A stretch of 64,000 nucleotides of DNA from Acidobacteriaceae bacterium (GTDB lineage Bacteria > Acidobacteriota > Terriglobia > Terriglobales > Acidobacteriaceae): NCBI GenBank assembly GCA_025360645.1, contig JANYBT010000089.1:1-64000 (forward strand), given 5' to 3'. Positions 1 to 64,000 of this stretch are shown here, piece after piece (within the stretch, counting starts at the first letter, position 1; each line of letters starts with the position of its first letter). Made by a program: the position numbers and the translations under genes. The notes under the pieces were generated by a model. It was not told the DNA's origin. It did no database searches and saw nothing but the letters and a program-made list of their open reading frames with translations.

Positions 1-97
1 CTCCGGCGATAAAGCGCTGCGATTTACCGTCTGCATGCAGACGGTAAATCTCAATCCGTTCCGTGAGGCTCAACTGCTCATACTTTCCTTTTTCCAT
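1..97 (-). mobile_element. IS30-family transposase, N-terminal fragment cut by the window edge
   Basis: About 32 codons are visible, read leftward from an ATG at 97. The peptide has the pattern LSLTERIEIYRLHADGKSQ, which matches the N-terminal helix-turn-helix of IS30-type transposases (family form: LT-ER-IY-L-GKS--IA). The DDE catalytic domain would lie outside the window. It is followed upstream by a perfect short palindrome, consistent with the regulatory or terminal end of the element. The family call rests on this short stretch only, so another HTH protein of similar type is possible. Confidence 0.6.
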
Positions 98-98
98 C

Positions 99-121
99 GC
101 AACACCTTTGTACGGTGTTGC
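99..121. repeat. Inverted repeat upstream of the IS30-like gene
   Basis: GCAACACC and GGTGTTGC form a perfect 8-bp inverted repeat separated by 7 bases, immediately upstream of the transposase start. It may be the end of the insertion sequence or an operator or attenuator for it. The element's other end is outside the window. Confidence 0.5.
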
Positions 122-194
122 ACTTGATTCGTGAACTTAAGAGGCCTTTAAGTAACCTTCGCGCCCGGTGTACGTCATACAATGGACACTCTCC

Positions 195-842
195 ATGCTG
201 ATGCAGCTCGAAAAACCGGCCAGCCGACGAAGGGAACTGACGTTCCTGGTTTCGCTTGGCCTTCACTGTCTCGCGTTGATCGCACTGCTGCATCGCGCGC
301 AGCCGATTTTCGTCGCCCCTTCGTCGGTGCAGCGTGGCAACGGCCTGCACTCCTATGGCGTAGTGTATTTGGCTCAATCCAACGCCGACCGCATCCCCAG
401 TAAACCCGCGCCGGTCGTCCCTGATCGCGCGCGACCTACATCGCATTCCTTGGCCGCGCCAGTGCAACCAAGGGCGCAGCAGCCGAGCCCAGTCCCGTCT
501 GGAGACAGCGCCGATCCATCGGCCCGCGCTGGCAATCCGTTCGGCTCGTTAGCCACCGGCCCTGCCGCCGGACAGGATGTGCGCCCCGCCTACCCCACAG
601 TTTTCCCCGACCCTCCCGTCTCGCGCTGGGATTTCCCCTCTGGCTTTCAGGGCGATGTGATCGTGGAAGTCACCATTGACAGGTTCGGCAATGTTGTGGA
701 AACCAGGCTCTTGCAGGGCCTGCGGAGCGACGTTGACCAAAAGGTGATCGCGACTGTGCAGCATTGGCGCTACCATCCCGCGATGGTGGACGGCCAGCCT
801 GTAGCCTCGCGGAACGACGTTCACTTTCACTACCCGGCTTGA
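195..842 (+). CDS. TonB-family energy transducer-like protein (C-terminal TonB domain)
   Basis: The protein is about 215 aa. A hydrophobic N-terminal segment (LVSLGLHCLALIALL) is followed by a Pro/Ala/Ser-rich linker and a C-terminal TonB-like domain with the typical VTIDRFGNVVETRLLQG and VIATVQHWRYHPA patterns. Such proteins are anchored in the inner membrane and contact outer-membrane transporters, or act as stand-alone TonB_C proteins. No ExbB/ExbD genes are adjacent. A GTG at 168 is also in frame, but ATG 195 puts the membrane helix close to the N-terminus. No strong ribosome binding site decides the start. The end overlaps the convergent small gene at 830 by 13 bases. Confidence 0.7.
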   Translation: MLMQLEKPASRRRELTFLVSLGLHCLALIALLHRAQPIFVAPSSVQRGNGLHSYGVVYLAQSNADRIPSKPAPVVPDRARPTSHSLAAPVQPRAQQPSPVPSGDSADPSARAGNPFGSLATGPAAGQDVRPAYPTVFPDPPVSRWDFPSGFQGDVIVEVTIDRFGNVVETRLLQGLRSDVDQKVIATVQHWRYHPAMVDGQPVASRNDVHFHYPA

Positions 843-1024
843 CGGCGCGGCGGCTCTTTGGGAATCGCGGCCAACTCGCCAGGTGTGTACAGTTTTGCCT
901 TGCCCAGCAGCTCCCGGTGCATCGCCGCCTTCAACTTCAAAATCGCAGCCTCTTCAAGCGAAAACCCGAGATCGTCCAGAACGCTGCCGTGCGTTATGTG
1001 GGTGGGTCTAGTCAGCTTTGCCAT
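830..1024 (-). CDS. Truncated XRE/HigA-type antitoxin-like small protein
   Basis: This 64-aa protein contains GSVLDDLGFSLEEAAILKLKA, resembling the start of the HTH-type antitoxins whose usual form is GNVFxDLGFSPEEAAxLKxKA. The family then continues into the DNA-binding helix-turn-helix, which is missing here: the sequence turns into KLYTPGELAAIPKEPPRRQAG and ends. A good ribosome binding site (AGGGGG) precedes the ATG. No recognisable HigB/RelE toxin is next to it. It is probably a C-terminally truncated relic that may still be translated. Confidence 0.45.
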   Translation of the reverse strand: MAKLTRPTHITHGSVLDDLGFSLEEAAILKLKAAMHRELLGKAKLYTPGELAAIPKEPPRRQAG

Positions 1025-1032
1025 GGTTCCCC

Positions 1033-1131
1033 CTATCTCGCTTTGCTTCGCGCTTCTGTTCCAACAGCCTTTGCCGAACTACTGCGAATCTGGCGGAAGC
1101 TGTCTTCAAGTCTCTGCGCGGAGTCTTTCAC
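1033..1131 (-). CDS. Possible 32-aa coupled small ORF after trmJ
   Basis: A GTG start overlaps the trmJ stop as GTGA, and the frame runs 32 codons to a TAG just upstream of the ribosome binding site of the truncated antitoxin gene. The peptide is polar (DSAQRLEDSFRQIRSSSAK). The arrangement suggests translational coupling, but the ORF is short and has no recognised homologue, so it may be chance or the remnant of a toxin gene. Confidence 0.2.
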   Translation of the reverse strand: MKDSAQRLEDSFRQIRSSSAKAVGTEARSKAR

Positions 1132-1871
1132 TCGTCCGCTTTCACTCCCCCGCGCAGTTTCCACAAAATCTGCCGCAGCATCCCCAACCACAGTTCGACG
1201 TCCTTGGCCGGCAGGTTCAAGCGGCGAATCATGCGCCGCAATTTTTCTTCCACCAAGGTTTCCATCCCCGGATGCACATAGCCGCTGGCATGCAAACTTT
1301 CCCGGCTCAGCCGGGTGATTCGCTCCAACTCTCCCGCCGATGCCAGCGTCAGTTCCTCGGGGAGCACTTCCAGTTGCGCCCCGCGCGCCAATTCATACAA
1401 GCAGATCGCCACCGCCTGCCCCAGGTTCATGGAGATATGTTCTTCGCGGGTGGGGATGCGCATCAGCCAGTGGCAATGGCTCATGGCTTCATTGGACAAG
1501 CCATATTTTTCCGAGCCAAACAACAGCGCGACCCGGCCTGAGAGCAGTTGCTGGCGTATGATGCGCGCTCCCTCTTCCAGCGTCTGCAGGGGATGTTGCA
1601 GGTCGCGATGCCGCACCGCGGTCGTTCCGACTACCAGGGCGCAATCCGTCACCGCTTCGGCGACCGTGGGAAATTCCTCCGCCCGCTCCAGCAGTTCGGC
1701 GGCTCCCACCGCGGAGCGCGCGGTGCGGAACCCCACGTCATACGGATCCACCGCTCGCAAACGCAGAAAGCCAAAATTGCTCATGGCGCGCGCCGCCGCT
1801 CCCATATTGAGCGGATTGCTCGGCTTCACCAGCAGCACGCGCAAATTATCGAATTCAGCGGGAACAGGCAA
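1128..1871 (-). CDS. trmJ: tRNA/rRNA 2'-O-methyltransferase of the TrmJ (SpoU) family
   Basis: The 247-aa protein uses S-adenosylmethionine to methylate a ribose 2'-hydroxyl. TrmJ acts on position 32 of tRNAs in the cytoplasm. The three SPOUT motifs are visible: NPLNMGAAARAMSNFGF near the N-terminus (motif 1), LLFGSEKYGLSNE around residue 115 (motif 2) and MNLGQAVAICLYEL around residue 145 (motif 3, the trefoil-knot cofactor loop). A C-terminal extension of about 80 residues is usual for TrmJ. The length fits the family. The exact RNA target cannot be read from sequence alone. Confidence 0.88.
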   Translation of the reverse strand: MPVPAEFDNLRVLLVKPSNPLNMGAAARAMSNFGFLRLRAVDPYDVGFRTARSAVGAAELLERAEEFPTVAEAVTDCALVVGTTAVRHRDLQHPLQTLEEGARIIRQQLLSGRVALLFGSEKYGLSNEAMSHCHWLMRIPTREEHISMNLGQAVAICLYELARGAQLEVLPEELTLASAGELERITRLSRESLHASGYVHPGMETLVEEKLRRMIRRLNLPAKDVELWLGMLRQILWKLRGGVKADE

Positions 1872-1946
1872 TCAGTAGGACTCCAGCAACAAGCAATAGA
1901 ATACGCGGGAGTCGCCGCCAGCGGGAGGCTGCCCGGCTTTTTGTTC

Positions 1947-2591
1947 TTAGCGCCGAGCGCGCGGATCCAACTTCCTGAACTGCCTCTTCAGTTCGGGACT
2001 GAACTCGCGGATCAGATTGACCCCAAACACAAATCCCATCTGCATATGGCCCTGCTGGACTCCCTGCACCAGCGGGCTATACCGGCTGGGGTACCAGTAC
2101 GTTGAAATCATGCTGCTGCCATAGGCGCCGGCGACGGTGGGCAAATCAAAACGCTTGCGGCCTTTGTCGTCATACGCCACGAAGGTCATTTCCAACGCGT
2201 TCCAGCCACGATGCCAGCCGCCCTTGCACCGGCAACGAAAGTAGCGCGGATCATAGCGAAGCGCAGCATCGCCGCTCTCTTTGATTCCTACCTGCAGCGT
2301 AAACAATCCGAATGTGGACGCAACCCGCTTGCCGTATCCGTCGACGCCCTGTCCCCACTCTTTGGGATCGTTTCCGATTTCTCCTCCTACCGCCGCACCT
2401 GCAGACGCGACATAGGTGACGGGTGACGCCAAGTATCCTTTCAAGAAGCGGTCCCATCTTTGGTGGCCGGAAAGCGGAAGGTAGCCAGGTGCATCCGGCG
2501 GAATCACATCGGTTTGGGCCGCTGCCACGCAACAAAGCAACAGCAAAGCGAGCACGGTGCTCCCGGTCTTGCTCGTCAAATCAAGTGTCAA
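1947..2591 (-). CDS. Secreted hypothetical protein
   Basis: This 214-aa protein has a signal peptide (LALLLLCCVAAAQ) and a mature region rich in Gly, Tyr and Trp (KGYLASPVTYVASAGAA, DPRYFRCRCKGGWHRG). The pattern recalls uncharacterised exported proteins that are common in Acidobacteriota, possibly outer-membrane associated because several segments alternate polar and hydrophobic residues. I do not recognise a domain. It is followed by the trmJ gene on the same strand after a 75-base gap. Confidence 0.65.
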   Translation of the reverse strand: MTLDLTSKTGSTVLALLLLCCVAAAQTDVIPPDAPGYLPLSGHQRWDRFLKGYLASPVTYVASAGAAVGGEIGNDPKEWGQGVDGYGKRVASTFGLFTLQVGIKESGDAALRYDPRYFRCRCKGGWHRGWNALEMTFVAYDDKGRKRFDLPTVAGAYGSSMISTYWYPSRYSPLVQGVQQGHMQMGFVFGVNLIREFSPELKRQFRKLDPRARR

Positions 2592-2620
2592 AGAAACTCC
2601 TAATTTTTGGACGAAACGTT

Positions 2621-3187
2621 CTAGTGGGTGCCAGGTTGCCGCTGCAACGACTCTTTCAGGCTGGCCGCTTTGGCTTCATCAAATGTGCCTTCGGCGCGCC
2701 ACCACACTCGTCCTGCTCGATCCACCAGCACCGCATAAATGCGTTTTTCGTCGCGCAGCGCCAGCGACTGACGGAACGCCGGCTTGTCCAGATAAAGCGT
2801 GATCGTCCGCTCCCGTGCCTTCTTGGCCGGAATTCCACGCCGCATGCCACGGTTGATGAACCAGCGGGTCAGCCCATTCAACTTCTCGATGGTAGGCAGC
2901 TCGTAATAACGGAACCCCGGGTCCATCTCTTCGAAACGCTTCATCTCTCGCAGCCAGGTGTCCACTTCGTCTTGCTGCTCGCGCTGGAACGCAATCAGCA
3001 ACAGATTGCGCTCTCCTTCAAAATCGTGCGGCATTGAAAGAGTTCGCTCTTCCAGATTGGTGAACGTCAGATCGGGGAAGCGCACATCCTCCGGCGACTT
3101 GCTGTTCGTTGCTGGCACCCTATCTTCCGCGGAGACCATCGCTCCTGCCAAAGCGCAAAACACGGCCATGCCTAACAGACTTCTCAT
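2621..3187 (-). CDS. Exported ATP10-like / thioredoxin-fold protein
   Basis: From ATG 3187 the protein is 188 aa with a signal peptide (RSLLGMAVFCALAGAMVSA). The mature part resembles the ATP10 family (ATP synthase assembly factor in mitochondria, thioredoxin-like fold): WFINRGMRRGIP, then TITLYLDKPAFRQSL, then IYAVLVDRAGRVWWRAEG. No CxxC motif is present, so redox activity is unlikely. In-frame upstream Met codons exist (to 3262), but the signal peptide sits best at 3187. Its role in bacteria is unknown. It is 29 bases upstream of the next exported-protein gene on the same strand, so the two may be co-transcribed. Confidence 0.65.
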   Translation of the reverse strand: MRSLLGMAVFCALAGAMVSAEDRVPATNSKSPEDVRFPDLTFTNLEERTLSMPHDFEGERNLLLIAFQREQQDEVDTWLREMKRFEEMDPGFRYYELPTIEKLNGLTRWFINRGMRRGIPAKKARERTITLYLDKPAFRQSLALRDEKRIYAVLVDRAGRVWWRAEGTFDEAKAASLKESLQRQPGTH

Positions 3188-3526
3188 GGTCCACACTCCA
3201 TTCTTGAACATTGAAACCGACGAAGCTGTTAAAAACTGCTCAGGGTGTCTTCGATGCGGCACCGCGGCTTGAGAAACAAAGTGAGCTCGCCCAGCGGTGT
3301 CGGCCCGCGGATCAATGAGCGCTTTTGCCGCACTTGTTAGATTCCTTTCAAGGCTGCCCGGGATGCGGCAAACTCAGGCAGGTGTGACTGCCGGGACAAC
3401 CGGCGCCTTGCTTTTGACAGCTGCGAAAAAGACTCTTTCGCGGCTTTGTTCACTTGCGTAATAATGTTGAGGCACATCGGCGCGCTCAACCGCGTCAAGT
3501 TCCTCGCAGTCCAGTTCAGGAGAGCC

Positions 3527-4171
3527 ATGCAAGTAGTTTCCGTCAATGTCGGGATGCCGCGCGAAGTCGAGTGGAAAGGGATGCGGGTCGCGACCAGCAT
3601 CTTCAAATCGCCAGTGGAGGGCGCGATCGCGGTCAGAAGCCTGAACCTCGCCGGCGATCGCCAGGCGGACCTCACCGTTCACGGTGGCCCCGAAAAAGCT
3701 GTTTACGCTTACTCCGTCGAACACTATGCAGATTGGCGCGCTGAACTCCCAGACGTGGACCTGCCCATGGGAATGTTCGGCGAAAATCTGACGATCGAAG
3801 GCCTCAGCGAAGACACGCTCCACATCGGAGACCAATTGCGGATCGGCTCCGTGCTTCTCATGGCGGTTCAGCCGCGGGTTCCTTGCTACAAACTGCAGCT
3901 TCGCTTCGATCGCGACGACATCCTCAAACGCTTTTTGCTCAGCGGGCGCAGCGGCTTCTATTTCTCCGTCGTCGAGGAAGGCGAATTGCGCGTCGGCGAA
4001 TCGATAGAAGTTGTTCGCCGCGACCCCGGCGCCATCTCCATCGGCGACATTAACCGACTCTTCCTTGGTCGCGCCTCCCCCCCCGATCTGTTAGAGCGTG
4101 CGCTCAACGTTGCCGCACTCCCCGCCAGTTGGCATGCCACCCTGGTCGAGCGTTCCCAACGCGGTCGATAA
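3527..4171 (+). CDS. MOSC-domain protein (YiiM-like)
   Basis: The 214-aa protein starts at ATG 3527 behind a CAGGAGAG ribosome binding site. MOSC domains bind a molybdopterin or other sulfur cargo and occur in molybdenum-cofactor sulfurases and in YiiM-type reductases. Visible marks are DRQADLTVHGGPEKAVYAY (conserved HGG/KAVYAY block), the MGMFGENLTIEG block, and PRVPCYKLQLRF with the conserved Cys. The C-terminal 50 residues match the YiiM-type extension. It is a cytosolic single gene. Substrate is not predictable from sequence. Confidence 0.85.
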   Translation: MQVVSVNVGMPREVEWKGMRVATSIFKSPVEGAIAVRSLNLAGDRQADLTVHGGPEKAVYAYSVEHYADWRAELPDVDLPMGMFGENLTIEGLSEDTLHIGDQLRIGSVLLMAVQPRVPCYKLQLRFDRDDILKRFLLSGRSGFYFSVVEEGELRVGESIEVVRRDPGAISIGDINRLFLGRASPPDLLERALNVAALPASWHATLVERSQRGR

Positions 4172-4182
4172 CCGGTGCCCGC

Positions 4183-4749
4183 CTACTTCGCCAGTTCCAA
4201 TTGAAACGAATCCGCTTCGATCTTCGCCTTGTTCGCGAAGAGTTTCAGCGCTTGGTCCGCCGCTTCCCGGAACGAAGGCTTGCCGCCCTGGCTCACCGCA
4301 GGCAAATATCCCGCGCCGTAGTACAGCTTGCCCTCCGGCGTGATGAACGAAGTCAGCGGCAGCCCAGCCGGCAGGTTCAGAATCGCCTGCGCCCGCTGCA
4401 GTTGCGCCACCAGCAACCCAGCGCTGTCGAAGTCCACTTTCACCGCCACAAAATGCTGGTTGATGTACTCCGCGCTCGCCGCGTTGGTGTAGGTGTCGCG
4501 GTCCATCAGGTTGCACCATGCACACCACACCGCTCCCACATCCAGCAGGATTGGACGGTTCAACTCTTTCGCGAGTTTGAACGACTCGCTTCCCCACGGA
4601 TACCAGTCCACCGGCTGATCGGCCGACCGCTTCAGATACTCCGCCCTTTGGCCGGCGAGATGATTGGACTTGGCTGGTGCTGCCGATGCCCCCACCACTG
4701 TGATGACTCCCAAAACCAACGATTGCCATGCCATTCGTTGCATACTCAA
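4183..4749 (-). CDS. Exported thioredoxin-fold protein with WCAWC motif
   Basis: This 188-aa protein has an N-terminal signal sequence, then a thioredoxin-like domain resembling the N-terminal DUF255 part of YyaL/SSP411 proteins: QPVDWYPWGSESFKLAKE, RPILLDVGAVWCAWCNLMD and YINQHFVAVKVDFD. The WCxWC pair gives a possible redox-active CxxC. Unlike full YyaL proteins (over 600 aa), the (alpha/alpha)6 barrel is absent. It probably acts in the periplasm on thiols or as a thiol-disulfide carrier. It lies tail to tail with the MOSC gene and diverges from yceI. Confidence 0.75.
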   Translation of the reverse strand: MSMQRMAWQSLVLGVITVVGASAAPAKSNHLAGQRAEYLKRSADQPVDWYPWGSESFKLAKELNRPILLDVGAVWCAWCNLMDRDTYTNAASAEYINQHFVAVKVDFDSAGLLVAQLQRAQAILNLPAGLPLTSFITPEGKLYYGAGYLPAVSQGGKPSFREAADQALKLFANKAKIEADSFQLELAK

Positions 4750-4847
4750 TCAGATTCATGCCATTTGGAATAGTTTCGCAGGCCCGAAGCAGTTACAATA
4801 CGGCCTGCCAACTTCGACCTCATTGGCCAAGGAGAACGCTTTCCACC

Positions 4848-5432
4848 ATGCCTCGTACCCTCACCGTTTTAGCTTTTGGCGCGCTTCTGTTCGTCACCGC
4901 CGCCACTGCGCAGGACTCATGGCAAATTGATCCCATGCACACAGCGGCGCAGTTTTCCGTCCGCCACCTGGGAATCTCCACCGTCCGCGGCGCCTTCACC
5001 AAGGTCAGTGGCTCGGCCAATTACAATCCCTCCAATCTGTCCAAGACCTCCATCGACGTCACCATTGACGCGGCCTCCGTCGATACCCGCGTTTCTATGC
5101 GCGATGACGACCTGCGCAGCCCCAACTTCTTCGACGTGCAGAAGTTTCCCAACATCACCTTCAAGTCCAAGCGCGTCGAATCGGCCGGAACCGGCAAAAT
5201 GAAAATCACCGGCAACCTCACCATGCACGGGGTGACCAGGGAAGTTGTGCTCGACGTGGACGGGCCAACCGCTCCCATGACCGATCCGCGCGGCTCTGTG
5301 CACATGGGCGCATCCGCCAGTACCAAGGTGAATCGCAAGGATTTCGGGATCAGTGGCGCTCCCAGCATGGTGGGAGAGGAAATCCAGATCACTCTCGATG
5401 TGGAGCTGGTGAAGGCTGCCGCAGCGAAGTAA
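4848..5432 (+). CDS. yceI: YceI-family periplasmic lipid-binding protein
   Basis: The 194-aa protein starts at ATG 4848 behind AAGGAGA. A signal peptide ends at TAATAQ, followed by a full YceI lipocalin-like domain: DSWQIDPMHTAAQFSVRHLG, FFDVQKFPNITFKSKRV, ITGNLTMHGVTREVVLDV, RKDFGISG. Members bind polyisoprenoid or other amphiphilic ligands in the periplasm. Length and motifs are standard. A possible -10 (TACAAT at 4794) lies upstream without a clear -35. Confidence 0.92.
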   Translation: MPRTLTVLAFGALLFVTAATAQDSWQIDPMHTAAQFSVRHLGISTVRGAFTKVSGSANYNPSNLSKTSIDVTIDAASVDTRVSMRDDDLRSPNFFDVQKFPNITFKSKRVESAGTGKMKITGNLTMHGVTREVVLDVDGPTAPMTDPRGSVHMGASASTKVNRKDFGISGAPSMVGEEIQITLDVELVKAAAAK

Positions 5433-5569
5433 CGGACTGGGGTGTCGCGCGTTTGTCGCGCTGGCGGGGGAAGGTCTGGTTGCTGTTGGAGTTTCAGCGT
5501 CTGCGGTGACGGCGACGCTTGCTCAGCCGGAGTCCGCGCCGCTGTTCAAATGCGAGTGGGAGGATGCCA

Positions 5570-8149
5570 ATGCGTAAAAGCTTCTCTGTTCTCGTCGTCG
5601 TGCTTCTCGCTGTGCTTGCTGCAATCCCGGCCCTGGCGCAAGCGCCTGCCCGCGTCGAACAACGCGTGGAGTCCCTCCTCTCCCAGATGACCCTGGAAGA
5701 AAAAATCGACATGATCGGCGGCGGCAGTTTTTTCGCCACCTATCCCATTCCCCGGCTGGGCATTCCCGCCTTCCACATGACCGATGGTCCGGTCGGCGCA
5801 CACGTTCCTCCGCCCTCCACCGCCTTTGCCGCTGGCATCGGCCTCGCCGCCTCCTGGAATCCTGCCCTCGCTGAGCAGATCGGCCACCAGTTGGGCCGCG
5901 ATGCGAAGTCCCGCGGCGCCGCTTTCTTGCTCGGCCCCGGAGTCAACATTTATCGCACCCCGCTCAACGGGCGCAATTATGAGTACTTCGGCGAAGACCC
6001 CTTCCTGGCTTCGCGCATCGCCGTCGGCTACATAAACGGCGTCCAGAGCGAAGGGGTCAGTGCCACCATCAAGCACTATGCCGGCAACAACTCTGAGTTC
6101 GCCCGCTTCACTTCTGACTCGCTCATCGACGAGCGCACCCTCCGCGAAATCTATCTTCCCGTGTTCGAGACCGCCGTCAAAGAGGCCCACGTCGGCGCGG
6201 TCATGGATTCCTACAATCTGACCAACGGCGAGCACATGTCCCAGAATGGCTACCTCAACAATCAGGTCTTGAAGAAACAGTGGGGGTTCCCGGGCGTGCT
6301 CATGTCCGATTGGATTTCCACCCACGATGGCGTCGCGGCCGCCAACGGCGGGCTCGATCTTGAAATGCCCTTCGCCGACTACATGAATCGCGCCACCCTT
6401 TTGCCCGCCATTCAGCAGGGCAAGGTTTCCGTTGCCACCATTGACGACAAGGTCCGCCGTATTCTGCGCACCGCCATCACCTTCGGTTGGATGGACCACG
6501 ACCCGCTGGATCTCTCCATCTCCCGCTACAACCAGCAATCCCGTCCGGTGGCCTTGGAAGGCGCGCGCCAAGGCATGGTGCTGCTCAAGAACGATGGCAA
6601 TCTGCTGCCGCTTGATTCGACAAAGATCAAGACCATCGCCGTCATCGGCCCCAACGCCTTCCCTGCCGTTGCCACCGCGGGTGGCAGCGGAGAGGTGCAG
6701 TCGTTTGCCAGCGTCAGCTTTCTCCAGGGCCTAAGCGATACTCTCGCAGGATCGGCGAACGTCACCTACGCCCGTGGCATTCCCTCGCTCAGCCGCCTTG
6801 CCAAGGAAACCGCCTTCTTCACCACTCCCGCCCGTGACATTCGCGGTGTTACCGTCGAGACTTTCGACAATCTCGAACTCTCGGGCGCGCCGGTTTCCAC
6901 CCGCAACGAGCCTTCTGTGGTTGGCAGCCGCTCTGGCCCTGGCGACCCCGACGACGTGGAATCGCTTCTTACTTCGCCTCATGAGCATTTCAAAAATGTG
7001 GGTGACCCCGCCAAGAATCTCACCGCCTCGCGCTGGACGGGCTACTATCGCCCTGCCGCCGCCGGCACCTATGACATTTTCGTTGAGTACGGCGGCATGT
7101 TCCGCCTGTTTGTAGACGACAAGCTCATCCTCGATTGTTCCGTGGTTCCGCTGGCTGCGGTGAACCAGGTCAGCCGCGTGTTGGGCATCGGCCCGCACAA
7201 GTTCGTGCTTGAGCAGCTTGACGTCCCCCAGTTTGTCGAATCCTTCATCCGCATGGGCGTCAAAGCCCAAGGCAGCTATGTTGATCCGCACGCGGTTGAG
7301 ATCGCGGCCAAAGCGGACGCCGTCGTGGTGGCGGTGGGCTTCGTCCCCGAAACCGAAACGGAAGGCGCCGATCGCGAGTTCCGCTTGCCTCCCGGCCAGG
7401 AAGAGCTCATTCGCCAGGTTGCCGACGTCAATCCCAACACCATTGTTGTCCTGACCTCCGGCGGCGCAGTGGACACCTTTCCGTGGCTCGAGCTCGTTCC
7501 GGCCCTTATCGAAGCTTGGTACCCAGGACAGGAAGGCGGCACCGCCCTCAGCGAGGTGCTGTTCGGCAAAATCAATCCGTCCGGACGGCTGCCCATCTCG
7601 TGGGAACGCAGCCTCACCGACAATCCCTCGTACCCCTACTATCACTACACTGGCACGAACAAGATCGAATACAAGGAAGGCATTTTCGTAGGCTATCGCG
7701 GCTATGATCGTGGCACCGCCAAGCCGCTGTTTCCCTTCGGATTCGGCCTCTCTTACACCACCTTCAAGTACGCCAACCTTGACATCCAACCCGTGGAATC
7801 CTCCACTGGGCCGGGCCCGCACTACGCCATTTCCTTTGACGTGACCAACACCGGCACTCGCGCTGGCGCCGACGTGGCGCAGGTCTATGTCGCGCCGCCC
7901 GCGGGCAAGACGCCGCGGCCCGTCAAGGAACTCAAAGGGTTCTCCCGCGTCGAACTCAAGCCGGGCGAGACCCGCAACCTGCAGGTCCTCCTCAACGGCC
8001 GCTCTTTTACTTACTTCGACGTCGCTTCCAAGCAGTGGCACGCCGACCCCGGCCGCTTCGAGGTGCTGGTCGGCCAATCCTCGCAGCGGACCGACCTCGC
8101 TGGCGCCATCGCTCTGCCTCGTCCGATTGATCTCGGACTAGGAGACTGA
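5570..8149 (+). CDS. Secreted glycoside hydrolase family 3 beta-glucosidase with PA14 insert
   Basis: The 859-aa exported enzyme starts at ATG 5570, seven bases after a GGGAGG site. Order: signal peptide (about 1-25), GH3 N-terminal TIM barrel with KHYAGNNSEF and the nucleophile motif GVLMSDW (Asp247), GH3 C-terminal domain interrupted by a PA14 module (about 445-590; TGYYRPAAAGTYDIFVEYGG, FRLFVDDKLILD), then the GH3_C remainder (SGGAVDTFPW, WYPGQEGGTALSEVLFG) and a C-terminal FnIII-like domain. PA14 inserts in GH3 enzymes shape the active-site rim and affect chain-length preference. It probably cleaves beta-glucosides of plant or microbial polysaccharides in the periplasm or outside the cell. 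Confidence 0.93.
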   Translation: MRKSFSVLVVVLLAVLAAIPALAQAPARVEQRVESLLSQMTLEEKIDMIGGGSFFATYPIPRLGIPAFHMTDGPVGAHVPPPSTAFAAGIGLAASWNPALAEQIGHQLGRDAKSRGAAFLLGPGVNIYRTPLNGRNYEYFGEDPFLASRIAVGYINGVQSEGVSATIKHYAGNNSEFARFTSDSLIDERTLREIYLPVFETAVKEAHVGAVMDSYNLTNGEHMSQNGYLNNQVLKKQWGFPGVLMSDWISTHDGVAAANGGLDLEMPFADYMNRATLLPAIQQGKVSVATIDDKVRRILRTAITFGWMDHDPLDLSISRYNQQSRPVALEGARQGMVLLKNDGNLLPLDSTKIKTIAVIGPNAFPAVATAGGSGEVQSFASVSFLQGLSDTLAGSANVTYARGIPSLSRLAKETAFFTTPARDIRGVTVETFDNLELSGAPVSTRNEPSVVGSRSGPGDPDDVESLLTSPHEHFKNVGDPAKNLTASRWTGYYRPAAAGTYDIFVEYGGMFRLFVDDKLILDCSVVPLAAVNQVSRVLGIGPHKFVLEQLDVPQFVESFIRMGVKAQGSYVDPHAVEIAAKADAVVVAVGFVPETETEGADREFRLPPGQEELIRQVADVNPNTIVVLTSGGAVDTFPWLELVPALIEAWYPGQEGGTALSEVLFGKINPSGRLPISWERSLTDNPSYPYYHYTGTNKIEYKEGIFVGYRGYDRGTAKPLFPFGFGLSYTTFKYANLDIQPVESSTGPGPHYAISFDVTNTGTRAGADVAQVYVAPPAGKTPRPVKELKGFSRVELKPGETRNLQVLLNGRSFTYFDVASKQWHADPGRFEVLVGQSSQRTDLAGAIALPRPIDLGLGD

Positions 8150-8228
8150 TGCGTCGCGCGGTTGCGTTCGCCGCCCGGGTGCGGCATACTTGTCGAAACC
8201 AATCCAACTCCAAGGAGCTCACTACTTC

Positions 8229-8555
8229 ATGAAATCCAAATTTGCTGCCATCGTTCTCACCCTTGCGCTGGGCGCATTTGCCTTCGGCCAGGACATGAAA
8301 GAAGACGCCAAAGACATGGGCCACGACACCAAGAAGGTGGCCAAAGACGTTGGTCACGGCACCAAAGAAGCCGCCAAAAAGACCGGGCACGCCACCAAGC
8401 ACGCTGCGAAGGCAACGGCCAATGCAACCGACGAGGCAGCCGAAAACACCGCCGACGCTGCGAAGAAAGCCGGACACGCCACCAAGAAGGGCGCCAAGAA
8501 AGTCGGCCACGCCACCAAGAAAGCTGCGGAGAAAACTGAAGACGCCGTAAAGTAG
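8229..8555 (+). CDS. Small exported Lys/Ala-rich repeat protein
   Basis: This 108-aa protein has a signal peptide (FAAIVLTLALGAFAFGQ). The mature part is made almost entirely of imperfect repeats of the type GHATKKAAKK / DVGHGTKEAAKK, recurring about every 11 residues. This gives an amphipathic, very basic helix-forming polypeptide reminiscent of LEA-like or histone H1-like tails. The ribosome binding site AAGGAG lies just upstream. It sits between the GH3 gene and the M23 peptidase gene on the same strand. Function is unknown; stress protection or binding of acidic polymers would fit the composition. Confidence 0.75.
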   Translation: MKSKFAAIVLTLALGAFAFGQDMKEDAKDMGHDTKKVAKDVGHGTKEAAKKTGHATKHAAKATANATDEAAENTADAAKKAGHATKKGAKKVGHATKKAAEKTEDAVK

Positions 8556-8573
8556 GCTCGTCTTCTACTCGTC

Positions 8574-9545
8574 GTGCCAGCAAGAAAGGTTTTCGCTCAC
8601 TTGAAGTTGCTGCTCAGGCTCAGCGCGGTGCTCGCGTTGAGCCTGAGTGCGGTTCAGCCTTCCGCCAGCGCCAAGCCGCATCCCGCTTCCTGGGTCGTCC
8701 ACCGCCAGCCGCAAAAATTAGTCAACGGCTCCCCCGTCCTGTTCGAGGTGACTTCGCCCGCGCCCCTGGAATCGCTGCAAGGCTCCTGGCTCGGACATGA
8801 AGTCGTGTTCAGCCCAGCATCGTCGAGCTCCGGATCGTCGAGCTCGCCGTCGTCGAGACCGCCATCATCGAGACCGCCATCATCGAAGTCCCGCTGGTTC
8901 GCGCTGGCTGGAGTCGATCTGGAAACCATGCCCGGCAAGTATCCGCTCGCTCTCACCGGCGTCAGCCACGGTCAAACTCTCACCTTCGAGTCCAGGTTCT
9001 CCATCGCCAAGGCGCGCTATAAAACTGTAACCATCAGCGTCCCCAAAAAATTCACTGAGCCCAGCCCGGATGAGTTGCAAGACATCGCGCGCAGCAAGGA
9101 AATCAAGACCAAGGCCTTTCATCACGTCGAACCGCAGCGCCTGTGGGACGGCCCGTTTCGCGCCCCTGCCCCGGCGCGCATCTCCGACGTGTTCGGCGTC
9201 CACCGCGTCACCAACGGCGTGGTGCAGAGTATTCACCAGGGTCTCGACTATGCCGTCCCTGCCGGCACTGTCGTCACCGCGCTCAATCGCGGCACCGTCC
9301 TCCTGGCCCAGCCGCTTTACTACGAGGGCAACTTTATTGTGATTGACCACGGCCAGGGCTTGATGACGCTCTACCTGCACCTGTCTGAGTTCAAGGTCAA
9401 AGAAGGCGATAGCGTGGAAGCCGGGCAGGTCATCGCTCTCAGTGGCGGCACCGGACAAGCCACCGGCCCTCACCTGCATCTGGCGGTGCGCTGGCAGGGA
9501 GTTTACCTAAATCCGGCGACGCTGCTAGGGCTGCGGATGCCATAG
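8574..9545 (+). CDS. Exported M23-family metallopeptidase (LytM type)
   Basis: The 323-aa protein starts at GTG 8574. It has a signal peptide (about 1-33), a beta-rich N-terminal region split by a Ser/Pro low-complexity stretch (about 82-104), and a C-terminal M23 domain. The zinc ligands are present: HQGLD (His221, Asp225) and PHLHLAV (His300, His302), so the enzyme should be active on peptidoglycan cross-links. It begins 18 bases after the upstream repeat-protein gene. No ATG alternative places the signal peptide better. Confidence 0.9.
   Translation: MPARKVFAHLKLLLRLSAVLALSLSAVQPSASAKPHPASWVVHRQPQKLVNGSPVLFEVTSPAPLESLQGSWLGHEVVFSPASSSSGSSSSPSSRPPSSRPPSSKSRWFALAGVDLETMPGKYPLALTGVSHGQTLTFESRFSIAKARYKTVTISVPKKFTEPSPDELQDIARSKEIKTKAFHHVEPQRLWDGPFRAPAPARISDVFGVHRVTNGVVQSIHQGLDYAVPAGTVVTALNRGTVLLAQPLYYEGNFIVIDHGQGLMTLYLHLSEFKVKEGDSVEAGQVIALSGGTGQATGPHLHLAVRWQGVYLNPATLLGLRMP
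8817..8891 (+). repeat. In-frame simple repeats coding for a Ser/Pro linker
   Basis: Inside the M23 gene, units of TCGTCGAGCTCC, then ACCGCCATCATCGAG repeated almost exactly twice, encode a Ser-rich stretch followed by PPSSRPPSS. Such microsatellite-like tracts can change length by slippage without breaking frame, because the units are multiples of three. Confidence 0.75.
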
Positions 9546-9717
9546 CTGGGTCGAACCCGGCTCCCCGCGTCAGTCGTTTTCGTGGGCTACCCTTTCGGGG
9601 CGGGGAGGACTCCCACCGCTCTGCACTTCCCCAGGTCGGGGCATGGGAATGCCGACTCAGCCACAGGGCGCGCTTCGCGCTCCGGCGCAAGTCGCTGATA
9701 CCCCCGGGCGAAGGTCG

Positions 9718-10659
9718 TTACGGCTCGACCTGATAACGCGCCATCATCCCGGCTTGCATGTGTTCATCAAAGTGACAGTGATACATCCAGATACCCGCGT
9801 CATCCGGAATCATGTCCACGGTCTCCATCATGGCGGGCGCGACAAAAATGACGTCGGTTCGTTTGCCACCCTGCAGCACGACATTGCCATGCCAGTGAGG
9901 GGTGTGCACGTTCAAGCCCTCCCCCACGGTGACGACGTACCAGCGGACGCGCTCTCCCTTTTTCATGGTCATCATGGGCAGGTTGCCGTACATGAACCCA
10001 TTGATCGAGGACCGGAAGTTGGCGGTGGCGAAACCGGAACCAAAAAGACTGAAATTGCCGAGGTGATCGGTCGGAAGGATTTCAAGCTTCGTAACGCCCT
10101 TCGGATCGCTCGTGTAGGTGTCAACGTTGTGCTGCAAATACCAGCTGGTGTTTTCATCGACGATCATGAACAGGCTGACGAATTCCCGGTCCACGTCTTT
10201 CGGCCTTCCAGTGGGCCCGGCCGTGCCTTTTCTGCTGATGATGATGACACCGACCAGGCCGCTCTCCACATCCTTGGGTTCATCCGCGTGCGAATTCTTG
10301 AACACCACACGAATGGTGTCGCCCACTTCGGCACGCAGCACCGGCCCCAACATCCCGAGATGATTCCATTCCGGCGAGGGCGGTTTTAACTTGGAAAAGG
10401 TCTCGTCGGTGTATTCGCGGTAAAGGGCTTTGCGGTAGGTGCTGCCGATGCGATGCGGGCCGCGTTCGGTGAAGACCTTGGCGTATCCAGCCAACTCCAT
10501 GCTCATCGTTTTGTCGACACCGAGTGGAGTGTAGTTCCAGTCCACTTCGTCGGCAGCCACATAATTGGTGTGAACGGCTCCGGCAGCGGCAGGTTGAGCA
10601 TAACCGGGAAGTGCGAAGAGTTATAAAGCGGAGACCAGCAGCAGACCAAACCTATACAT
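9718..10659 (-). pseudogene. Decayed multicopper oxidase (nonsense codon plus internal deletion)
   Basis: Reading leftward from ATG 10659 (ribosome binding site CAGGAG) gives the signal-peptide start MYRFGLLLVSAL, then an in-frame TAA at 10623-10621, then the rest of the signal peptide (LFALPGYAQPAAAGA) and a cupredoxin protein. The C-terminal half keeps two of the four copper motifs: HTPHWHG and YHCHFDEHMQAGM (type 1 site). In the N-terminal domain FKNSHADEPKDVESGL joins directly at about 10290-10300. Intact relatives have roughly 60-70 residues here with HPHG and YHSH, so half of the trinuclear centre is lost. An internal GTG at 10560 leaves a 280-aa frame without a signal peptide. Confidence 0.8.
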
Positions 10660-10762
10660 CGCGCTCCTGAAAAAACGGGATTTCGTTCTAGATTCATTTC
10701 TTTTCCAAATGAGTCTATGAAGGCCGCCGGCATGAGTCAAGCGACTTGTTGCCCTGGCTCTC

Positions 10763-11179
10763 TTACTCCGGCCCAAACAGCGACAAGGTGTGCCCGTTGG
10801 GATCGCGGAAGTTAGCTGCGAACATGGGGCCGTTGACCTGAAAGGGTGGTGCAAGGAACTCCACGCCCCTTGCCCGCAGCGTGTCGTAGTGCGTCCGCAC
10901 GCGATCGACAGTGAAGACCACTTCCATCGCTCCCGCCGGGTTCGCCGATGCCCGCGCCAGCGATTCGCTCAGCACCAGCGTGATGGGTCCCGCCTCGAAA
11001 AACGCGAAGCCCTCGAACTGTTGCTTCGCCGTCATGCCCAGCACATCGCGATAAAACGGCACCGACTCTGCCAGTTGCTTCACTCCCAGCATCAGGATGC
11101 TGACCGGAGGAATCTTGTAATCCGGCTCGACCATGGCTTTGTCTCCAAACAGATTTTTGTCGCTGCTTCGCTCAGCCAT
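10763..11179 (-). CDS. VOC-superfamily (glyoxalase/bleomycin resistance-like) protein
   Basis: The 138-aa protein has the vicinal-oxygen-chelate fold pattern: SILMLGVKQLAESVPFYRDVLGM at the start of the first beta-alpha-beta unit, then MEVVFTVDRVRTHYDTLRARGVEF and the terminal FRDPNGHTLSLFGPE with the conserved Asp-Pro-(D/N)-Gly-(N/H) turn and a metal-binding Glu. A second possible start is Met16. Substrate cannot be inferred; such proteins include dioxygenases, lyases and antibiotic-binding proteins. Confidence 0.85.
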   Translation of the reverse strand: MAERSSDKNLFGDKAMVEPDYKIPPVSILMLGVKQLAESVPFYRDVLGMTAKQQFEGFAFFEAGPITLVLSESLARASANPAGAMEVVFTVDRVRTHYDTLRARGVEFLAPPFQVNGPMFAANFRDPNGHTLSLFGPE

Positions 11180-11436
11180 CAGTCAGCCAGCTTAATTCCA
11201 CAAGCGCGATTGTGCAATGCAACTCGCCACTACCCGGCACTTGGAACCCGTCACGCTTTCGTTTTGAGCTTGCGACTCACGGCCAGCGATTCGAAGCTCA
11301 CCAGCGATTAGCCTTTTTGAACCTACCGACGCACCTGTGTTCTATACTCGGGGACAGCGAATCGCCCGCTTCGCCGGAATCGAGCTGTGCGTGGCCAGCC
11401 GCGACCGCATCCCCGTTGCCACCGCAGGAGACGGAC

Positions 11437-12666
11437 ATGCCTGAGTTTCGTTCGCCGGGAGTTTACCTCGAGGAGTTTTCCGGTCAGCCCAAGTCCATTC
11501 AGGGGCTCAGCACATCCACCGCCGGATTCGTGGGTCCCACCCACACCGGCCCCCTGGCTTTGCCTCCGGATGCTCTCACCAGTCTTGCGGAGTTCGAACG
11601 AACCTACGGCGACGGGCAGCCCTTGCAGTTCGATGGCGCGCCTCTTACCCCTAATTTCATGTGGCATGCCGCGAGAGCGTTCTTTGAAAATGGAGGGGCC
11701 CGGCTCTACGTTGCGCGCGTGTTTTCTCCCCGCAGCCTCGGTGGCGCTCCGAACCAGGGCAACGATGGCCGCCGTCCCACCGCCGCGGACTTCGCCGGCG
11801 CCATCGACCCTGCGACCAGCCAACCAACCGGCCTCAATGCGTTCGAGAGCGTGGACGAGATCTCCGTAGTCGCGGCTCCCGGCGTCACCTTCGGTTACAA
11901 AGACAATTCGGCTGACGCCAATGCGACCCTGGGCCTGCTCATCTCTCATGCCGCCCAAATGCGTTATCGCATTGCGCTGCTGGATTCGGGTGACGGGCAG
12001 AGCGTCGACGACCTCCGCTCCCTCCGTGCCACCCTCGACTCCAGCTATGCCGCACTGTACTACCCGTGGGTCACCATTCTCAACCCCGTGACGGGCGCTC
12101 CTCTCAACCTGCCGCCGTCAGGGTTCATCGCCGGAATTTACGCGCGCAACGACGCCGCTCGAGGCGTTTCCAAGTCTCCCGCGAACCTCGCCGTGAATTT
12201 GGCCATCGGCCTTGAAACGACGCTCGATCGGGCGCAGCAGAACGGCCTCAGTCCTCTGGGCATCAACTCCATTCGTTTCTTCGCTGGCCGTGGTTACCGG
12301 GTGTGGGGAGCCCGTACCACCAGTTCTGATCCCGAGTGGAAATACGTGGGCCTGCGCCGTTACTTTGCCTATCTGGAGCACTCCATCGACCAGGGAACGC
12401 AGTGGACGGTCTTCGAGCCCAACGGAGAGCCGCTGTGGGCCAGGGTGCGCCAGACGATTTCCAATTTTCTATTTGACGAGTGGAGGAATGGCGCGCTGCA
12501 GGGAACCAAGCCCGATGACGCTTACTTCGTCCGTTGCGACCGCACCACCATGACCCAGGAAGACATTGACAACGGCCGACTGGTCGTTTTGGTCGGCGTT
12601 GCTCCGCTGCGTCCCGCCGAGTTTGTGATTTTCCGCATCGGCCAATGGACTGCCGATCGTTCCTAG
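11437..12666 (+). CDS. Contractile tail-sheath protein, isolated gene
   Basis: The 409-aa protein starts at ATG 11437 behind CAGGAGA. The N-terminus (MPEFRSPGVYLEEFSG) is the classic start of phage and extracellular contractile injection system sheath proteins. It continues with STSTAGFVGPTHTGP, a variable middle, and a conserved C-terminal sheath domain (GINSIRFFAGRGYRVWGART, WKYVGLRRYFAYLEHSI, VFEPNGEPLWARVRQTI, GRLVVLVGVAPLRPAEFVIFRI). Sheath proteins polymerise around an inner tube and contract to drive it through a membrane. No tube, baseplate, spike or ATPase gene is next to it, and it is outside the prophage by 4-5 kb. It could be a remnant of an injection system or part of a system encoded elsewhere. 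Confidence 0.88.
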   Translation: MPEFRSPGVYLEEFSGQPKSIQGLSTSTAGFVGPTHTGPLALPPDALTSLAEFERTYGDGQPLQFDGAPLTPNFMWHAARAFFENGGARLYVARVFSPRSLGGAPNQGNDGRRPTAADFAGAIDPATSQPTGLNAFESVDEISVVAAPGVTFGYKDNSADANATLGLLISHAAQMRYRIALLDSGDGQSVDDLRSLRATLDSSYAALYYPWVTILNPVTGAPLNLPPSGFIAGIYARNDAARGVSKSPANLAVNLAIGLETTLDRAQQNGLSPLGINSIRFFAGRGYRVWGARTTSSDPEWKYVGLRRYFAYLEHSIDQGTQWTVFEPNGEPLWARVRQTISNFLFDEWRNGALQGTKPDDAYFVRCDRTTMTQEDIDNGRLVVLVGVAPLRPAEFVIFRIGQWTADRS

Positions 12667-12764
12667 CCTTAGCAAACTCTGGCGCCGCAACTCCGCCCAA
12701 TATCCCGGCCCACCGCCAGCGCAAACAGACGCTCTGGCATCCACGCCGGCGGCGATGGGAAACT

Positions 12765-13151
12765 CTATTTCACGACCGTGACGCTGACCGCAGGCGAGGT
12801 GCTGCCACTAAATCCGCCCTGTCCGCGATACACCGCCGAAATCGAATGGACGCCAAGCGCCAAGGTGGTGGTATTGTAGTGGGCCACTCCGATGCGATCC
12901 AGCACACGGGAGGCAATCAGCGTGCTCCCGTCGTAAAAATCCACCACTCCGTTCGGCGGCCGTTGCGCATTCCGGGTCAGCACTTCCGCTAGAATTCGGT
13001 CAATTGCACCGGCGTGGACGAACTTGGCGGCCGCCACGCCCGTTAAGGTCTTGATGCTTCCGGTGGAGAGCTCGTTGTAGTTTACGCTGCTGCCCGAAGC
13101 CGCTATCGTCACGCTGAGGAACAAACATGTCGCAAGCATTCCCTTAAACAT
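12765..13151 (-). CDS. Small exported protein with an Ig-like domain
   Basis: This 128-aa protein has a signal peptide (ATCLFLSVTIAASGS). The C-terminal 70 residues form one bacterial Ig-like repeat of the Big_3 type: NGVVDFYDGSTLIASRVLD, ALGVHSISAVYRGQGGFSGS, ending PAVSVTVVK. Such repeats usually occur in long strings in acidobacterial surface proteins. A single copy after a signal peptide looks like a truncated or minimal version. The 20-60 region is unrecognised. It converges with the sheath gene, ending about 100 bases after it. Confidence 0.65.
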   Translation of the reverse strand: MFKGMLATCLFLSVTIAASGSSVNYNELSTGSIKTLTGVAAAKFVHAGAIDRILAEVLTRNAQRPPNGVVDFYDGSTLIASRVLDRIGVAHYNTTTLALGVHSISAVYRGQGGFSGSTSPAVSVTVVK

Positions 13152-13589
13152 TTACTGCCCCCTGAGTCTTGAGTTGTGAAATTGTGCGCCGCGTTGGTCA
13201 GCGACATTGAGTGAACGGATGATGACAGCCAGACTCATCGCCGTCAAGAAGGATCGATGATTTGGTCAAGGAACTTGGTCGCCGTATGAATTCTTGAACA
13301 GGGGTCGAGTCAGAGGAGCAAGAGCACAAAGAGCACCAAGAGCGCCAAGGGCACCAAGGGCCACCGCTCCTCGCGAACCCGCCGCTGCTTGCCCGCAACT
13401 GCCCCGGAGAGGCGATCGAAATAGTACAGCGCTTCAGCGCTGGCAACCGCCGAAGATCGCGGGTAGTGGGCCAGTTTGCTTCTCCTTAAGGGAGGTGCTA
13501 GAAAGCTAGAGCGACCGTTCAACCCCGATCGCTACCGGAAATTACAGCCTCTAGTCCTTAAATACAAGCGGCGGTCATCGGAGCGTGAT
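13152..13589. other. 438-base intergenic stretch
   Basis: No convincing gene was seen between the Ig-like protein gene and the Ntn hydrolase gene. It holds an imperfect 9-base tandem repeat (listed separately), a short hairpin (CAGCGCTTCAGCGCTG near 13430) and AT-richer sequence towards 13590. It marks the left edge of the small island of transferred genes. Confidence 0.5.
13312..13364 (+). repeat. Imperfect 9-base tandem repeat, unit AAGAGCACC
   Basis: About five units in a row (AAGAGCACA, AAGAGCACC, AAGAGCGCC, AAGGGCACC, AAGGGCCACC). Short dispersed repeats of this kind occur in intergenic DNA of Acidobacteriota and other soil bacteria. No coding role is apparent. Confidence 0.7.
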
Positions 13590-14450
13590 ATGACTGTTTG
13601 CGTTGGCTTGCTCTGTACGGATGGCGTCATTATTGGCTCTGATACAGAAATGAGCGGTGTTGCGAAGTACCACGCCTCAAAATTGCGGCGCGGCAGTTTT
13701 GAGGCGGGCGAATATGCCTTAACTGGGACTGGCAACAAAGGTTTCATCGGCATGGCGGCTGATTTTATTGGTATCGCATTACGTAAGGCTGAAAAGCAAT
13801 TCAAAAAAACGAAAAATTCGGAGGAAAAGGCAGATGTTTTTATTACGTCTGTGGACAGCGTCATCAAGCGAATCCACGACGCGTATATTCAGCAACCGAC
13901 ATATCCCGGCCCAGATAACATTCCCTATCTCGAGCTGATTTTAGGAGTTTATTTCAAGGGAGAAGGCGAAGCGATAAAGCTAATGCACTGCGCTGGCGAC
14001 GGTAGCGTTGGTTGGATAAACCATCACATTATGTGTGGTTCGGGATCCGACATCGCTTTGCGCTTTCTGACAATCCTCGCACCCGGTCCACGGCCCATAG
14101 AGATTATGCAGTCAGTGGCGTTCCTGTGCATTGCAGAAGCCAAGCTAGGCGCTGAGGGTGTTAGCGGGCATTCTGAATTGATTCAGTTCCCGCATCCCGA
14201 ACCGCCCGTCTTAGAGGCCTGGTATTCGGAGTCTCCGTTGTTGGAGATTGCAGAGGAAGCATTGCAACTGGCGATCTGTGCGCCGCGAGAGAAGCTGGCC
14301 GATGAAGCCTTTGAGAGACGACTAAAGACGTTCTCTGACAAGCTCAGGCAAGTAAAGGCGGCGGTAGATCGTATACCGGGGTCGGAGAGGATAACCCTTG
14401 AGTTGATTCGCAAGGCGCGGGAGGAACGCGACAGCCTTCCGCAACTTTAG
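13590..14450 (+). CDS. Proteasome-like Ntn hydrolase, stand-alone
   Basis: The 286-aa protein starts at ATG 13590. The N-terminus MTVCVGLLCTDGVIIGSDTEMSG matches the beta-subunit start of the 20S proteasome, HslV and Anbu. Removal of Met would expose Thr1. Asp17 (in GSDTE) falls exactly at the proteasome position, and Lys30 is close to the catalytic Lys33. The block HIMCGSGSDIALRF resembles the conserved GSGS/D loop. The C-terminal 80 residues are helical and charged, not part of the standard fold. No ATPase partner, ubiquitin-like tag or second subunit is nearby. It may self-assemble like HslV/Anbu or be a monomeric peptidase. Base composition is less GC-rich than the surroundings and its stop overlaps a transposase stop, both suggesting transfer. 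Confidence 0.7.
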   Translation: MTVCVGLLCTDGVIIGSDTEMSGVAKYHASKLRRGSFEAGEYALTGTGNKGFIGMAADFIGIALRKAEKQFKKTKNSEEKADVFITSVDSVIKRIHDAYIQQPTYPGPDNIPYLELILGVYFKGEGEAIKLMHCAGDGSVGWINHHIMCGSGSDIALRFLTILAPGPRPIEIMQSVAFLCIAEAKLGAEGVSGHSELIQFPHPEPPVLEAWYSESPLLEIAEEALQLAICAPREKLADEAFERRLKTFSDKLRQVKAAVDRIPGSERITLELIRKAREERDSLPQL

Positions 14451-15301
14451 GCGCTCTCGCCTAGCGCCTTGCGAAGCATGTCCCGTTCAATCGTGGAAGT
14501 TTTGACCACGGGCTTCGGCATCAATGTACACAATTCCTCAAGACTCCAAACGTGATCCGAGATTCCCGCTTCCATTGCTGGTGTGACGCGAAGGCTGGAA
14601 TGTACGCGGCAAAAGTTATAGAACATGTAATGCAGAGCCACGGAATGCGCGTGGTTCTCGATCTTCTTGCTAAAAGCATTCGTAAGGCGCGTAAAGCGGC
14701 GCATGTGCATCCGCATTGTGAGGTTCTGGCGCTCTACGTAAGACGTACTCACGTGTTTCGGGTCGGGGTTGCCACTCACAATTTTCATGTCAGCCCCGAT
14801 GCACTTTGCCGGAGAATACCGCGTGTGATTCTCTGCAGGAGCGCCGTAAATCTTTTGTAGCATCGCGTAATCACAATCCATACCGAATGCGCCTTCGATG
14901 GCTTCAAGATAGCCGCGATGACCGTCGGTTGTGACTTGCACGCGGCCAATAATCCGGCTGGCGCAGTCGTTCATAAAATCCATTGCCCATCCCGCATCGC
15001 GTCCGCCCACGAGGTACGAAATAACGAGCTTTGTGTCCGCATCAATTCCAACCCAAGTCCAAACATCGCCCCAGCCTTTTTGCTTCTTTTCCACGCTGAC
15101 GTTTTTGGCCTTAGCTCCAACGAACTGCCAAATTTCATCTGCTTGTAGACGGCGCACACGGAGATTGCGAACGTAACGGTCGTGGTAGGCAGCGCAGGCG
15201 GCTCCGAGATCGGCTAGGAGTTTGGAGATCGTGGTTTTGGAAATTCCGGTCATACGAACCGTGGCGCGAATCGAGTTGCCTTCGGTCAAGCATCCAATCA
15301 C
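14447..15301 (-). mobile_element. IS1-like DDE transposase
   Basis: The 284-aa protein has an N-terminal HTH (GNSIRATVRMTGISKTTISKLL) and a DDE-type catalytic region: LQADEIWQFVGAK (first Asp/Glu), VTTDGHRGYLEAIEGAF (second Asp), and SYVERQNLTMRMHMRRFTR (Glu), followed by HYMFYNFCRVHSSLRVTPAM. This matches the IS1-related transposases common in soil and environmental genomes. The start is a GTG at 15301. Homologues have some 10 more residues upstream and the frame is open a little further without an ATG. Its TAA overlaps the stop of the Ntn hydrolase, leaving no room for an inverted repeat on that side. Confidence 0.8.
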
Positions 15302-15439
15302 TTTGGCGCGGGTCTTGTCGTCTAGGCAATTGATACTTACTCTTGTACGTCAGCCGCTTTAGCATGTCAAGAAAATAGTGCTGGAAAGCGCATGTAGATC
15401 AGTTCTTCGCGGAAGAGGACAAGATATTCAGAGAGGCGT

Positions 15440-15742
15440 TTAAGGAGTTGGACGCTGGGACAGCGGAGTTTTACCCGCCTTTTTCCATCGAGCCTTGGCC
15501 GCTTTAGAGGCAATCTTAGACCGTTCGGTCTTGGTCATGGTCTTGAGGCGGCGTTTCCCGCCAATCTGACCGCCCTTGCGCCCGATGGCCGACATGTACT
15601 CGGAAATACTGGAAGGTGGGGCGCTCTCGGTCACTTTGGGAACTTCCAGTGGTGGCTCTGGAATCTGGCCCGTGGAAACAGCCACGGTCCATGCGGCGAG
15701 TTGATTCGGGTCGCGGGGACGTTTGCCTTTGCTGATGGTCAT
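15440..15742 (-). CDS. Small basic protein with KGG-type motif
   Basis: This 100-aa protein ends in a basic block: MSAIGRKGGQIGGKRRLKTM followed by TKTERSKIASKAAKARWKK. The (R/K)KGGxxGGK...RSxIAxKAAxARW pattern recurs in uncharacterised small proteins of soil bacteria and in KGG-repeat stress proteins, and would suit nucleic-acid binding. The N-terminal 45 residues are Pro-rich. It lies upstream of the transposase gene on the same strand, separated by about 140 bases. Confidence 0.65.
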   Translation of the reverse strand: MTISKGKRPRDPNQLAAWTVAVSTGQIPEPPLEVPKVTESAPPSSISEYMSAIGRKGGQIGGKRRLKTMTKTERSKIASKAAKARWKKAGKTPLSQRPTP

Positions 15743-15799
15743 TGCATCCCAATCATGCCACAGACGGGATGCTAAAGCGAGGTTGAGGAAAATGAAACT

Positions 15800-15890
15800 G
15801 GCCCACTACCAGATCGCGCGAAGCGCGAAGGCCAGAAATGTAAAGCCGGGCGGCGCGAAGTCCAGAAGCGTGAAGACAAGAAATACGAAG
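15800..15890 (+). repeat. Short imperfect repeats upstream of the toxin-antitoxin operon
   Basis: The segment between the small basic protein gene and mazE holds two copies of a unit like GCGAAG-CCAGAA----TGAAG about 35 bases apart, and further GAAGCG-type repeats. No gene with a credible product is seen here. Confidence 0.4.
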
Positions 15891-15920
15891 CCGAAGCGGC
15901 TCGAGAATCCGCGGCCGTAA

Positions 15921-15940
15921 GGTTATATCTACATATAACC
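15921..15940 (+). promoter_or_regulatory. Palindromic operator upstream of mazE
   Basis: GGTTATAT-CTAC-ATATAACC is a perfect 8-bp inverted repeat ending 13 bases before the antitoxin ATG and just before the ribosome binding site (TCGGAGGA). It is the expected site for autoregulation by an AbrB-fold antitoxin or its complex with the toxin. The AT-rich arms may also hold the -10 box. Confidence 0.7.
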
Positions 15941-15953
15941 TCGGAGGACTGTC

Positions 15954-16205
15954 ATGCACACCACGAATCTGCGCAAGGTGGGTGGTTCCATCATGCTGGC
16001 CGTGCCGCCGGCGCTGCTGGACCTGATGCGCCTGCGGGCGGGAGCCGAGGTCGGCCTGGCGGTGCAACGTGGCCGGCTGGTGGTCGAGGCGCGTCCGCGC
16101 TACACGCTCGACGAACTCCTGGCCCAATGTAATCGCAAAGCCCGGCGCAGCCGCCAAGAGCGCGCATGGCTGAGTGACCGGCCCGTGGGCGCCGAGCTGC
16201 TCTGA
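15954..16205 (+). CDS. chpS: AbrB/MazE-type antitoxin (ChpS-like)
   Basis: The 83-aa protein has the swapped-hairpin DNA-binding fold pattern: TTNLRKVGGSIMLAVPPALL, then LRLRAGAEVGLAVQRGRLVVE. The C-terminal tail (RPRYTLDELLAQCNRKARRS) is the type that wraps around and neutralises a MazF toxin. It overlaps the toxin start by one base (TGATG), so the two are translationally coupled, with antitoxin first as usual. The palindrome at 15921-15940 is the likely autoregulatory site. Confidence 0.88.
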   Translation: MHTTNLRKVGGSIMLAVPPALLDLMRLRAGAEVGLAVQRGRLVVEARPRYTLDELLAQCNRKARRSRQERAWLSDRPVGAELL

Positions 16206-16537
16206 TGAAGCGCGGCGAAATCTGGCTGGTGGGCCTCGATCCCACTCACGGATACGAGCAGAAAGGCCGCCGCCCCGTGCTGATCGTGTCGCCGGAGGCC
16301 TTTAATCGCGTGACCACAGTGCCCGTGGTTCTCCCCATCACCAGCGGTGGGTCGTTTGCGCGGACGGCGGGTTTCGCCGTCACCCTGGAGGGCGCAGGTA
16401 CTCGCACCACCGGCGTTGTGCGCTGTGACCAGCCCCGTGCGTTCGATCTCAACGCGCACGGCGGCAAGAAGCTGGAGACCGTCCCGGACGCCATCATGAA
16501 CGAAGTGCTGGCCAAGCTTAATACGATTTTCGAGTAG
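16205..16537 (+). CDS. chpB: MazF/PemK-family endoribonuclease toxin (ChpB-like)
   Basis: The 110-aa protein is a complete MazF/PemK fold: KRGEIWLVGLDPTHGYEQKG, RRPVLIVSPEAFN, VPVVLPITSGG, GVVRCDQPRAFDL. MazF toxins cut single-stranded mRNA at short motifs and stop translation when the labile antitoxin is lost. The length is normal and the core residues around the RRPVL strand and the TxGVVxCDQxR strand are intact, so the toxin is probably functional. The pair lies just left of the prophage repressor region. Confidence 0.92.
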   Translation: MKRGEIWLVGLDPTHGYEQKGRRPVLIVSPEAFNRVTTVPVVLPITSGGSFARTAGFAVTLEGAGTRTTGVVRCDQPRAFDLNAHGGKKLETVPDAIMNEVLAKLNTIFE

Positions 16538-16771
16538 TCGGGGCACGGCTTTGTATAAAATCGCAGCTATGGCTCCCAATAAAACCCATGAGCTTGTCCC
16601 GGACCGAATTGCCTCTTGCTGCGCCCGTTGGTCGAGCCAGCAAAGGTAGTCGAACCACAGGCGTCGTTCCGCAGCATCGTCACCAACCCCTAAGCGGGGT
16701 GATTCCAACGGAGGTGACAATCCATCACTGATGTTTTCTTGCTGCCCTATGTTTCGATGCCCACGTAACAA
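16538..16771 (-). CDS. Possible truncated small membrane protein at the prophage edge
   Basis: A leftward frame from ATG 16771 overlaps the end of the repressor gene. It encodes about 77 residues that look like real protein, including RRLWFDYLCWLDQRAQQEA and a hydrophobic helix SSWVLLGAIAAILY. It then runs, without stopping, antisense into the mazF gene, where the translation loses protein character. This suggests that the original gene was cut by the junction with the toxin-antitoxin cassette. No homologue is recognised. Confidence 0.35.
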
Positions 16772-17463
16772 ATCCGTCCCACCAAGTAGTCGGACGGCTC
16801 TTTGCCTTCCTGCATGGGCAGGATTTCCACTGGATACGACTGGTTGTGCGGGCGCAGAATCAGATTGCGGTTGGCCACTTCCACGTACTTCACCGTGCAG
16901 TAGCCTTCTTTGTTCACCGCATACATGTTCATCTCGCCTTTGCGGTAGGAGTGCAGCGCGTTGTAGTGGCGGTCAATCAGCAGCGCCGCCCCCGGCAGCA
17001 TCCGGGGATACATGCTCATGCCTTCGTGCGCGTCCACCCGGATCAGCACGAAGCGCTCCCAGTTGTCGCGGTCGCCCTCCATCGAGGCCCGCATGCGTTT
17101 CAAAAACGTCTTCTTAAACTTCATGATCTCGCGCACGTTCATGCTGATGATCAGCGGCTCGGTCGCGGCCACATTGCTGTCGGCCAGCACCACGTTATCA
17201 AAATCGTCGTCGCTCGGCGCCATGATGGTGGCGCGCTTGTTCACTTCCGACGTGTCCAGCAGATCCAGCACCGACAGGTTTTGCACGTTGAGCACTTTGT
17301 CCATGCCCTCCAGGCTCAACCCGCGTTTGCGATTCAGAAAGTTGGAAATGTGGGCCTGCTTGAAACCGGTCTGCTCGGCAAGGCGAAGGCCAGTCAGGTC
17401 GCCGTTCTCAATGCGGTCCCAAAGGTTCTTGCGAAGATTTTCCTGCAGAGCTCGGAATTTCAT
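16747..17463 (-). CDS. Phage CI/LexA-like repressor with S24 autoprotease domain
   Basis: The 238-aa protein has an XRE-type HTH at about 22-56 (GLRLAEQTGFKQAHISNFLN) and a C-terminal S24 peptidase-like domain. The Ser/Lys dyad is visible: Ser150 in EGMSMYPRM (family form GDSMxP) and Lys192 in TVKYVEV. A variable linker of about 90 residues lies between. Such repressors keep prophage lytic genes off and cleave themselves in the SOS response. It is divergent from the rightward early genes, with a shared control region of about 150 bases, the classic arrangement of an immunity region. No canonical Ala-Gly cleavage site was identified with certainty. Confidence 0.88.
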   Translation of the reverse strand: MKFRALQENLRKNLWDRIENGDLTGLRLAEQTGFKQAHISNFLNRKRGLSLEGMDKVLNVQNLSVLDLLDTSEVNKRATIMAPSDDDFDNVVLADSNVAATEPLIISMNVREIMKFKKTFLKRMRASMEGDRDNWERFVLIRVDAHEGMSMYPRMLPGAALLIDRHYNALHSYRKGEMNMYAVNKEGYCTVKYVEVANRNLILRPHNQSYPVEILPMQEGKEPSDYLVGRICYVGIET

Positions 17464-17472
17464 AATGGCCGG

Positions 17473-17478
17473 AGTATA
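17473..17478 (-). promoter_or_regulatory. Probable -10 box of the repressor promoter
   Basis: Read leftward, TGCTATACT (extended -10 with TG one base upstream) lies 10 bases before the repressor ATG. Transcription would start at or next to the start codon, giving a leaderless or nearly leaderless mRNA, as known for lambda cI from PRM. The -35 region is poor, suggesting activation or weak constitutive use. Confidence 0.45.
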
Positions 17479-17543
17479 GCATAAAAATGGATGCAGTTTG
17501 CTATGGGTACTGTAAGTCTAACATCTGTAAGGAAATAAAGTCC

Positions 17544-17571
17544 TTGACAGCACCCAGCAAGTGGCTATACG
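17544..17571 (+). promoter_or_regulatory. Rightward early promoter of the immunity region
   Basis: TTGACA at 17544-17549 (perfect -35) and TATACG at 17566-17571 (-10 like) are separated by 16 bases, upstream of the small gene at 17615. It faces away from the repressor gene and is the expected target of repression. Operator repeats could not be defined by eye. Confidence 0.55.
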
Positions 17572-17614
17572 ATTTGAGAATCATATAACTTTTTTTTAGC
17601 TTTAGAAAGAAGTC

Positions 17615-17824
17615 ATGCTTGAAGTGAATCATTCGGAAGAGGAGCAGAGTTTCGTGGAGTTCCGCCGCAAGGTGCGCTCTGCGGAGATTCTCTCCAGTGC
17701 AATGGAGCGGCTGTTGCGGTCGCTTCACTTTACCGGCCGGGTGAGCATCGTGGTGCAGAATGGCCGCGTGCTCAAGTCCGGCTATGAGGAAGGCTACTTC
17801 CGGCAACAAGCCGGGGCCCAGTAA
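17615..17824 (+). CDS. Small early prophage protein, unknown
   Basis: The 69-aa protein (SFVEFRRKVRSAEILSSAME, LHFTGRVSIVVQNGRVLKSG) is the first gene right of the repressor. The central block looks like a short beta-hairpin with a helical start. No Cro-like HTH is obvious, although Cro would be expected at this place. The ribosome binding site is weak (GAAAGAAG). It is followed by a strong terminator at 17918, so it may be a separate transcript from the early promoter. Confidence 0.5.
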   Translation: MLEVNHSEEEQSFVEFRRKVRSAEILSSAMERLLRSLHFTGRVSIVVQNGRVLKSGYEEGYFRQQAGAQ

Positions 17825-17917
17825 ACACTGGCCCGCCGCGCACTCGGGGTGCAGGCGTACGCAGCTACCGTTGAACACTCAATGAAATAGCACGGCAGGT
17901 CTTCGTAACAGAAACGA

Positions 17918-17954
17918 GCCCTGCGACCGGGATTCCCCGGCGCAGGGCTTTTTT
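17918..17954 (+). terminator. Intrinsic terminator after the first early gene
   Basis: GCCCTGCG and CGCAGGGC form an 8-bp stem (with further CCGG pairing inside) followed directly by six T. It ends the transcript of the gene at 17615 about 100 bases after its stop. Confidence 0.85.
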
Positions 17955-18062
17955 GTTTGTCCGCACACGGTTCAGCACGATCGCAACGCTACCGCGGCGG
18001 GTTGCCTGGGTGAGGGGGTTTGCGCTCATAGCAGAAAGCAAATCATCCCAGGAGAGCAAATC

Positions 18063-18308
18063 ATGCAAGTGAACGACAATGCAATTATTTACGAACTGGC
18101 AGCAATGTCAATGGAGTTGAAGTACTGTGAACGCTGTGGTGGATTATGGTTGCGCCAACGCGGAGAAGAGGAAGTTTTTTGCAGTCCGTGCGCGCATCGA
18201 GTGGCTAGCGGACGCGAGCATCACGAGCCTATGGCGCTGGTCAAGCGTCCCGCGGGAAGAGTGACGGCGCTGCCCGCGCGACTTGCGGTCGTGGAGGTGT
18301 TCGCATGA
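18063..18308 (+). CDS. Small zinc-ribbon-like prophage protein
   Basis: This 81-aa protein contains CERCGGLWLRQRGEEEVFCSPC, two CxxC pairs 16 residues apart, typical of a zinc ribbon. The ribosome binding site AGGAGAG is good. Its stop overlaps the start of the next gene (ATGA), so the two are probably translated together. It may be a nucleic-acid binding or structural adaptor for the HTH protein that follows. Confidence 0.65.
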   Translation: MQVNDNAIIYELAAMSMELKYCERCGGLWLRQRGEEEVFCSPCAHRVASGREHHEPMALVKRPAGRVTALPARLAVVEVFA

Positions 18309-18832
18309 TCGCGGACACCCTTTCGGCCAAGCGGTTGCTCAAAAGCGATTCAAGGCGCGTGCGCTTCCAGTGGGACCCGGAGCAGGCGGACCCGAGTCTG
18401 TACTTGTATCGCAAGCAGACGACGGCTCTGCTCAGGCGCTACGGGCGGATGTCGGTCGAGGTGGGCCGTCTGCCTTCACTGGTCGGGCGCGAGATTTTTC
18501 GCAGCAAGGTCGCGTCGTGCAAGAGCAAGTCGTTCGAGGACGCCGTGATTTTTGTGCACGACGTGGAACATGTGCTGGAGCAACTGGATGACCTGGGGCG
18601 CGAGTTGATCGCCACCATCGTGCTGGAATACTACACCCAGGACGAGGCCGCCAAGCTGTTGGGGTTGTGGCGGAGCCAGGTGTCGCGGCAGTTTCCCCAG
18701 GCGCTGGACTTTCTGAGCGAGCGGTTCCTGCAGGGAGGGCTGCTCCAGGGGGAGTCTGGAATGGCGCAAATCAGGAAACCGCCGCAACCTTGTCAAGAGG
18801 CCCGAGAGGAGGTTTGTTGCTTATCTGTATGA
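18305..18832 (+). CDS. Sigma-70-region-4-like / HTH regulatory protein of the prophage
   Basis: The 175-aa protein has a C-terminal part (about 95-145) resembling sigma region 4: LDDLGRELIATIVLEYYTQD followed by EAAKLLGLWRSQVSRQFPQA, a helix-turn-helix that follows a helical core. It overlaps the zinc-ribbon gene by 4 bases. It lies directly upstream of a promoter closely followed by a terminator, exactly where lambdoid phages encode the late antiterminator Q. A role in switching on the rightward genes is therefore plausible, but no direct sequence homology to Q is claimed. Confidence 0.6.
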   Translation: MIADTLSAKRLLKSDSRRVRFQWDPEQADPSLYLYRKQTTALLRRYGRMSVEVGRLPSLVGREIFRSKVASCKSKSFEDAVIFVHDVEHVLEQLDDLGRELIATIVLEYYTQDEAAKLLGLWRSQVSRQFPQALDFLSERFLQGGLLQGESGMAQIRKPPQPCQEAREEVCCLSV

Positions 18833-18884
18833 TTACAAGGGAGAAATAAAGTTGGAGTGAGTAGGACAATTTCCCCTGTAAGTG

Positions 18885-18893
18885 TGCTATAAT
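18885..18893 (+). promoter_or_regulatory. Extended -10 promoter before the rightward operon
   Basis: TGCTATAAT is a perfect extended -10. The -35 is weak (GGACAA at 18864, 18-base spacing). Transcription would begin near 18900 and meet the terminator at 18926 after about 25 bases. Confidence 0.6.
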
Positions 18894-18925
18894 TGAATTT
18901 AACACTAAGAAATAAAGATTACCAA

Positions 18926-18956
18926 GGGACGCTGCCCAAAGCCGCGTCCCTTTTGC
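18926..18956 (+). terminator. Terminator (possible antitermination target) upstream of the rightward genes
   Basis: GGGACGC and GCGTCCC make a 7-bp stem with an 11-base loop, followed by TTTTGCTTTT. It stands between the promoter at 18888 and the gene at 19000, so transcription of the following genes must read through it or begin elsewhere. Confidence 0.8.
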
Positions 18957-18999
18957 TTTTGGGGGTATTTCGACAGACTAACAGGCTGGGGGGACAGCG

Positions 19000-19332
19000 A
19001 TGGTGAAGTCAAGGGCGAGGAAGGCAAGCAAGTCGGCAGCAGTAACCACGCGCAAGCCGGTGGACATGGTGAGCGTGGGCGAGAAAGTGCGCAACCTGAT
19101 TGGCAACACAGCGGAAGACATGACAGCCAAGATGATCGAAGAAGTCGAGACCAACCACAGCATCACGGCGATGAAATTCTTGTTCGAACTGGTGGGGCTG
19201 GCCCCGGGCGGAGTGGCTGAGCCGGAAGAGCCGAAGGACTCGCTGGCCAAGATTCTGTTGGACGAATTGGGCGTGCCGGAAGACGTGCGGCAACGCGCTG
19301 CGGAGATGGCCGCAGGCAATATCGTAGAATGA
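19000..19332 (+). CDS. Hypothetical prophage protein
   Basis: The 110-aa protein has a basic N-terminus (VKSRARKASKSAA) followed by helices (VGEKVRNLIGNTAEDMTAKM, HSITAMKFLFELVGL) and an acidic C-terminal half. No domain is recognised. It overlaps the phosphatase gene by 4 bases (ATGA). Position and size would allow a small terminase subunit, but no HTH is apparent and terminase large lies 9 kb away. Confidence 0.6.
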   Translation: MVKSRARKASKSAAVTTRKPVDMVSVGEKVRNLIGNTAEDMTAKMIEEVETNHSITAMKFLFELVGLAPGGVAEPEEPKDSLAKILLDELGVPEDVRQRAAEMAAGNIVE

Positions 19333-19895
19333 CGGTTGCGATGAATTACACTCCCGGAAAGTCTGGCATGGATCCGCGGCGGCTGGAAGCATCGCTGACA
19401 CGAACTCTACAAGGCGGAAGCAGCTTCAGGCGGCGATTCGCGGCCGGGACAGAACGCATGGACATGACGTGGGTAACGGGGCGGATTGCAGTAGGAGGAG
19501 GCATCTGGCACGCGGAAAACATGGCGAAGGTGGCGGCGGCGGGCGTGACCCACATCATCGACATGCAGATTGAGTTCGACGATACGTCCCTGGGGAAGCA
19601 GGCGGGAGTGGTGGTGCTGTGGAACCCAACGGACGATGATTTCACTCCCAAGCCGCCGGATTTGTTTGAGCGGGGCGTGAAGTTCGCGCGCAACGCGTTG
19701 GACGAAGAGGGCACGAAGCTGTTCATTCACTGCGCGGCGGGAATCCATCGCGCGCCGATGATGGCGCTGGCGGTGCTAGGGTCGCTGGGCTGGACGGTCA
19801 AGGCGGGGATGGAGTTAATTGAAGCCAAGCGCCCGGTGGTGGATTTCGTCGGAGTGTACGTGGAGAGCGTGAAGAGGTATCTGGAGAAGAACTAG
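19329..19895 (+). CDS. Dual-specificity protein phosphatase-like enzyme
   Basis: The 188-aa protein carries the cysteine phosphatase signature FIHCAAGIHRAP (Cys135, Arg141, CX5R), the loop upstream with VTHIIDMQIEF, and an Asp-containing segment (NPTDDDF) that could supply the general acid. The fold fits dual-specificity/atypical tyrosine phosphatases, which remove phosphate from Ser/Thr/Tyr or RNA. The catalytic core begins near WVTGRIAVGGG, so a start at Met43 or Met45 is possible. The first is chosen because it overlaps the upstream stop. It is followed by a terminator. It is unusual in a prophage and shares the element with a HipA-like kinase. Confidence 0.78.
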   Translation: MTVAMNYTPGKSGMDPRRLEASLTRTLQGGSSFRRRFAAGTERMDMTWVTGRIAVGGGIWHAENMAKVAAAGVTHIIDMQIEFDDTSLGKQAGVVVLWNPTDDDFTPKPPDLFERGVKFARNALDEEGTKLFIHCAAGIHRAPMMALAVLGSLGWTVKAGMELIEAKRPVVDFVGVYVESVKRYLEKN

Positions 19896-19917
19896 TTTCA
19901 GCAGAGTTTGACTGCAA

Positions 19918-19942
19918 GGCCGCGAGTGAATCGCGGCCTTTT
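19918..19942 (+). terminator. Intrinsic terminator after the phosphatase gene
   Basis: GGCCGCG and CGCGGCC form a 7-bp stem with a 7-base loop, followed by TTTTCGTTT. It separates the early/regulatory operon from the fibre genes. Confidence 0.8.
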
Positions 19943-19995
19943 CGTTTGCGGCGCGGGAATGAGTTGGAGGTGAAAGATGTTTATTGGAGGAGATC

Positions 19996-21624
19996 ATGTT
20001 TGATGCGCGCCGTCCGAGAGGACGGTTTTTTTATTGGCTGGTGATGGTGACGGCGGGACTGAGCTGGATGGTGAGCGCGGAAGTGGCGTGCGCGCAGATC
20101 AAGCCGGCGACCGTGCTGGTGGGCGACGTGGTGTACCGGGCGGACGGCACGGCGGCCGCGGGCACGGTGTTGATTTCCTGGCCGTCGTTTACCACGGCGG
20201 ATGCAACGCCGGTGGCGGCGGGGAACTTGAGTGTGAAGCTGGGAGCGGGCGGGGTGCTAACGGTGAGCCTGGCGCCAAATGTGGGAGGCACGCCAGCGAC
20301 GTTCTACACGGCGGTCTTCCAGTTGGATGATGGGACGGCGCGGACGGAGTACTGGGTGGTACCAGCGCAGGGGCCGGTTACGCTGGCGATGGTGCGGACG
20401 ACGTTGGGGACGGGAGCGGCAGCGCAGTCGGCGTCGAAGCAGTATGTGGACGGAGTGGTGAGCGGCAAGGCGAACGATGCGGTGGTGGTACACAAGAGCG
20501 GCGCCGAGGTGATTGACGGGGCGAAGAATTTCTCGGCGCCGCCGTCGGTGCCAGCGCCAGTGGGAGCGTCTGACGCAGCGAACAAGGCATACGTGGATGA
20601 AGCGGTGGCGAGTGTGGGGGCGGGGGCGTTCGTGGCGAAAGAAGGCGACGCCATGACGGGCCCGCTGACGCTGAGCGGCGATCCGGTGCAGGTCGACCAG
20701 GCGGCGACCAAACGCTATGTGGACAATGGACTGGCGACGAAAGTGGGACTGGTGAATGGAGTGGTGCCGCCGGCGCAATTGGGAAGCGGGACAGGAGACG
20801 CGAGCCTGTGCCTGAAGGGGAACTCGAGTTGGGGAGTATGCGGCGGGAGCGGGGATGCGTCGTCGATCCGCGGGGTGGTGGTGGACACGGGAACTCCGGC
20901 GGACGGGCAAGTCATTACTTACGACGCCGGGCTGGGGAAGTATAAGGCGAAGGCGATCACGACGAGCGGCAATGCGGACACGGTGGATGGAAAGCATATT
21001 GCGACGATGAACGGGGGGAAGTGCCTGCAATCGAGCGGGGACGGGACCACGATCATGGAGTCGAGCGGAGCGTGCGGGACGTTGCAGAGCGTGGCCGGAG
21101 ACCTGACGGTGACAGGGCGAGTGACGGCGGACTCATTTGTCTCGACCGGAGCGGGAGCATGGAGCGTGGAGGGATCCTACGGGACGATGACCGCAGCGGC
21201 AACGGGGAAGTCGAAGTTGGGATTCGATCCCAATGGCAAGCTGTCGGTTTCCGAGAATGCGGGAGCGGTGACGGAAGTGGCAAAAAAGCTGGCGCAGCAG
21301 TTTACGTATACGTTCTTCGATCCGCTGAACACGCTGACCACGGCGTTGCAGGTGCCATCGATCTATGTAAACCGGGGAAGCGCGTTTCATATCGTCGAGG
21401 TGTATTGCGAGATCGATGGGGGTAGCGCGACGGTGAACCTGCAGAACGGCGGGGCAAACGTGTTAAGTGCGGACCTGGTGTGCACGACGGCGGGAGCGAG
21501 CACGACTAGCTGGGTGGGCGGGAAAGACGCGGTGGCGGTGGGAGCGAAGCTGGGACACATGATGGTGGCGACCGGCGCGGGGCTGCATCGGGTGGATGTG
21601 GTGGTGCGGTATGTGGTGGATTGA
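19996..21624 (+). CDS. Exported tail-fibre-like protein
   Basis: The 542-aa protein starts at ATG 19996 behind GGAGGAG (an ATG 12 bases upstream is less well placed). A Sec signal (FYWLVMVTAGLSWMVSAEVACAQ) precedes a beta-sandwich-like domain (about 30-130: GDVVYRADGTAAAGTVLISW). Then come repeats typical of phage tail fibres: SDAANKAYVDEAV, EGDAMTGPLTLSGDPVQVD, AATKRYVDNGL. The C-terminus (NVLSADLVCTTAG, GLHRVDVVVRYVVD) resembles a receptor-binding tip. A Sec signal on a tail fibre is unexpected, because fibres are assembled in the cytoplasm. It may be an exported surface adhesin with fibre modules. Confidence 0.75.
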   Translation: MFDARRPRGRFFYWLVMVTAGLSWMVSAEVACAQIKPATVLVGDVVYRADGTAAAGTVLISWPSFTTADATPVAAGNLSVKLGAGGVLTVSLAPNVGGTPATFYTAVFQLDDGTARTEYWVVPAQGPVTLAMVRTTLGTGAAAQSASKQYVDGVVSGKANDAVVVHKSGAEVIDGAKNFSAPPSVPAPVGASDAANKAYVDEAVASVGAGAFVAKEGDAMTGPLTLSGDPVQVDQAATKRYVDNGLATKVGLVNGVVPPAQLGSGTGDASLCLKGNSSWGVCGGSGDASSIRGVVVDTGTPADGQVITYDAGLGKYKAKAITTSGNADTVDGKHIATMNGGKCLQSSGDGTTIMESSGACGTLQSVAGDLTVTGRVTADSFVSTGAGAWSVEGSYGTMTAAATGKSKLGFDPNGKLSVSENAGAVTEVAKKLAQQFTYTFFDPLNTLTTALQVPSIYVNRGSAFHIVEVYCEIDGGSATVNLQNGGANVLSADLVCTTAGASTTSWVGGKDAVAVGAKLGHMMVATGAGLHRVDVVVRYVVD

Positions 21625-21685
21625 ACCGACCCTGGTTTGGTACTTGGTTTGGATTAGAACTTCAAAGTTGGCGAAGGGAAGTTGG

Positions 21686-21717
21686 ACCCTTCGCCGGGCG
21701 CAGGATGACAAAGCAAA
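21686..21717 (+). repeat. Dispersed intergenic repeat (CCTTCGC...CAGGATGACAAA type)
   Basis: ACCCTTCGCCGGGCGCAGGATGACAAAGC resembles the motif at 33812-33841 (CCTTCGCTTCGCTCAGGATGACAAG). It sits between the fibre gene and the beta-helix gene. The motif is a known kind of short dispersed repeat in acidobacterial intergenic DNA. Confidence 0.6.
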
Positions 21718-21733
21718 TTCAGGAGTTGGGAAG

Positions 21734-24700
21734 ATGAGATGGCTGAAGAGGATGGCGCCACTGCTTCTGGCGGCGGCTTGCGCGGGACAATCCACGATGC
21801 GCGGGGCGGCGACATATGCAGGCGCGAGCAACTACGCGAGGACAGCGACAGAGGCGATGGCGCCGGCGCTGCCCCAAGCCTGGGTGAACAGCCAGGAATG
21901 CGATGCGCCGAACGGTGTGTATGACGCGATTAAGACAGTGAAGGCGACCGGCGGCGACTATGCCGGCACCCAGGCGGGATTGAATCAGGCGATGGCGGAT
22001 TGGGCCGTGGCAGCCGACCAGTGGGAATTGGTGCAGGTGGATGCGGGACTGCTGCTGGCGGGGAGCACAACGGTGTCGATTCCCTATAAGGCGGGGGCCA
22101 CCAAGTGTTTGCGCGTACAATCCTCGGTGCCTCCGACAGCGGGGCAAACCCTGTGCAGCCATCGGATCACCGACAACCCGGACGAGAGCAATCCCCGGAA
22201 TCCGGGATGCACAAACGATGTAGCCAATCTGTTCACCATCGAGCAGACGGCTTACAACAACAACGCGGTGGCGTGCGCGAGCGGTGCGAACCATGTAGTT
22301 TTTTCCGATGCAGAACTGAGGCCACCGGTCGCGGATGCCCACTCGATATGGAATCAACTCTTGCAGTGTGGCGACAACACGACCACCGACGTATCTCAGC
22401 TTCCGTATGATGTTGGCTTTGAATACCTCTACATTCACACTTGGGGGCCAGGGGATGTCGGCGCACCAGCGCACGGAACGGCGATGGGGACAGCGATTGA
22501 GGCAGATTGCGTTCGATGCTGGTTTATGTGGAACTACGCGGAGAAAATCCAAGCGGACAGTTCTGAGTCACACGTATTCCATACCCAGAACACCCCAGGA
22601 CCGATGAAGGTTGTCGGGAACTTCTTTGAAGGGGCCAGCATCACCTGGTTTACGGGAGGCGGGGGATGTGAAAACCCCTCTCTGGCATCTTCCCCCACGG
22701 GACTGACGGAAGTTGGAACCACGGTCACAGTCACGCTGGCCAGCCTTCCGTACCACCTAGCCTACCTGGGGGAGACCGTTTTCATCTACGGAGCGGGAGT
22801 GGCGGACTACAACGGGACGTGGGTCGTCACGAATGTCCTGAGCACCACGAAGTTCCAGTACACCAGCACAATCGCAGGTTCGGCGGCCTCCGGTGGCGGA
22901 AAGATGTATGACGTAAACTGCTCACCCACCGGGATTCCTCAAGTGGCGCCTTCTGACATCGAGTTGAGGGAAAACAGGTTGACGCGGGATATTACATGGA
23001 AGAACGTGAGTGGGTCGCAATGCACAACCCCCACATCGCCGTTGTACCCATGCACCCAACACTGGGCGATCAAGAACTCACTGGAATTCAAAGGTGGGCG
23101 CCGGGTTCTAGTGGACGGGAACATCATCGAGAACTCATGGGTGGATGGACAGACGGGATACTGCATACTGCTGGACACTCGCAACTGTTCAGGGGGGACG
23201 ACCTGTGACATTCCGGGAGCGGGGCAGGCTCCGAGCAATAATACGACGGACTTCACGTTCACGAACAATATTGTGCGTAACTGCGCGGCTGGTATCCAGT
23301 TAGACGGACGCTCTGGGCCATCGTCGAACGGTGGTGGGGTTTCGGCGGGCGGGAGGCGGTGGCTGTTCAGCAACCTGCTGATGTACAACATTGACGATTC
23401 CGCTTATCAATACTATCCGGGAGCGAGCCATCATTATGTGTCGCTGGGGTCGAGCCAAAATTCCTTCATTTGCTCGGCGGTGCGAGACGGCCACGGTTTG
23501 ACTTCGACCTTGACCTGCCCCTCGGGAGGACATGGATTCAATGAGACGGGCATCTCTCCGGGCGATATTGTGCAGGTAGGCGACCGCAGCGGAAGTCCTC
23601 CGAGCAACTGCGCCGACCCTAGTTTCAATACGCCATACTCGACGACGAACAACCAGGGCGCGATTGCGATTGTGGCGCTACCGCCAACCTGGCCCGGAGG
23701 ATTGACCGTGACTTATAGCAATCCGGGAACGGCGGGAGCGACGACGACGGGATGTTACTTGAGCAATAACAGCGGATGGCCCAAGGGAGTGACGTTCCGG
23801 CATTCCACTTTCGCTTCGGCCACCGGAGTCGATCAAGGCACCGGAAATGCACGAGTGCAGCTCCAATATGGTGCAACCTCGCTGGTGCAGAACTTCACGT
23901 TGATGGACTCGCTTTTCGCCAACGGCATTGCGCTCAACAGCGTGGGACAGGGGGGGGAAGGAACGAAGGCTGCGGATTGCTGTCTGGATGAGAGCACGCT
24001 GACGTTCCATCACAATGTGGCGGGGACGCGGACGGCAAACAATTACACCGAGTTTGGGGGAGCCAACAACGGGGCGCACAATCCAGTGACGATTTACTTT
24101 CCGGCCAACACAGGGTGCGCGACGGGGAACGCCACCAGCGAGGGATCCTGCATTGGACTCGCCGGATTTATGAACGGGACGGGTTATAGCGGGGCGCCGG
24201 CGGATTACCACAGGTTCGCGCTTGATGCGAGCAGCCCTTATAAGGGAAGGGCGAGCGATGGCGGCGACATTGGAGCGAATCTCTCGGAGATTGACGCTGC
24301 GCTAATCACCCGGAAGTACAAGTGCACGACGGGGTGCGGGTCGGGACCCTACGCGGACGAGCCGGCGGTCCCGGCAACATTGTTTGGGATGCACATCAAT
24401 TCCTCCAGTTCGCTGTGGCCGACAGTGCCGGTGGGATCGCTGCGGCTGATGGACGATGCGACGGCGTGGCCGTTCCTGAACGGGAGCACGCAGGGCACGT
24501 ACACCTGGAGCAACCTGGACAACTGGCTGTCTCTGGCGAAGGCACACGGCGTGACCGATCTGATGTACCTGATGGGGCGCACGCCCAACTGGAGTTCGTC
24601 GAATCCGACGGACACGAGTTGCCAGTATTACAACGCTAATCCTGGGAGCGGGGCGTTTGCGCCAGGGCAATGCTATCCAACATCGGACCTGGCGGCTGGA

Positions 24701-25714
24701 AGCAGCGATGCGATGTGGACGGGATGGGCCGCAGCGTTGGCGAGTCACATCAATGGATTGGGAGGGAGTTACTCAAAGCCGAGTGTGTTTGAACCGTGGA
24801 ACGAAGTGACGGTAGCGACGGGATGGAAAGGGACGGATGCGCAGCTGGCGCAACTGACAATCGATGCCAGCGCAACCATCAAGCCGATTCTGGGCGGGGC
24901 GCGGATCAGTTCGCCGACGACGGTGAACTGGAATCCACCGGCGGCGAAGGGAGTAGCGACGGCATTGACCAACATTTTCAACGCGACCCCTACGCTCAGT
25001 GCGAGCAATGGAGTGAGGACGGTGGCGAATTCGGTGGACATGCTGAGCTTCCACTCGTACATGAATTCGGGGGACCCGGAGGAGTTGATGAACATGGCGG
25101 CGATGCTGCGAGCGAGCGTGTCCGCAGCGAGTCGGTACGCGCTCTGGGACACGGAATTATCGTGGGGGGCAAACTCACCGTTAGTGAACGACGAGGACCT
25201 ACGCGCGGCCTACATCGCGCGATCCTATCTGGTGGGCTACACGGCGGCGGGTTTCCAGCGCATGTACTGGTACGGGTGGGACTTTTCGAACACGGGCAAC
25301 ACAGGGCTGGCGTCGTGGACGGATACGGCGCGGTGTACGCAAGCGATCGGGAGCGCAGGTGGACACGCCTGGTATCTGTGCCGCAGCGGCATCGCGTATC
25401 AGCAGGTGAATTCGTGGATGGTGGGCAACACGGTGACACAAGCATGCTCAGGGCCGATGCCGGTGCTGGGTGGAACATCGGCGTATGGGCTATGGACGTG
25501 CGGACTGCAGAAGCCAGACGGCACCATGCTGCGGGTGGTTTGGAACACTTCCAACTGCATGGGCGGGACGCTGGCGAGTTGCGCGACGACAACTTATACG
25601 GCGCCGCCGGGAACCACCGGATATTACACCTTGGACGATGGCAACTTTACTGCGGCGGCGCCAGGGCAGGTGCTGACGGTGGGAGCAAAGCCGATCGCGA
25701 TTGCGTGGCGATGA
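21734..25714 (+). CDS. Large exported beta-helix protein with C-terminal glycoside-hydrolase barrel
   Basis: The 1326-aa protein starts at ATG 21734 behind AGGAG. A signal sequence (LLLAAACAGQ, possibly a weak lipobox) is followed by a long right-handed beta-helix region (about 200-830) with pectate-lyase-like turns (LEFKGGRRVLVDGNIIENSW, FTFTNNIVRNCAAGIQLDGR). The C-terminal 400 residues form a clan-A-like TIM barrel resembling GH39/GH5: acid/base Glu1024 in FEPWNEV and nucleophile Glu1141 in ALWDTELSWG, with SFHSYMN between. It could degrade an exopolysaccharide, like phage tailspike depolymerases, but carries a Sec signal. The next gene encodes a second beta-helix enzyme. Confidence 0.8.
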   Translation: MRWLKRMAPLLLAAACAGQSTMRGAATYAGASNYARTATEAMAPALPQAWVNSQECDAPNGVYDAIKTVKATGGDYAGTQAGLNQAMADWAVAADQWELVQVDAGLLLAGSTTVSIPYKAGATKCLRVQSSVPPTAGQTLCSHRITDNPDESNPRNPGCTNDVANLFTIEQTAYNNNAVACASGANHVVFSDAELRPPVADAHSIWNQLLQCGDNTTTDVSQLPYDVGFEYLYIHTWGPGDVGAPAHGTAMGTAIEADCVRCWFMWNYAEKIQADSSESHVFHTQNTPGPMKVVGNFFEGASITWFTGGGGCENPSLASSPTGLTEVGTTVTVTLASLPYHLAYLGETVFIYGAGVADYNGTWVVTNVLSTTKFQYTSTIAGSAASGGGKMYDVNCSPTGIPQVAPSDIELRENRLTRDITWKNVSGSQCTTPTSPLYPCTQHWAIKNSLEFKGGRRVLVDGNIIENSWVDGQTGYCILLDTRNCSGGTTCDIPGAGQAPSNNTTDFTFTNNIVRNCAAGIQLDGRSGPSSNGGGVSAGGRRWLFSNLLMYNIDDSAYQYYPGASHHYVSLGSSQNSFICSAVRDGHGLTSTLTCPSGGHGFNETGISPGDIVQVGDRSGSPPSNCADPSFNTPYSTTNNQGAIAIVALPPTWPGGLTVTYSNPGTAGATTTGCYLSNNSGWPKGVTFRHSTFASATGVDQGTGNARVQLQYGATSLVQNFTLMDSLFANGIALNSVGQGGEGTKAADCCLDESTLTFHHNVAGTRTANNYTEFGGANNGAHNPVTIYFPANTGCATGNATSEGSCIGLAGFMNGTGYSGAPADYHRFALDASSPYKGRASDGGDIGANLSEIDAALITRKYKCTTGCGSGPYADEPAVPATLFGMHINSSSSLWPTVPVGSLRLMDDATAWPFLNGSTQGTYTWSNLDNWLSLAKAHGVTDLMYLMGRTPNWSSSNPTDTSCQYYNANPGSGAFAPGQCYPTSDLAAGSSDAMWTGWAAALASHINGLGGSYSKPSVFEPWNEVTVATGWKGTDAQLAQLTIDASATIKPILGGARISSPTTVNWNPPAAKGVATALTNIFNATPTLSASNGVRTVANSVDMLSFHSYMNSGDPEELMNMAAMLRASVSAASRYALWDTELSWGANSPLVNDEDLRAAYIARSYLVGYTAAGFQRMYWYGWDFSNTGNTGLASWTDTARCTQAIGSAGGHAWYLCRSGIAYQQVNSWMVGNTVTQACSGPMPVLGGTSAYGLWTCGLQKPDGTMLRVVWNTSNCMGGTLASCATTTYTAPPGTTGYYTLDDGNFTAAAPGQVLTVGAKPIAIAWR

Positions 25715-25767
25715 GAGTGGGACTGGGATGGTGCGGGACACCAAGGTCGATGGGGAAATGGGGAGAT

Positions 25768-27975
25768 ATGACGAGAGTGCTTCGATTGGCGGCGGTGATG
25801 ATCTGGCTGGCGGCGGGCGCGGCGGCTGCGACGTATTACGTGGACGCTACCGGCGGGAATGACGTCAACAGCGGGCTGGCGAGCAGCGCGGCGTGGAAGA
25901 CGATTGCGAAAGTCAATGGGATGACGTTTGGCGCGGGCGACCAGATCCTGTTCAAGCGGGGCGAGACCTGGCGAGAGAGTCTGGTGCCGCCATCGAGCGG
26001 AGCGGCGGGAAATCCGATCACGTTCGACGCGTATGGCACGGGGGAGGCGCCGACGATCACGGGAAGCCTGGACCTGTCAGTGACATCGGCATGGACGCTG
26101 GATTCGGGGAACATCTGGAAGACGACGGTGAGTTCGTTGGGAATGACCTACGTGCTGTTTGGGACGGAGTGGGGGACGAGGCACACGACGTCGAAAACGG
26201 AGTGCGTGGCGACGCGGGATTATTTCTTCATGTCGAACACGCTGTATGTGTACTCGGTGGGGAACCCGGCGGTGTACTACGGGACAGTGGCGGCAATGCT
26301 GCTGACCAACGGGCAGTTGATCTACATCAACGGGAAATCGTGGGTGGATGTGCAGCATTTTAAGCTGACGTACTTCGACGGGTACGGAGTGAGGATCGGC
26401 GGGGCGGCGGACCATATTCATGTGGCGAACGTTTCGGCGGACGGGATGATTCCAGCGGGCACGATGCCGCACGGGTTTTATGTGAGCGCGAGTCCGACGC
26501 CGACGGACATCAGCTTTTATGACGACGACGCGCACCGGAACTACAACGGATTTCGATTTGATGGAACGGCGACGGGGATCAAAGTGAAGAATTGCCGGGC
26601 GTATGGAAATCGCAACCACGGCCTGGAAGACAACGGGGGCGGGGCGAATTACGTGTACTGCCATTTTTACGGCAACGGGTTAGGAGTGCTGAGCTCGACG
26701 GATGTGACGGGAGGAGTGGATGGCGGGGGGAACATCGCGTCCTATACTGACCCGCAGGTGACATGGTTCCGCAGGTATGAGGCGCGGATCACGCTGACCG
26801 AGGACGATCCTGGATTGATCGATGCGAGCGCGTATGTGGACGGATGGCTGCCGCAGTTTGACCAGCGGGGATTGCAGCCGAGCCTGGCGATCGTGACCGG
26901 GTACGACCTGTCGAACCAGATGATTCCGGAATTCCAGAAATGGATCAACGCGGGGCGGGATGTGAATGCACATTCGTGGTCGCACCAGTATTTCCAGAAG
27001 GCGAATGAGCTGAATGCGCTGACCATCCACTATACGGGGACGGGGACAGCGGGGACGCTGACGATCAGCGGAAACCATTTGACGACGACGGTGACGGGCG
27101 GGCCGGGGGGCGAAGGGATGAACCTGGACTTGACGAGTTCGTCGTACGACACGTTGTCGAAGCTGGTGGCGACGATCAACGGGCGCGTGGTGTACGCGGC
27201 GACGCAAGTGGCGGGGGCGCAGGGTGCGGCGCACACCATCGGGCTGGCAGACGTGGCGGGGCAGGACGTCAAGGGGACGACGTACACCGCATTGTTCCAG
27301 GAGAGCCGATTGGAGGCGGACGAGATGGCGAGTGCGAAGGCGTGGATGAACGCGAACCTGACGGGGCTGCCGGCAGCGCGGGTGTATGTGTATCCGGGCG
27401 GAGAGGAAGACACGAGCACGCAAGGGTATGCGGTGACGGCGGGATATGCGGGAGGGCGCGGAGCGTTCACCATGGATTTGGGAACCAAGGATGTGTACGC
27501 GCGGGGAGTGAATGTGCAGAACATCACCAGCTTTGGAGTGAATCCGGCGCTGCTGGGGCTGACGGCGACGGCGATGGATGCGCGGATAGCATCGCTGGTG
27601 TGGAAGAGCGCGGTGTGGGGAGCGCCGTACGGAGTGTTCTGGCACCTGAACGAGCTGACGCCGACGGAGGTGGGGAACCTGCTGGATGCGTTGATCGCGC
27701 ACGGTGCCTTGGTGATGACGAACACGCAGCTAGTGAACTGGATCAAGGGAACGACGCAAGTGGGGACGGGGACGTACTGGGTGGCGGCGGCGACGGGGCC
27801 GGAGGTGGACACGCGGCCGACTGTGGCATCTCCGGTGGTGAATGCGGGAACGGATTTGGGCGCGGGATTCCGGCTGGATCTGGAAGGGAACGATCAAGCA
27901 GCGTGGGGTCCGCAGTGGGAGATGGGGGCGTATGCCTATGTTGGGGGAAAGACCTGGGTGGTGGTGGTGAATTAG
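25768..27975 (+). CDS. Exported beta-helix protein with split polysaccharide deacetylase domain
   Basis: The 735-aa protein starts at ATG 25768 behind GGGGAG. Order: signal peptide (about 1-20), DUF1565-like start (TYYVDATGGNDVNSGLASS), right-handed beta-helix (to about 320), then a CE4/NodB-like deacetylase. Metal-site residues are visible: Asp346/Asp347 in LTEDDPG and His402/His406 in NAHSWSHQ. A segment of about 100 residues (420-520) rich in Thr/Gly interrupts the barrel before YVYPGGEEDTSTQGYAV and the rest of the fold. CE4 enzymes remove acetyl groups from amino sugars or xylan. The fusion suggests binding and deacetylating a surface polysaccharide. Confidence 0.8.
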   Translation: MTRVLRLAAVMIWLAAGAAAATYYVDATGGNDVNSGLASSAAWKTIAKVNGMTFGAGDQILFKRGETWRESLVPPSSGAAGNPITFDAYGTGEAPTITGSLDLSVTSAWTLDSGNIWKTTVSSLGMTYVLFGTEWGTRHTTSKTECVATRDYFFMSNTLYVYSVGNPAVYYGTVAAMLLTNGQLIYINGKSWVDVQHFKLTYFDGYGVRIGGAADHIHVANVSADGMIPAGTMPHGFYVSASPTPTDISFYDDDAHRNYNGFRFDGTATGIKVKNCRAYGNRNHGLEDNGGGANYVYCHFYGNGLGVLSSTDVTGGVDGGGNIASYTDPQVTWFRRYEARITLTEDDPGLIDASAYVDGWLPQFDQRGLQPSLAIVTGYDLSNQMIPEFQKWINAGRDVNAHSWSHQYFQKANELNALTIHYTGTGTAGTLTISGNHLTTTVTGGPGGEGMNLDLTSSSYDTLSKLVATINGRVVYAATQVAGAQGAAHTIGLADVAGQDVKGTTYTALFQESRLEADEMASAKAWMNANLTGLPAARVYVYPGGEEDTSTQGYAVTAGYAGGRGAFTMDLGTKDVYARGVNVQNITSFGVNPALLGLTATAMDARIASLVWKSAVWGAPYGVFWHLNELTPTEVGNLLDALIAHGALVMTNTQLVNWIKGTTQVGTGTYWVAAATGPEVDTRPTVASPVVNAGTDLGAGFRLDLEGNDQAAWGPQWEMGAYAYVGGKTWVVVVN

Positions 27976-28054
27976 CCGCTGGCGAGAAACACGCCACGAC
28001 GGAGGCGCGCAGAAAAGCGGGGCGCGGGGTGGCGGCTGAGCATTGCGACCAGGT

Positions 28055-29860
28055 ATGGGGGCGGGGATGGGGGCGGAGATGGGAAAGGATGTGGAGCTCT
28101 TGAAGGACTACGAGTTGTTGCTGGTGCTGGGGCAGTGGCTGGATGAGCGTCCCGATGCGCTGGGGTGGAATATCCGCAAGGGCAAGCACGGGCTGTGCGA
28201 TCTGCACGTGCACCTGGAGCGGCTGCGGCGGGCGGAGAAGCTGGCAGAGGAAATCGGGAGCGGACTAGGAGCAACGGCGCTGCAAGTGATCCGGAGTGCG
28301 GAGAACGTTGAGGAGTGCGGCGAGGAGAGCAGTGGGGGAGAGTTTGGGAGTGGAGCGGCGGAGGAGTTGAGAGGGATCGTCGGCGAGATGCCGGGAACGG
28401 CGGGGATAAGAGGGAGAGGGATTCCGCCGACGGTGCGGGACTGGATCATGGAAACAGTGTTGATGATTCGGAGCAAAGAGGGGCGGAAGAGGTTGAAGCT
28501 GAACCGGACGCAGCAGGAGTACTCGTTGCGGTGCACCAAGCAGAACATCGTGTTGAAGGCGCGGCAGTTGGGGATGACGACGTACATCGCGGCGAGATTT
28601 TTTGTGCAGGCGATCACGCGACCGGGGACGGTGAGCTTGCAGGTGGCGCACGACCAGGATGCGGCGGAAGCGATATTCAGGATAGTGCACCGATTCTGGG
28701 AGAACCTGCCCAGGTCGATGCGGGAAGGCGCGCTGGTGACGTCGCGCGCGAATGTCCGCCAGATTGTCTTTCCGATGCTGGACAGCGAGTATCGGGTGGC
28801 GGCGGCGGATGAGAACGCGGGGCGCGGGTTGACCCTCCACAACTTGCATTGCTCGGAGGTGGCCCGCTGGCCCCGCGGGGGCGAGGATACGCTGGCGTCG
28901 CTGCGTGCGGCGGTGGTGCCGGGAGGGGAGATTGTGCTGGAGTCCACGCCGAACGGGGCGTGGGGAGTGTTCTACGACGAGTGGATGAGGGCGGGCGAAA
29001 CGGGATACACGCGGCACTTTTTCCCCTGGTGGTATGAGCCGCGATATGCCATCAAGCCGCAGCCGTTACTGCTTCCGTACAAGCCGGACGAGCAGCGGGT
29101 GGCGGATGAGCACGGGTTGACGCAGGCGCAGATGCAGTGGCGGCGTGCGCAATGGACGGCGATGAAGGGACTGGGACCGCAGGAGTTCGCCGAGGATGCG
29201 GTGTCGTGCTTCCGCGCGTCAGGGGAGTGCGTGTTTGAGTTGGACGCAGTGGACAAGGCGATGCAGTGCAGCCGGGATCCAGTGGAACTGCGGGACAATC
29301 GCCGGCTGATGGTGTGGCTGCCGCCGCAGCCGGGACATGAATACATTGTGGGAGTGGATCCGGCGGGCGGAGGGGCGCAAGGGGACTACTCATGCGCGCA
29401 GGTGATGGACCGGGAAAGCGGGATGCAATGCGCGGAGTTGCATGGACACTATCCGCCGAGAGAGTTGGCGAACAAGCTGCTGGAGTTGGGGCGGGAGTAC
29501 AACGGGGCGCTGCTGGCGGTGGAGAGCAACAATCACGGACACGGAGTGCTGGCGCACCTAAAGGAGAGGCAGTATCCGAATATGTACTTCCGGCGGGGGC
29601 AAGCAGGGTGGGTGACGAACCAGGTGACGCGACCGGCGATGCTGGAGACATTGGCGGAGGCGGTGGGGCAGAGTCCGGAGAAGTTCACCAGTCCGCGGTT
29701 GCTGAACGAGCTGCGAACGTTCGTGCGGGATGCGGCGGGCAACACGGGAGCGGCAGCGGGATCGCATGATGATTGTGTGATGGCGATGGCGATCAGTTGG
29801 GCGGTGCGGAGGGAAGTGGTGGGGAGGCATCGCGAGATGGAATGGGCGAGTGTAGGGTAG
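28055..29860 (+). CDS. terL: Phage terminase large subunit
   Basis: The protein is about 601 aa. It powers DNA packaging into the prohead and cuts the concatemer. ATPase domain: a Walker A-like KARQLGMTT near residue 168 and a Walker B/catalytic segment LTLHNLHCSEVARWP near 265. RNase H-like nuclease: Asp435 in IVGVDPAGGG, AVESNNHGHG, and Asp572/Asp573 in SHDDCVMAM. The N-terminal 100 residues are a helical extension. In-frame TTG 28043 and ATG 28055, 28067 and 28079 are all possible starts; none has an ideal ribosome binding site. No small subunit is next to it. Confidence 0.92.
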   Translation: MGAGMGAEMGKDVELLKDYELLLVLGQWLDERPDALGWNIRKGKHGLCDLHVHLERLRRAEKLAEEIGSGLGATALQVIRSAENVEECGEESSGGEFGSGAAEELRGIVGEMPGTAGIRGRGIPPTVRDWIMETVLMIRSKEGRKRLKLNRTQQEYSLRCTKQNIVLKARQLGMTTYIAARFFVQAITRPGTVSLQVAHDQDAAEAIFRIVHRFWENLPRSMREGALVTSRANVRQIVFPMLDSEYRVAAADENAGRGLTLHNLHCSEVARWPRGGEDTLASLRAAVVPGGEIVLESTPNGAWGVFYDEWMRAGETGYTRHFFPWWYEPRYAIKPQPLLLPYKPDEQRVADEHGLTQAQMQWRRAQWTAMKGLGPQEFAEDAVSCFRASGECVFELDAVDKAMQCSRDPVELRDNRRLMVWLPPQPGHEYIVGVDPAGGGAQGDYSCAQVMDRESGMQCAELHGHYPPRELANKLLELGREYNGALLAVESNNHGHGVLAHLKERQYPNMYFRRGQAGWVTNQVTRPAMLETLAEAVGQSPEKFTSPRLLNELRTFVRDAAGNTGAAAGSHDDCVMAMAISWAVRREVVGRHREMEWASVG

Positions 29861-29965
29861 GACGGTTGGGAAGAATCCACCGGGGAGACGCGGGCACGGA
29901 GAAGAGTGAGAGGGGCGCGTTCCATTTGTTCGGGGGCGGGGTGCGATTGGAGATAGGATAAGGGT

Positions 29966-30763
29966 TTGACGATTCAGGCAGTCCAACACGTGCGTCGGAT
30001 GCGAGGCGGAGCGCAGGGGCATATGATGCGCTGCGACGATGGTCACTACTATGTGGTGAAGTTCCAGAATAACCCGCAGCACTTGCGAGTGCTGGCGAAC
30101 GAGTTTCTGGCCACGCGGTTGGCGGATAAGGCGGGATTGCCGGTGCCGGTGACGGAAGTGGTGGAAGTGAACGAGTGGCTGGTGCAGCACACGGCGGAGT
30201 TGAACATTCTGCTGGGACAGAACGCCATTGCGTGCGCGCCGGGATTGCAATTTGGCTCGCGGTATGTGGTGAGCCCGCTGGAAGGGCAGGTGCTGGATTA
30301 TCTGCCGTCGGACATGCTGGACCGAGTGCGGAACCTGGAGACATTTGCCGGCATGCTGACCGTGGACAAGTGGACGTGCAATGCGAACGGGCGGCAGGCG
30401 GCATTTTGGCGGAAGATGAAAGAGCGAAAGTACACGGTGAGCTTTATCGACCAGGGATATTGCTTCAATGCGGGGGAGTGGACGTTTCCAGATTTTCCGC
30501 TGCGCGGGGTGTATGCGCGGAATGAAGTGTATGCCGGAGTGAGGGGATGGAAGTCGTTTGAGCCGTGGCTGTCAAACATCGAGAACATGAGTGAGGACGT
30601 GATCTGGGCGGAGGCGGGGAATATTCCACCGGAATGGTATGGGGGAGAGTGGGACGAGCTGGAGAAGCTGGTGAAGAAGTTGATTGAGCGGCGGGGAATA
30701 GTGCGAGAGTTGATTGAGGCGTTTCGAGTATCGCCGCGACGGCCGTTTCCGGAGTGGAACTAA
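29966..30763 (+). CDS. HipA-like kinase (HipA_2 type)
   Basis: The 265-aa protein starts at TTG 29966 behind AGGATAAGGG. It resembles the short HipA-related kinase family: YYVVKFQNNPQHLRVLANEF (ATP-binding Lys in VVKF), then MLTVDKWTCNANGRQAAFW (catalytic loop Asp with downstream Asn) and YTVSFIDQGYCFN (metal-binding Asp in the DxG-like IDQG). It lacks the N-terminal HipA domain. It overlaps the DUF3037 gene by one base (TAATG), a pair often seen together in bacterial genomes. Here it sits between terminase and portal and ends in its own terminator, as an accessory cassette. Its target is unknown; HipA itself phosphorylates glutamyl-tRNA synthetase. Confidence 0.8.
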   Translation: MTIQAVQHVRRMRGGAQGHMMRCDDGHYYVVKFQNNPQHLRVLANEFLATRLADKAGLPVPVTEVVEVNEWLVQHTAELNILLGQNAIACAPGLQFGSRYVVSPLEGQVLDYLPSDMLDRVRNLETFAGMLTVDKWTCNANGRQAAFWRKMKERKYTVSFIDQGYCFNAGEWTFPDFPLRGVYARNEVYAGVRGWKSFEPWLSNIENMSEDVIWAEAGNIPPEWYGGEWDELEKLVKKLIERRGIVRELIEAFRVSPRRPFPEWN

Positions 30764-31569
30764 TGGCGGAGATGCGACAAGTCGAATTTTTCCTGCTGCA
30801 GTATGTGCCGGATGTGGTGAAGGGGGAATTCATTAATGTCGGGCTGGTGATGGTGGAGGCGACCGAGCAGGGATTTGTGGATGTGCGGTTCATGCGGGAG
30901 TGGCGTCGGTTGAAAGGGCTGGACGGCGACGTGGACACCGAGATGCTGGATGCGCTGGAGCGGGACATCCGGGGAAACCTGGGCGACGTGAAAGACCGCG
31001 AAGGGTTGATGAAGCGCTTGCAGGATTCGTTTTCGAACGCCATTCAACTGTCGGCAACGAAAGGGTGTCTGACGGTGGATCCGGTGAAAGAGATTGAGAC
31101 AATGGCGCGGTTGTATTTGGAGAGCGCGCCGCGGCCGCGGGAGCGGGAGACGGGAGCGCGGCAGAAAATTGTGGCGCAGATGCGGAGCGCGTTTGAACAG
31201 GCCGGGGTGTGGGAACTAATGCGGAAGCAGATTGCGGTGGCGGCATACACCTATAAAGGAGATCCGCTGAAGATCGATTGCGGGTACCGTCCGAATGGAG
31301 TGATCCAGATGTTCCATGGGGTATCGCTGGAGCGGGATGTGAACGAGGCGAAGGTGATGGGGTTCAGCTTTCCGCAGATGGTTGCGGGAATGGCGCGGGA
31401 AGAGAAGGCGGAAGCGCGATTGACCGCAGTGGTGAAAGACGGATTGGACCGCAGCGATGAGGGGATCGAGTTCGCGCTTACGATGATGGAGCGGAGCGGG
31501 ATTGTGGTGGCGCGGGTGGGAGAGATAGGAGAGTGGGCGGAGCGAGCCCGGCGGGAGATGCGAGTGTAG
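30763..31569 (+). CDS. DUF3037-family partner of the HipA-like kinase
   Basis: The 268-aa protein starts at ATG 30763, coupled to the kinase stop. The N-terminal 120 residues match the DUF3037 pattern: VEFFLLQYVPDVVKGEFINV, GLVMVEATEQGFVDVRF and DVKDREGLMKRLQDSFSNAI. The C-terminal half (DPLKIDCGYRPNGVIQMFHG) is the usual extension. DUF3037 proteins have no known activity but are commonly encoded next to HipA-like kinases, so it is probably the cognate partner or regulator (antitoxin-like or substrate-binding). Confidence 0.8.
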   Translation: MAEMRQVEFFLLQYVPDVVKGEFINVGLVMVEATEQGFVDVRFMREWRRLKGLDGDVDTEMLDALERDIRGNLGDVKDREGLMKRLQDSFSNAIQLSATKGCLTVDPVKEIETMARLYLESAPRPRERETGARQKIVAQMRSAFEQAGVWELMRKQIAVAAYTYKGDPLKIDCGYRPNGVIQMFHGVSLERDVNEAKVMGFSFPQMVAGMAREEKAEARLTAVVKDGLDRSDEGIEFALTMMERSGIVVARVGEIGEWAERARREMRV

Positions 31570-31595
31570 AGAGATTGAAGAGACGCGGCAGGAAG

Positions 31596-31619
31596 AGGAC
31601 CTTTCGGGGTCCTTTTTTT
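31596..31619 (+). terminator. Intrinsic terminator closing the kinase/DUF3037 cassette
   Basis: AGGACC and GGTCCT form a 6-bp stem with a 6-base loop, running into seven T. It lies 26 bases after the DUF3037 stop. Confidence 0.8.
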
Positions 31620-31630
31620 ATTGGAGTCAG

Positions 31631-31718
31631 ATGCAAAGGCTTTGACCACAGAGGACACAGGGTCACACAGGGTAAGGCAAGGGCTTTGACCACAGAGGGC
31701 ACAGGGGACACGGAGGAA
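31631..31718 (+). repeat. Intergenic repeat, ACCACAGAGGACACAGGG type (copy 1)
   Basis: Two tandem variants of TTTGACCACAGAGG-CACAGGG with a GGTAAGGCAAGGG spacer lie between the terminator and the portal gene. Related sequence recurs before the protease gene (33061-33142) and more weakly before the capsid gene (34425-34490). Confidence 0.75.
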
Positions 31719-31720
31719 GC

Positions 31721-33007
31721 ATGAAGATCACAGAGAAGATACGCGGAGCGATGCGACGGGTGGCGGAGGCGGGGATAGGAAAACTTTCAGCGGGAACCGC
31801 CCTGGCTGCCGGGCACGAACTTGCTGCGGAGGTGGAACGGAAGACAGTGGCGTTGCCGTCGGTGCTGAGTCCGTATGGTCGAGGGGGAGCCGGATCTCTG
31901 GCATCGTTTGGGTTTGGGTCGGGAATGGGAAACGTGATGCCGAAGGCGACGCCGGCGAATTTGCGGCGGTTCGCGGAGACGCCGATTGCGCGGCGGGGGA
32001 TCAACACGATCAAGGACCGGATCGCGGGAATGCGGTGGCGGATCCAGCCCAAGCGCGGGCGCACGCTGGAAACGATTCCCCAGGGCGCGATGCGGGTGCA
32101 GGCGTTGACGGAGAATTTCGAGGCGCCGAATCCTGACGACTCGTTCCGATCGTTGGCGGAGCAGGTGCTGGAAGATGTGATTGTCGGCGGATTCGGAGCG
32201 ATTGAGGTGGGGGCGACGGGCGACGCGGGGCGTCCGCTGGAACTGTGGCCGGTGGATGGAGCGACCATCCGAATGAAAACGGATTGGGACGGCCTGCCGG
32301 GATCGACGCGCTATGTGCAGGTGACGGGGCGGATGGGAGTGGAGGGAAACATCACGCTGAATGACGACGAGTTGATCTATATCCGATTGAACCCACGCAC
32401 CCACACTCCGTTTGGGCTGGGGAAGCTGGAGGTGGCGTTCGAGGCCATCAACGCATTTCTGAGCGCGCACCGGTACGCGGGACGGCTGGCGTCGAATTCG
32501 GTAGTGCAGTACGCGCTGTGGCTGCAGGATTTGAGCCCGGCGCATCACGAACGGCTGATCCGATGGTGGCAGGACGAGATTGAAGGGACGGGGAAGGTCC
32601 CGATTCTTTCGGTGGAGAACAGGCCGGAAGTATTGCGGTTCGGGCAAGGGACGGATGCGGATCTGCGGTTGAGCTGGCAGGAGTTTTTGCTGCGCGTGAT
32701 TGCAGATGCGTTTGACCTTCCGCCGCAGTGGCTGGGGGTGGAGCGGGATGTGAACCGGTCCACGGCAGCGGAGATGAACGACCAGGCGTTCCGGCAGGCG
32801 ATTGTTCCGACGGCGCGGTTGCTGGCGGAGTACCTGACGCGGGATGCCATCGGGAAGAAGCTGGGATGGAGCGACCTGGAATTTGTATTCACCGATCTCG
32901 ATGCACGGAATGAGATGGAGCAGGCGCAGATCGAGGAGATCCTGTTGCGCAGTGGAGTGTTGACGGTGAACGAGGTGAGGCGGGGGCGGGGGTTGGCGGA
33001 GATCTAG
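31721..33007 (+). CDS. Phage portal protein
   Basis: The 428-aa protein starts at ATG 31721 behind GGAGG. It resembles HK97-type portals: FAETPIARRGINTIKDRIAG with MRWRIQP near the N-terminus, EQVLEDVIVGGFGAIEVG, LWPVDGATIRM, RLNPRTHTPFGLGKLEVA, and LRVIADAFDLPPQWLGVERD followed by STAAEMNDQAF. Portals form the dodecameric ring at one capsid vertex through which DNA enters and leaves. Length is normal. The gene is flanked by repeat-filled gaps rather than the tight spacing usual in phage head operons. Confidence 0.9.
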   Translation: MKITEKIRGAMRRVAEAGIGKLSAGTALAAGHELAAEVERKTVALPSVLSPYGRGGAGSLASFGFGSGMGNVMPKATPANLRRFAETPIARRGINTIKDRIAGMRWRIQPKRGRTLETIPQGAMRVQALTENFEAPNPDDSFRSLAEQVLEDVIVGGFGAIEVGATGDAGRPLELWPVDGATIRMKTDWDGLPGSTRYVQVTGRMGVEGNITLNDDELIYIRLNPRTHTPFGLGKLEVAFEAINAFLSAHRYAGRLASNSVVQYALWLQDLSPAHHERLIRWWQDEIEGTGKVPILSVENRPEVLRFGQGTDADLRLSWQEFLLRVIADAFDLPPQWLGVERDVNRSTAAEMNDQAFRQAIVPTARLLAEYLTRDAIGKKLGWSDLEFVFTDLDARNEMEQAQIEEILLRSGVLTVNEVRRGRGLAEI

Positions 33008-33060
33008 GGGGTTCATCATTCGCACGCGAGTGAGTGGAACACGCGTTGCGGCCGCAAACC

Positions 33061-33142
33061 GTTTACCACAGGGGACACAGGGTAAAGCAGGGTAAAGCAA
33101 GGGCAGTGACCACAGGGAACACGGGTCACGCGGGGCGAGGTG
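33061..33142 (+). repeat. Intergenic repeat, ACCACAGGGGACACAGGG type (copy 2)
   Basis: Same family as 31631-31718: ACCACAGGGGACACAGGGT, then GGTAAAGCAGGGTAAAGCAA, then ACCACAGGGAACACGGGTCA. It fills the gap between portal and protease genes. Confidence 0.75.
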
Positions 33143-33149
33143 AGGAAGG

Positions 33150-33809
33150 ATGGGGACGATGGAATGCGGAATGGAGTTGGAGGCGATGGCGGTGGAGATG
33201 CCGGAGGTGGCGGGGCATCCGAACCGGGTGGGATTTCGAGGAGTGTTGACGCTGGTGGATCTGCCGTCGGATGGAGCGCCGCACGGAGCGAATGGGAGGC
33301 GGGTGATCGTGACCAGGCGGGCGGTGGAGAAAGCGATCCCGTCGCTGCTGGGCATGGGACTGGACTACGCGCCGGCGTTCGACGGGCACGACGCGCAGCG
33401 CAAGGTGGGAGTGATCACGCGGGCAGAAGTCACGCGGAATGCGGTGGAGGTGGGCGGGTATTTATTCGGGCATGATTTCCCGGAGGTGGTGGAAGAGATT
33501 CGGGAAGCGGCGTTGAAAGCGGGGCGGGACGAAGGGAGTGCGGCAGCCAAGCCGGCGAAAGTGAGCGGCCTGGGGAAGGAGCGGGGGCGTTGGTTGCTGG
33601 CGGTGTTGCAGGCAGGGAGCCGGCGGCTGCGGGCGCGGTACTCCCGTGGGAAGGGTGGGCCACTCGGAATGTCGTACGAGATGACGGGCGTGGACATTGA
33701 GGACAGAAGAGCACGAACGTGGGTGGTGAGGGCGATGATGTTCACCGGGGCGGCGGTGTTGCGGCGGGAGAAAGCGGCGTACCGGGGGACGTGGATTGAG
33801 TTGGAATGA
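33150..33809 (+). CDS. Putative prohead maturation protease
   Basis: This 219-aa protein lies between portal and scaffold/capsid genes, the normal place for the prohead protease. It shows LGMGLDYAPAFDGHDAQRKV (possible catalytic His in DGHD), GYLFGHDFPEVVEEI, and LGMSYEMTGVDIEDRRART (possible catalytic Ser in GMSYE), followed by VVRAMMFTGAAVLRREKAAY. The His-then-Ser order and the strand pattern fit herpesvirus-like (S78/S73-type) prohead proteases. Cleavage of scaffold and capsid is inferred, not seen. A Lys/Arg-rich segment (residues 140-170) is unusual. Confidence 0.65.
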   Translation: MGTMECGMELEAMAVEMPEVAGHPNRVGFRGVLTLVDLPSDGAPHGANGRRVIVTRRAVEKAIPSLLGMGLDYAPAFDGHDAQRKVGVITRAEVTRNAVEVGGYLFGHDFPEVVEEIREAALKAGRDEGSAAAKPAKVSGLGKERGRWLLAVLQAGSRRLRARYSRGKGGPLGMSYEMTGVDIEDRRARTWVVRAMMFTGAAVLRREKAAYRGTWIELE

Positions 33810-33811
33810 AG

Positions 33812-33841
33812 CGGGTCCTTCGCTTCGCTCAGGATGACAAG
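33812..33841 (+). repeat. Dispersed intergenic repeat (CCTTCGCTTCGCTCAGGATGACAAG)
   Basis: Second occurrence of the motif at 21686-21717, directly after the protease stop. The form CTTCGCTTCGCTCAGGATGAC is the more typical one. Confidence 0.7.
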
Positions 33842-33911
33842 ACTTTGTTTGGCCCCGCATGACAAACCTGATTTAGTTGGGTGACAAGTTTTGATTTACA
33901 AGGAGGGAACA

Positions 33912-34367
33912 ATGGGAGACGAGATGGTGCAGCAGATGGTAGTGGCGACGGAGAAGCTGGCAGGAGCCGTGGAATCTCTGGAGCGGGTGTTGGGAGAGAT
34001 GAATGCGGAACAGGCATCGCTCAGAGCGAAGGTGGACCGGATCGTAGCGGCGCTGGAAGAGGGCGTTGCGATGGAGGCCGCGGATTCGCAGGGAGAGCTT
34101 CAAGAGGAGACTCCGGCCGATGCGCAGGAAGAAGGGTTGAAGGAGAAAGTCGAGGAGCTGCAAAAGGTGAATGCGGAGTTGAAGGCACAGAGTGCGCGGA
34201 TGGCCCGGAAGACGCTGTCGCCGATGGTTTCGGCATTGCTGGGAAAGAATGATGGCGAGGTGGAGCATTTGGACGGCGGGGCCATTGACAAGACGTTGCA
34301 GACGCTGAGCATCGAGCAGCGGATTGCAGTGAAGGCGGAAATGGCGCGGGCGGGAATGATCGAGTAA
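33912..34367 (+). CDS. Putative capsid scaffold protein
   Basis: The 151-aa protein starts at ATG 33912 behind AAGGAGGG. It is acidic and largely coiled coil (KLAGAVESLERVLGEMNAEQ, LKEKVEELQKVNAELKAQSA), ending in KTLQTLSIEQRIAVKAEMAR. Composition, length and position just upstream of the major capsid gene fit an internal scaffold, consumed by the prohead protease during head assembly. No sequence family is recognised. Confidence 0.6.
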   Translation: MGDEMVQQMVVATEKLAGAVESLERVLGEMNAEQASLRAKVDRIVAALEEGVAMEAADSQGELQEETPADAQEEGLKEKVEELQKVNAELKAQSARMARKTLSPMVSALLGKNDGEVEHLDGGAIDKTLQTLSIEQRIAVKAEMARAGMIE

Positions 34368-34388
34368 GTCAAGGGATGGCGAGGCCGA

Positions 34389-34413
34389 AGGCGCGAGAGA
34401 TCGCGCCTTTTTT
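34389..34413 (+). terminator. Intrinsic terminator between scaffold and capsid genes
   Basis: AGGCGCGA and TCGCGCCT form a perfect 8-bp stem with a 4-base loop, followed by TTTTTATT. It would reduce read-through and lets the capsid gene be expressed as a separate unit. Confidence 0.85.
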
Positions 34414-34424
34414 ATTGGCGGCAA

Positions 34425-34490
34425 AAGCCAAAGGCTTCGCCACTCGGAACACGAGATCACACAAGGCAAGGCAAGGCAAGACAAGAGCAA
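34425..34490 (+). repeat. Intergenic repeat before the capsid gene (copy 3, degenerate)
   Basis: AAAGGCTTCGCCACTCGGAACACGAGATCACACAAGG is a degenerate relative of the ACCACAGAGGACACAGGG family, followed by GGCAA tandem units (AAGGCAAGGCAAGGCAAGAC). Confidence 0.55.
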
Positions 34491-34510
34491 AAACCTAATT
34501 AGGAGACAAC

Positions 34511-35482
34511 ATGAAAGCACAATTCCTGGATTTGCAAGCGGCTGCAGACTTCATGGGGCCGGGCGCGGTGGAAATCAACCGGTATCAGACAGAAATCACC
34601 GACATCGTGCGCCGGCGCGGGGTGTTCGGGCAACGGATCAAGCAAGTGCCGGCGACCGGCCATCCGTCACGGTTCTTCGAGCAGACGGCGATCGTCTCGC
34701 CAGCGGCCGCGGACGCATTTGTGGATCCGCGGAACATCGTGGCCAAAGTGGGATCGCCGACGCGAGTGGAGCGGAGCGTTCCGCTGAAGGCGTTGGTTTC
34801 GCAAATCAACTACAACCTGTTCGATCTCGAAGTGGGCGCACAACAGAGCCAGTTTGCGTTCCTGCAAGCGAAAGACCTGGCAGACGCGGTCGAAGGGCTG
34901 CTGCGGACCCACGACGTCGCGTTGTGGAACGGCAATGACAGTTCGTTGACTGCGCCGACCAGCACGCAGTACTTCGGAGCGGCGGCACAGATCGAAGGCG
35001 GCGGGAACACGCACACCATCGCCAACACGGAAAGCATCGTGGACGGACTGAAGAGCGTGATCGCAGGGATGGTGGCGAACTCGGTGTACGAAGTGCGACC
35101 GACGGCCATCTATGCCAACCCGGTGCTGCTGGATTTGATTGATCGGGAAATGAAGGCAGCCTACAACGTGGTGCTGTCGACTGCAGAGGTGCAGGGCGGA
35201 CTGCGGGTGAAGACGCTTTCGACGCAGGCGGGCGAGCTGCCGCTGATTCCAGAATGGGCGCTGGGCTATACCGGAACTCCGGGAAGCGGAACCGCATCGC
35301 TGCCTTGCTACATCGTGAGCGAGGACCTGATCGACTACCACTGGCTGACGGACCCGACACCGCGAGTGTTCCAACTAGGGCTGCAAGGGTCGTTGGCGTC
35401 GCAGTTGGTGGTGGTGAAGTTCGGGGCCGTCGTGGTGAAGGGCGCGGGGTATGCGCATTACGAAGTCAAAGTCACGCGGTAA
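34511..35482 (+). CDS. Major capsid protein (HK97-like fold expected)
   Basis: The 323-aa protein starts at ATG 34511 behind AGGAGA. It has the features of a major head protein: EITDIVRRRGVFGQRIKQVP at the N-terminus, LVSQINYNLFDLEVGAQQSQ, TESIVDGLKSVIAGMVANSV with RPTAIYANPVLLDLIDREM (P-domain helix and strand), and C-terminal VFQLGLQGSLASQLVVVKFG, the closing strands of the A-domain. No propeptide (delta domain) precedes it, consistent with the separate scaffold gene upstream. Confidence 0.85.
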   Translation: MKAQFLDLQAAADFMGPGAVEINRYQTEITDIVRRRGVFGQRIKQVPATGHPSRFFEQTAIVSPAAADAFVDPRNIVAKVGSPTRVERSVPLKALVSQINYNLFDLEVGAQQSQFAFLQAKDLADAVEGLLRTHDVALWNGNDSSLTAPTSTQYFGAAAQIEGGGNTHTIANTESIVDGLKSVIAGMVANSVYEVRPTAIYANPVLLDLIDREMKAAYNVVLSTAEVQGGLRVKTLSTQAGELPLIPEWALGYTGTPGSGTASLPCYIVSEDLIDYHWLTDPTPRVFQLGLQGSLASQLVVVKFGAVVVKGAGYAHYEVKVTR

Positions 35483-35488
35483 GGGCTG

Positions 35489-35640
35489 TTGCCAGTTGTC
35501 AGTTGCCAGTAAAGGCAAGTTGGCAGTTGTCAGTAAAGGCAGTTGGCAGTTGCCAGTCAGAGCAGGGCCAGTTGTCAGTCTAGCGGCAACTGGCTTTGTC
35601 TTGAAGGCAGTTGCCAGTTGGCAGTTGGCAGTACGAGCGC
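35489..35640 (+). repeat. Tandem repeat array GTTGCCAGTTGTCAGTT
   Basis: About ten imperfect copies of a 7-10-base unit (TTGGCAGT, TTGCCAGT, TTGTCAGT) with AAAGGCAG spacers fill the gap between the capsid gene and the next head gene. Arrays like this are known as dispersed intergenic repeats in various soil bacteria. No gene is seen in the gap. Confidence 0.8.
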
Positions 35641-35666
35641 ATGGTCGTGGGGAATGGGGAGGCGAG

Positions 35667-36293
35667 ATGAATTATTTGCAGGTTACGGAGTATGAGCAGT
35701 TTGGGTTGGAGGCGGCTACGGATGTGGCCTGGGTGAATGCGGCATCGTCGGTGATGGATGCGCATTGCCGTCGGAGCACCCTGGGAGTGGCGCAGTTTCA
35801 AGAGCGGCTGCGAATCATGGGGGGAAGGAACACGGTGCGGGTGACGTATCTGCCGCTGGCAGTGGTGGCACCGGCGACGACATCGGTGGTGAGCGCGCGC
35901 GGGCGGTACACCATGCCGCGACGGGGAGAGTGGGTGTTCAGCGAGATGACATCGGAGATCGCCTACGCGTTTGGTCTGCCCGGAACGTGGACGAACCTGA
36001 ATTCGGCGGATTTGGAAGTGTGTGCGGAGAGCGGCGAGATCACGCTGCCGGTGAACGCGCTCGGCTTGGGCTTCAGCGAGATTGAGCTGATTTACATGGC
36101 GGGACTGGATCCGCTTCCCAACGTAGTGAAGGCGGCGTGCGCGCAACTGGTGAAGAACGCGCAAGCCACGCCGGCGCTGAACGTGAAGATGGGACGGCTG
36201 GACCGGATGCGGATGGACTACTTCTCCGACACGCTGGTGGATGCAAGTGTGCGATCGATGCTGGCGCCGTTTGTGGCGCAGAAGGTGGGCTGA
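35667..36293 (+). CDS. Head-tail connector-like protein
   Basis: The 208-aa protein starts at ATG 35667 behind GGGAGG. It lies directly after the major capsid gene and has the pattern of gp6-like adaptor proteins: NYLQVTEYEQFGLEAATDVA at the N-terminus, LPVNALGLGFSEIELIYMAG and VVKAACAQLVKNAQATPALN, then the C-terminal DASVRSMLAPFV helix. Adaptors bind under the portal and form the head completion ring. The assignment is from position and helix pattern. Confidence 0.6.
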   Translation: MNYLQVTEYEQFGLEAATDVAWVNAASSVMDAHCRRSTLGVAQFQERLRIMGGRNTVRVTYLPLAVVAPATTSVVSARGRYTMPRRGEWVFSEMTSEIAYAFGLPGTWTNLNSADLEVCAESGEITLPVNALGLGFSEIELIYMAGLDPLPNVVKAACAQLVKNAQATPALNVKMGRLDRMRMDYFSDTLVDASVRSMLAPFVAQKVG

Positions 36294-36294
36294 G

Positions 36295-36702
36295 ATGCAG
36301 GTGGCGATGAGTGGAAGTGCGTTGGCGCGAGCCGCGGATGCGATGCTGCAAGCGATGGGAGCACAACAGATAACGCTGTTGTTTGCGGGGGCCGGGGTGG
36401 CAGGAGATGCGGCGTGGGAGTTGGGGTTGGTGGATCCGGGAGTAGAGCAGGTGGTGGTTGGGCCAGTGGCGGTGCGCCGGCTGCCAACCTCGAATGCAGG
36501 GCCGCGGCAGAGGTTGGAGATTCTGGTGGGGCGGGGAGCGATTGAGGACGAATTGAGTTTACGGAACGTGCCGTCAGGGCAAGCGCTGCTGGAGTCGGTG
36601 CTGGGAGTGGTGTATGGCGGCGAGATGTTTGACGTGGAAGGCGTGGTCGCCGAGCAGTTTGCGGGGCAGGATTATTTGTACCGCGTAGTGGTGATTGAGT
36701 GA
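36295..36702 (+). CDS. Head-completion protein candidate
   Basis: This 135-aa protein starts one base after the connector stop. It has a helix (SALARAADAMLQAMGAQQIT) and a beta-rich remainder (RQRLEILVGRGAIEDELSLR, YLYRVVVIE). The order after the adaptor, the small size and the beta character fit a head-tail stopper, but no homologue is recognised. ATG 36307 is an alternative start. Confidence 0.5.
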   Translation: MQVAMSGSALARAADAMLQAMGAQQITLLFAGAGVAGDAAWELGLVDPGVEQVVVGPVAVRRLPTSNAGPRQRLEILVGRGAIEDELSLRNVPSGQALLESVLGVVYGGEMFDVEGVVAEQFAGQDYLYRVVVIE

Positions 36703-36749
36703 GGGTGGGTGACGCCTGGGTTGGCGCAGACGTGGATAGGGGAAATCAC

Positions 36750-37259
36750 ATGCAGTTTGCAAAAGACAGTTTCTACATGACCTTGCGAGCGCGACTGGCA
36801 TCGCGGAATCCGTTGCGCACGGTAGTGGTGAGTGGAGTGACGCGGCCGGCGATTGTGGTGGTGGAGAACGAGCTGCCGGGAAGCGGCGAGAGGCTGGCGA
36901 ATACGTTCTACATCGAGTGGGGCGAGAGCGTGGCGGTGCTGGACCCGCAAGTGCGGCGAGTGAGAGGGATGATGTGCCGCATCGGCTACTTCACCTGCGG
37001 CAACGCAGAGAGCGGAGTGGATCGCGGGCGGAATGTGGGGGAATTGGACAGCGAACTGTTGGCCATCTGCAATCCGGCGTACACGGGCAAACAGGATTAC
37101 ACGCAGTCGCCGAGCGTGAACCTGGGGACCGGGATGTTCTGGACTTATCCGAAGCTGGGCGCGGTGAATGCCGGCGAGAAGCGGGATGGAGCGGCGCAGG
37201 GGCGAATGGAAAGAGTGGCGGAGATGGCGATGTATTTCTATCCGGAGGTGGCTGCGTGA
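36750..37259 (+). CDS. Phage tail/head-tail joining protein, unknown
   Basis: The 169-aa protein has a helix-strand pattern: KDSFYMTLRARLASRNPLRT, VTRPAIVVVENELPG, YIEWGESVAVLDPQVRRVRG, RMERVAEMAMYFYPEV. ATG 36750 has a good ribosome binding site (AGGGG). A GTG at 36699 that overlaps the upstream stop is a possible longer start. Its stop overlaps the GTG of the next gene. It fits a tail completion or terminator protein by position only. Confidence 0.55.
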   Translation: MQFAKDSFYMTLRARLASRNPLRTVVVSGVTRPAIVVVENELPGSGERLANTFYIEWGESVAVLDPQVRRVRGMMCRIGYFTCGNAESGVDRGRNVGELDSELLAICNPAYTGKQDYTQSPSVNLGTGMFWTYPKLGAVNAGEKRDGAAQGRMERVAEMAMYFYPEVAA

Positions 37260-38215
37260 GGAGCGCATCAGGGACGAGGCAGCAACCGGTGAGCCGGAGA
37301 GTGCGGGCGTATTTTGCAGCGGTGGAGCGGGCATCGGACAAGCCAGTGATCTTCGATCCGGCCAAACAGGGGGCTTTTCCCCTGGATGCCCCGCCGTCGC
37401 CGTGGATGGGGCTGGGCGAGATTGCGAACTTCAAGCGCAGCAGCGGGACGCAGGTGGGAGAGATGCGAGCGGGAGCACGGGGAGCAGTGGCCGGGCAATA
37501 CCGCGGGAACCTGGACGCGAAAGTGGAATGCGACTTTCTGGAGTGGGGCAAGTTGCAAATGGCATTGGCGGGCGGATCGCAGCACATGAACGTGCTCGCG
37601 GAAGACCCGAACGCTGAGGCGCGAGCGACGGGCGGAAGACCGTTGGCGGCGGTGGCGGTGCTGGCGGGCTCGAGCGCGGGGGAGCTGGTGGTGGGAAGCG
37701 ACGCGGCGGCGAAGTTTGCGGCCGGGGACTGGTTCGCGGTGGATGCGGACTACAAGCAGCAGACGGGTTATGTGGGAACGGGAATCGCAGGGGCCTACGT
37801 GAAAGATCCCGCCGATGTGGGCCGCGATATTAACTATGTGCGGCGAGTGACGTTCAACGTGGCTCGGGTGGCGCAGACGACGGCATCGTCGCTGTTGCTG
37901 GAGCAATCGCTGTGGGGCGGCGTGCCGGAGGGAGCAGCGATTCAGAAGGTGGTGGCATTTACGGATCGCGAAGGCGGCTCGTTTTTTCAGGAATGGTCGG
38001 CGCTGTTTGTGATGGAAGAAGAGTCGGGCGGGCGGGTGTGCTTTCACTATCCGCGGCTGATGGCAGCGGCGGCGGTGGAACGGGAACGAGCGATGACGAT
38101 TGCAACTCCGATGAGCGCAGTGGCATTGCACGGAGTGTTCACGGCGCTGCCGCATGTGGATGAGAACGACGGGGAGGCGGTGCTGTGTTATCGAAACTAT
38201 TTTCCGTTTGTTTAA
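37256..38215 (+). CDS. Phage structural (tail) protein, unknown
   Basis: The 319-aa protein starts at GTG 37256, overlapping the previous stop (GTGA). Regions such as WMGLGEIANFKRSSGTQVGE, YRGNLDAKVECDFLEWGKLQ and FFQEWSALFVMEEESGGRVC followed by HYPRL alternate beta strands as in tail tube or major tail proteins, and AVALHGVFTALPHVDENDGE near the end is also structural-like. It could be the major tail protein, but no family is recognised. Confidence 0.5.
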   Translation: MRSASGTRQQPVSRRVRAYFAAVERASDKPVIFDPAKQGAFPLDAPPSPWMGLGEIANFKRSSGTQVGEMRAGARGAVAGQYRGNLDAKVECDFLEWGKLQMALAGGSQHMNVLAEDPNAEARATGGRPLAAVAVLAGSSAGELVVGSDAAAKFAAGDWFAVDADYKQQTGYVGTGIAGAYVKDPADVGRDINYVRRVTFNVARVAQTTASSLLLEQSLWGGVPEGAAIQKVVAFTDREGGSFFQEWSALFVMEEESGGRVCFHYPRLMAAAAVERERAMTIATPMSAVALHGVFTALPHVDENDGEAVLCYRNYFPFV

Positions 38216-38357
38216 ATTTTTGGACACCGGACCAAGAGACACCGGAAAGCCAACAGGCAAGGGCGGCGCGCGGTGACAAAATGAAGCGGGACGCGTGCAG
38301 TGAAAGCCTCAAAATTCATCTGTAGTCAACGAGCATCGAGAAGGTCATCCCAAGACA

Positions 38358-40688
38358 ATGAAACTCATGATTGACAACCTGGACGGCCGGGGGCCGCAGG
38401 ACTATACCCCGGCGATTGATGGGATCAAAGCGCCGGCGGTAGTGCGGAAGTTGAACCAACCGGCGGAGTTGCGGTTGAGCCTGGTGGCGACGGGAGCGGA
38501 GTTTGTGGTGCCGGTGAATGGGGCGCGGGTGACGCTGGGCAGGCTGAATGGTAAAGACGTGTTCAGCGGCTACGTGGCGGAGCCGCCGACGTTTGAATTT
38601 CTGGGATGGGGTGCGCGGGATCCCATCTACTGCTATGGGTTGGTGGCGCTGAGCGATGAAATGGTGTTGGAGAGAAAAACGTCGTCGCCGCGCTCCTCTT
38701 TTGTGGCCCGGAGCGTGGGTGACGCGCTCCGGCAGTACAGCGAGGAGATACTGCCGGGAGCGCTGGATACGAGCGCGGTGCAAGCGGGTGATACAACGCC
38801 GTGGTACTCCAGCAGTCCGGAGAAGAGATGGAGCGTGACCGCTGGGGAGCTGGGAGTGTTGGGACGGGCGAGCTATCGGGCGCTGGATGGCGGGTTGAGT
38901 TTCGCTGCGGTGGGTCAGACCATGGTGGCGCTGGACGAAGCCGCCGCCGATTTCACGCCCGGCGACTTGAAGCTGTCTTCGCAAGACAAGCTGGTCAATG
39001 ATCTGACGGTGGTTGGAATCACCGAGCCATGCGCTTACGTGAAGGACTACTTTGTGGGCGATGGGTACACGCTGAAGTTTTATTTGTCGCAGAATCCATT
39101 CACCCGAAGCAGCCGGACGATTGTGGACGAGGAGTTTGCCGGGCTGGAGGCGACGCGATGGAAGACGACCGATCCGAGAGCGGTGATTGGGGTGAGCGGG
39201 GGCAAACTGCAATTGGCGGGCGGGACGGGCAGTGACGGACAGACCTGGCTGGAATTCATCGAGAAGATTGAGTTGGGCGGAGCGGTTTTCCTGCAGCACG
39301 GGAATTTTGTTTTTAGCGGGGCGTCGGACGGCATGATTGGCGGGCTGTATGCGAACGACGTGACAGTAGGCGGGTGCATGGCAGGGTTTCGCATTACGCC
39401 GTCGGGGACGCAGTCGAAGATCACAGCGTGGATACAGGGAGCGAGCAGAGGGACGAGCATGCTCACGCAGAACGGACACCAGTACTTGTTGACCACGCGG
39501 TTGTATGCGACCGAAGTGTATCGCATGCGGCAGGTGTTTCATTCGTCGGCGCATCCGGCGGGACAGGCGCGAGGTGGCGGGGCGGTAAGCGCCGATGTGC
39601 GGGTGGTGCTGGAAGTGCATGACATTGATCCAGCGAATCCGGGAACCATGGTGGCGCCCGCGACCGTGCTGTATGACGGGGTGGTGGCAGGTGCGCCGGG
39701 ATTCTGCCGGTATGCGCTGGTGAATGCGATCAACTTGTATGGCAGCGTAGCGTTCACGCGCATCACGCTGGGTGTGGATGCGGAAGTGAGGAGCGCGCTG
39801 CCCGGGCAAATTTACCGGACGCGCCTGGCGGGGGCATTGATTGATGGAGCGGAGTGCAAGCTCACATCGGGACCGGGGTTGCAATTCTTTCCGCAGTCGG
39901 TGCCTGCGGCCAACGAAACGATGGTGGTGAGTTATCGCAGCCTGGGCCGTGCGAGGGCGAGGGTGACGGACCCCGTGAGCATGGTGGCTCATCGGCAAGG
40001 CAGCGACGACGGGGTGCGAGGAGGCGTGAGGCACGTTGCATTGCCGACGCCCCGCACCTCGGTTGATTGCGAGACCGCCGCCCTGGCACTGCTGGACGAT
40101 GCCAAGGGCTGCGGGTGGAAGGGTGAGTATGCGGCGTGGAGCCAGTACTTGCCGGGCGGAGTCGAAGACGTTTTCCCCGGAGACGGAATCCAGGTGAGGG
40201 TGGCGTCGCGGGGAGCATCGTTCACGGCGATTGTCCGCGAGGTGGACATCGTGGTGCCGGATCTGAGCGGCGACAACTTGCGCTACAGCATCAAGTTCGC
40301 GGACGACGCGGCGGAACCGCTGGCCTTTGAGTTTCACACGGGCCGAATTGCCGACTCCCTGAGCCTGGCGGCGGTGGAAGTGAATGCGGTAGGGACGGAA
40401 TACCTGGCGGACCTGACGGCGGCGCAGATTACGGCAGTCAGTTCGACGACGGTGACGATGGATGCCGGAGCGACCCCGGCGGCAGGATGGGGCGTTGAAG
40501 TGAGGCGGAGTGATGCGGGCTGGGGCGCGGACAACGACCGCAATCTAGTGGGACGATTTGCGACGCAGACTTTCACCGTGCCCCGGTTGGCGCGAGTGCA
40601 GGATTCTTTTGTGAAGCTTTACGACAATTCTTCGCCAGCCAAGTACTCGCAGTACGCGGCGGCGTTGCATGTGGACTATCCGTTATGA
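38358..40688 (+). CDS. Tail hub/tip-like protein
   Basis: The 776-aa protein starts at ATG 38358. The first 150 residues resemble tail hub (gp27-like) domains: ARVTLGRLNGKDVFSGYVAE followed by FEFLGWG. Next comes a region with SPEKRWSVTAGELGVLGRAS, then an inserted lectin-like beta domain (about 250-480; TIVDEEFAGLEATRWKTTDP), and a return to hub-like sequence (YLPGGVEDVFPGDGIQVRVA, FTAIVREVDIVVPD). It probably forms the tail tip or baseplate core that contacts the cell. No tape measure gene precedes it. Its stop overlaps the next start (ATGA). Confidence 0.65.
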   Translation: MKLMIDNLDGRGPQDYTPAIDGIKAPAVVRKLNQPAELRLSLVATGAEFVVPVNGARVTLGRLNGKDVFSGYVAEPPTFEFLGWGARDPIYCYGLVALSDEMVLERKTSSPRSSFVARSVGDALRQYSEEILPGALDTSAVQAGDTTPWYSSSPEKRWSVTAGELGVLGRASYRALDGGLSFAAVGQTMVALDEAAADFTPGDLKLSSQDKLVNDLTVVGITEPCAYVKDYFVGDGYTLKFYLSQNPFTRSSRTIVDEEFAGLEATRWKTTDPRAVIGVSGGKLQLAGGTGSDGQTWLEFIEKIELGGAVFLQHGNFVFSGASDGMIGGLYANDVTVGGCMAGFRITPSGTQSKITAWIQGASRGTSMLTQNGHQYLLTTRLYATEVYRMRQVFHSSAHPAGQARGGGAVSADVRVVLEVHDIDPANPGTMVAPATVLYDGVVAGAPGFCRYALVNAINLYGSVAFTRITLGVDAEVRSALPGQIYRTRLAGALIDGAECKLTSGPGLQFFPQSVPAANETMVVSYRSLGRARARVTDPVSMVAHRQGSDDGVRGGVRHVALPTPRTSVDCETAALALLDDAKGCGWKGEYAAWSQYLPGGVEDVFPGDGIQVRVASRGASFTAIVREVDIVVPDLSGDNLRYSIKFADDAAEPLAFEFHTGRIADSLSLAAVEVNAVGTEYLADLTAAQITAVSSTTVTMDAGATPAAGWGVEVRRSDAGWGADNDRNLVGRFATQTFTVPRLARVQDSFVKLYDNSSPAKYSQYAAALHVDYPL

Positions 40689-40993
40689 AGAATCTGGGAG
40701 AGACAATCCGAGAACACAGCGAAGAGTGGGGCGACGAGGCTCCAGTGGTATTCCGCATCAGCACCAACGATTTTCGGCAGCAGGTGCTGGAAAAACTGGG
40801 GCGGCTGGAAGCCCAGATGGACATGCTGGTGGGCAATGGTCAGCCGGGCCGAGTGCGGCTGATCGAGGAGCGGGTGGACAGGTTGCAACACAGCGATATT
40901 CGAAGAAGCGTTTACGACCGGCTGGTGAGCGCGGCGATTGCCGTGATTGTGAGCGCAGCCGTGGCGCTGCATGACCACCTGGGGCTGAGGTAG
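40685..40993 (+). CDS. Small coiled-coil protein with one C-terminal membrane helix
   Basis: This 102-aa protein has a helical, charged N-terminal two thirds (FRQQVLEKLGRLEAQMDMLV, LIEERVDRLQHSDIRRSVYD) and a terminal hydrophobic helix (AAIAVIVSAAVAL). The layout is like phage XhlA/hemolysin-type lysis accessory proteins. It overlaps the hub gene by 4 bases and starts the likely lysis cluster. Confidence 0.6.
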   Translation: MKNLGETIREHSEEWGDEAPVVFRISTNDFRQQVLEKLGRLEAQMDMLVGNGQPGRVRLIEERVDRLQHSDIRRSVYDRLVSAAIAVIVSAAVALHDHLGLR

Positions 40994-41031
40994 GGCTTTT
41001 CCAAACAATTAAGCACGCAAGGCGAACAGCA

Positions 41032-41289
41032 ATGAATTTCTTATCCACGTTGCTGCGGGGGATTTCTTTCGTTCCCGCAGTGATCACGGGCATTCAGGGC
41101 TTGTTTAGCGGACGCAGCGGGGCGGACAAGAAAGAGGCTGCGATGTCCTTCATCAGTGCGGCCATTGCGATGAGGGATGCGATCACGCGGCGGGAGATTC
41201 TCGACGCGGACAAGTTCAAGGCGGGGCTGAGCCAGGTGATTGATGGGACGGTGGAATGCCTGAGCGCGTCGGCTTGGGCGAAGCGCTGA
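41032..41289 (+). CDS. Small prophage protein with a hydrophobic N-terminal segment
   Basis: The 85-aa protein has a hydrophobic start (FLSTLLRGISFVPAVITGIQ), a polar spacer (GRSGADKKEAAM) and a helix (SFISAAIAMRDAITRREIL). It resembles small membrane proteins found near phage lysis genes, but no holin family is recognised. Confidence 0.5.
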   Translation: MNFLSTLLRGISFVPAVITGIQGLFSGRSGADKKEAAMSFISAAIAMRDAITRREILDADKFKAGLSQVIDGTVECLSASAWAKR

Positions 41290-41361
41290 GGTTTGCGCGC
41301 GGCTGGTTGCCGCAGCTGGCGAGGAGTGATGGACGAAGTGATTTGGGGAAGCGAGGGTTGC

Positions 41362-41613
41362 ATGATCGAAAGAGGGATCGAGAAAGTGAAGGCGTTTCTG
41401 GCACAGCATCCGTTGCTGCAAGGCGCGGTGCGGGCGGCGGAGGGAGGTGCAATCGGGGCGCTGATTGACATTCCCTTTACGCCGCACGTTCTGACGTCGG
41501 AGGGAGTGAAGCAGTTGGGAGTCGCGGCCATGGCCGGGGCGGGGATCGCCCTGCGCAATTGGCTGAAGGACAACTACAAGACGCAGCAGTTGGAAAAAGC
41601 GCTGCGGGCATAA
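41362..41613 (+). CDS. Small prophage membrane protein, possible holin
   Basis: The 83-aa protein has two weakly hydrophobic segments (AAEGGAIGALIDIPFTP and VAAMAGAGIALRNWL) between charged ends. It starts at ATG 41362 with a GAGG site. The size, the two hydrophobic stretches and the charged C-terminus (KTQQLEKALRA) suit a small holin or its regulator. No endolysin gene is visible nearby. Confidence 0.5.
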   Translation: MIERGIEKVKAFLAQHPLLQGAVRAAEGGAIGALIDIPFTPHVLTSEGVKQLGVAAMAGAGIALRNWLKDNYKTQQLEKALRA

Positions 41614-41634
41614 ATAGAAGGAGACAACATTCTC

Positions 41635-42309
41635 ATGGCAATTCTAGATTGGAAGAGGCAAGTGGGTATCGCGCTGTTGGGCGTGGTTTCGCTGGCGGGG
41701 CTGAGCGGCTGTCCCGGCGGGGAGTTGCACGAAATCAACCGGATCAACAAACAGATTGAAGACGACCTGAATGCGGTGGTGGTGACGGCCGGTTGGTTGC
41801 ACGAGCAGAAGACCATCGACGACAGCGAAGCCGAGACCATTGGGCAGGCGGTGAGCGAGGCCGCCGACGCCAAAAAGGTGCTGAACGCACAGCTTCGCAC
41901 GCTGGCAAGCGTGGACAGCAGCAACATCGCGCAGGTGCTGGGATGGGTGCAGGCGTTTGAGCAGAAGCTGTCGGCGGTGGGGTCGCAGGCGGGGCACGTC
42001 AAGAATCCGGACAGCCAGAAGAAACTGCAACTGGCGTTCAGCGCCATGGATGCGACACTGACCACGTTGACGGCATTGTTGGTGGGAGTGCAGCATGCGC
42101 CGCTGAAGGCGGGTTTCGACGCTGCATCAGAAGTGGCGCTCGGGTTGGCAGCGTTCCAGGCGATCGTCGGGTTGCTGGCGAAATGGAGAGCGGACGGCTT
42201 GCTGACGGACTCGCAGCTTCAGGACGCCATGGACGTGGAGAATGACGACACCAAGAAGCGAGCCTTGGCGTTGATTGCGGCGACCACGCCGGTGCCTCGG
42301 GTGCAATAG
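41635..42309 (+). CDS. Lipoprotein at the right end of the prophage
   Basis: The 224-aa protein has a signal sequence with a good lipobox (VSLAGLSGC) followed by a helical mature region (HEINRINKQIEDDLNAVVVT, DAKKVLNAQLRTLASVD, LQLAFSAMDATLTTLTALLV). It would be anchored in a membrane by its lipidated Cys. Position after small membrane proteins suggests an outer-membrane spanin component, but its length and helical content exceed typical Rz1 proteins. It is the last prophage-like gene before the host nickel transporter. Confidence 0.6.
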   Translation: MAILDWKRQVGIALLGVVSLAGLSGCPGGELHEINRINKQIEDDLNAVVVTAGWLHEQKTIDDSEAETIGQAVSEAADAKKVLNAQLRTLASVDSSNIAQVLGWVQAFEQKLSAVGSQAGHVKNPDSQKKLQLAFSAMDATLTTLTALLVGVQHAPLKAGFDAASEVALGLAAFQAIVGLLAKWRADGLLTDSQLQDAMDVENDDTKKRALALIAATTPVPRVQ

Positions 42310-42381
42310 CTGGCTGGAAGCTGGCAAGGATAGCGAGCAGCGATTCAGTGGGGGTCGCAGATTTCGAGATAAGATTAGAAA

Positions 42382-43128
42382 ATGTCTGTGGCCCCTGCCA
42401 GTCTGGAACTCGCGCTGCTCTCGGCGGCGCTGCTGGGGTTCCGTCATGGGTTCGACTACGATCACATCGCAGCGATTTCAGACATCACCAGCGTGCAATC
42501 GTCCCCGCGTCGCGCCATGCAACTGGGGCTGCTCTATGCGCTCGGGCATGCTGCTACGGTAGCGGTGCTGGGGAGCGCGGTGATCTTCTTTCAGCTTTCG
42601 CTGCCCCGCGGGGTGGACCGGATTGCGGAGCGGCTGGTGGGATTCACGCTGGTGGTGCTGGGCGTCTATGTGCTGGGCTCGCTGTTCACGGGCAACTACG
42701 TTCCCAAGAGTCGGTTCCTACTGTTGCGGCACGGTTTCCAGTGGATGCAATGGAAACTGCGCTCCCGTTGGCACACGCATGAGGTTCCGAAACCGCAAAG
42801 CGGGGACTGGAACTACACCTGGAAGTCGGTGTTTGTGGTGGGAGCGGTGCACGGACTGGGAGCGGAGACGCCGAGCCAGTTGATGATTTTCCTGCTGGCC
42901 GCCAACCTGGGCGGAGTGAGCAAGGGATTTCTGGGCTTGGGCATGTTTCTGGTGGGGCTGCTAGCGATGAACACGATCATGACGGCGTCGGCTGCGGGCG
43001 TGTTTGGCATCAGCACTCGCATGCCGAAGTTTCAATTTGCCGTGACCGCCGTGACGGCGGTGTACAGCCTGGTGGTCGGCGCGATTTTTCTGTGGGGTAG
43101 TTCGGGCAGTTTGCCGGCGCTGGGGTGA
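42382..43128 (+). CDS. NiCoT-family nickel/cobalt transporter-like protein
   Basis: This 248-aa integral membrane protein has the family signature RHGFDYDHIAAI (HX4DH; His22, Asp27, His28) in the first helix, and conserved blocks LGLLYALGHAATVAVLG and VVGAVHGLGAETPSQLMIFL. NiCoT transporters bring in Ni or Co for metalloenzymes. At 248 aa it is shorter than classical HoxN/NixA. No hydrogenase or urease gene is close, so the metal cannot be told. It is the first host gene on the right of the prophage. Confidence 0.85.
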   Translation: MSVAPASLELALLSAALLGFRHGFDYDHIAAISDITSVQSSPRRAMQLGLLYALGHAATVAVLGSAVIFFQLSLPRGVDRIAERLVGFTLVVLGVYVLGSLFTGNYVPKSRFLLLRHGFQWMQWKLRSRWHTHEVPKPQSGDWNYTWKSVFVVGAVHGLGAETPSQLMIFLLAANLGGVSKGFLGLGMFLVGLLAMNTIMTASAAGVFGISTRMPKFQFAVTAVTAVYSLVVGAIFLWGSSGSLPALG

Positions 43129-43132
43129 AGAG

Positions 43133-43167
43133 TTCTAGTTTCTGGTTTCAAGTTTCTAGTTTCAAGT
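43133..43167 (+). repeat. Short tandem repeat TAGTTTCTGGTTTCAAGTTTC
   Basis: Four imperfect copies of a 7-10-base unit (AGTTTCTAGTTTC / GGTTTCAAGTTTC) follow the transporter stop. The type is similar to other dispersed repeats in this window. Confidence 0.65.
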
Positions 43168-43212
43168 CAAGCGAAGTGATTTTCGCGGTGGGAGGCGGTG
43201 CGATGCTTGCGC

Positions 43213-43419
43213 CTAAATCCCTGGCTCGGCTTGGGGTTGATAGCCCTCGCAGATTCGGACGGGCAGGCGCGGGTACTTTGGAAAGCGATCGTCGGTGAGC
43301 GCCAACTGGCAGAGCAGGAATGTCGAGCCGCGGTCGGAGTCGAGCTGACGGGCGTGGCGGCAGCGGGCGCACAGGCCAAGACGTGGATCATCGGCCGCGG
43401 CACGCTCAGGTGGAACCAT
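43213..43419 (-). CDS. Small Cys-containing protein, conserved type
   Basis: The 68-aa protein contains LGLCARCRHARQLDSDRGST, LCQLALTDDRFPKYPRLPV, then the C of RICEGYQP. The CxxCxHAR...FxLC...DxRFPKYPxLPVxxCxGF pattern is recognised from a widespread family of small uncharacterised proteins in Acidobacteriota and Proteobacteria. The four Cys suggest zinc binding. In-frame starts exist at 43479 and 43434; 43419 is chosen as closest to the conserved region. No ribosome binding site settles it. Confidence 0.65.
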   Translation of the reverse strand: MVPPERAAADDPRLGLCARCRHARQLDSDRGSTFLLCQLALTDDRFPKYPRLPVRICEGYQPQAEPGI

Positions 43420-43502
43420 GGAGTGGGGAACCATGGGGTTAGGATAGCAAAGCAACCCGATGGGCTGGGTTGCTCGCACAGCACCGACGTTGACCCGCCG
43501 CT

Positions 43503-44081
43503 CTATTTCGTTTTTGGTCGCGACTCTGGCGGAACCATGCCCGCCATCCGGTAGTACCCCACTAGTTGGCCGTAGTGTTCCCCGGAATGTTCGATGAAGC
43601 CGTAGGCCATATCGCCGATGCGAGTCAGCTGATTGCCAAAGGGTTCGGTCACAACCTCGTCCATGCCTTTGTCGCCCTTGGCCTTGATGGCGGCTGCGCC
43701 ATCGGCGAATGACTTCTTCACATAATTGACCACATCGGTTTTAGTCTTGTACTGATCCCGCTTGGGTTCTTCTTCGGTGGGCACCTTCACACCCATTGCC
43801 AGATTGGTGAAGAAGTAGTTGGCGCCGGCGGCGTGTAGCAATTGCTGGGCAAAGGAGCGCTGCTCGGGCTTGGGCTTGAAGTCGTACTTGTCTTCAGGGA
43901 AGTCCTCCGCCATGGCGATGAGTTTGCGCCCGATATCGTTCCACGATTCGAGCACCGCCTGCGAGGGACTGGAGACAGGCTTCACCGCCGCAGTTTTCTT
44001 TGCCATATCCTGGGCGTGCGCGGGAAGCGCCAGAAATCCAACTGCCAGCATCAGAACGCCGATTGAAAACAACTTCTTCAT
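43503..44081 (-). CDS. Exported DinB-like protein
   Basis: The 192-aa protein starts at ATG 44081 behind AGGAGGG. It has a signal peptide (VLMLAVGFLALPAHAQ) and a DinB-like four-helix bundle: VLESWNDIGRKLIAMAEDFP, EDKYDFKPKPEQRSFAQQLL with HAAGANYFF, FGNQLTRIGDMAYGFIEHSG, HYGQLVGYYRMAGMVPP. DinB-fold proteins often hold a metal with three His. Here His in LLHAA, IEHSG and EHYGQ are candidates. Exported DinB-like proteins are frequent in Acidobacteriota; the function is unknown, with thiol-transferase-like activity suspected for the superfamily. Confidence 0.82.
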   Translation of the reverse strand: MKKLFSIGVLMLAVGFLALPAHAQDMAKKTAAVKPVSSPSQAVLESWNDIGRKLIAMAEDFPEDKYDFKPKPEQRSFAQQLLHAAGANYFFTNLAMGVKVPTEEEPKRDQYKTKTDVVNYVKKSFADGAAAIKAKGDKGMDEVVTEPFGNQLTRIGDMAYGFIEHSGEHYGQLVGYYRMAGMVPPESRPKTK

Positions 44082-44384
44082 AGATTTCCCTCCTGGGGAG
44101 TCGGACTGCCGACCGGGGCTATGGTATGACGGGAGGGCGGCTTCCGGCAACCCCATTTGAGCGCAACCGGGTTCGGCTCCCCCAAACTGACCGTTCCCGG
44201 ATTTCAACCCACCCCAAACACAAGCAAGGAAAGTGCCAGGAATCCACAGGACGAGTACAGGGACTTGACAGGGGGCTGCGCCGCAATCATCATGTTTGCG
44301 TACTATCATGCGGTAGTAGTGCCGAGGGAGATCGATGCTCCCGGCTCGGTGGCAAATCAGAAACTCAACCTCTGGAGGTCCCAC

Positions 44385-45842
44385 GTGTTCTATAAGGCTA
44401 GCCTTCTATCCTTGCTTGCTCTGTCGCTATCGTTGACAGTGCAGGCCCAAGTCCCCCTCAACCAGATCAGCACCGACCCGTTTATGAGCCCGATCGGCGG
44501 CCAGCATTCCACCGAAGTGGAAGCCGCCACCAACTCGAATGGAAGCACGATTGTGTCGATATTCCAGGAAGGCCGGTTCTACTCGAACGGCGGTTCGGTG
44601 GACAACGGCTATGCGACCTCAACGAATTCTGGGGCTACCTGGACGACCGGAAGTCTGCCGGGCATCACGGTGAATGGCGGGGGCGGCGGCATCTACGACC
44701 GTTGCTCGGATCCGTCCGTGGTGTACGACGCGGCGCACCGCATCTGGCTCGCCGAATCACTGCCACTTTATGCCAACCTGGGAGCGACCAGCCCGATGCT
44801 GGTGAGCCGCGCTACCGATGGAATCCATTGGGGAACGCCGGTGACGGTGGGCCCAGTGTATAACCGCCCGGACAAGACGTGGTTGACCTGTGACAACAGC
44901 ACGATCAGCCCGTACTACGGAACCTGCTACGCAGAATGGGACGATAACAGCGCCGGCGACATCATTTATTTCTCCACCTCCAACGACGGTGGGCAAACCT
45001 GGAGCAGCCCGGTGCAGCCTTCGGGCGGGCCGGCAATGTTCGGCGCGAATGCACTGACACAGCCCAATGGCTTTGTGATTGCGGCCGCAGCCGACGCGTT
45101 CGATCTCAACATTCAGGCGACGACTTCGGCGGACGGCGGCAAGACGTTCACCTCTCCAGTCACCGTGTCTGTCATTACCAAACACACTCCGGGCGGCGGC
45201 GTTCGCACTCTGGTCCTGCCTTCGGGAGCAATCGATGCCAACGGCAAGTACTTCGTATTCTGGGCAGACTGCTCGTTTCGCGCGGGATGCACTAGCAACG
45301 ACATCGTGTACTCCACCTCCACCAACGGCGTGACCTGGTCGAAACTGAACCGGGTACCGATTGACAAGCTGACCAGCCCTTCCGATCACTTCCTGCCTGG
45401 AGTCACGATCGAAGCGGGTACGGGCGGATCGTCGGCGCATATTGGCTTGATGTATTACTACTATGCCAACGGAAACTGCCTCGCGAACTGCAAACTGCAG
45501 GCGGGCTACATCTCGTCGCTGAACGGCGGCTCCACCTGGTCGGCTCCAACCGTATTGACTCCGACGATGAATCTGCCTTGGCTGGCGAGCACGACGCTGG
45601 GCAAGATGGTGACCGACTTCGGGGCGGTAACGTTCTCCAACGGCAAGGCGTTCCCGATGGTCGCTTATGCGACGGCGAAAGTGGGTACTGCCTGGCATGA
45701 ATCCATGAATACGGTGGTGACCGGCCTGGTGGACAAACCTGGAACCCTCAGTGCAGGGCACGACTTCAGATTTCCGAATGCTGTATCGGACAGCCCGGCG
45801 CCGACCCGACCGGTGTGCGATAGCTGCGAAGACAAGGACTAG
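44385..45842 (+). CDS. Secreted BNR/sialidase-type beta-propeller protein
   Basis: The 485-aa protein starts at GTG 44385, seven bases after TGGAGG, giving a clean signal peptide (ASLLSLLALSLSLTVQAQ). The mature part has Asp-box-like repeats (STNSGATWTT, STSNDGGQTWSS, TSADGGKTFTS, STSTNGVTWSK, SLNGGSTWSA), typical of six-bladed sialidase-like propellers. The catalytic residues of true sialidases are not clearly present, so it may be a binding or non-enzymatic propeller. The C-terminus ends in a Cys pair (PVCDSCED). A strong terminator follows. Confidence 0.82.
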   Translation: MFYKASLLSLLALSLSLTVQAQVPLNQISTDPFMSPIGGQHSTEVEAATNSNGSTIVSIFQEGRFYSNGGSVDNGYATSTNSGATWTTGSLPGITVNGGGGGIYDRCSDPSVVYDAAHRIWLAESLPLYANLGATSPMLVSRATDGIHWGTPVTVGPVYNRPDKTWLTCDNSTISPYYGTCYAEWDDNSAGDIIYFSTSNDGGQTWSSPVQPSGGPAMFGANALTQPNGFVIAAAADAFDLNIQATTSADGGKTFTSPVTVSVITKHTPGGGVRTLVLPSGAIDANGKYFVFWADCSFRAGCTSNDIVYSTSTNGVTWSKLNRVPIDKLTSPSDHFLPGVTIEAGTGGSSAHIGLMYYYYANGNCLANCKLQAGYISSLNGGSTWSAPTVLTPTMNLPWLASTTLGKMVTDFGAVTFSNGKAFPMVAYATAKVGTAWHESMNTVVTGLVDKPGTLSAGHDFRFPNAVSDSPAPTRPVCDSCEDKD

Positions 45843-45885
45843 ACCGGCGCGGCCTTCCTAGGACGGCCGAGCTGGCAGGAACTTC

Positions 45886-45924
45886 CCGCCCTTCTGCGTG
45901 GTTTGCGGAAGGGCGGATTTTTTT
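45886..45924 (+). terminator. Intrinsic terminator after the BNR protein gene
   Basis: CCGCCCTTC and GAAGGGCGG form a 9-bp stem with a 13-base loop, followed by ATTTTTTTG. It lies 43 bases after the stop. Confidence 0.9.
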
Positions 45925-46000
45925 GCTTTGAGTTCGGGCACCCCCGCCCCTCCGCTTGGTTTCGAGCAAGGGCGAGGGCTGTCGAGTGACGCGAGAGTGA

Positions 46001-46537
46001 TTAGAAATGAAAAACAACGCCGCCCGAGTAGCGGAAATTGTTCTGGCTAGTGGAAGCAAAGCGGGATTGCAGGAAATCGAATTGCCCCACCCGGATGCTC
46101 ACATGGGGCGCAACTTTCGCGTCCACGCCGCCTCCGGCTGCCCAGGCAAACGCATTGTCACTGGCGCTGACCCCAAAGGCGCTGCCCGTGGCGCGAGCCC
46201 CTCCAAAAAGTCCATGGACGAAAGGAGTGACCTTGGAGTGGTTCGGGAAGCGCACTACCGGCCCGAACATGTAGGTGTAAACCTTGGTGGAAAGGCCGAC
46301 GCCGAGGAACTTGGGAGTGCCATAGGTGCCGCTGAAGTCGCCGGTGACACCGACGTAGCGGTTGAAGTACCCATTGACGGCGGCGTTCCAGCCGTTGAGG
46401 TTGAAGTTGATTCCCGAATCGCCGACGTGAAGATATTGATAGCCGCCGAAGACTTCAGCGCGGGGAGCGTCCTGGCTGTAGGCGACACCAGAAACCAGCA
46501 GCAGCAGGCAAGCAAGGACTACACAAAAACGAGACAT
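46001..46537 (-). CDS. Small outer-membrane beta-barrel protein (OmpA/OmpW-like)
   Basis: The 178-aa protein starts at ATG 46537 behind CAGGAGG. A signal peptide (LACLLLLVSGVAYSQ) precedes alternating strands: AEVFGGYQYLHVGDSGINFN, VGVTGDFSGTYGTP, TYMFGPVVRFPNHSKVTPFV, NAFAWAAGGGVDAKVAPHVS, ending in NNFRYSGGVVFHF with the terminal Phe typical of outer-membrane barrels. Eight strands are expected from its size. This type is common in Acidobacteriota; function is unknown. Confidence 0.82.
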   Translation of the reverse strand: MSRFCVVLACLLLLVSGVAYSQDAPRAEVFGGYQYLHVGDSGINFNLNGWNAAVNGYFNRYVGVTGDFSGTYGTPKFLGVGLSTKVYTYMFGPVVRFPNHSKVTPFVHGLFGGARATGSAFGVSASDNAFAWAAGGGVDAKVAPHVSIRVGQFDFLQSRFASTSQNNFRYSGGVVFHF

Positions 46538-46845
46538 GAAGACCTCCTGAGAATGTGGATCAGACGTAAAGGCGACGCCGACGCGAAGGCATAAGTCCGG
46601 CGAGAGTGTTCGAGGAGCCCGACGAAAAGGCACCATAAGAGTATGTTACGAGGCGGGCCGGAGAGAGCGTGTGATGAGGGTCACATGCATTTGTGAGAGA
46701 GTTCAAAACCGGCATCCAACCGTTGCGGGAGGCCAAACCGGGAAGGGACACGCACCACTCTGCGTGACCTGGAGTGGCCTAATGGAGGCAGAGAGTCTTT
46801 CCGTCACGCTCCTGCGGCGGCAGAATCCGAGCCGAAACTTCGTTT

Positions 46846-47565
46846 CTACTGGTTGAGGGCTGTCAGTTTCTGCGCCGCCAGTTGAGCGGCCTGAGTGGAA
46901 GGATTCTCTTTCTGTACCTGCTCGTACAGGCGCTTGGCTTCGGCGGGTTGCTGTTTCGATTGGTAGAAGCCAGCCAGTTCGAGCTGAGCGGTCGCTTTGC
47001 TTACGGCGTTGGTGGGATGGTCGGCAAGCTGTTTGTACAAAGCGATGGCCTGGGAGTCCTTGTTGTCCTTGGGATAGACGGAAGCCAGGGCGAGGTTGGA
47101 CAGAGCGGCCAGATCCGAGTTGGAGGAATGACTGGCCTCACCGAACGACTTCTCCGCGACGGGGTAGTCGTTGAGAGTGGCTGAGGTGACGCCGACGAAA
47201 TAGCGGGCCAGGTCGGCGGTCTTGGTATGGCTGTAGTTGTCGACAATGGCCTGAAACTGCTTGCGGGCGGCGGTGGCGCGCTCCTTCGCGGAAGTGAACG
47301 CGGTGGCGCCAGGTTCCACGGCCGGACCAATGGGCGTCTCCAAAGTGCGGGTCGCCTGGTTCAGAGCGAGGCTGGCTTTTTCGTCCTGTTGGCTGAGGTA
47401 GTACCAGCCGCCGATGCCAGCCGCCAGAGCCACCAGCAACAGCACGCCGGCGATAAGGAGGGTCTTCTGATGCTCCACGGTCCAGTGGGCGGTTTTTTCG
47501 GCAGCCTGGATGGTGGCGCCGCGGAAGCGGTCTTCTTTTAGAGAATGTCGGGTTTCTGCGCGCAC
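46846..47565 (-). CDS. TPR-containing membrane protein, YfgM-like
   Basis: The 239-aa protein starts at GTG 47565 behind AAGGAAA. One N-terminal membrane helix (LLIAGVLLLVALAAGIGGWY) anchors a periplasmic TPR region: ARKQFQAIVDNYSHTKTADL, LAALSNLALASVYPKDNKDS, ATAQLELAGFYQSKQQPAEA. This layout matches the TPR_21/YfgM family, which in Escherichia coli associates with the SecYEG translocon and chaperones. Length fits. It is isolated here. Confidence 0.78.
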   Translation of the reverse strand: MRAETRHSLKEDRFRGATIQAAEKTAHWTVEHQKTLLIAGVLLLVALAAGIGGWYYLSQQDEKASLALNQATRTLETPIGPAVEPGATAFTSAKERATAARKQFQAIVDNYSHTKTADLARYFVGVTSATLNDYPVAEKSFGEASHSSNSDLAALSNLALASVYPKDNKDSQAIALYKQLADHPTNAVSKATAQLELAGFYQSKQQPAEAKRLYEQVQKENPSTQAAQLAAQKLTALNQ

Positions 47566-47977
47566 GATTTCCTTGGATGATCCTTGATGGAGTCAGCAGT
47601 GAGTGACGAACCACTAGTTTAGCAGGGGAAAACGGCGAGCGTCAAAAGGCGGGGGCGGGCCATGGTAGATGCATCGGTAAAATGCCATCATTCTCCTAAG
47701 AGTCGGGGCTCCGGCGATAAGGCACGACGCGGCCAGAGAGTGGAGACGAGGCACGTTAGGGTCGCATTATCGGGACGGCCGCCATTGTAGCGTCCTAATG
47801 AAGTCAGCCCGCGGAGTGATGCGGAAAGCATAAACCCAGACGTTGGATTCAGCGCTGGAAGCTCAGTTGTCGGGCGGGGTGACATTATTACCGAGAATCT
47901 ACGTTTCGCGGTCTAAACATTGATCCAGGCTGCTACAATCGGGCGCGTTCACAATTCAGATCACAGGACCGAAACTA
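47566..47977. other. 412-base intergenic stretch
   Basis: A leftward open frame of 65 codons (47885-47688) exists but has no ribosome binding site and an unlikely composition, so it is not called. No tRNA-like or repeat structure was seen. The right end is AT-rich and probably holds the promoter of the next gene. Confidence 0.5.
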
Positions 47978-48451
47978 ATGATAACGAAAACTGCGCTAAT
48001 TTGGCTGCTCTGTATTCTCATCCCGTCTGCCGCGGCCGCCGGCGATAACAGTTACAAAGTAACTTATGATGGCGGGTCCTTAACTGGTGTCAAAGCGGGA
48101 GCAGGATTAAGACTGTTTATTGATCAAAATGATATTCGATTGACCAAAGATAAGACTGATCTCGTGTCGATTCCCGCTTCCGCAATTACGGAAATCAGCT
48201 ATGGGCAAGATGTACATCGGCGCGTTGGAGCAGCGATCGGACTTGCCGTCATTTCCTTCGGAATCGGGGCATTGATGGCTCTCACGAAATCGAAAAAACA
48301 TTTTGTAGGGTTGACGTGGGCCGTGGGTGAAAAAAAAGGGGGCTTCGCGATGCAGTGTGACAAGAACGAGTATCGGGGCGTCTTGGCTGGCCTAGAGGGA
48401 GTAACTGGCAAGAAGGCCGTAAACTCTGAGGCCATGACGGTAAAGAACTAG
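47978..48451 (+). CDS. Exported small membrane protein, unknown
   Basis: The 157-aa protein has a signal peptide (ALIWLLCILIPSAAAAG), a beta-rich region (YKVTYDGGSLTGVKAGAGLR, LVSIPASAITEISYGQDVHR), a membrane helix (VGAAIGLAVISFGIGALMAL) and a short domain (VGLTWAVGEKKGGFAMQCD, EYRGVLAGLEGVTGKKAV). The pattern recurs in uncharacterised acidobacterial proteins. Base composition is clearly less GC-rich than its neighbours, suggesting recent acquisition. Confidence 0.7.
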   Translation: MITKTALIWLLCILIPSAAAAGDNSYKVTYDGGSLTGVKAGAGLRLFIDQNDIRLTKDKTDLVSIPASAITEISYGQDVHRRVGAAIGLAVISFGIGALMALTKSKKHFVGLTWAVGEKKGGFAMQCDKNEYRGVLAGLEGVTGKKAVNSEAMTVKN

Positions 48452-48579
48452 ACTCTGTTCACCCGCCGAACATTGCGAGCCGAGGCGCTGACACACAGAG
48501 ACCCAAGAGCCCGCATGGTTAGAGCATCGACAAAATCGTCCGTCGATAGATGACACAGGCGCGCTCCGCAAGTCGGCGC

Positions 48580-50289
48580 TTACGCCAACTCCACTTCAAT
48601 CTTCTTCTTGTCCGGGTCGAGCTTGGTGATGCGGAAGCTGCGAATCTGCCCGGCGCGGGCGGGCTCCGGCTTGGAGGCTTCGCCGGTCGCGCCACTCTTC
48701 CAGCGCGCGTTCAGCATGGAGGTCAGTGAGGACAGGTCCGCCTTGGCTTCTGGCCTGGCCTCTTCCTTCGGTGCCGGCGGTGGGGCGGCGAAGTGGCAAG
48801 TGGCTTGGATGCCGTCGCCCAGTTCGACGCGCGCAGTTTCGGCCGCGTCCCCGACCATGCGGCCGGTCACGACATCGCCTATTTTGTGCTCGGCAATGTA
48901 CTCATCCAGTCCGGTGGGAATCAGTTGCTTCATGCCCAGCCGGATCTGGCGCTTTTCCGGGTCGATGGCGAGCACCAGGGCCTTGACCGTCTGGCCGGCC
49001 TTGAGCACATCCTGGGGATGATCAATACGCTTGTCGGCGCTGATATCGCTGACGTGGACCATGCCCTCAATGCCTTCGGAGAGCTGCACGAAGGCGCCGA
49101 ACTTGGTCAGGTTGGTGACAGGCCCTTCGATGGCGGAGCCAACCGCGAATTTCTGCGTCACGTCGGCCCACGGATCGCCGAGAGCTTGCTTCAGGCCGAG
49201 CGAGATGCGGCGCTCGTCGGGCTTCACGCTCAGGATGACGGCCTCGACCGTCTCACCGGGTTTGACCACGTCACTGGCGATGCGGACTTTCTTTCCCCAC
49301 GACATTTCGGAGATGTGGATCAAGCCTTCGATGCCGGGCTCCAGCTCGACAAAGGCGCCGAACTCCATGAGCCGGGTGACGGTGCCGCGCGCCCGCTCCC
49401 CGGCCTTGTACTTTTCGGCGATGGCATCCCAGGGATGCGGCTGAAGCTGTTTTAGGCCGACGGAAATCCGGCGCTTGCCGGGATCGTCGGAAATCTTGAG
49501 CACGCGGGCTTCGACCGGCTGGCCCAGCGAAAGCACGTCGGCAGGTTTGTTGATGCGGCCCCAGGAGATATCGCTGACGTGCAGCAAAGCGTCGACGCCA
49601 CCCAAATCGATGAAAGCGCCGTAGTCCGTCAAGCTGCGGACGGTGCCACTCACGGTGTCGCCTTCTTTGATCTCGGCGAAGCGCTGCTGCTTGGTGGAAG
49701 CCTCTTGCTCTTCCAGAACTACGCGACGGTCCACCACCACGTCTTCGTCGTCCACATCGAGCTTGATGATGCGGCAACGGATTTCCTGCTCGACCAGCTT
49801 TTCGATTTCGGCGGCATCGCGAACTCCGCTGCGCGAAGCCGGCATGAAGGCGCGCACGCCCACGTCCACGCTTAGGCCGCCTTTGACCACGCCAGTGACC
49901 GTGCCCACGATGGTGGCTTTCTCTTCGAACGCGCGCTGCAACGACGACCAATCTTTCGGCGCCTCCACGCGGGTGCGGGAAAGCAGGTAGTAGCCCTCGG
50001 GATCGCGGCCGGTGACCGAGACCAGCAGCTTGTCGCCTGGGTTCACGGATTGATTTTGGAAAGAAGCGAAGGGCAGGATGCCTTCCGACTTATATCCAAT
50101 GTCCACCAGAACCGACTCGGCGGAAACCGTCACCACGGTGCCTTCGAGTTGCTTGCGGCCATCGTCGCCTTTGCGGGCATGGCTCTTCTCATATTGCGAG
50201 AGGAGGTCTGAGAAAGACTCGTCAGGCTCGGGTGTAGCCGGGGATGTCGTGCCTGGGGATAGTGGCTCTGGAAGGCTGGGATTGGACAT
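48580..50289 (-). CDS. rpsA: 30S ribosomal protein S1
   Basis: The 569-aa protein is made of S1/OB-fold repeats: EGTVVTVSAESVLVDIGYKS (1), VGTVTGVVKGGLSVDVGVRA (2), SGTVRSLTDYGAFIDLGGVD with ALLHVSDISW (3), RGTVTRLMEFGAFVELEPGI with EGLIHISEMSW (4), EGPVTNLTKFGAFVQLSEGI with EGMVHVSDIS (5), and a degenerate sixth (TGRMVGDAAETARVELGDGI). S1 binds mRNA at the 30S subunit and helps initiation. An N-terminal acidic tail (SDLLSQYEKSHARKGDDG) is the expected ribosome-docking region. A low-complexity PAPKEEARPEAK segment precedes the C-terminus. Confidence 0.95.
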   Translation of the reverse strand: MSNPSLPEPLSPGTTSPATPEPDESFSDLLSQYEKSHARKGDDGRKQLEGTVVTVSAESVLVDIGYKSEGILPFASFQNQSVNPGDKLLVSVTGRDPEGYYLLSRTRVEAPKDWSSLQRAFEEKATIVGTVTGVVKGGLSVDVGVRAFMPASRSGVRDAAEIEKLVEQEIRCRIIKLDVDDEDVVVDRRVVLEEQEASTKQQRFAEIKEGDTVSGTVRSLTDYGAFIDLGGVDALLHVSDISWGRINKPADVLSLGQPVEARVLKISDDPGKRRISVGLKQLQPHPWDAIAEKYKAGERARGTVTRLMEFGAFVELEPGIEGLIHISEMSWGKKVRIASDVVKPGETVEAVILSVKPDERRISLGLKQALGDPWADVTQKFAVGSAIEGPVTNLTKFGAFVQLSEGIEGMVHVSDISADKRIDHPQDVLKAGQTVKALVLAIDPEKRQIRLGMKQLIPTGLDEYIAEHKIGDVVTGRMVGDAAETARVELGDGIQATCHFAAPPPAPKEEARPEAKADLSSLTSMLNARWKSGATGEASKPEPARAGQIRSFRITKLDPDKKKIEVELA

Positions 50290-50423
50290 GATGAAGTCGG
50301 GTATTATCCTGGCTGATTCTTAAATCAGGATACCACTGCGGGGATGGGGACGCAGAAGCTTGAAACCACCCTGGCCCCGCCCTAGGGCACGGAGCGCTGT
50401 GCTCTGGGGCGACCCAGAGCGAC

Positions 50424-50792
50424 CTACATGGTGCTTTGCTCGAGCAGGCCCTGCTCCTGCTTTTCCTGGCATGCAATGCAGTGGTTGGCCCAAGGCACGG
50501 CATCCAGGCGTTTGGAATTGATCTCGGCGCCGCAGGAGATGCATTCTCCAAACGTGCCTTCGCGAATGCGAGTCAGCGCACTTTCAACTTGCGCCAGCAA
50601 CTGGCGGTCGTTGTTGCTCTGGCTAAATAAAAATTCCTTGGTGTAGGAATTGGCCGCGCGATCGGCAATGTCTTGCGTGGAGTCTTCGTCCACGCTCCGG
50701 CCGTCCTGCTCGGTGCGGGTCACCGCCCGCCTCAGGTCCACCTGCCGCAGTTCCAGTCTCTTCTTGAAGGAGTCGAGTTTTTTCTTGTCCAT
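50424..50792 (-). CDS. DksA/TraR-type zinc-finger protein
   Basis: The 122-aa protein has an N-terminal coiled coil and a C4 zinc finger, ECISCGAEINSKRLDAVP with CIACQE (Cys84, Cys87, Cys105, Cys108). DksA proteins bind the secondary channel of RNA polymerase and, with ppGpp, adjust rRNA and amino-acid promoters. The usual Asp pair at the coiled-coil tip is replaced by a DEDSTQDIADRA stretch, as in many DksA-like paralogues. It lies upstream of rpsA on the same strand, about 130 bases apart. The start region has a tandem duplication. Confidence 0.85.
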   Translation of the reverse strand: MDKKKLDSFKKRLELRQVDLRRAVTRTEQDGRSVDEDSTQDIADRAANSYTKEFLFSQSNNDRQLLAQVESALTRIREGTFGECISCGAEINSKRLDAVPWANHCIACQEKQEQGLLEQSTM

Positions 50793-50820
50793 GAGCTTTC
50801 ACCCGGGAGCTTTCACCCGC
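50793..50820 (-). repeat. 14-base tandem duplication at the DksA-type start
   Basis: GAGCTTTCACCCGG and GAGCTTTCACCCGC lie head to tail immediately upstream of the ATG of the DksA-type gene. On the coding strand this places GGGTGAAAGCTC twice before the start codon, so the translation initiation region is duplicated. Confidence 0.75.
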
Positions 50821-51144
50821 CAACCGTGCCAGAGCGCCTACAAGCAATTCTTGGCATCAGCCAATCGAAGATAATAAGCGTGTCCATTCAGATGCGTCAA
50901 CTGGGGAAAGGATGCCGAAGGTCCTGGGGGCAAAAATAATTCCCAGAACGGGAATAAGCTGGGCCATCGGGTCAAATTCCCGGATCTTTCTCCGGACTTT
51001 GAGGTCGAATCGGGAAACGAGTCGAATCGGGTAAAACTCCAAACCCTGTCCGTCGCACGGTTGCGAAACTGCGATGCACAAACCGGAGGTTCCGCTCCCG
51101 CATTCCCGAGCTTCCTGCCCGAAATTCCTGTCGATGGTCAGCGG
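50793..51144. other. 352-base intergenic stretch
   Basis: Between the M28 peptidase stop and the DksA-type start no gene is visible. Apart from the 14-base duplication it has several near-repeats of AATCGGG (CGAATCGGG at about 51007 and 51023) of unknown meaning. Confidence 0.4.
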
Positions 51145-52569
51145 TTATCGCGGCAAGGTCTCCGGCATGTCCGCCAGGGCATAAGCCATCACGGCCATGG
51201 CGGCGGCATTTTCCTGCAATTCCCGCGGCACGATCTTGTCCAGCGTATCAGCGGCGGTGTGATGGTAGTTGAAATAGGTGCGCGCGTCCTGCAGCGGAGC
51301 CAGGCCGGGAATGCCGGCTCGCACCATCGGCGAAATGTCGGAACCCGGACTGGAGTTGGTGGGCCGCAGCACATTCGCGCCTGCACTCTGCATCACCGCC
51401 TGCACTGGCTGCAGCAGGGCAATCGCCTTGGCACTGGCTTTGACAATGTAGCCGAGACAATGCCCGGAGCCGAGATCACTCTCCATGGCGGCGACATAGT
51501 TAGGGAAGTCCGCACCGTGAGCTTTTTCGTACGCGTCATGGCCGCGCCCACCGTTTTCTTCGTCCATCCAGGCGATGACGCGGATGGTCCGCTTGGGATG
51601 AAGGTGCAACTGCTGCACCAAGTGCGCCACCTCCATTGCCACGGCGACGCCGGCGGCGTCGTCCAGCGCGCCTGTACCCAGGTCCCACGAATCCAGGTGA
51701 CCGGAAACCACGACGATCTGTTCGGGATGCTCGGAGCCCTTCAAGTCCGCAATCACGTTGTGGCCGATGACTTCCGGCAAAACCTGGGGAGTGAGAGTCA
51801 GGTGAAGCTGCACCGGCCCCTGAGCGGCGAGATGCGAGATGAGGTCGGCATCTTCGGCGGCCACCGCGCCCTGCGGAATGCCGGAGGGCAGGCTGTATCC
51901 GGTGTGCGGCAGGCGATAGTCCGCACCGCCCACGGAGCGGACCAGCGAGGCGGCCGCGCCCAGGTCGGCGGCGGATTTGCCAGCGGCCACGCGATAGGCC
52001 ACGGCTTCTCCGTAGGCTTCGCCCGCCGATCCCGCGGCGGCCTTTTGCTTGTCAAAAGGAAAATTGAAGAGCACGATCTTGCCTGCGACTTTAGCCCGGC
52101 CGAGTTGCTTGAGTTCCTCGAAATTGTTGACCGCAATCACCTCGGCGGTCAGGCCCGCGGGGGTGGTGGAAGTGCTGCCGCTGAGGGTGGTGACCACAAT
52201 CTTCTGGGTGGTTTGCGGCGCTTGGCCGGGAAACTGCACCAACTCCGCGGTCTCGGCCCCCCGCACCCAGTGCGGCAAACGAACCTCTTCCAGATGGGCG
52301 TCCAAGCCGAGCTTGCGCATTTCTGCAGCGACGTACTCGGCGGCTTGTTCCGCTTGGGGTGAGCCACCCATACGGGGTCCGATGTTTTCGCTGAGGTGGG
52401 CCACCTGACGGTAGGCGTAATCGCTGCGGAAGGCTCCGTCGCGCAACGCCGCCAGCTCGGTCATGAGTTGGGCCGGATAGACGACTGCCGGCTCCGGCGC
52501 CTGCGCCGAGACCACGCCGGTCAACAGGCAGCACCAGGGCAACAACATTGCGAGAATCTTCTTAGGCAT
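51145..52569 (-). CDS. Exported M28-family zinc aminopeptidase/carboxypeptidase
   Basis: The 474-aa protein has a signal peptide (CCLLTGVVSAQAP), a protease-associated (PA) insert (KVAGKIVLFNFPFD and following, about 150-260) and an M28 catalytic domain with all metal ligands: VVSGHLDSWD (His, and Asp in GALDDAAG), WMDEENGGRG (catalytic Glu and metal Glu), MESDLGSG (Asp) and YFNYHHTAADT (His). It resembles plasma glutamate carboxypeptidase-like enzymes that trim peptides from an end. It begins 23 bases after the TldE-like gene, so it is probably the third gene of an exported peptidase operon. Confidence 0.88.
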   Translation of the reverse strand: MPKKILAMLLPWCCLLTGVVSAQAPEPAVVYPAQLMTELAALRDGAFRSDYAYRQVAHLSENIGPRMGGSPQAEQAAEYVAAEMRKLGLDAHLEEVRLPHWVRGAETAELVQFPGQAPQTTQKIVVTTLSGSTSTTPAGLTAEVIAVNNFEELKQLGRAKVAGKIVLFNFPFDKQKAAAGSAGEAYGEAVAYRVAAGKSAADLGAAASLVRSVGGADYRLPHTGYSLPSGIPQGAVAAEDADLISHLAAQGPVQLHLTLTPQVLPEVIGHNVIADLKGSEHPEQIVVVSGHLDSWDLGTGALDDAAGVAVAMEVAHLVQQLHLHPKRTIRVIAWMDEENGGRGHDAYEKAHGADFPNYVAAMESDLGSGHCLGYIVKASAKAIALLQPVQAVMQSAGANVLRPTNSSPGSDISPMVRAGIPGLAPLQDARTYFNYHHTAADTLDKIVPRELQENAAAMAVMAYALADMPETLPR

Positions 52570-52592
52570 GAGGCTCCAGTGGAATTCGTCGG

Positions 52593-54260
52593 CTATTTCA
52601 AGTCGCTTAGCGGCGGCGCGGGATACTCGGGCAGCTTGTCTTTGTTCGAGTCTGCCCGCTTGACCTCGAGTTCGTCAAACAGAATCGAGGGATTCACGAT
52701 GCTATGCGGAACATTCAGCATCAAATTGTCCACGTTAAGGTCATTGCCGGCGGCGATCACATCATTGCGCAACGAACGGGTGTCGAGATCGCCGAACACG
52801 GCGCCCCGCACCAGTTCTTCGTGGCCGTCTTTGGCCCAGACTTTGTAGAGCAGGCGCGGCGAAAAGCGGCTACCCATGGTGACGACGTAGTAGCCGTAAG
52901 GTAGATCGCGCTGCTGGCAAATCTCGATCAGCTTTTTCTTCAGGTCGGCGGCAGACATGGGATCGGAAGAGGTGATGATCAGGTTGCCTAGACTGGCGCC
53001 GGAAGGATTGCCGATGCGGGCCCGCCCGTGGCCGTTTGAAGCGGGGAAGTCGTGGATGGGTTCCCGTCCGATCAGGTAGTTCTGCAGCTTGCCTTTGACG
53101 ATGACCTGCACTTTTTGCGCGGGCACTCCTTCATCGTCTACAGCGTAGTGCCCCAGCAGCGATTGACCTTGGATGCTGGCCAGGGAAGGATCATCTTCGA
53201 CCGAGAGAAAGTCCGGTAGCACCCGGCTCTGGTAGCTGGTGGCATAGGCACCCTTGGTGCGAGCGGGTTTGCCCACGTCGGGGGTTCTGCCCAGGATGTT
53301 CTCACCCACCAACTGGGCGAAAACATCGGAGGCGGCGTCGGCGGAAAACAACACCGGACCGCGATACTCTTCGTCGGCCAGGGGCGCCTCGCGCAGCATC
53401 TTCAGTGAGCTCTGCAGTGCGCGAGTGTCGGCCAGGAATTTCTGCTCCGTCGGCAATTCGTTGACATGGGCGACCAGGTACGATCGCGAGCGCTCCAGGC
53501 GCATGCCGTCGGCGGCTTGCGTGCTCCCGTCGGTTTCGATCTGATACATGGTCTGGCCACTGCGGGTCACCGTGCCCTCGGAGTTGATCAGGTAGCGATT
53601 GATGGCAAAGAACTTCAGGTAAGACTCGCAGGATTCCGTCAGCGGGTCCTGCCGGTATCCGACGGTTGAGTCCTGCAGCATTTTGAGAAAGGGCTCGGTG
53701 TCCACCTCGAGTCGCACCAGCGGCTCGATTGACTGCAACGGCAAGGCGTGCGCGAAATCGTCGACGGGCGAACTCACGGTGAATTGCTTCAGTTCGGCCT
53801 GTTTGGCGGCGAACGCTTCGGTCGCGCTCTTGTAGGCGTTGTCTGTGGTGAGCCATAAACTGTGGCGCAAGGCCAGAATGTCATCGTCCATGGGCAGAAT
53901 GTTCAGAGCGCCGACTCCGCGGTTGCTGGACTCGGAGTAGCTGTCCTGTTTGTAATCGCCGATGCGGACGACCACGCGGACCAGCCGAGTGCGGGTTGGG
54001 GAGTTGGCCCGGATCGCACCGAACGCGGCCTCGGCGCTGCGGTAGTCGATGTCGGTGACCTGGTACTGCAGGAAGTAGGGGGCGGCCACGCCGTCGAGCT
54101 TGAGTTGTGCCTTGGAGCGCTCCAGCTCGGCCCGCATGGCCTCCAGCACCGGGTCCTTGTCGGGAGTAGCGGCCGCTGCGAAACAGGAAATCAACGCCAA
54201 CAACAGAGCCTGCAGAATCACCGGCCGGACCACCCGCCGAATAATGACAGGATTCTTCAT
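52593..54260 (-). CDS. Exported TldE/PmbA-like protein, non-catalytic partner
   Basis: The 555-aa protein has an N-terminal signal (ILQALLLALISCFAAAA) and a TldD/PmbA fold: VLFSADAASDVFAQLVGENI, YAVDDEGVPAQKVQVIVKGK, LIGREPIHDFPASNGHGRAR, GNLIITSSDPMSAADLKKKL. At the position of the HExxxH zinc motif it has DVFAQLVGEN, so the metal site is missing. This matches the TldE/PmbA role of structural partner to a catalytic TldD. The start overlaps the stop of the upstream TldD-like gene by 4 bases. The signal peptide is unusual for this family, which is cytoplasmic in Escherichia coli. Confidence 0.85.
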   Translation of the reverse strand: MKNPVIIRRVVRPVILQALLLALISCFAAAATPDKDPVLEAMRAELERSKAQLKLDGVAAPYFLQYQVTDIDYRSAEAAFGAIRANSPTRTRLVRVVVRIGDYKQDSYSESSNRGVGALNILPMDDDILALRHSLWLTTDNAYKSATEAFAAKQAELKQFTVSSPVDDFAHALPLQSIEPLVRLEVDTEPFLKMLQDSTVGYRQDPLTESCESYLKFFAINRYLINSEGTVTRSGQTMYQIETDGSTQAADGMRLERSRSYLVAHVNELPTEQKFLADTRALQSSLKMLREAPLADEEYRGPVLFSADAASDVFAQLVGENILGRTPDVGKPARTKGAYATSYQSRVLPDFLSVEDDPSLASIQGQSLLGHYAVDDEGVPAQKVQVIVKGKLQNYLIGREPIHDFPASNGHGRARIGNPSGASLGNLIITSSDPMSAADLKKKLIEICQQRDLPYGYYVVTMGSRFSPRLLYKVWAKDGHEELVRGAVFGDLDTRSLRNDVIAAGNDLNVDNLMLNVPHSIVNPSILFDELEVKRADSNKDKLPEYPAPPLSDLK

Positions 54261-55990
54261 TGCACACCCCCGGTCGTCGCGTCAGTCAGTGTAGGTGGTG
54301 GCAAGATCGGGGGACGATTGAGGGAGTGAGCCCGTTTTTGCACTTCGATTTCCGAGAACAACATGGCCGGCGCGGCGGCCGATACCGGAACGCTACCCGA
54401 CTCGGCTCCGCAAATGCCGTTGAATACGTCGGTCTTCTCGCCGGTCAACTGAATGCGGTTCAGCGCGGCCAGCGGAGTGCCGACAATGTCCACGCCGCGC
54501 ACCAACTCGTCGGAGCGGCCATCCGCATATACTTTCCAAACCATTACTGGCAAAACTTGGAAGGCTTGCGGCATGCTGCGCTGGGTCAAGGTGAATCCGC
54601 CCTGAATGTCCTCAAAATAAAGGCCGTAAGGTTTCCCCTGCTTCTTGACCTCATCCAGCAGTTTCTGGCGCAACTCCGAGTCTTTACTGGTGCGAGTGGA
54701 GGTGACGACCAGGTTGCCCTGGCGTCCGGTGACCATTCGTCCCGATTGAGCCCGCCCGTGCCCGTTAGAGGTTTCGAAGTTTTTGATGGGGGCGCGTGAC
54801 ATGAGGAAGTTTTTCAGAATCCCGTCTTTGATCACTTCCACCCGGCTGGCGGGGACGCCTTCGTCGTCGTAGCGATAGAATCCACCGAGATCAGTGCCGT
54901 TCAGCCGACGCAGGGTGGGGTCGTCCACGACGCTCAGAAATTCCGGCAGTACTGCCTGGCCCACTTTCTTGGTGAACGTTTGGCCTTCGTTCTCGCCCCG
55001 TTGCCGATGACCTTCCAGCCGGTGCCCCAGCACTTCGTGAAAGAATACTGCGGCAGAGCGGCCGGAGAGCAGAGCCGGGCCATCGAAGGGTTCGGCGAGC
55101 GGGGCGGCGCGCAGCGCCTGCAGGTCCGCCGCTATCTTTTCGACGCGGGCCTCGATCTCGGCAGCTTTGGGCAGGCGATCCACGGTTTCTGCCTGAAACG
55201 TCTCCACCCGCAGCAGCTCCATGCCATCGTCGGCGCGGATCTCGCCCTGGATCAGCAAGCGCACGATCGACGAAGGCTCAACCACCCGGGTGCCCTCGCT
55301 GGAAACGAAATGCGAGCTCGTGGATTCCGCTTGCAGCACCACCGCCGATTGAATCATCCCCGAGTATTTGCGGAAGTAGGAGGAGTACAGGCGCGCCATC
55401 TTCTCCAGATCCTGCTGCTCGGGCAGAGTGGGCGGGGCCGTCTCAGTGATGTGGGTTTCCGCCTTCTCTTTGGAGAAGTCCGCGGAGGTGTCCTCCTCCT
55501 TGGCGTGCACCTGATTTTCGGTTTTCACATTCAGAAAGGTCTGGGCCGCCTGGCGGTAACTGCGATAGGTCAGACGCCACAAATCCCGGGCGATGGCGTC
55601 CGGATCGTCTTTCAAGGACAAGGCTCCCGACTGGATCGCGGAGTTTCGGTTCTCTTCGTGAGTGTTGTCCAGGGCCTGGCTACCGACCCGAGTGATGACG
55701 TCCGCCGCGCGCCGGTGCAATCGGTTGGAGTTGACCAGGGCGCCCAGAGTTGCAGCCGCAATGGCGCTGTCCGAGTCGTCCACCGAGTAGCTCAAGAAGT
55801 AGGGGGCAGGCTCCGTCTCGCCGAGTTCCGCCTGCGCTCGCAGCAGCTCCCTCTGCATGGTGCGGAGCAGGAGGCCGCCGGTTTCGACCACAGGCTTCGG
55901 TTCGCGCTTGGGAGTTGCCGCTTGGGATGGAGCGCTCAATCCCAAGATCAACAATAGGCAAGAAAAGGCTTGCAGGGGCAAGAATCTCAT
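54257..55990 (-). CDS. Exported TldD-like zinc metalloprotease
   Basis: The 577-aa protein has a signal peptide (FSCLLLILGLSAPSQAA). The zinc motif FFHEVLGHRLEGH is intact (His318, Glu319, His323), and a downstream Cys527 in NGICGAESG fits the third ligand of TldD. Other family blocks are YRYDDEGVPASRVEVIKDGI, FLMSRAPIKNFETSNGHGRA and GNLVVTSTRTSKD. TldD/TldE heterodimers cut unfolded or modified peptides (microcin B17 precursor, CcdA). Export to the periplasm implies a different substrate. It is the first gene of a leftward operon with the TldE-like and M28 genes. Confidence 0.88.
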   Translation of the reverse strand: MRFLPLQAFSCLLLILGLSAPSQAATPKREPKPVVETGGLLLRTMQRELLRAQAELGETEPAPYFLSYSVDDSDSAIAAATLGALVNSNRLHRRAADVITRVGSQALDNTHEENRNSAIQSGALSLKDDPDAIARDLWRLTYRSYRQAAQTFLNVKTENQVHAKEEDTSADFSKEKAETHITETAPPTLPEQQDLEKMARLYSSYFRKYSGMIQSAVVLQAESTSSHFVSSEGTRVVEPSSIVRLLIQGEIRADDGMELLRVETFQAETVDRLPKAAEIEARVEKIAADLQALRAAPLAEPFDGPALLSGRSAAVFFHEVLGHRLEGHRQRGENEGQTFTKKVGQAVLPEFLSVVDDPTLRRLNGTDLGGFYRYDDEGVPASRVEVIKDGILKNFLMSRAPIKNFETSNGHGRAQSGRMVTGRQGNLVVTSTRTSKDSELRQKLLDEVKKQGKPYGLYFEDIQGGFTLTQRSMPQAFQVLPVMVWKVYADGRSDELVRGVDIVGTPLAALNRIQLTGEKTDVFNGICGAESGSVPVSAAAPAMLFSEIEVQKRAHSLNRPPILPPPTLTDATTGGVQ

Positions 55991-56080
55991 GAGGACAAAG
56001 AAATCTCCGCTTATGCCGTTAGATTATCAGAAGGAACGGACTATGCGCCGGAACTTGCACGCTGGATGGGCCTGCGTTTT

Positions 56081-56122
56081 CCCAAAAAGTAAAATCCCCT
56101 GCCGCCGAAGCCTCAGGGGATT
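56081..56122 (-). terminator. Intrinsic terminator of the GvpL/F gene
   Basis: Read leftward, AATCCCCTG and CAGGGGATT make a 9-bp stem, followed by TTACTTTTTGGG. It ends 29 bases after the GvpL/F stop. Confidence 0.8.
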
Positions 56123-56150
56123 GCGATGCTCTAGAAACTTATACGCGAGT

Positions 56151-56897
56151 TTAGCTGTCTCCCGCCACCGTGCGCACTTTTTCGGGCATGAAGTGGTAAG
56201 GCGGCCAGGGGCCGCTGATCACCAACTCGCAATTTTTCAATTGCTTGGCAGCCGAGGTGTACCGGTTCTGGTACTTCTCCACCGACTTCGAATCAATTAG
56301 GTGGGCGATGTCGAGCAGCATGCCATTGGCACTGACCCGCTTGCAACTGACTTCTTCTTCCAGCGGATTGAACAGCTTGTGGACTTGGACCGACAAGGCC
56401 CGAGCTTTGGTCTGCCGCTCCCGGTCGCGAGAAGCCTTCTCCCGCAGCTTGGACAAATACTCCTTGCCCACGGTCGCCGGTAATTCCGATTCCGGCATGG
56501 CTTGGCGCATCGAGCCGTCCCGAACCACCAACTTCAGGTGCATCTCAGATTTGCCCCGCAACCGGGCGACGCTCAAGCCAAACGCCCGCCGGTTCGACCG
56601 GACGGCTTGGCGTAGTGCGTCTTCCGTGTCAAAAATGGTGCCAAAGCGGAAGGGAAGAACGGTGGAATTGCGGAAGCACAGGCTGATCACCCGGGCATGT
56701 TCATACACTGATTTCTCTTCTAATTTGGCGCTGGATCGGTCGTACTCACTGACCACGACCGCAAAGTCTCCACTGGGATAGCTCATGACCGGTGAGCCAT
56801 TGACTCCTTGAACGTTGTCCAAAAGAAAAGGACGCCGTGTTCGCGTCCCACTGGGGAGGGTTTGATGCTCTGTAAGGCAGTACGCATACCACGCCAT
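56151..56897 (-). CDS. GvpL/GvpF-family gas vesicle-type protein, orphan
   Basis: The 248-aa protein matches GvpL/F: AWYAYCLTEHQ at the start (family form YxYGVxxA), DFAVVVSEYD, the conserved RNSTVLPFRFGTIFD (residues 77-90), LRGKSEMHLKLVVRDGS, and the C-terminal signature GPWPPYHF (229-236). GvpL/F proteins are minor gas vesicle components or assembly factors. No gvpA, gvpN or other gas vesicle gene is within the window, and neighbours are the peptidase operon and aroDE. A different cellular role in this lineage is likely. It has its own terminator, so it is transcribed alone. Confidence 0.85.
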   Translation of the reverse strand: MAWYAYCLTEHQTLPSGTRTRRPFLLDNVQGVNGSPVMSYPSGDFAVVVSEYDRSSAKLEEKSVYEHARVISLCFRNSTVLPFRFGTIFDTEDALRQAVRSNRRAFGLSVARLRGKSEMHLKLVVRDGSMRQAMPESELPATVGKEYLSKLREKASRDRERQTKARALSVQVHKLFNPLEEEVSCKRVSANGMLLDIAHLIDSKSVEKYQNRYTSAAKQLKNCELVISGPWPPYHFMPEKVRTVAGDS

Positions 56898-57134
56898 GCA
56901 GTTTCTCCGAAACCAAGTTGGGGTTACTTAGCTCAACAGGGTGTGACTTGACGTTTTTTCGAAATCCAGCAGAAAGGGCGATTCTTTGGACAGATGAACG
57001 CTTACCACCGCGTCCACTTTTCATACTACATTGACATATGACTTTTTTGCAACCTTTTCTTGTGAAAATGCATCGGGAAATTTGCTCAAGGAGGTATGGG
57101 AAGCGGGAGGTAAGGGGCGCCGCTCCGGGCCGAC

Positions 57135-58700
57135 CTACTTTTTCTTCGCGTCCGCGGCCGGTTTTTCCGGCAAGCAAGCCTGCACCACCCGGATCATCTC
57201 ATCCTGCGGAGCCGGTTTTCCGGTCCAGATCTCAAACTGACGCGCCGCCTGGTGCACGAACATCTCGACCCCCGAGATCGTCTGCGCTCCCCGGGCCTGC
57301 GCCATTTTCAGAAAGCGGGTTTCGGCGGGGGTGTACACCATGTCGAAGGCGAAGCGAGTGTTAATTTCGTCTTCCTTCAGCGGGGTCTCGCGGCTGGTGC
57401 CCATCCCCAGGGGAGTGGCGTTGATGATGAGGTCGAAAGCCATTTTCTTCAGGCCGGTCTTCTTCATGATGCGGGCCCGCGCTTGTTTGGCCAGGGTCTG
57501 GGCCGCGGCCGCGCTGCGGTTGAGGATCCACACCTCGGCCCCCTTCTCTTTCAGCCCGAACACCGCGGCGCGGGCGGCCCCGCCGGCGCCCAGCACCAGA
57601 ATCTTCGCTCCCGCCAGAGTGAGGCGCTGCTCCAGCGGACCCACCACCCCCGCCACATCGGTGTTGAAGCCGTAGAGTTTGCCGTCATTAGCCCGCACCA
57701 AGGTATTGCACGCCCCGATCCTGGTGGTGTGGGCGTCGCTGTTGTCCAGATACTTCAAGATGGCTTGCTTATACGGCATGGTGATGCTGAGACCGTGCAC
57801 CGGAATCTCATGCACGCAGGCGATCAGGTCTTTAATCGTCTTGGCGTGCAGTGACAGGTACACTCCGTTCACGTTCTCGCGCCGCAGTGCCGCGTTCATG
57901 ATCGCCGGGGAGAGCGAGTGCTCCACCGGGTCTCCGGCGATGCCATACACCTTGGTCGACGCTTCCACCTGCTCAATGCGATACACCCCACGGAGTTGCT
58001 GGATGGTGACCTGGCCGGGCCCGGTCGCTTCCTCCGGGCTCACCGAGGCGAAGGTGAAGGCGCTGCCCGCCCGTACCCCAAGCACCCGGCTGATAATGCC
58101 TTGCTCGCCCATGCAGATCCCGACCAGCGAGTGCTTATCGCTCTCGGTCTGCAGAAACTTCATCATGGTGACATTGTCGAAGAGCGTGGTCGCGGTCGAA
58201 ACAATCTTGTAATAGTCCGCGGAGACCTCGCACATCTTCTGCAGCACCGCTTCCAGATTGCGCGTGGCCTTGAAGTCGTGGAAAGAGAGGATCAGGGCGG
58301 CGTTGCTGCGCAGCTTGGCCAGGGCCGGAGCCTTCACCTTGACGCCGCTTTGCAACTCCATGTCTACCATCTGACACCCCGCGATTGCGGCTTTGGTCAG
58401 AATCTCAAGCTGCGCCGCGACTGAGCCCTTGAACTTCCCGCCATTTTCCGCGCGGCGGCAGGTGGCGATGGCCACCACATGCTGGTGCATCTCCAGAAAT
58501 TGCTTCAGCTTGCCCAGCGCGGCTGCCGGTTGGGAAAGAAAGTCGAGGCGGAACTCCAGAAAGGGATTGTCCCTGGCCAGCGATTCGGCCTTTTCTATCA
58601 ATTCGTTCGCGTCTCGGCCGGTCACCACCAGACAAATTCTGGGTAGGCGCAAAGGCAAGAATCGCACAGCTCGGGGAGTGTATTGAATATTGGTCATCAC
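57135..58700 (-). CDS. aroDE: Bifunctional 3-dehydroquinate dehydratase / shikimate dehydrogenase
   Basis: The 521-aa fusion joins two steps of the shikimate pathway. N-terminal type I dehydroquinase (about 20-230): Schiff-base Lys165 in YYKIVSTATT and His141 in LSFHDF. C-terminal shikimate dehydrogenase (about 250-515): shikimate-binding HSLSP (261-265), catalytic Lys311 in MPYKQA, Asn332 and Asp348 (NTD), and NADP-binding GAGGAARA (371-378). Together they turn 3-dehydroquinate to shikimate. Such fusions are known in plants, Chlamydiae, Planctomycetes and Acidobacteria. All key residues are present. Confidence 0.95.
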   Translation of the reverse strand: MMTNIQYTPRAVRFLPLRLPRICLVVTGRDANELIEKAESLARDNPFLEFRLDFLSQPAAALGKLKQFLEMHQHVVAIATCRRAENGGKFKGSVAAQLEILTKAAIAGCQMVDMELQSGVKVKAPALAKLRSNAALILSFHDFKATRNLEAVLQKMCEVSADYYKIVSTATTLFDNVTMMKFLQTESDKHSLVGICMGEQGIISRVLGVRAGSAFTFASVSPEEATGPGQVTIQQLRGVYRIEQVEASTKVYGIAGDPVEHSLSPAIMNAALRRENVNGVYLSLHAKTIKDLIACVHEIPVHGLSITMPYKQAILKYLDNSDAHTTRIGACNTLVRANDGKLYGFNTDVAGVVGPLEQRLTLAGAKILVLGAGGAARAAVFGLKEKGAEVWILNRSAAAAQTLAKQARARIMKKTGLKKMAFDLIINATPLGMGTSRETPLKEDEINTRFAFDMVYTPAETRFLKMAQARGAQTISGVEMFVHQAARQFEIWTGKPAPQDEMIRVVQACLPEKPAADAKKK

Positions 58701-58890
58701 AAAGCAGACGGCGCGATATTACAGGTATGCCAACCTAGATGCAACTGCGGATTCACAATTTGCTGCAAAAAGCGCAATTGCGGCCCAGTACCCCCGTAAT
58801 CTTGTGGTCAGTGTAACAGGTTGCTAGGGTCATCTATGCGGCCGGCAATCGCCTTAGCAGCATTTCCGGGACCGGCAACTGGAGGTTAAA

Positions 58891-59847
58891 GTGTTGAAAA
58901 GAATGACTTTCGCCATTTTATTTGTCCTGGGTGCGGGAGCATGGGGAGTGGCACAGGCCGCCCCGGCTGAGCCGTCCCTTGCGCCCGTTGCCACGTCCCT
59001 GCGTATTCCGGTCGAGCGGGTGCAGACCCCCACCGAGGCCGACTTGTATTGCGCAGGGTTTGTGGCGGAAAAGCCCCTTCCCGACAGCAACCTGGTGATC
59101 GGAGGGCTGGAGAGTCCGAATACCTCCAAGTTCACCAATGGCGAGATCGTCTTTCTGAGGGGTGGCGGCTACCGCAATGGCGAGCAATACGCCATCGTTC
59201 GCGAGTTGCGCGATCCCAACCGCTACGAAGCGTTCCCCGGCCAGGCGAAGGCGCTGGCCGCCGCCGGCTCTCCCTATGCGGAGGTCGGACGGGTCCGCAT
59301 CCTGGACGCCCACCGCGAGGTGGCAGTGGCCCAAGTGGAATACAGCTGCGACCCCGTCAATCCCGGGGACGTTGCAGTGCCGTTTGCCCTCAAGGCGCCG
59401 ATCCCGTTTCATCCCCCCATCGCGTTTGAACGCTTTTCCGCGGCGAAGGGCGTGCGCCTGGCCCGCATCATTCTGGCCAAGGATTTCGATACCGTGCTGG
59501 GTACGGGAGCGAAGGTCTATTTAAATGCCGGAGCCAAGCAGGGAATCAAAGTGGGCGACTACCTGCGGGCCTGGCGGAAATATTCCGCGGCCTTGTCGGA
59601 TCCGGTGGAATCGCTCGCGTTGAAGGCCTCCACTGCGGACGATACGCAAAAGAATCCCCCTACTTTTGAGCCGCCGCCGTCGACGCATGCTCGCGGCCCT
59701 GTCATCCATCTGGCCGAGTTGCCGGATCGTGCGGTAGCAGAGTTAGTGGTGCTGGGGGTTTCTCCGAGCACCGCCACCGCGATGATCGTATTCGCGTTGG
59801 AAGATGTGCGGGTGGGGGACGGGGTCGAGCGCGACCAACAACCTTAA
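58891..59847 (+). CDS. Secreted hypothetical protein
   Basis: The 318-aa protein starts at GTG 58891, five bases after GGAGG. It has a signal peptide (TFAILFVLGAGAWGVAQAA), a Cys-containing N-terminal region (ADLYCAGFVAEKPLPDSNLV; later VEYSCDPVNPGDVAVPF), then a beta-rich region with GAKVYLNAGAKQGIKVGDYL and RAWRKYS and a Pro-rich linker, ending in VIHLAELPDRAVAELVVLGV. The KxGIxVGDxL and AELVVLxVxxxTATAxI patterns resemble FlgT-like/peptidoglycan-associated acidobacterial exported proteins. No precise function is known. Confidence 0.7.
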   Translation: MLKRMTFAILFVLGAGAWGVAQAAPAEPSLAPVATSLRIPVERVQTPTEADLYCAGFVAEKPLPDSNLVIGGLESPNTSKFTNGEIVFLRGGGYRNGEQYAIVRELRDPNRYEAFPGQAKALAAAGSPYAEVGRVRILDAHREVAVAQVEYSCDPVNPGDVAVPFALKAPIPFHPPIAFERFSAAKGVRLARIILAKDFDTVLGTGAKVYLNAGAKQGIKVGDYLRAWRKYSAALSDPVESLALKASTADDTQKNPPTFEPPPSTHARGPVIHLAELPDRAVAELVVLGVSPSTATAMIVFALEDVRVGDGVERDQQP

Positions 59848-60254
59848 GCGCGGCAAGCCGGACTTGCCGGGATTGAGGGGCACAGCAGCTCAGAAGGGAG
59901 CCCTTCCGGCTTTCGCTTCACCTGCAAACGCCGACATTCACTTGGTCCTCAAACACAGGACTTGCCCGCTCCATCCTTCGAAGGCACCGAAGCGCTACTA
60001 CCTCGGTTGGAGCGCCACAATCAGGCCCCGCCGGCTACCGGAAATACTTGATGTGCGGGTCGCCCGGTATCTGCGAGGCCACCACGATCATCGTCACTAC
60101 CAGGATTGCGAGTTCCATCAACCACCCCCAACTTCTGCCAGCGTTCACCGTAACCCGACACCCTCGGGTTGGCAATGTCACTAATGGGCCATGCGATTAC
60201 TTCCTTACCAACATAGATGCCACATCAGTAAACAGGAGGCAAGGAAAATAATGA
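59848..60254. other. 407-base intergenic stretch
   Basis: No long gene is seen. It includes several short near-palindromes (GCCGGACTTGCCGG near 59861; AACCCGACACCCTCGGGTT near 60151), and a small leftward ORF listed separately. Confidence 0.45.
60035..60118 (-). CDS. Possible 27-aa small membrane protein
   Basis: A leftward ATG at 60118, preceded by a G-rich segment (GGGGGTGG), opens a 27-codon frame. The first 15 residues are a hydrophobic helix (ELAILVVTMIVVASQ) and the rest is polar (PGDPHIKYFR). This is the shape of known single-pass small membrane proteins. No homologue is recognised. Confidence 0.3.
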   Translation of the reverse strand: MELAILVVTMIVVASQIPGDPHIKYFR

Positions 60255-60866
60255 CTATCGACTCTCTTTGGTACCCGGATCGTTGAAGATTTCCGCAGTG
60301 AAGGCCTGAAGAGTGGCGTCGTGGAGGTAGGCGTCCTTGTGTAATCCGGCTTTGCGGCAGGTTTCTTCGAGGAAAGTGGTGCGGTCCCAGTGTTGTTCGA
60401 TCGGAACCTGGGGCAGAAACAGGCCGCGCCGCTTTCCTGCGGTCACTACCAAACCGTGGTAGCCAATCTCCACATCCTCCGCTTGAATGGGCTCAAGCGG
60501 CGACAGCACGCTCAGCGAAACCGCGAGGTGTTCGGCTTCGGATTTGGTGACCGGCGAGAATCGGGGGTCGTCGAACCCCGCCGCCTGCGCCGTTTCAGCG
60601 ACCGCACGATACAGGGGGGCGATGGGCAGGGGATATCCGACGCATCCCCGCAGGTCGCCGTGCAAGTAGAGAGTGGTGAAGACGCCGCGCGGTTCGGCCA
60701 AGTGCGGCGTGGGTGCTTTCAGATCCAGTTGGCGGTGTTCCAAGGCCGCTAGGATGGAGTCATGGGCCAAGTGCAGCAGCGCGGCTCGGTCCGGCGCAGT
60801 GAATTTGGGCGCGGCCTCCGCGACGCGGGCGGCGGATGCGGAACCGCTCTTAGACAATCTGGACAT
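60255..60866 (-). CDS. AMMECR1-domain protein
   Basis: The 203-aa protein starts at ATG 60866 behind GGCGGAG, overlapping the end of pgsA by 17 bases. The AMMECR1 core is clear: RGVFTTLYLHGDLRGCVGYP (conserved LRGCxG), FDDPRFSPVTKSEAEHLAVS, LSVLSPLEPIQ, HGLVVTAGKRRGLFLPQVPI. The family is found in all domains of life, often next to radical-SAM AmmeMemoRadiSam proteins. Its activity is unknown and no such partner is visible here. Confidence 0.85.
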   Translation of the reverse strand: MSRLSKSGSASAARVAEAAPKFTAPDRAALLHLAHDSILAALEHRQLDLKAPTPHLAEPRGVFTTLYLHGDLRGCVGYPLPIAPLYRAVAETAQAAGFDDPRFSPVTKSEAEHLAVSLSVLSPLEPIQAEDVEIGYHGLVVTAGKRRGLFLPQVPIEQHWDRTTFLEETCRKAGLHKDAYLHDATLQAFTAEIFNDPGTKESR

Positions 60867-61575
60867 CGCGTTTTCTCCGCCGGGTAAGGACGAAGGCGCG
60901 GCGCTTGCGTTTTTCTGCCTGCCGGTCAATCTTGGACCAGAATGCTGCAAAGTAGTCGATGGCTGAGATGAACGACAATGCAATCATGAACCAGATCGCC
61001 GTCCACGCCACCCAATACACTGGAAACGCAAAGCCCGCGATGGGGAATGTCCGCCAGCGGTGGGCCAGAATCGCAGCCACTACTGAGACGATCTGCACCA
61101 CCATCTTGAACTTGCCCAAATCGCTGGCTTCGATGGTGAAGCCTTCGGTGGCGGCAATGGAGCGTAACCCACTGACCAGAAACTCGCGGGCGATGACCAC
61201 CACTGCCATCCAGGCGGGCACCAGCGAAGGATTGAATTGCACCAGCGCGACGAAGGCCGCGGCAATCAGTAGCTTATCCGCGAGGGGATCAAGCAGAATG
61301 CCGACCGTGGTGACTTGTTTTCGACGCCGGGCCAGGTAGCCGTCAATGCCGTCGGTCAACGATGCGGCAATAAACAACGCCGAGGCCAGCAATTCTTTCT
61401 GTCCGCTCTGTCCCGTCAGGTGCGAGGTGGACAGCAGCCAGATCAGCAGCGGAATACTGGCAATACGGCTGAGCGTGATGTAGTTGGGCAGGTTCACAAC
61501 AGGACCAAGCCGCCGAAGGGCAGACTTCGACGCCTGATTATCCTCCACGCGATGCCAGAAAAGCAATCGGCCCAA
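60850..61575 (-). CDS. pgsA: CDP-alcohol phosphatidyltransferase, probably phosphatidylglycerophosphate synthase
   Basis: This integral membrane enzyme (up to 241 aa) has the CDP-alcohol transferase signature: SLTDGIDGYLARRRKQVTTV followed by GILLDPLADKLL (pattern DG-x2-AR-x8-G-x3-D-x3-D). It transfers a phosphatidyl group from CDP-diacylglycerol to glycerol-3-phosphate in phospholipid synthesis. The N-terminal NLPNYITLSRIASIPLLI is typical of PgsA. The start is uncertain: the conserved sequence begins at a GTG (61497), while the frame is open to TTG 61575. Several hydrophobic helices follow. Confidence 0.85.
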   Translation of the reverse strand: MGRLLFWHRVEDNQASKSALRRLGPVVNLPNYITLSRIASIPLLIWLLSTSHLTGQSGQKELLASALFIAASLTDGIDGYLARRRKQVTTVGILLDPLADKLLIAAAFVALVQFNPSLVPAWMAVVVIAREFLVSGLRSIAATEGFTIEASDLGKFKMVVQIVSVVAAILAHRWRTFPIAGFAFPVYWVAWTAIWFMIALSFISAIDYFAAFWSKIDRQAEKRKRRAFVLTRRRKRDVQIV

Positions 61576-61602
61576 ACAAAAGACCGGCGAGTGCAGCCGG
61601 TC
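61574..61602 (-). terminator. Intrinsic terminator after the yidB-like gene
   Basis: Read leftward, GACCGGC and GCCGGTC form a 7-bp stem with a 7-base loop, followed by TTTTGTTT. It lies between the yidB-like gene and pgsA. Confidence 0.85.
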
Positions 61603-61626
61603 CTCTCTCCGAATTGTTTGCGACGC

Positions 61627-62040
61627 TTAGCTCTGCCGGGTTCCCAGCGATTTCAGAATGCTGGCGCCCATGGACATCAGATCCCCGTGTTCCGGCACCT
61701 GGCCGTTGGGAGTCAACTTGTCCACCAATTGCGGAAGCAGCGTGCTCAAGGTGGAACTGGCCGTCTCCGGAGAAAACCCCGCTTTGGCGGCCAACTGCTT
61801 CACCACGTCGCTGCCCAACACCTGATTGAGTTGGTCGCCGGAGATGGGTAAGTTCTGTCCGGTTCCCACCCACGACTGCACCAATCCTCCCATGCCCTTG
61901 TCGTGAAAGCTCTGCACCAGCCCCTGCAGTCCGCCCGGCTGGTTTTGGATCATCTGCAATAAGCTGCCCGCCAGCGGATTGTTGCTTCCGCCCAGCACGC
62001 CCGAAGTCACTTTGTTTTCCAAATCGTCGAATAACCCCAT
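61627..62040 (-). CDS. YidB-family (DUF937) protein
   Basis: The 137-aa protein matches YidB: MGLFDDLENKVTSGV, LQGLVQSFHDKGMGGLVQSW, GTGQNLPISGDQLNQVLGSD, LAAKAGFSPETASSTLSTLL, LPQLVDKLTPNGQVPEHGDL. It is a cytosolic helical protein of unknown function, widespread in bacteria. Length and all blocks are standard. A terminator follows. Confidence 0.9.
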   Translation of the reverse strand: MGLFDDLENKVTSGVLGGSNNPLAGSLLQMIQNQPGGLQGLVQSFHDKGMGGLVQSWVGTGQNLPISGDQLNQVLGSDVVKQLAAKAGFSPETASSTLSTLLPQLVDKLTPNGQVPEHGDLMSMGASILKSLGTRQS

Positions 62041-62104
62041 GGATGTCTCCCTAACGAAATGCTCTGCCGGTCAGTTGCAACGCTGGGCCGGCCAGCTCGG
62101 TTGG

Positions 62105-62410
62105 TTATTTCTTGTTCGCCGTGATCCGGCTCTTGATCTTGTCGTATTGCGCTTGCGTGAGCACGTCTCGACTGACCAATTCCTCAGGGCTCTCATAAGG
62201 ACGATTTTCGATAATCTTCTGCGCGCTGGAGGCGTCCATGCCGGGCAGAGCAGCGAGTTCTTCTTTGGATGCGGAGTTAATATCAACTGTCGCGGCGACC
62301 GCTGCGCCTTTTGTTCCGTGCGGGGTGCACTGGGTGTAGCCTGCACCCGCCAATAGGGTCAAAGCAAACACGATTAGCATCAAGCGGACCAGCAAATTCC
62401 TGCGATTCAT
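62105..62410 (-). CDS. Exported helix-hairpin-helix protein (ComEA-like)
   Basis: The 101-aa protein has a signal peptide (LIVFALTLLAGAGYTQ) and a ComEA-type helix-hairpin-helix domain: VDINSASKEELAALPGMDAS followed by SAQKIIENRPY and ELVSRDVLTQAQYDKIKSRI. HhH domains of this type bind DNA non-specifically; exported ones are linked with DNA uptake or are of unknown use. It is a close paralogue of the gene at 62550, likely from a tandem duplication. Confidence 0.85.
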   Translation of the reverse strand: MNRRNLLVRLMLIVFALTLLAGAGYTQCTPHGTKGAAVAATVDINSASKEELAALPGMDASSAQKIIENRPYESPEELVSRDVLTQAQYDKIKSRITANKK

Positions 62411-62487
62411 GGAGTCTCCTTATATTCAGAATGTTATTCAGAATGGCCCAAAACTGACTGGGCTGCCCACTGCAGCTATGGCCCATC

Positions 62488-62539
62488 GGAAAAACACCGG
62501 GCTTCGCCAGGCCCATACTCCGGCCCCGGAGAAGCCCGG
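62488..62539 (-). terminator. Terminator between the two HhH genes
   Basis: Read leftward, CCGGGCTTC and GAAGCCCGG form a 9-bp stem (with a long loop that itself contains GGGCC/GGCCC pairing) followed by TGTTTTTCC. It follows the upstream HhH gene. Confidence 0.75.
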
Positions 62540-62549
62540 TTCCAATCGA

Positions 62550-62909
62550 TTACTTCGCGGCTGCCGCTCGCTTGGCGATGATCTTGTCTTTGATCTTGTC
62601 GTACGTCGCTTGCGGAAGCACTTTCTTTTTCACTAAGTCCGTCTTCTTGGCGTAGGGACGTCCATCCATGATCTTCTGAGAGTAGGCTGCGCCAATTCCC
62701 GGAAGAGCATCCAGTTCCGCCTTGCTGGCTGTGTTGATGTCCAGCGGAGCAGCCGTATCCCCCGTCACAGAGTCGGCCGAAATGCCGCCGTGCGATTTGG
62801 TGGGTTTGGGTTTGCCCTTCGGGGTGCACTGCGCATAGCTCACGCTGCTACCCATCAGGGCGACAGCAAACAGAGCTACGAGCAGGCGAGTGATCAGTTT
62901 CTTTGTCAT
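62550..62909 (-). CDS. Exported helix-hairpin-helix protein (ComEA-like), paralogue
   Basis: The 119-aa protein has a signal peptide (LVALFAVALMGSSVSYAQ) and the same CTPKG start of the mature chain as the paralogue (CTPHG). The HhH domain reads LDINTASKAELDALPGIGAA followed by YSQKIMDGRPYAKKTDLVK and VLPQATYDKIKDKII. The two proteins share the Tyr-x-Lys-Ile ending. Separate terminators suggest separate control. Confidence 0.85.
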   Translation of the reverse strand: MTKKLITRLLVALFAVALMGSSVSYAQCTPKGKPKPTKSHGGISADSVTGDTAAPLDINTASKAELDALPGIGAAYSQKIMDGRPYAKKTDLVKKKVLPQATYDKIKDKIIAKRAAAAK

Positions 62910-62936
62910 GAAGTCTCCTTGGTTGCTGCTTTTTAA

Positions 62937-63473
62937 TTACTCCTTCTTGGCTTCGTGGTAACCGGCCGCCTTGGCCTCTGCCTCGGTCATGAACTTGCCT
63001 TCCTTGGTCTTGCCATACCATTGGCCGCTCTTGTGATAGACCTTGGAGGAAGTGTTCACCCACACTTTGCCGCTGGCTTTGGCTGCGGAAATGTCGGAAT
63101 CCGAAGCCGCCGGCATCATCGCCTTTTTGGACGACTCCTTCTTCATCGAGTCTTTCTTCATCGAGTCGGAACTGGCCGCCGGAGCCGCCATCTTGTCGTC
63201 CTTCTTCATCGAATCCGACTTCATCATCTTGTCGTCTTTTTTCATCGAATCCGACTTCATCATGGAGCCGTCTTTTTTCATCGAATCCGCGCCAGCCGCC
63301 TTGTCCTCGGCTGCCATCTTGTCCTTCTTGTGTTTCTTGCTTTTCTTGGTTTCGGTGGTATCGCCGGTTGTCTTGCTGTCTGCGGTTTGGGCGAAGGCCG
63401 GGCTTACGCATAGCGTCAGCAGCAGGCACAGCGCAGCCAATAAGGCGCTCATTTGGGGGACCGTCTTCTTCAT
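62937..63473 (-). CDS. Exported repeat protein with DSMKKD repeats
   Basis: The 178-aa protein starts at ATG 63473 behind GAGGAA. A signal peptide ([19 protein letters not shown]) is followed by a Lys-rich region and repeated units of DSMKKDDKM / SDSMKKD (about residues 65-110), then a C-terminal domain ([38 protein letters not shown]) that recurs in acidobacterial proteins. The C-terminal Tyr/His/Trp block may bind metal or DNA. Function is unknown; the repeats are made by an 18-27-base DNA repeat. Confidence 0.78.
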
Positions 63474-63734
63474 TATTGAAATTCCTCGATTGTGACGCCC
63501 TCGTTTCCGGGGCGTTGTGAATTTAAAACATTTCGGCCGAACTGGCGAAACACTTATCCCACTCAGCGAGAATGCCCGTACCGCGCCATCCCACACGGCG
63601 AGAGCCAGTTGGGCAACTATAATGACAGCACACCCTGCCCTTGGTCAACCTAAAAACCGCTCAACCCAAAAACCACTCAACCCGAAAAAGCCCCGCTCCC
63701 ATAAGCCAGCCTTCAGCAGACGACTGCGCCAGCC

Positions 63735-64000
63735 CTATGCGTAGATGCCGCGTTGCCGAATGGTATAGGCGACCCGGTCAATGGCCAGCATATAAGCCGC
63801 TATCCGGTTGTTGACGGCGTGGGTTTCGGCATAGCGCACCACGTCTTCAAACGCCGTCACCATAATGCTTTCCAGTTCCTCGTTGACCCTGGCTTCTTTC
63901 CAGAAGTAGCCCTGGCGGTCCTGCACCCACTCAAAATACGACGTGGTCACGCCCCCCGCGTTGCACAGAATGTCGGGGATGACGAAAACTTTCTTCTCCG
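63735..64000 (-). CDS. Glutamate dehydrogenase, C-terminal part (cut by window edge)
   Basis: The visible 87 residues ([53 protein letters not shown]) are the C-terminal part of a Glu/Leu/Phe/Val-type dehydrogenase. The block PDxLxNAGGVTxSYFEWVQ is characteristic of GluDH, which links glutamate and 2-oxoglutarate. The N-terminus lies outside the window. Confidence 0.9.

Follow-up and report, generated by a model that had tools for sequence, protein, structure and literature searches.

The locus at positions 19,996 to 27,975 raises the question of what three adjacent genes with export signals do inside what looks like a prophage, and whether their products serve phage particles or the surface of the host. 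We addressed it within a window of 64,000 nucleotides, the whole stretch analysed, on contig JANYBT010000089.1 of an Acidobacteriaceae bacterium. An earlier note on this DNA had placed three large genes upstream of terminase. Its coordinates proved correct, with three large open reading frames on the plus strand immediately 5′ of the terminase large subunit gene. We refer to them as gp1 (19996..21624), gp2 (21734..25714; missed by the gene caller and defined by hand in the window) and gp3 (25768..27975). The N-terminal signal peptides claimed for them are borne out as well, all three being canonical Sec signals (gp1, MFDARRPRGRFFYWLVMVTAGLSWMVSAEVACA; gp2, MRWLKRMAPLLLAAACA; gp3, MTRVLRLAAVMIWLAAGAAA) with plausible ribosome sites adjacent: GGAGGAG ahead of ATG 19996, AGGAG ahead of ATG 21734 and GGGGAG ahead of ATG 25768. 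An alternative ATG for gp3 at 25750 preserves its signal. Translation starts 3′ of the hydrophobic segments, which the earlier note had named as evidence against its own reading, are ruled out because the ribosome sites sit before the upstream starts. In gp1, the signal peptide covers 19996..20097 (34 residues, ending where the modelled domain begins), as judged from the sequence, the ribosome-site spacing and the homologues. By a home-made hydropathy and AxA rule, rather than SignalP, a signal peptide was called in 43 of 43 distinct gp1 homologues from a single permissive search, compared with 4 of 361 control genes taken from elsewhere in this element, a frequency that exceeds chance.

gp1 is the core fibre of the element. 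It matches a tail-fibre PHROG (E 8e-9) and has the features of a lambda-Stf-like tail fibre, with an N-terminal anchoring beta-sandwich (about 20098-20400; AF2, Foldseek) and KYVD fibre repeats (about 20440-20740; alignment A1), followed by a variable C-terminus. According to AF2 and Foldseek, the N-terminus of the mature protein adopts a fold resembling the anchoring domains of phage neck and tail fibres; it shares its fold with the ur-lambda tail tip 9e7m and the A-1(L) neck fibre 8keg, from which it differs by the Sec signal peptide in front and by low sequence similarity. Searching solved structures by sequence with p38, p37 and the gp1 N-terminal domain gave nothing useful, and the INPHARED phage collection yielded one weak match for gp1, one for gp3 and zero for the capsid. 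For gp1 we reject as unlikely the suggestion of inserted host surface genes, because of the fibre-anchoring fold and because almost all copies of the element contain the gene; for gp2 and gp3, which form a variable cargo across element copies, such an origin is possible.

The residues previously quoted for these two proteins are exact: Glu1024 and Glu1141 in gp2, and in gp3 Asp346/347, His402 and His406, which provide the CE4 metal triad (Asp-Asp, HxxxH). The catalytic residues thus stand, while the family assignments are weaker than they had been worded, marginal for gp2 and sub-threshold for gp3. Behind its signal peptide, gp2 has a large Cys-rich (34 Cys) and beta-rich N-terminal part and a putative C-terminal GH-A type barrel. 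It has no match in Pfam and aligns marginally with the GH39 beta-xylosidase 6uqj (E 0.03), with both catalytic Glu in register; we infer from its sequence a glycosidase-like function. No relatives of gp2 were found in IMG/VR. In gp3, the signal peptide is followed by a right-handed beta-helix, whose cap directly forms the mature end, and by a putative CE4-type deacetylase; the corresponding Pfam matches are sub-threshold (Beta_helix, 3.6e-5; Polysacc_deac_1, 9e-4, just under the cut-off). Neither protein has an anchoring domain. gp2 resembles secreted GH-A enzymes in its putative catalytic Glu pair, and gp3 resembles secreted polysaccharide-lyase-like beta-helix and CE4 enzymes in having a beta-helix plus CE4 motifs, but both differ from such enzymes by fusion and by their place inside a phage-derived operon.

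The upstream edge of the element is a Cro/C1-type repressor with an S24 peptidase domain, on the minus strand (16747..17463; Pfam Peptidase_S24 E 7e-7, HTH_26; PHROG transcriptional repressor) and kept at the same place in other genomes. All other genes of the element described here lie on the plus strand. A sigma-70 region-4-like protein (18305..18832; PHROG sigma factor E 1e-5, sigma70-ECF sub-threshold; 20 genomes) and a dual-specificity phosphatase, the conserved 5′ neighbour of gp1 (19329..19895; Pfam DSPc E 5.5e-9; 14 genomes), precede the trio. Behind it stands the terminase large subunit (28043..29860; phrog_2 E 4e-30; Terminase_6C), whose N-terminal ~100 residues are not conserved and whose relatives match from residue ~129; the real start may lie later than 28043. 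Terminase stops were considered as a pseudogene sign, which we did not adopt, as matches may extend beyond the stop. Between terminase and portal there is a conserved HipA-like kinase (29966..30763; Pfam HipA_2 E 1.4e-10; gene order), which forms a conserved pair with the protein at 30754..31569 (phrog_5137; gene order), which we take to be DUF3037-like. Then come the portal protein (31721..33007; phrog_2662 E 1e-41), a probable head maturation protease (33150..33809), assigned by its conserved position between portal and capsid with no family match, and the probable major capsid protein (34511..35482). The latter, assigned by position and conservation with no PHROG or Pfam match, is the most conserved gene of the element (copies from different genera are 72-84% identical to that of the window). 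A head-tail adaptor (35667..36293; phrog_442 E 5e-6 for the longer ORF) and three neck/tail-type genes in conserved order with no family matches (starting at 36295, 36705 and 37289; 36295..38215) lead to the tail hub protein (38358..40688; AF2 pLDDT 90), which is gp27/VgrG-like with an inserted lectin-like beta-sandwich and for which Foldseek returned Mu gp44, the MuSo2 tail protein and also 3mep and 2a5z. A tape-measure gene, expected between tube and hub in a long-tailed siphophage, was not found, and most genomes have no gene between p37 and p38. The element ends with small genes (40685, 41032, 41329 and 41635; 40685..42309), the first two of which are conserved in relatives, where they precede the flanking host E2 gene. 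The 41635 gene has a lipoprotein-like signal.

Terminase, portal, inferred capsid and tail hub make up a head-packaging block that occurs once per genome and only in Acidobacteriaceae, with the capsid gene in 70 of 120 family genomes and exactly one copy in each of these 70. Gene order is constant, and the chromosomal slot, before an E2 acyltransferase gene, is often common to genomes. Of 16 splits, 7 are common to the trees of the element and of rpoB (maximum of 3 in 5000 shuffles), with a Mantel r of 0.87, and median dN/dS is 0.14-0.20 for the capsid, the hub, the gp1 N-terminal domain and the terminase; the element is under purifying selection. Some genomes carry purK/purE inside the element, and deletions and rearrangements in place also occur. 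Neither integrase/excision nor replication genes were found among the element ORFs scanned (PHROG, Pfam) or in the window, and the tyrosine integrases of the genome are located on other contigs. The context is not that of an ordinary prophage: the element is single-copy, often in a fixed slot and rpoB-congruent, and no integrase was found in it. Lysogenic conversion by a prophage is the wrong way to describe an element with one copy per genome and vertical inheritance.

GTAs are defined by caudoviricete-derived proteins, full endogenisation and mostly vertical inheritance with host co-diversification, and by particles that contain mostly random host DNA, have a head too small for their own genome and deliver DNA to cells (PMC9662315). 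In our element, the terminase, portal, adaptor and tail hub fold are caudoviricete-derived; endogenisation is apparent from the single copy, the conserved slot and the lack of an integrase in the window, and vertical inheritance with co-diversification from the agreement with rpoB. It resembles RcGTA (Rhodogtaviriformidae; PMC9662315) in its caudoviricete-derived head genes, endogenised state, single copy, co-diversification with a host family and the finding of no replication genes, and differs in the signal peptides on its fibres and in that no tape-measure gene was found. The RcGTA spike TspA (PMC13420450) is directed at glycans, as gp1 is proposed to be; it acts on exopolysaccharide and, like gp1, begins with a beta-sandwich domain conserved alongside a GTA. 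It rides loosely on particles, and the paper mentions no signal peptide, while gp1 differs in outlasting the capsid genes. In the relevant portions of Eichorst et al. (2018; PMC5900883), the element is already published, only as prophage “Cluster 153” of Acidobacteria, described as likely active prophages; its regions in Terriglobus roseus (NC_018014, 150-180 kb) and KBS 89 (scaffold 5, 60-90 kb) are our loci L176 and L220. The fixed slot, vertical inheritance and exported fibres are not reported in those portions.

gp1 is kept in capsid-less deletion remnants (L274, L277) and has been fused in frame to the hub twice independently, once in three genera (L279, L281, L282; joined to hub residue 232) and once in L278. 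It stands alone beside Poly_export/SLBB genes in L273 and L275 (57% and 63% identical pairs), probably through one event common to two genera, and beside guaA in L285; glycosyltransferase genes are also found next to it. The signals are conserved in the capsid-less and stand-alone copies. The gp1-only count overstates capsid loss, as some contigs end early and L276 is a complete element. In L283 and L284 gp1 has decayed, and it is therefore dispensable. Presence of the trio in chromosomes without phage genes had been put forward as counter-evidence to a prophage module: outside the element the complete trio did not turn up, whereas gp1 by itself did, in chromosomal surroundings without phage genes (L273, L275, L285), so that the outcome is mixed. 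The idea that the products work extracellularly, possibly on polysaccharide of the host, is strengthened, apart from its lysogenic-conversion part, because gp1 signals are universal, gp1 is retained without capsid genes, and its neighbours include polysaccharide-export and glycosyltransferase genes. An export signal on a tail fibre, together with persistence of the fibre gene after capsid loss, suggests that a virus fibre became a host-surface or secreted glycan protein.

We therefore favour, with a probability of about one half, the reading that an old GTA-like prophage remnant, passed on vertically in Acidobacteriaceae, carries the trio as its cassette of exported fibres, which acts on glycans outside the cell. 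More tentatively, the element could be a GTA-like viriform lineage specific to Acidobacteriaceae whose fibres were re-targeted via Sec and so became surface or secreted proteins, associated with host exopolysaccharide and outlasting the capsid genes. In the favoured reading, gp1 is a phage fibre with an anchoring beta-sandwich, fibre repeats and a variable C-terminal part that would bind or cleave glycans; its Sec signal would direct it to the periplasm, and it would fold, and probably trimerise, outside the cytoplasm. It would end up on the surface of the cell or in the matrix around it and may there bind or trim exopolysaccharide. gp2 (glycosidase-like) and gp3 (deacetylase-like) would be exchangeable secreted enzymes with the same purpose. 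Where the element is complete, the exported fibre may in addition encounter particles at release, and in reduced elements the surface role alone would remain.

The resemblance of the gp1 N-terminal domain to a virion-docking domain points instead to particles. The main rival to the surface role is that the proteins are virion spikes, exported before lysis, with the beta-sandwich docking onto particles at release and the spikes clearing exopolysaccharide as TspA does. We know of no phage fibre documented to assemble by export before docking, which counts against this rival. The fold of neck and tail-fibre anchors and the tight linkage of gp1 to capsid genes favour this rival, as do fibres with this N-terminal domain and a signal in apparently genuine phages, some with full tail genes (L263, with TMP, Dit and J; L264, with terminase and capsid; L262, with capsid); export alone therefore does not imply domestication. 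The loosely attached RcGTA spike TspA (PMC13420450) provides a precedent. Intact gp1 in loci without capsid genes, alone or hub-fused, and the missing anchoring domain of gp2 and gp3 weigh against it, and we consider it rather unlikely.

An ordinary temperate prophage family, with lysogenic-conversion genes and one preferred integration site, would account for the S24-domain repressor, the intact head genes, the relatives in IMG/VR contigs and the earlier description as active prophages (PMC5900883), but is improbable given the lack of integrase and replication genes, the one copy per genome, the rpoB congruence, the in-place deletions and rearrangements and the presence of purK/purE inside the element in some genomes. 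We give still less credence to the view that the hydrophobic N-termini are virion or membrane peptides rather than export signals, on cytoplasm-assembled tail spikes. The fibre fold and adjacent head genes fit such spikes, and relatives of the gp3 beta-helix found in further phage contigs have no signal at their start (L034-L036, L029, L038); against this, canonical n-h-c regions and AxA sites occur on three unrelated proteins, the beta-helix cap leaves gp3 with a directly formed mature end, and copies without capsid genes keep their signals.

If the exported-fibre reading is true, a phylum among the most abundant in soil gains a candidate GTA-like element, and a route from virion fibre to secreted host protein is preserved with its intermediates (complete element, deletion remnant, hub fusion and relocated gene). 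It would also challenge the rule confining the production of tailed-phage fibres to the cytoplasm, and the signal-bearing fibres of other phages would make Sec export a wider, unrecognised way to deploy phage spikes. Cys content also favours the exported-fibre reading, being higher in the spike genes (16.5 per 1000) than in the head genes (9.1 per 1000).

Directly downstream of three large plus-strand ORFs, gp1 (19996-21624), gp2 (21734-25714) and gp3 (25768-27975), the window carries a terminase large subunit gene (phrog_2, E 4e-30). The observation of the earlier note that all three products begin with an export signal held up: each N-terminus reads as an n-h-c type signal peptide, and the upstream start codon lies behind a plausible ribosome site. 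The catalytic residues it had named (Glu1024 and Glu1141 in gp2; Asp346/347, His402 and His406 in gp3) are exact, while its domain assignments fared more modestly: gp1 matches a tail-fibre PHROG (E 8e-9), gp3 gives sub-threshold Beta_helix and polysaccharide-deacetylase matches together with the whole set of D-D/H-H motifs and caps its beta-helix much as 7v6m does, and the alignment of gp2 to a GH39 beta-xylosidase is marginal, with both catalytic Glu in register. The n-region of the gp1 signal (19996-20040) holds a motif, RPxGRLFYW, which recurs in several genera and exceeds generic signal needs.

The trio lies in a phage-derived gene block, here called the element, spanning about 16.7 to 42.3 kb of the window. 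An S24-type repressor, a sigma-like gene and a phosphatase precede gp1-gp3. After the trio come the terminase and portal genes, separated by a HipA-like kinase and its partner, then protease-like and scaffold-like genes, an inferred capsid gene and an adaptor, and finally neck and tail genes and a 776-residue protein, whose AlphaFold model (pLDDT 90) matches the hubs of the Mu and MuSo2 tails and a lectin-like sandwich. No integrase, replication or tape-measure genes were found in the element, and the tyrosine integrases of the source genome sit on other contigs. The HipA-like kinase and its conserved partner (29966-31569) occupy this position in almost all copies of the element. A transposase-like ORF (14447-15301) adjoins the upstream edge, where the source genome lacks the usual host flank, and further upstream lies a lone contractile-tail sheath gene (11212-12666; Phage_sheath_1, E 6e-19), apparently without neighbouring tail genes.

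The capsid gene of the element is present once per genome in 70 of the 120 Acidobacteriaceae genomes; a sample of 297 genomes from across the phylum has it in 25, all from that family. Terminase homologues, nearly always single, were found in 24 of 61 related genomes, again all from this family. Almost all of the 80 relatives listed, out of 200, in a scan of named genomes were Acidobacteriaceae or unnamed acidobacterial MAGs, and two coincide with the published Cluster 153 prophages (PMC5900883). Gene order is kept across genera, and in many genomes the element follows the same transglycosylase-like gene and precedes the same E2-acyltransferase (SucB-like) gene. Of 16 splits in a tree built from a concatenation of eight element proteins, 7 recur in the rpoB tree (shuffling the labels 5000 times never gave more than 3), the corresponding distances correlate (r 0.87), and median dN/dS is 0.14 for capsid, 0.20 for terminase, 0.14 for the hub and 0.16 for the mature N-terminal domain (NTD) of gp1. 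In some genomes the housekeeping genes purK/purE interrupt the element between its scaffold-like and capsid genes, and in others they come directly behind it (L171, L175, L180, L192, also L167, L176, L188), and in one clade (L088, L169, L170, L172, L182-L184, L189) the capsid block has moved upstream of gp1, terminase to portal remaining downstream.

Three features by which gene transfer agents (GTAs) are recognised (PMC9662315) are present: caudoviricete-derived proteins, full endogenisation in host genomes, and mostly vertical inheritance with co-diversification. Since the three remaining ones call for experiments, we term the element GTA-like rather than class it with the GTAs. Searches of the open-access literature turned up neither a GTA nor exported fibres described from Acidobacteria.

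Nearly every copy of the element has a gp1 homologue, 540-3000 residues long, upstream of its terminase. Among the genomes sampled across the phylum, the 25 with a capsid gene and the 25 of the family with gp1 are identical sets; in 24 of them the two genes share a contig and lie within about 4-23 kb. A home-made scoring rule, applied alike to both sets of genes, finds a signal peptide on every one of the 43 distinct gp1 sequences tested and on 4 of the 361 other genes of the element. The NTD, modelled without its signal peptide, is similar to the anchoring domains of phage neck and tail fibres, lambda-like ones included (best PDB match E 1.5e-3, best viral E 1.7e-8). Taken together, the predicted fold and the signals on every gp1 tested indicate that gp1 is a phage fibre carrying an added export signal. 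The cargo genes downstream of it differ between genomes and are often signal-bearing too.

Twenty genomes of the 120-genome family sample have gp1 without a capsid match, and we read 12 such loci together with a second gp1 copy (L285). At L276 a complete element runs off its contig, and L280 is likewise cut. Two remnants, L274 and L277, still occupy the original slot, with gp1 intact and the stretch from terminase to the neck/tail-type gene p37 absent. L279 (cut at the end of the fetched region), L281 and L282 share one fusion that joins gp1 in frame to the hub at residue 232, 62-67% identical between genera; L278 carries an independent fusion, and both L283 and L284 show decay. At L273, L275 and L285, gp1 stands without phage genes in its neighbourhood; its immediate neighbour at L273 and L275 encodes a Poly_export/SLBB polysaccharide export protein (63% identical between the two, gp1 57%). 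A tree, of low overall resolution, places the relocated L275 and L285 among element copies.

The main rival is that the exported fibres dock onto released particles, for which the anchoring fold of the NTD and the precedent of TspA, the tailspike of the gene transfer agent RcGTA (PMC13420450), both speak. Because gp1 is retained at loci unable to yield particles, we favour instead a surface or matrix role, in which gp1 would be exported by Sec, fold outside the cytoplasm, and bind or trim exopolysaccharide at the cell surface or in the matrix.

In two genomes of another acidobacterial family (L265, L266), a signal-bearing NTD protein adjoins a Flp-type pilin gene, with no phage genes. Signal-bearing NTD fibres also occur on apparently genuine phage contigs, beside tape measure, Dit and J (L263), terminase and capsid (L264) or capsid (L262), and relatives of the gp3 beta-helix lie beside phage genes on viral contigs both with a signal (L032, L039, L040, L042, L043) and without one (L034-L036, L029, L038), so that predicted spike export is not unique to the element.
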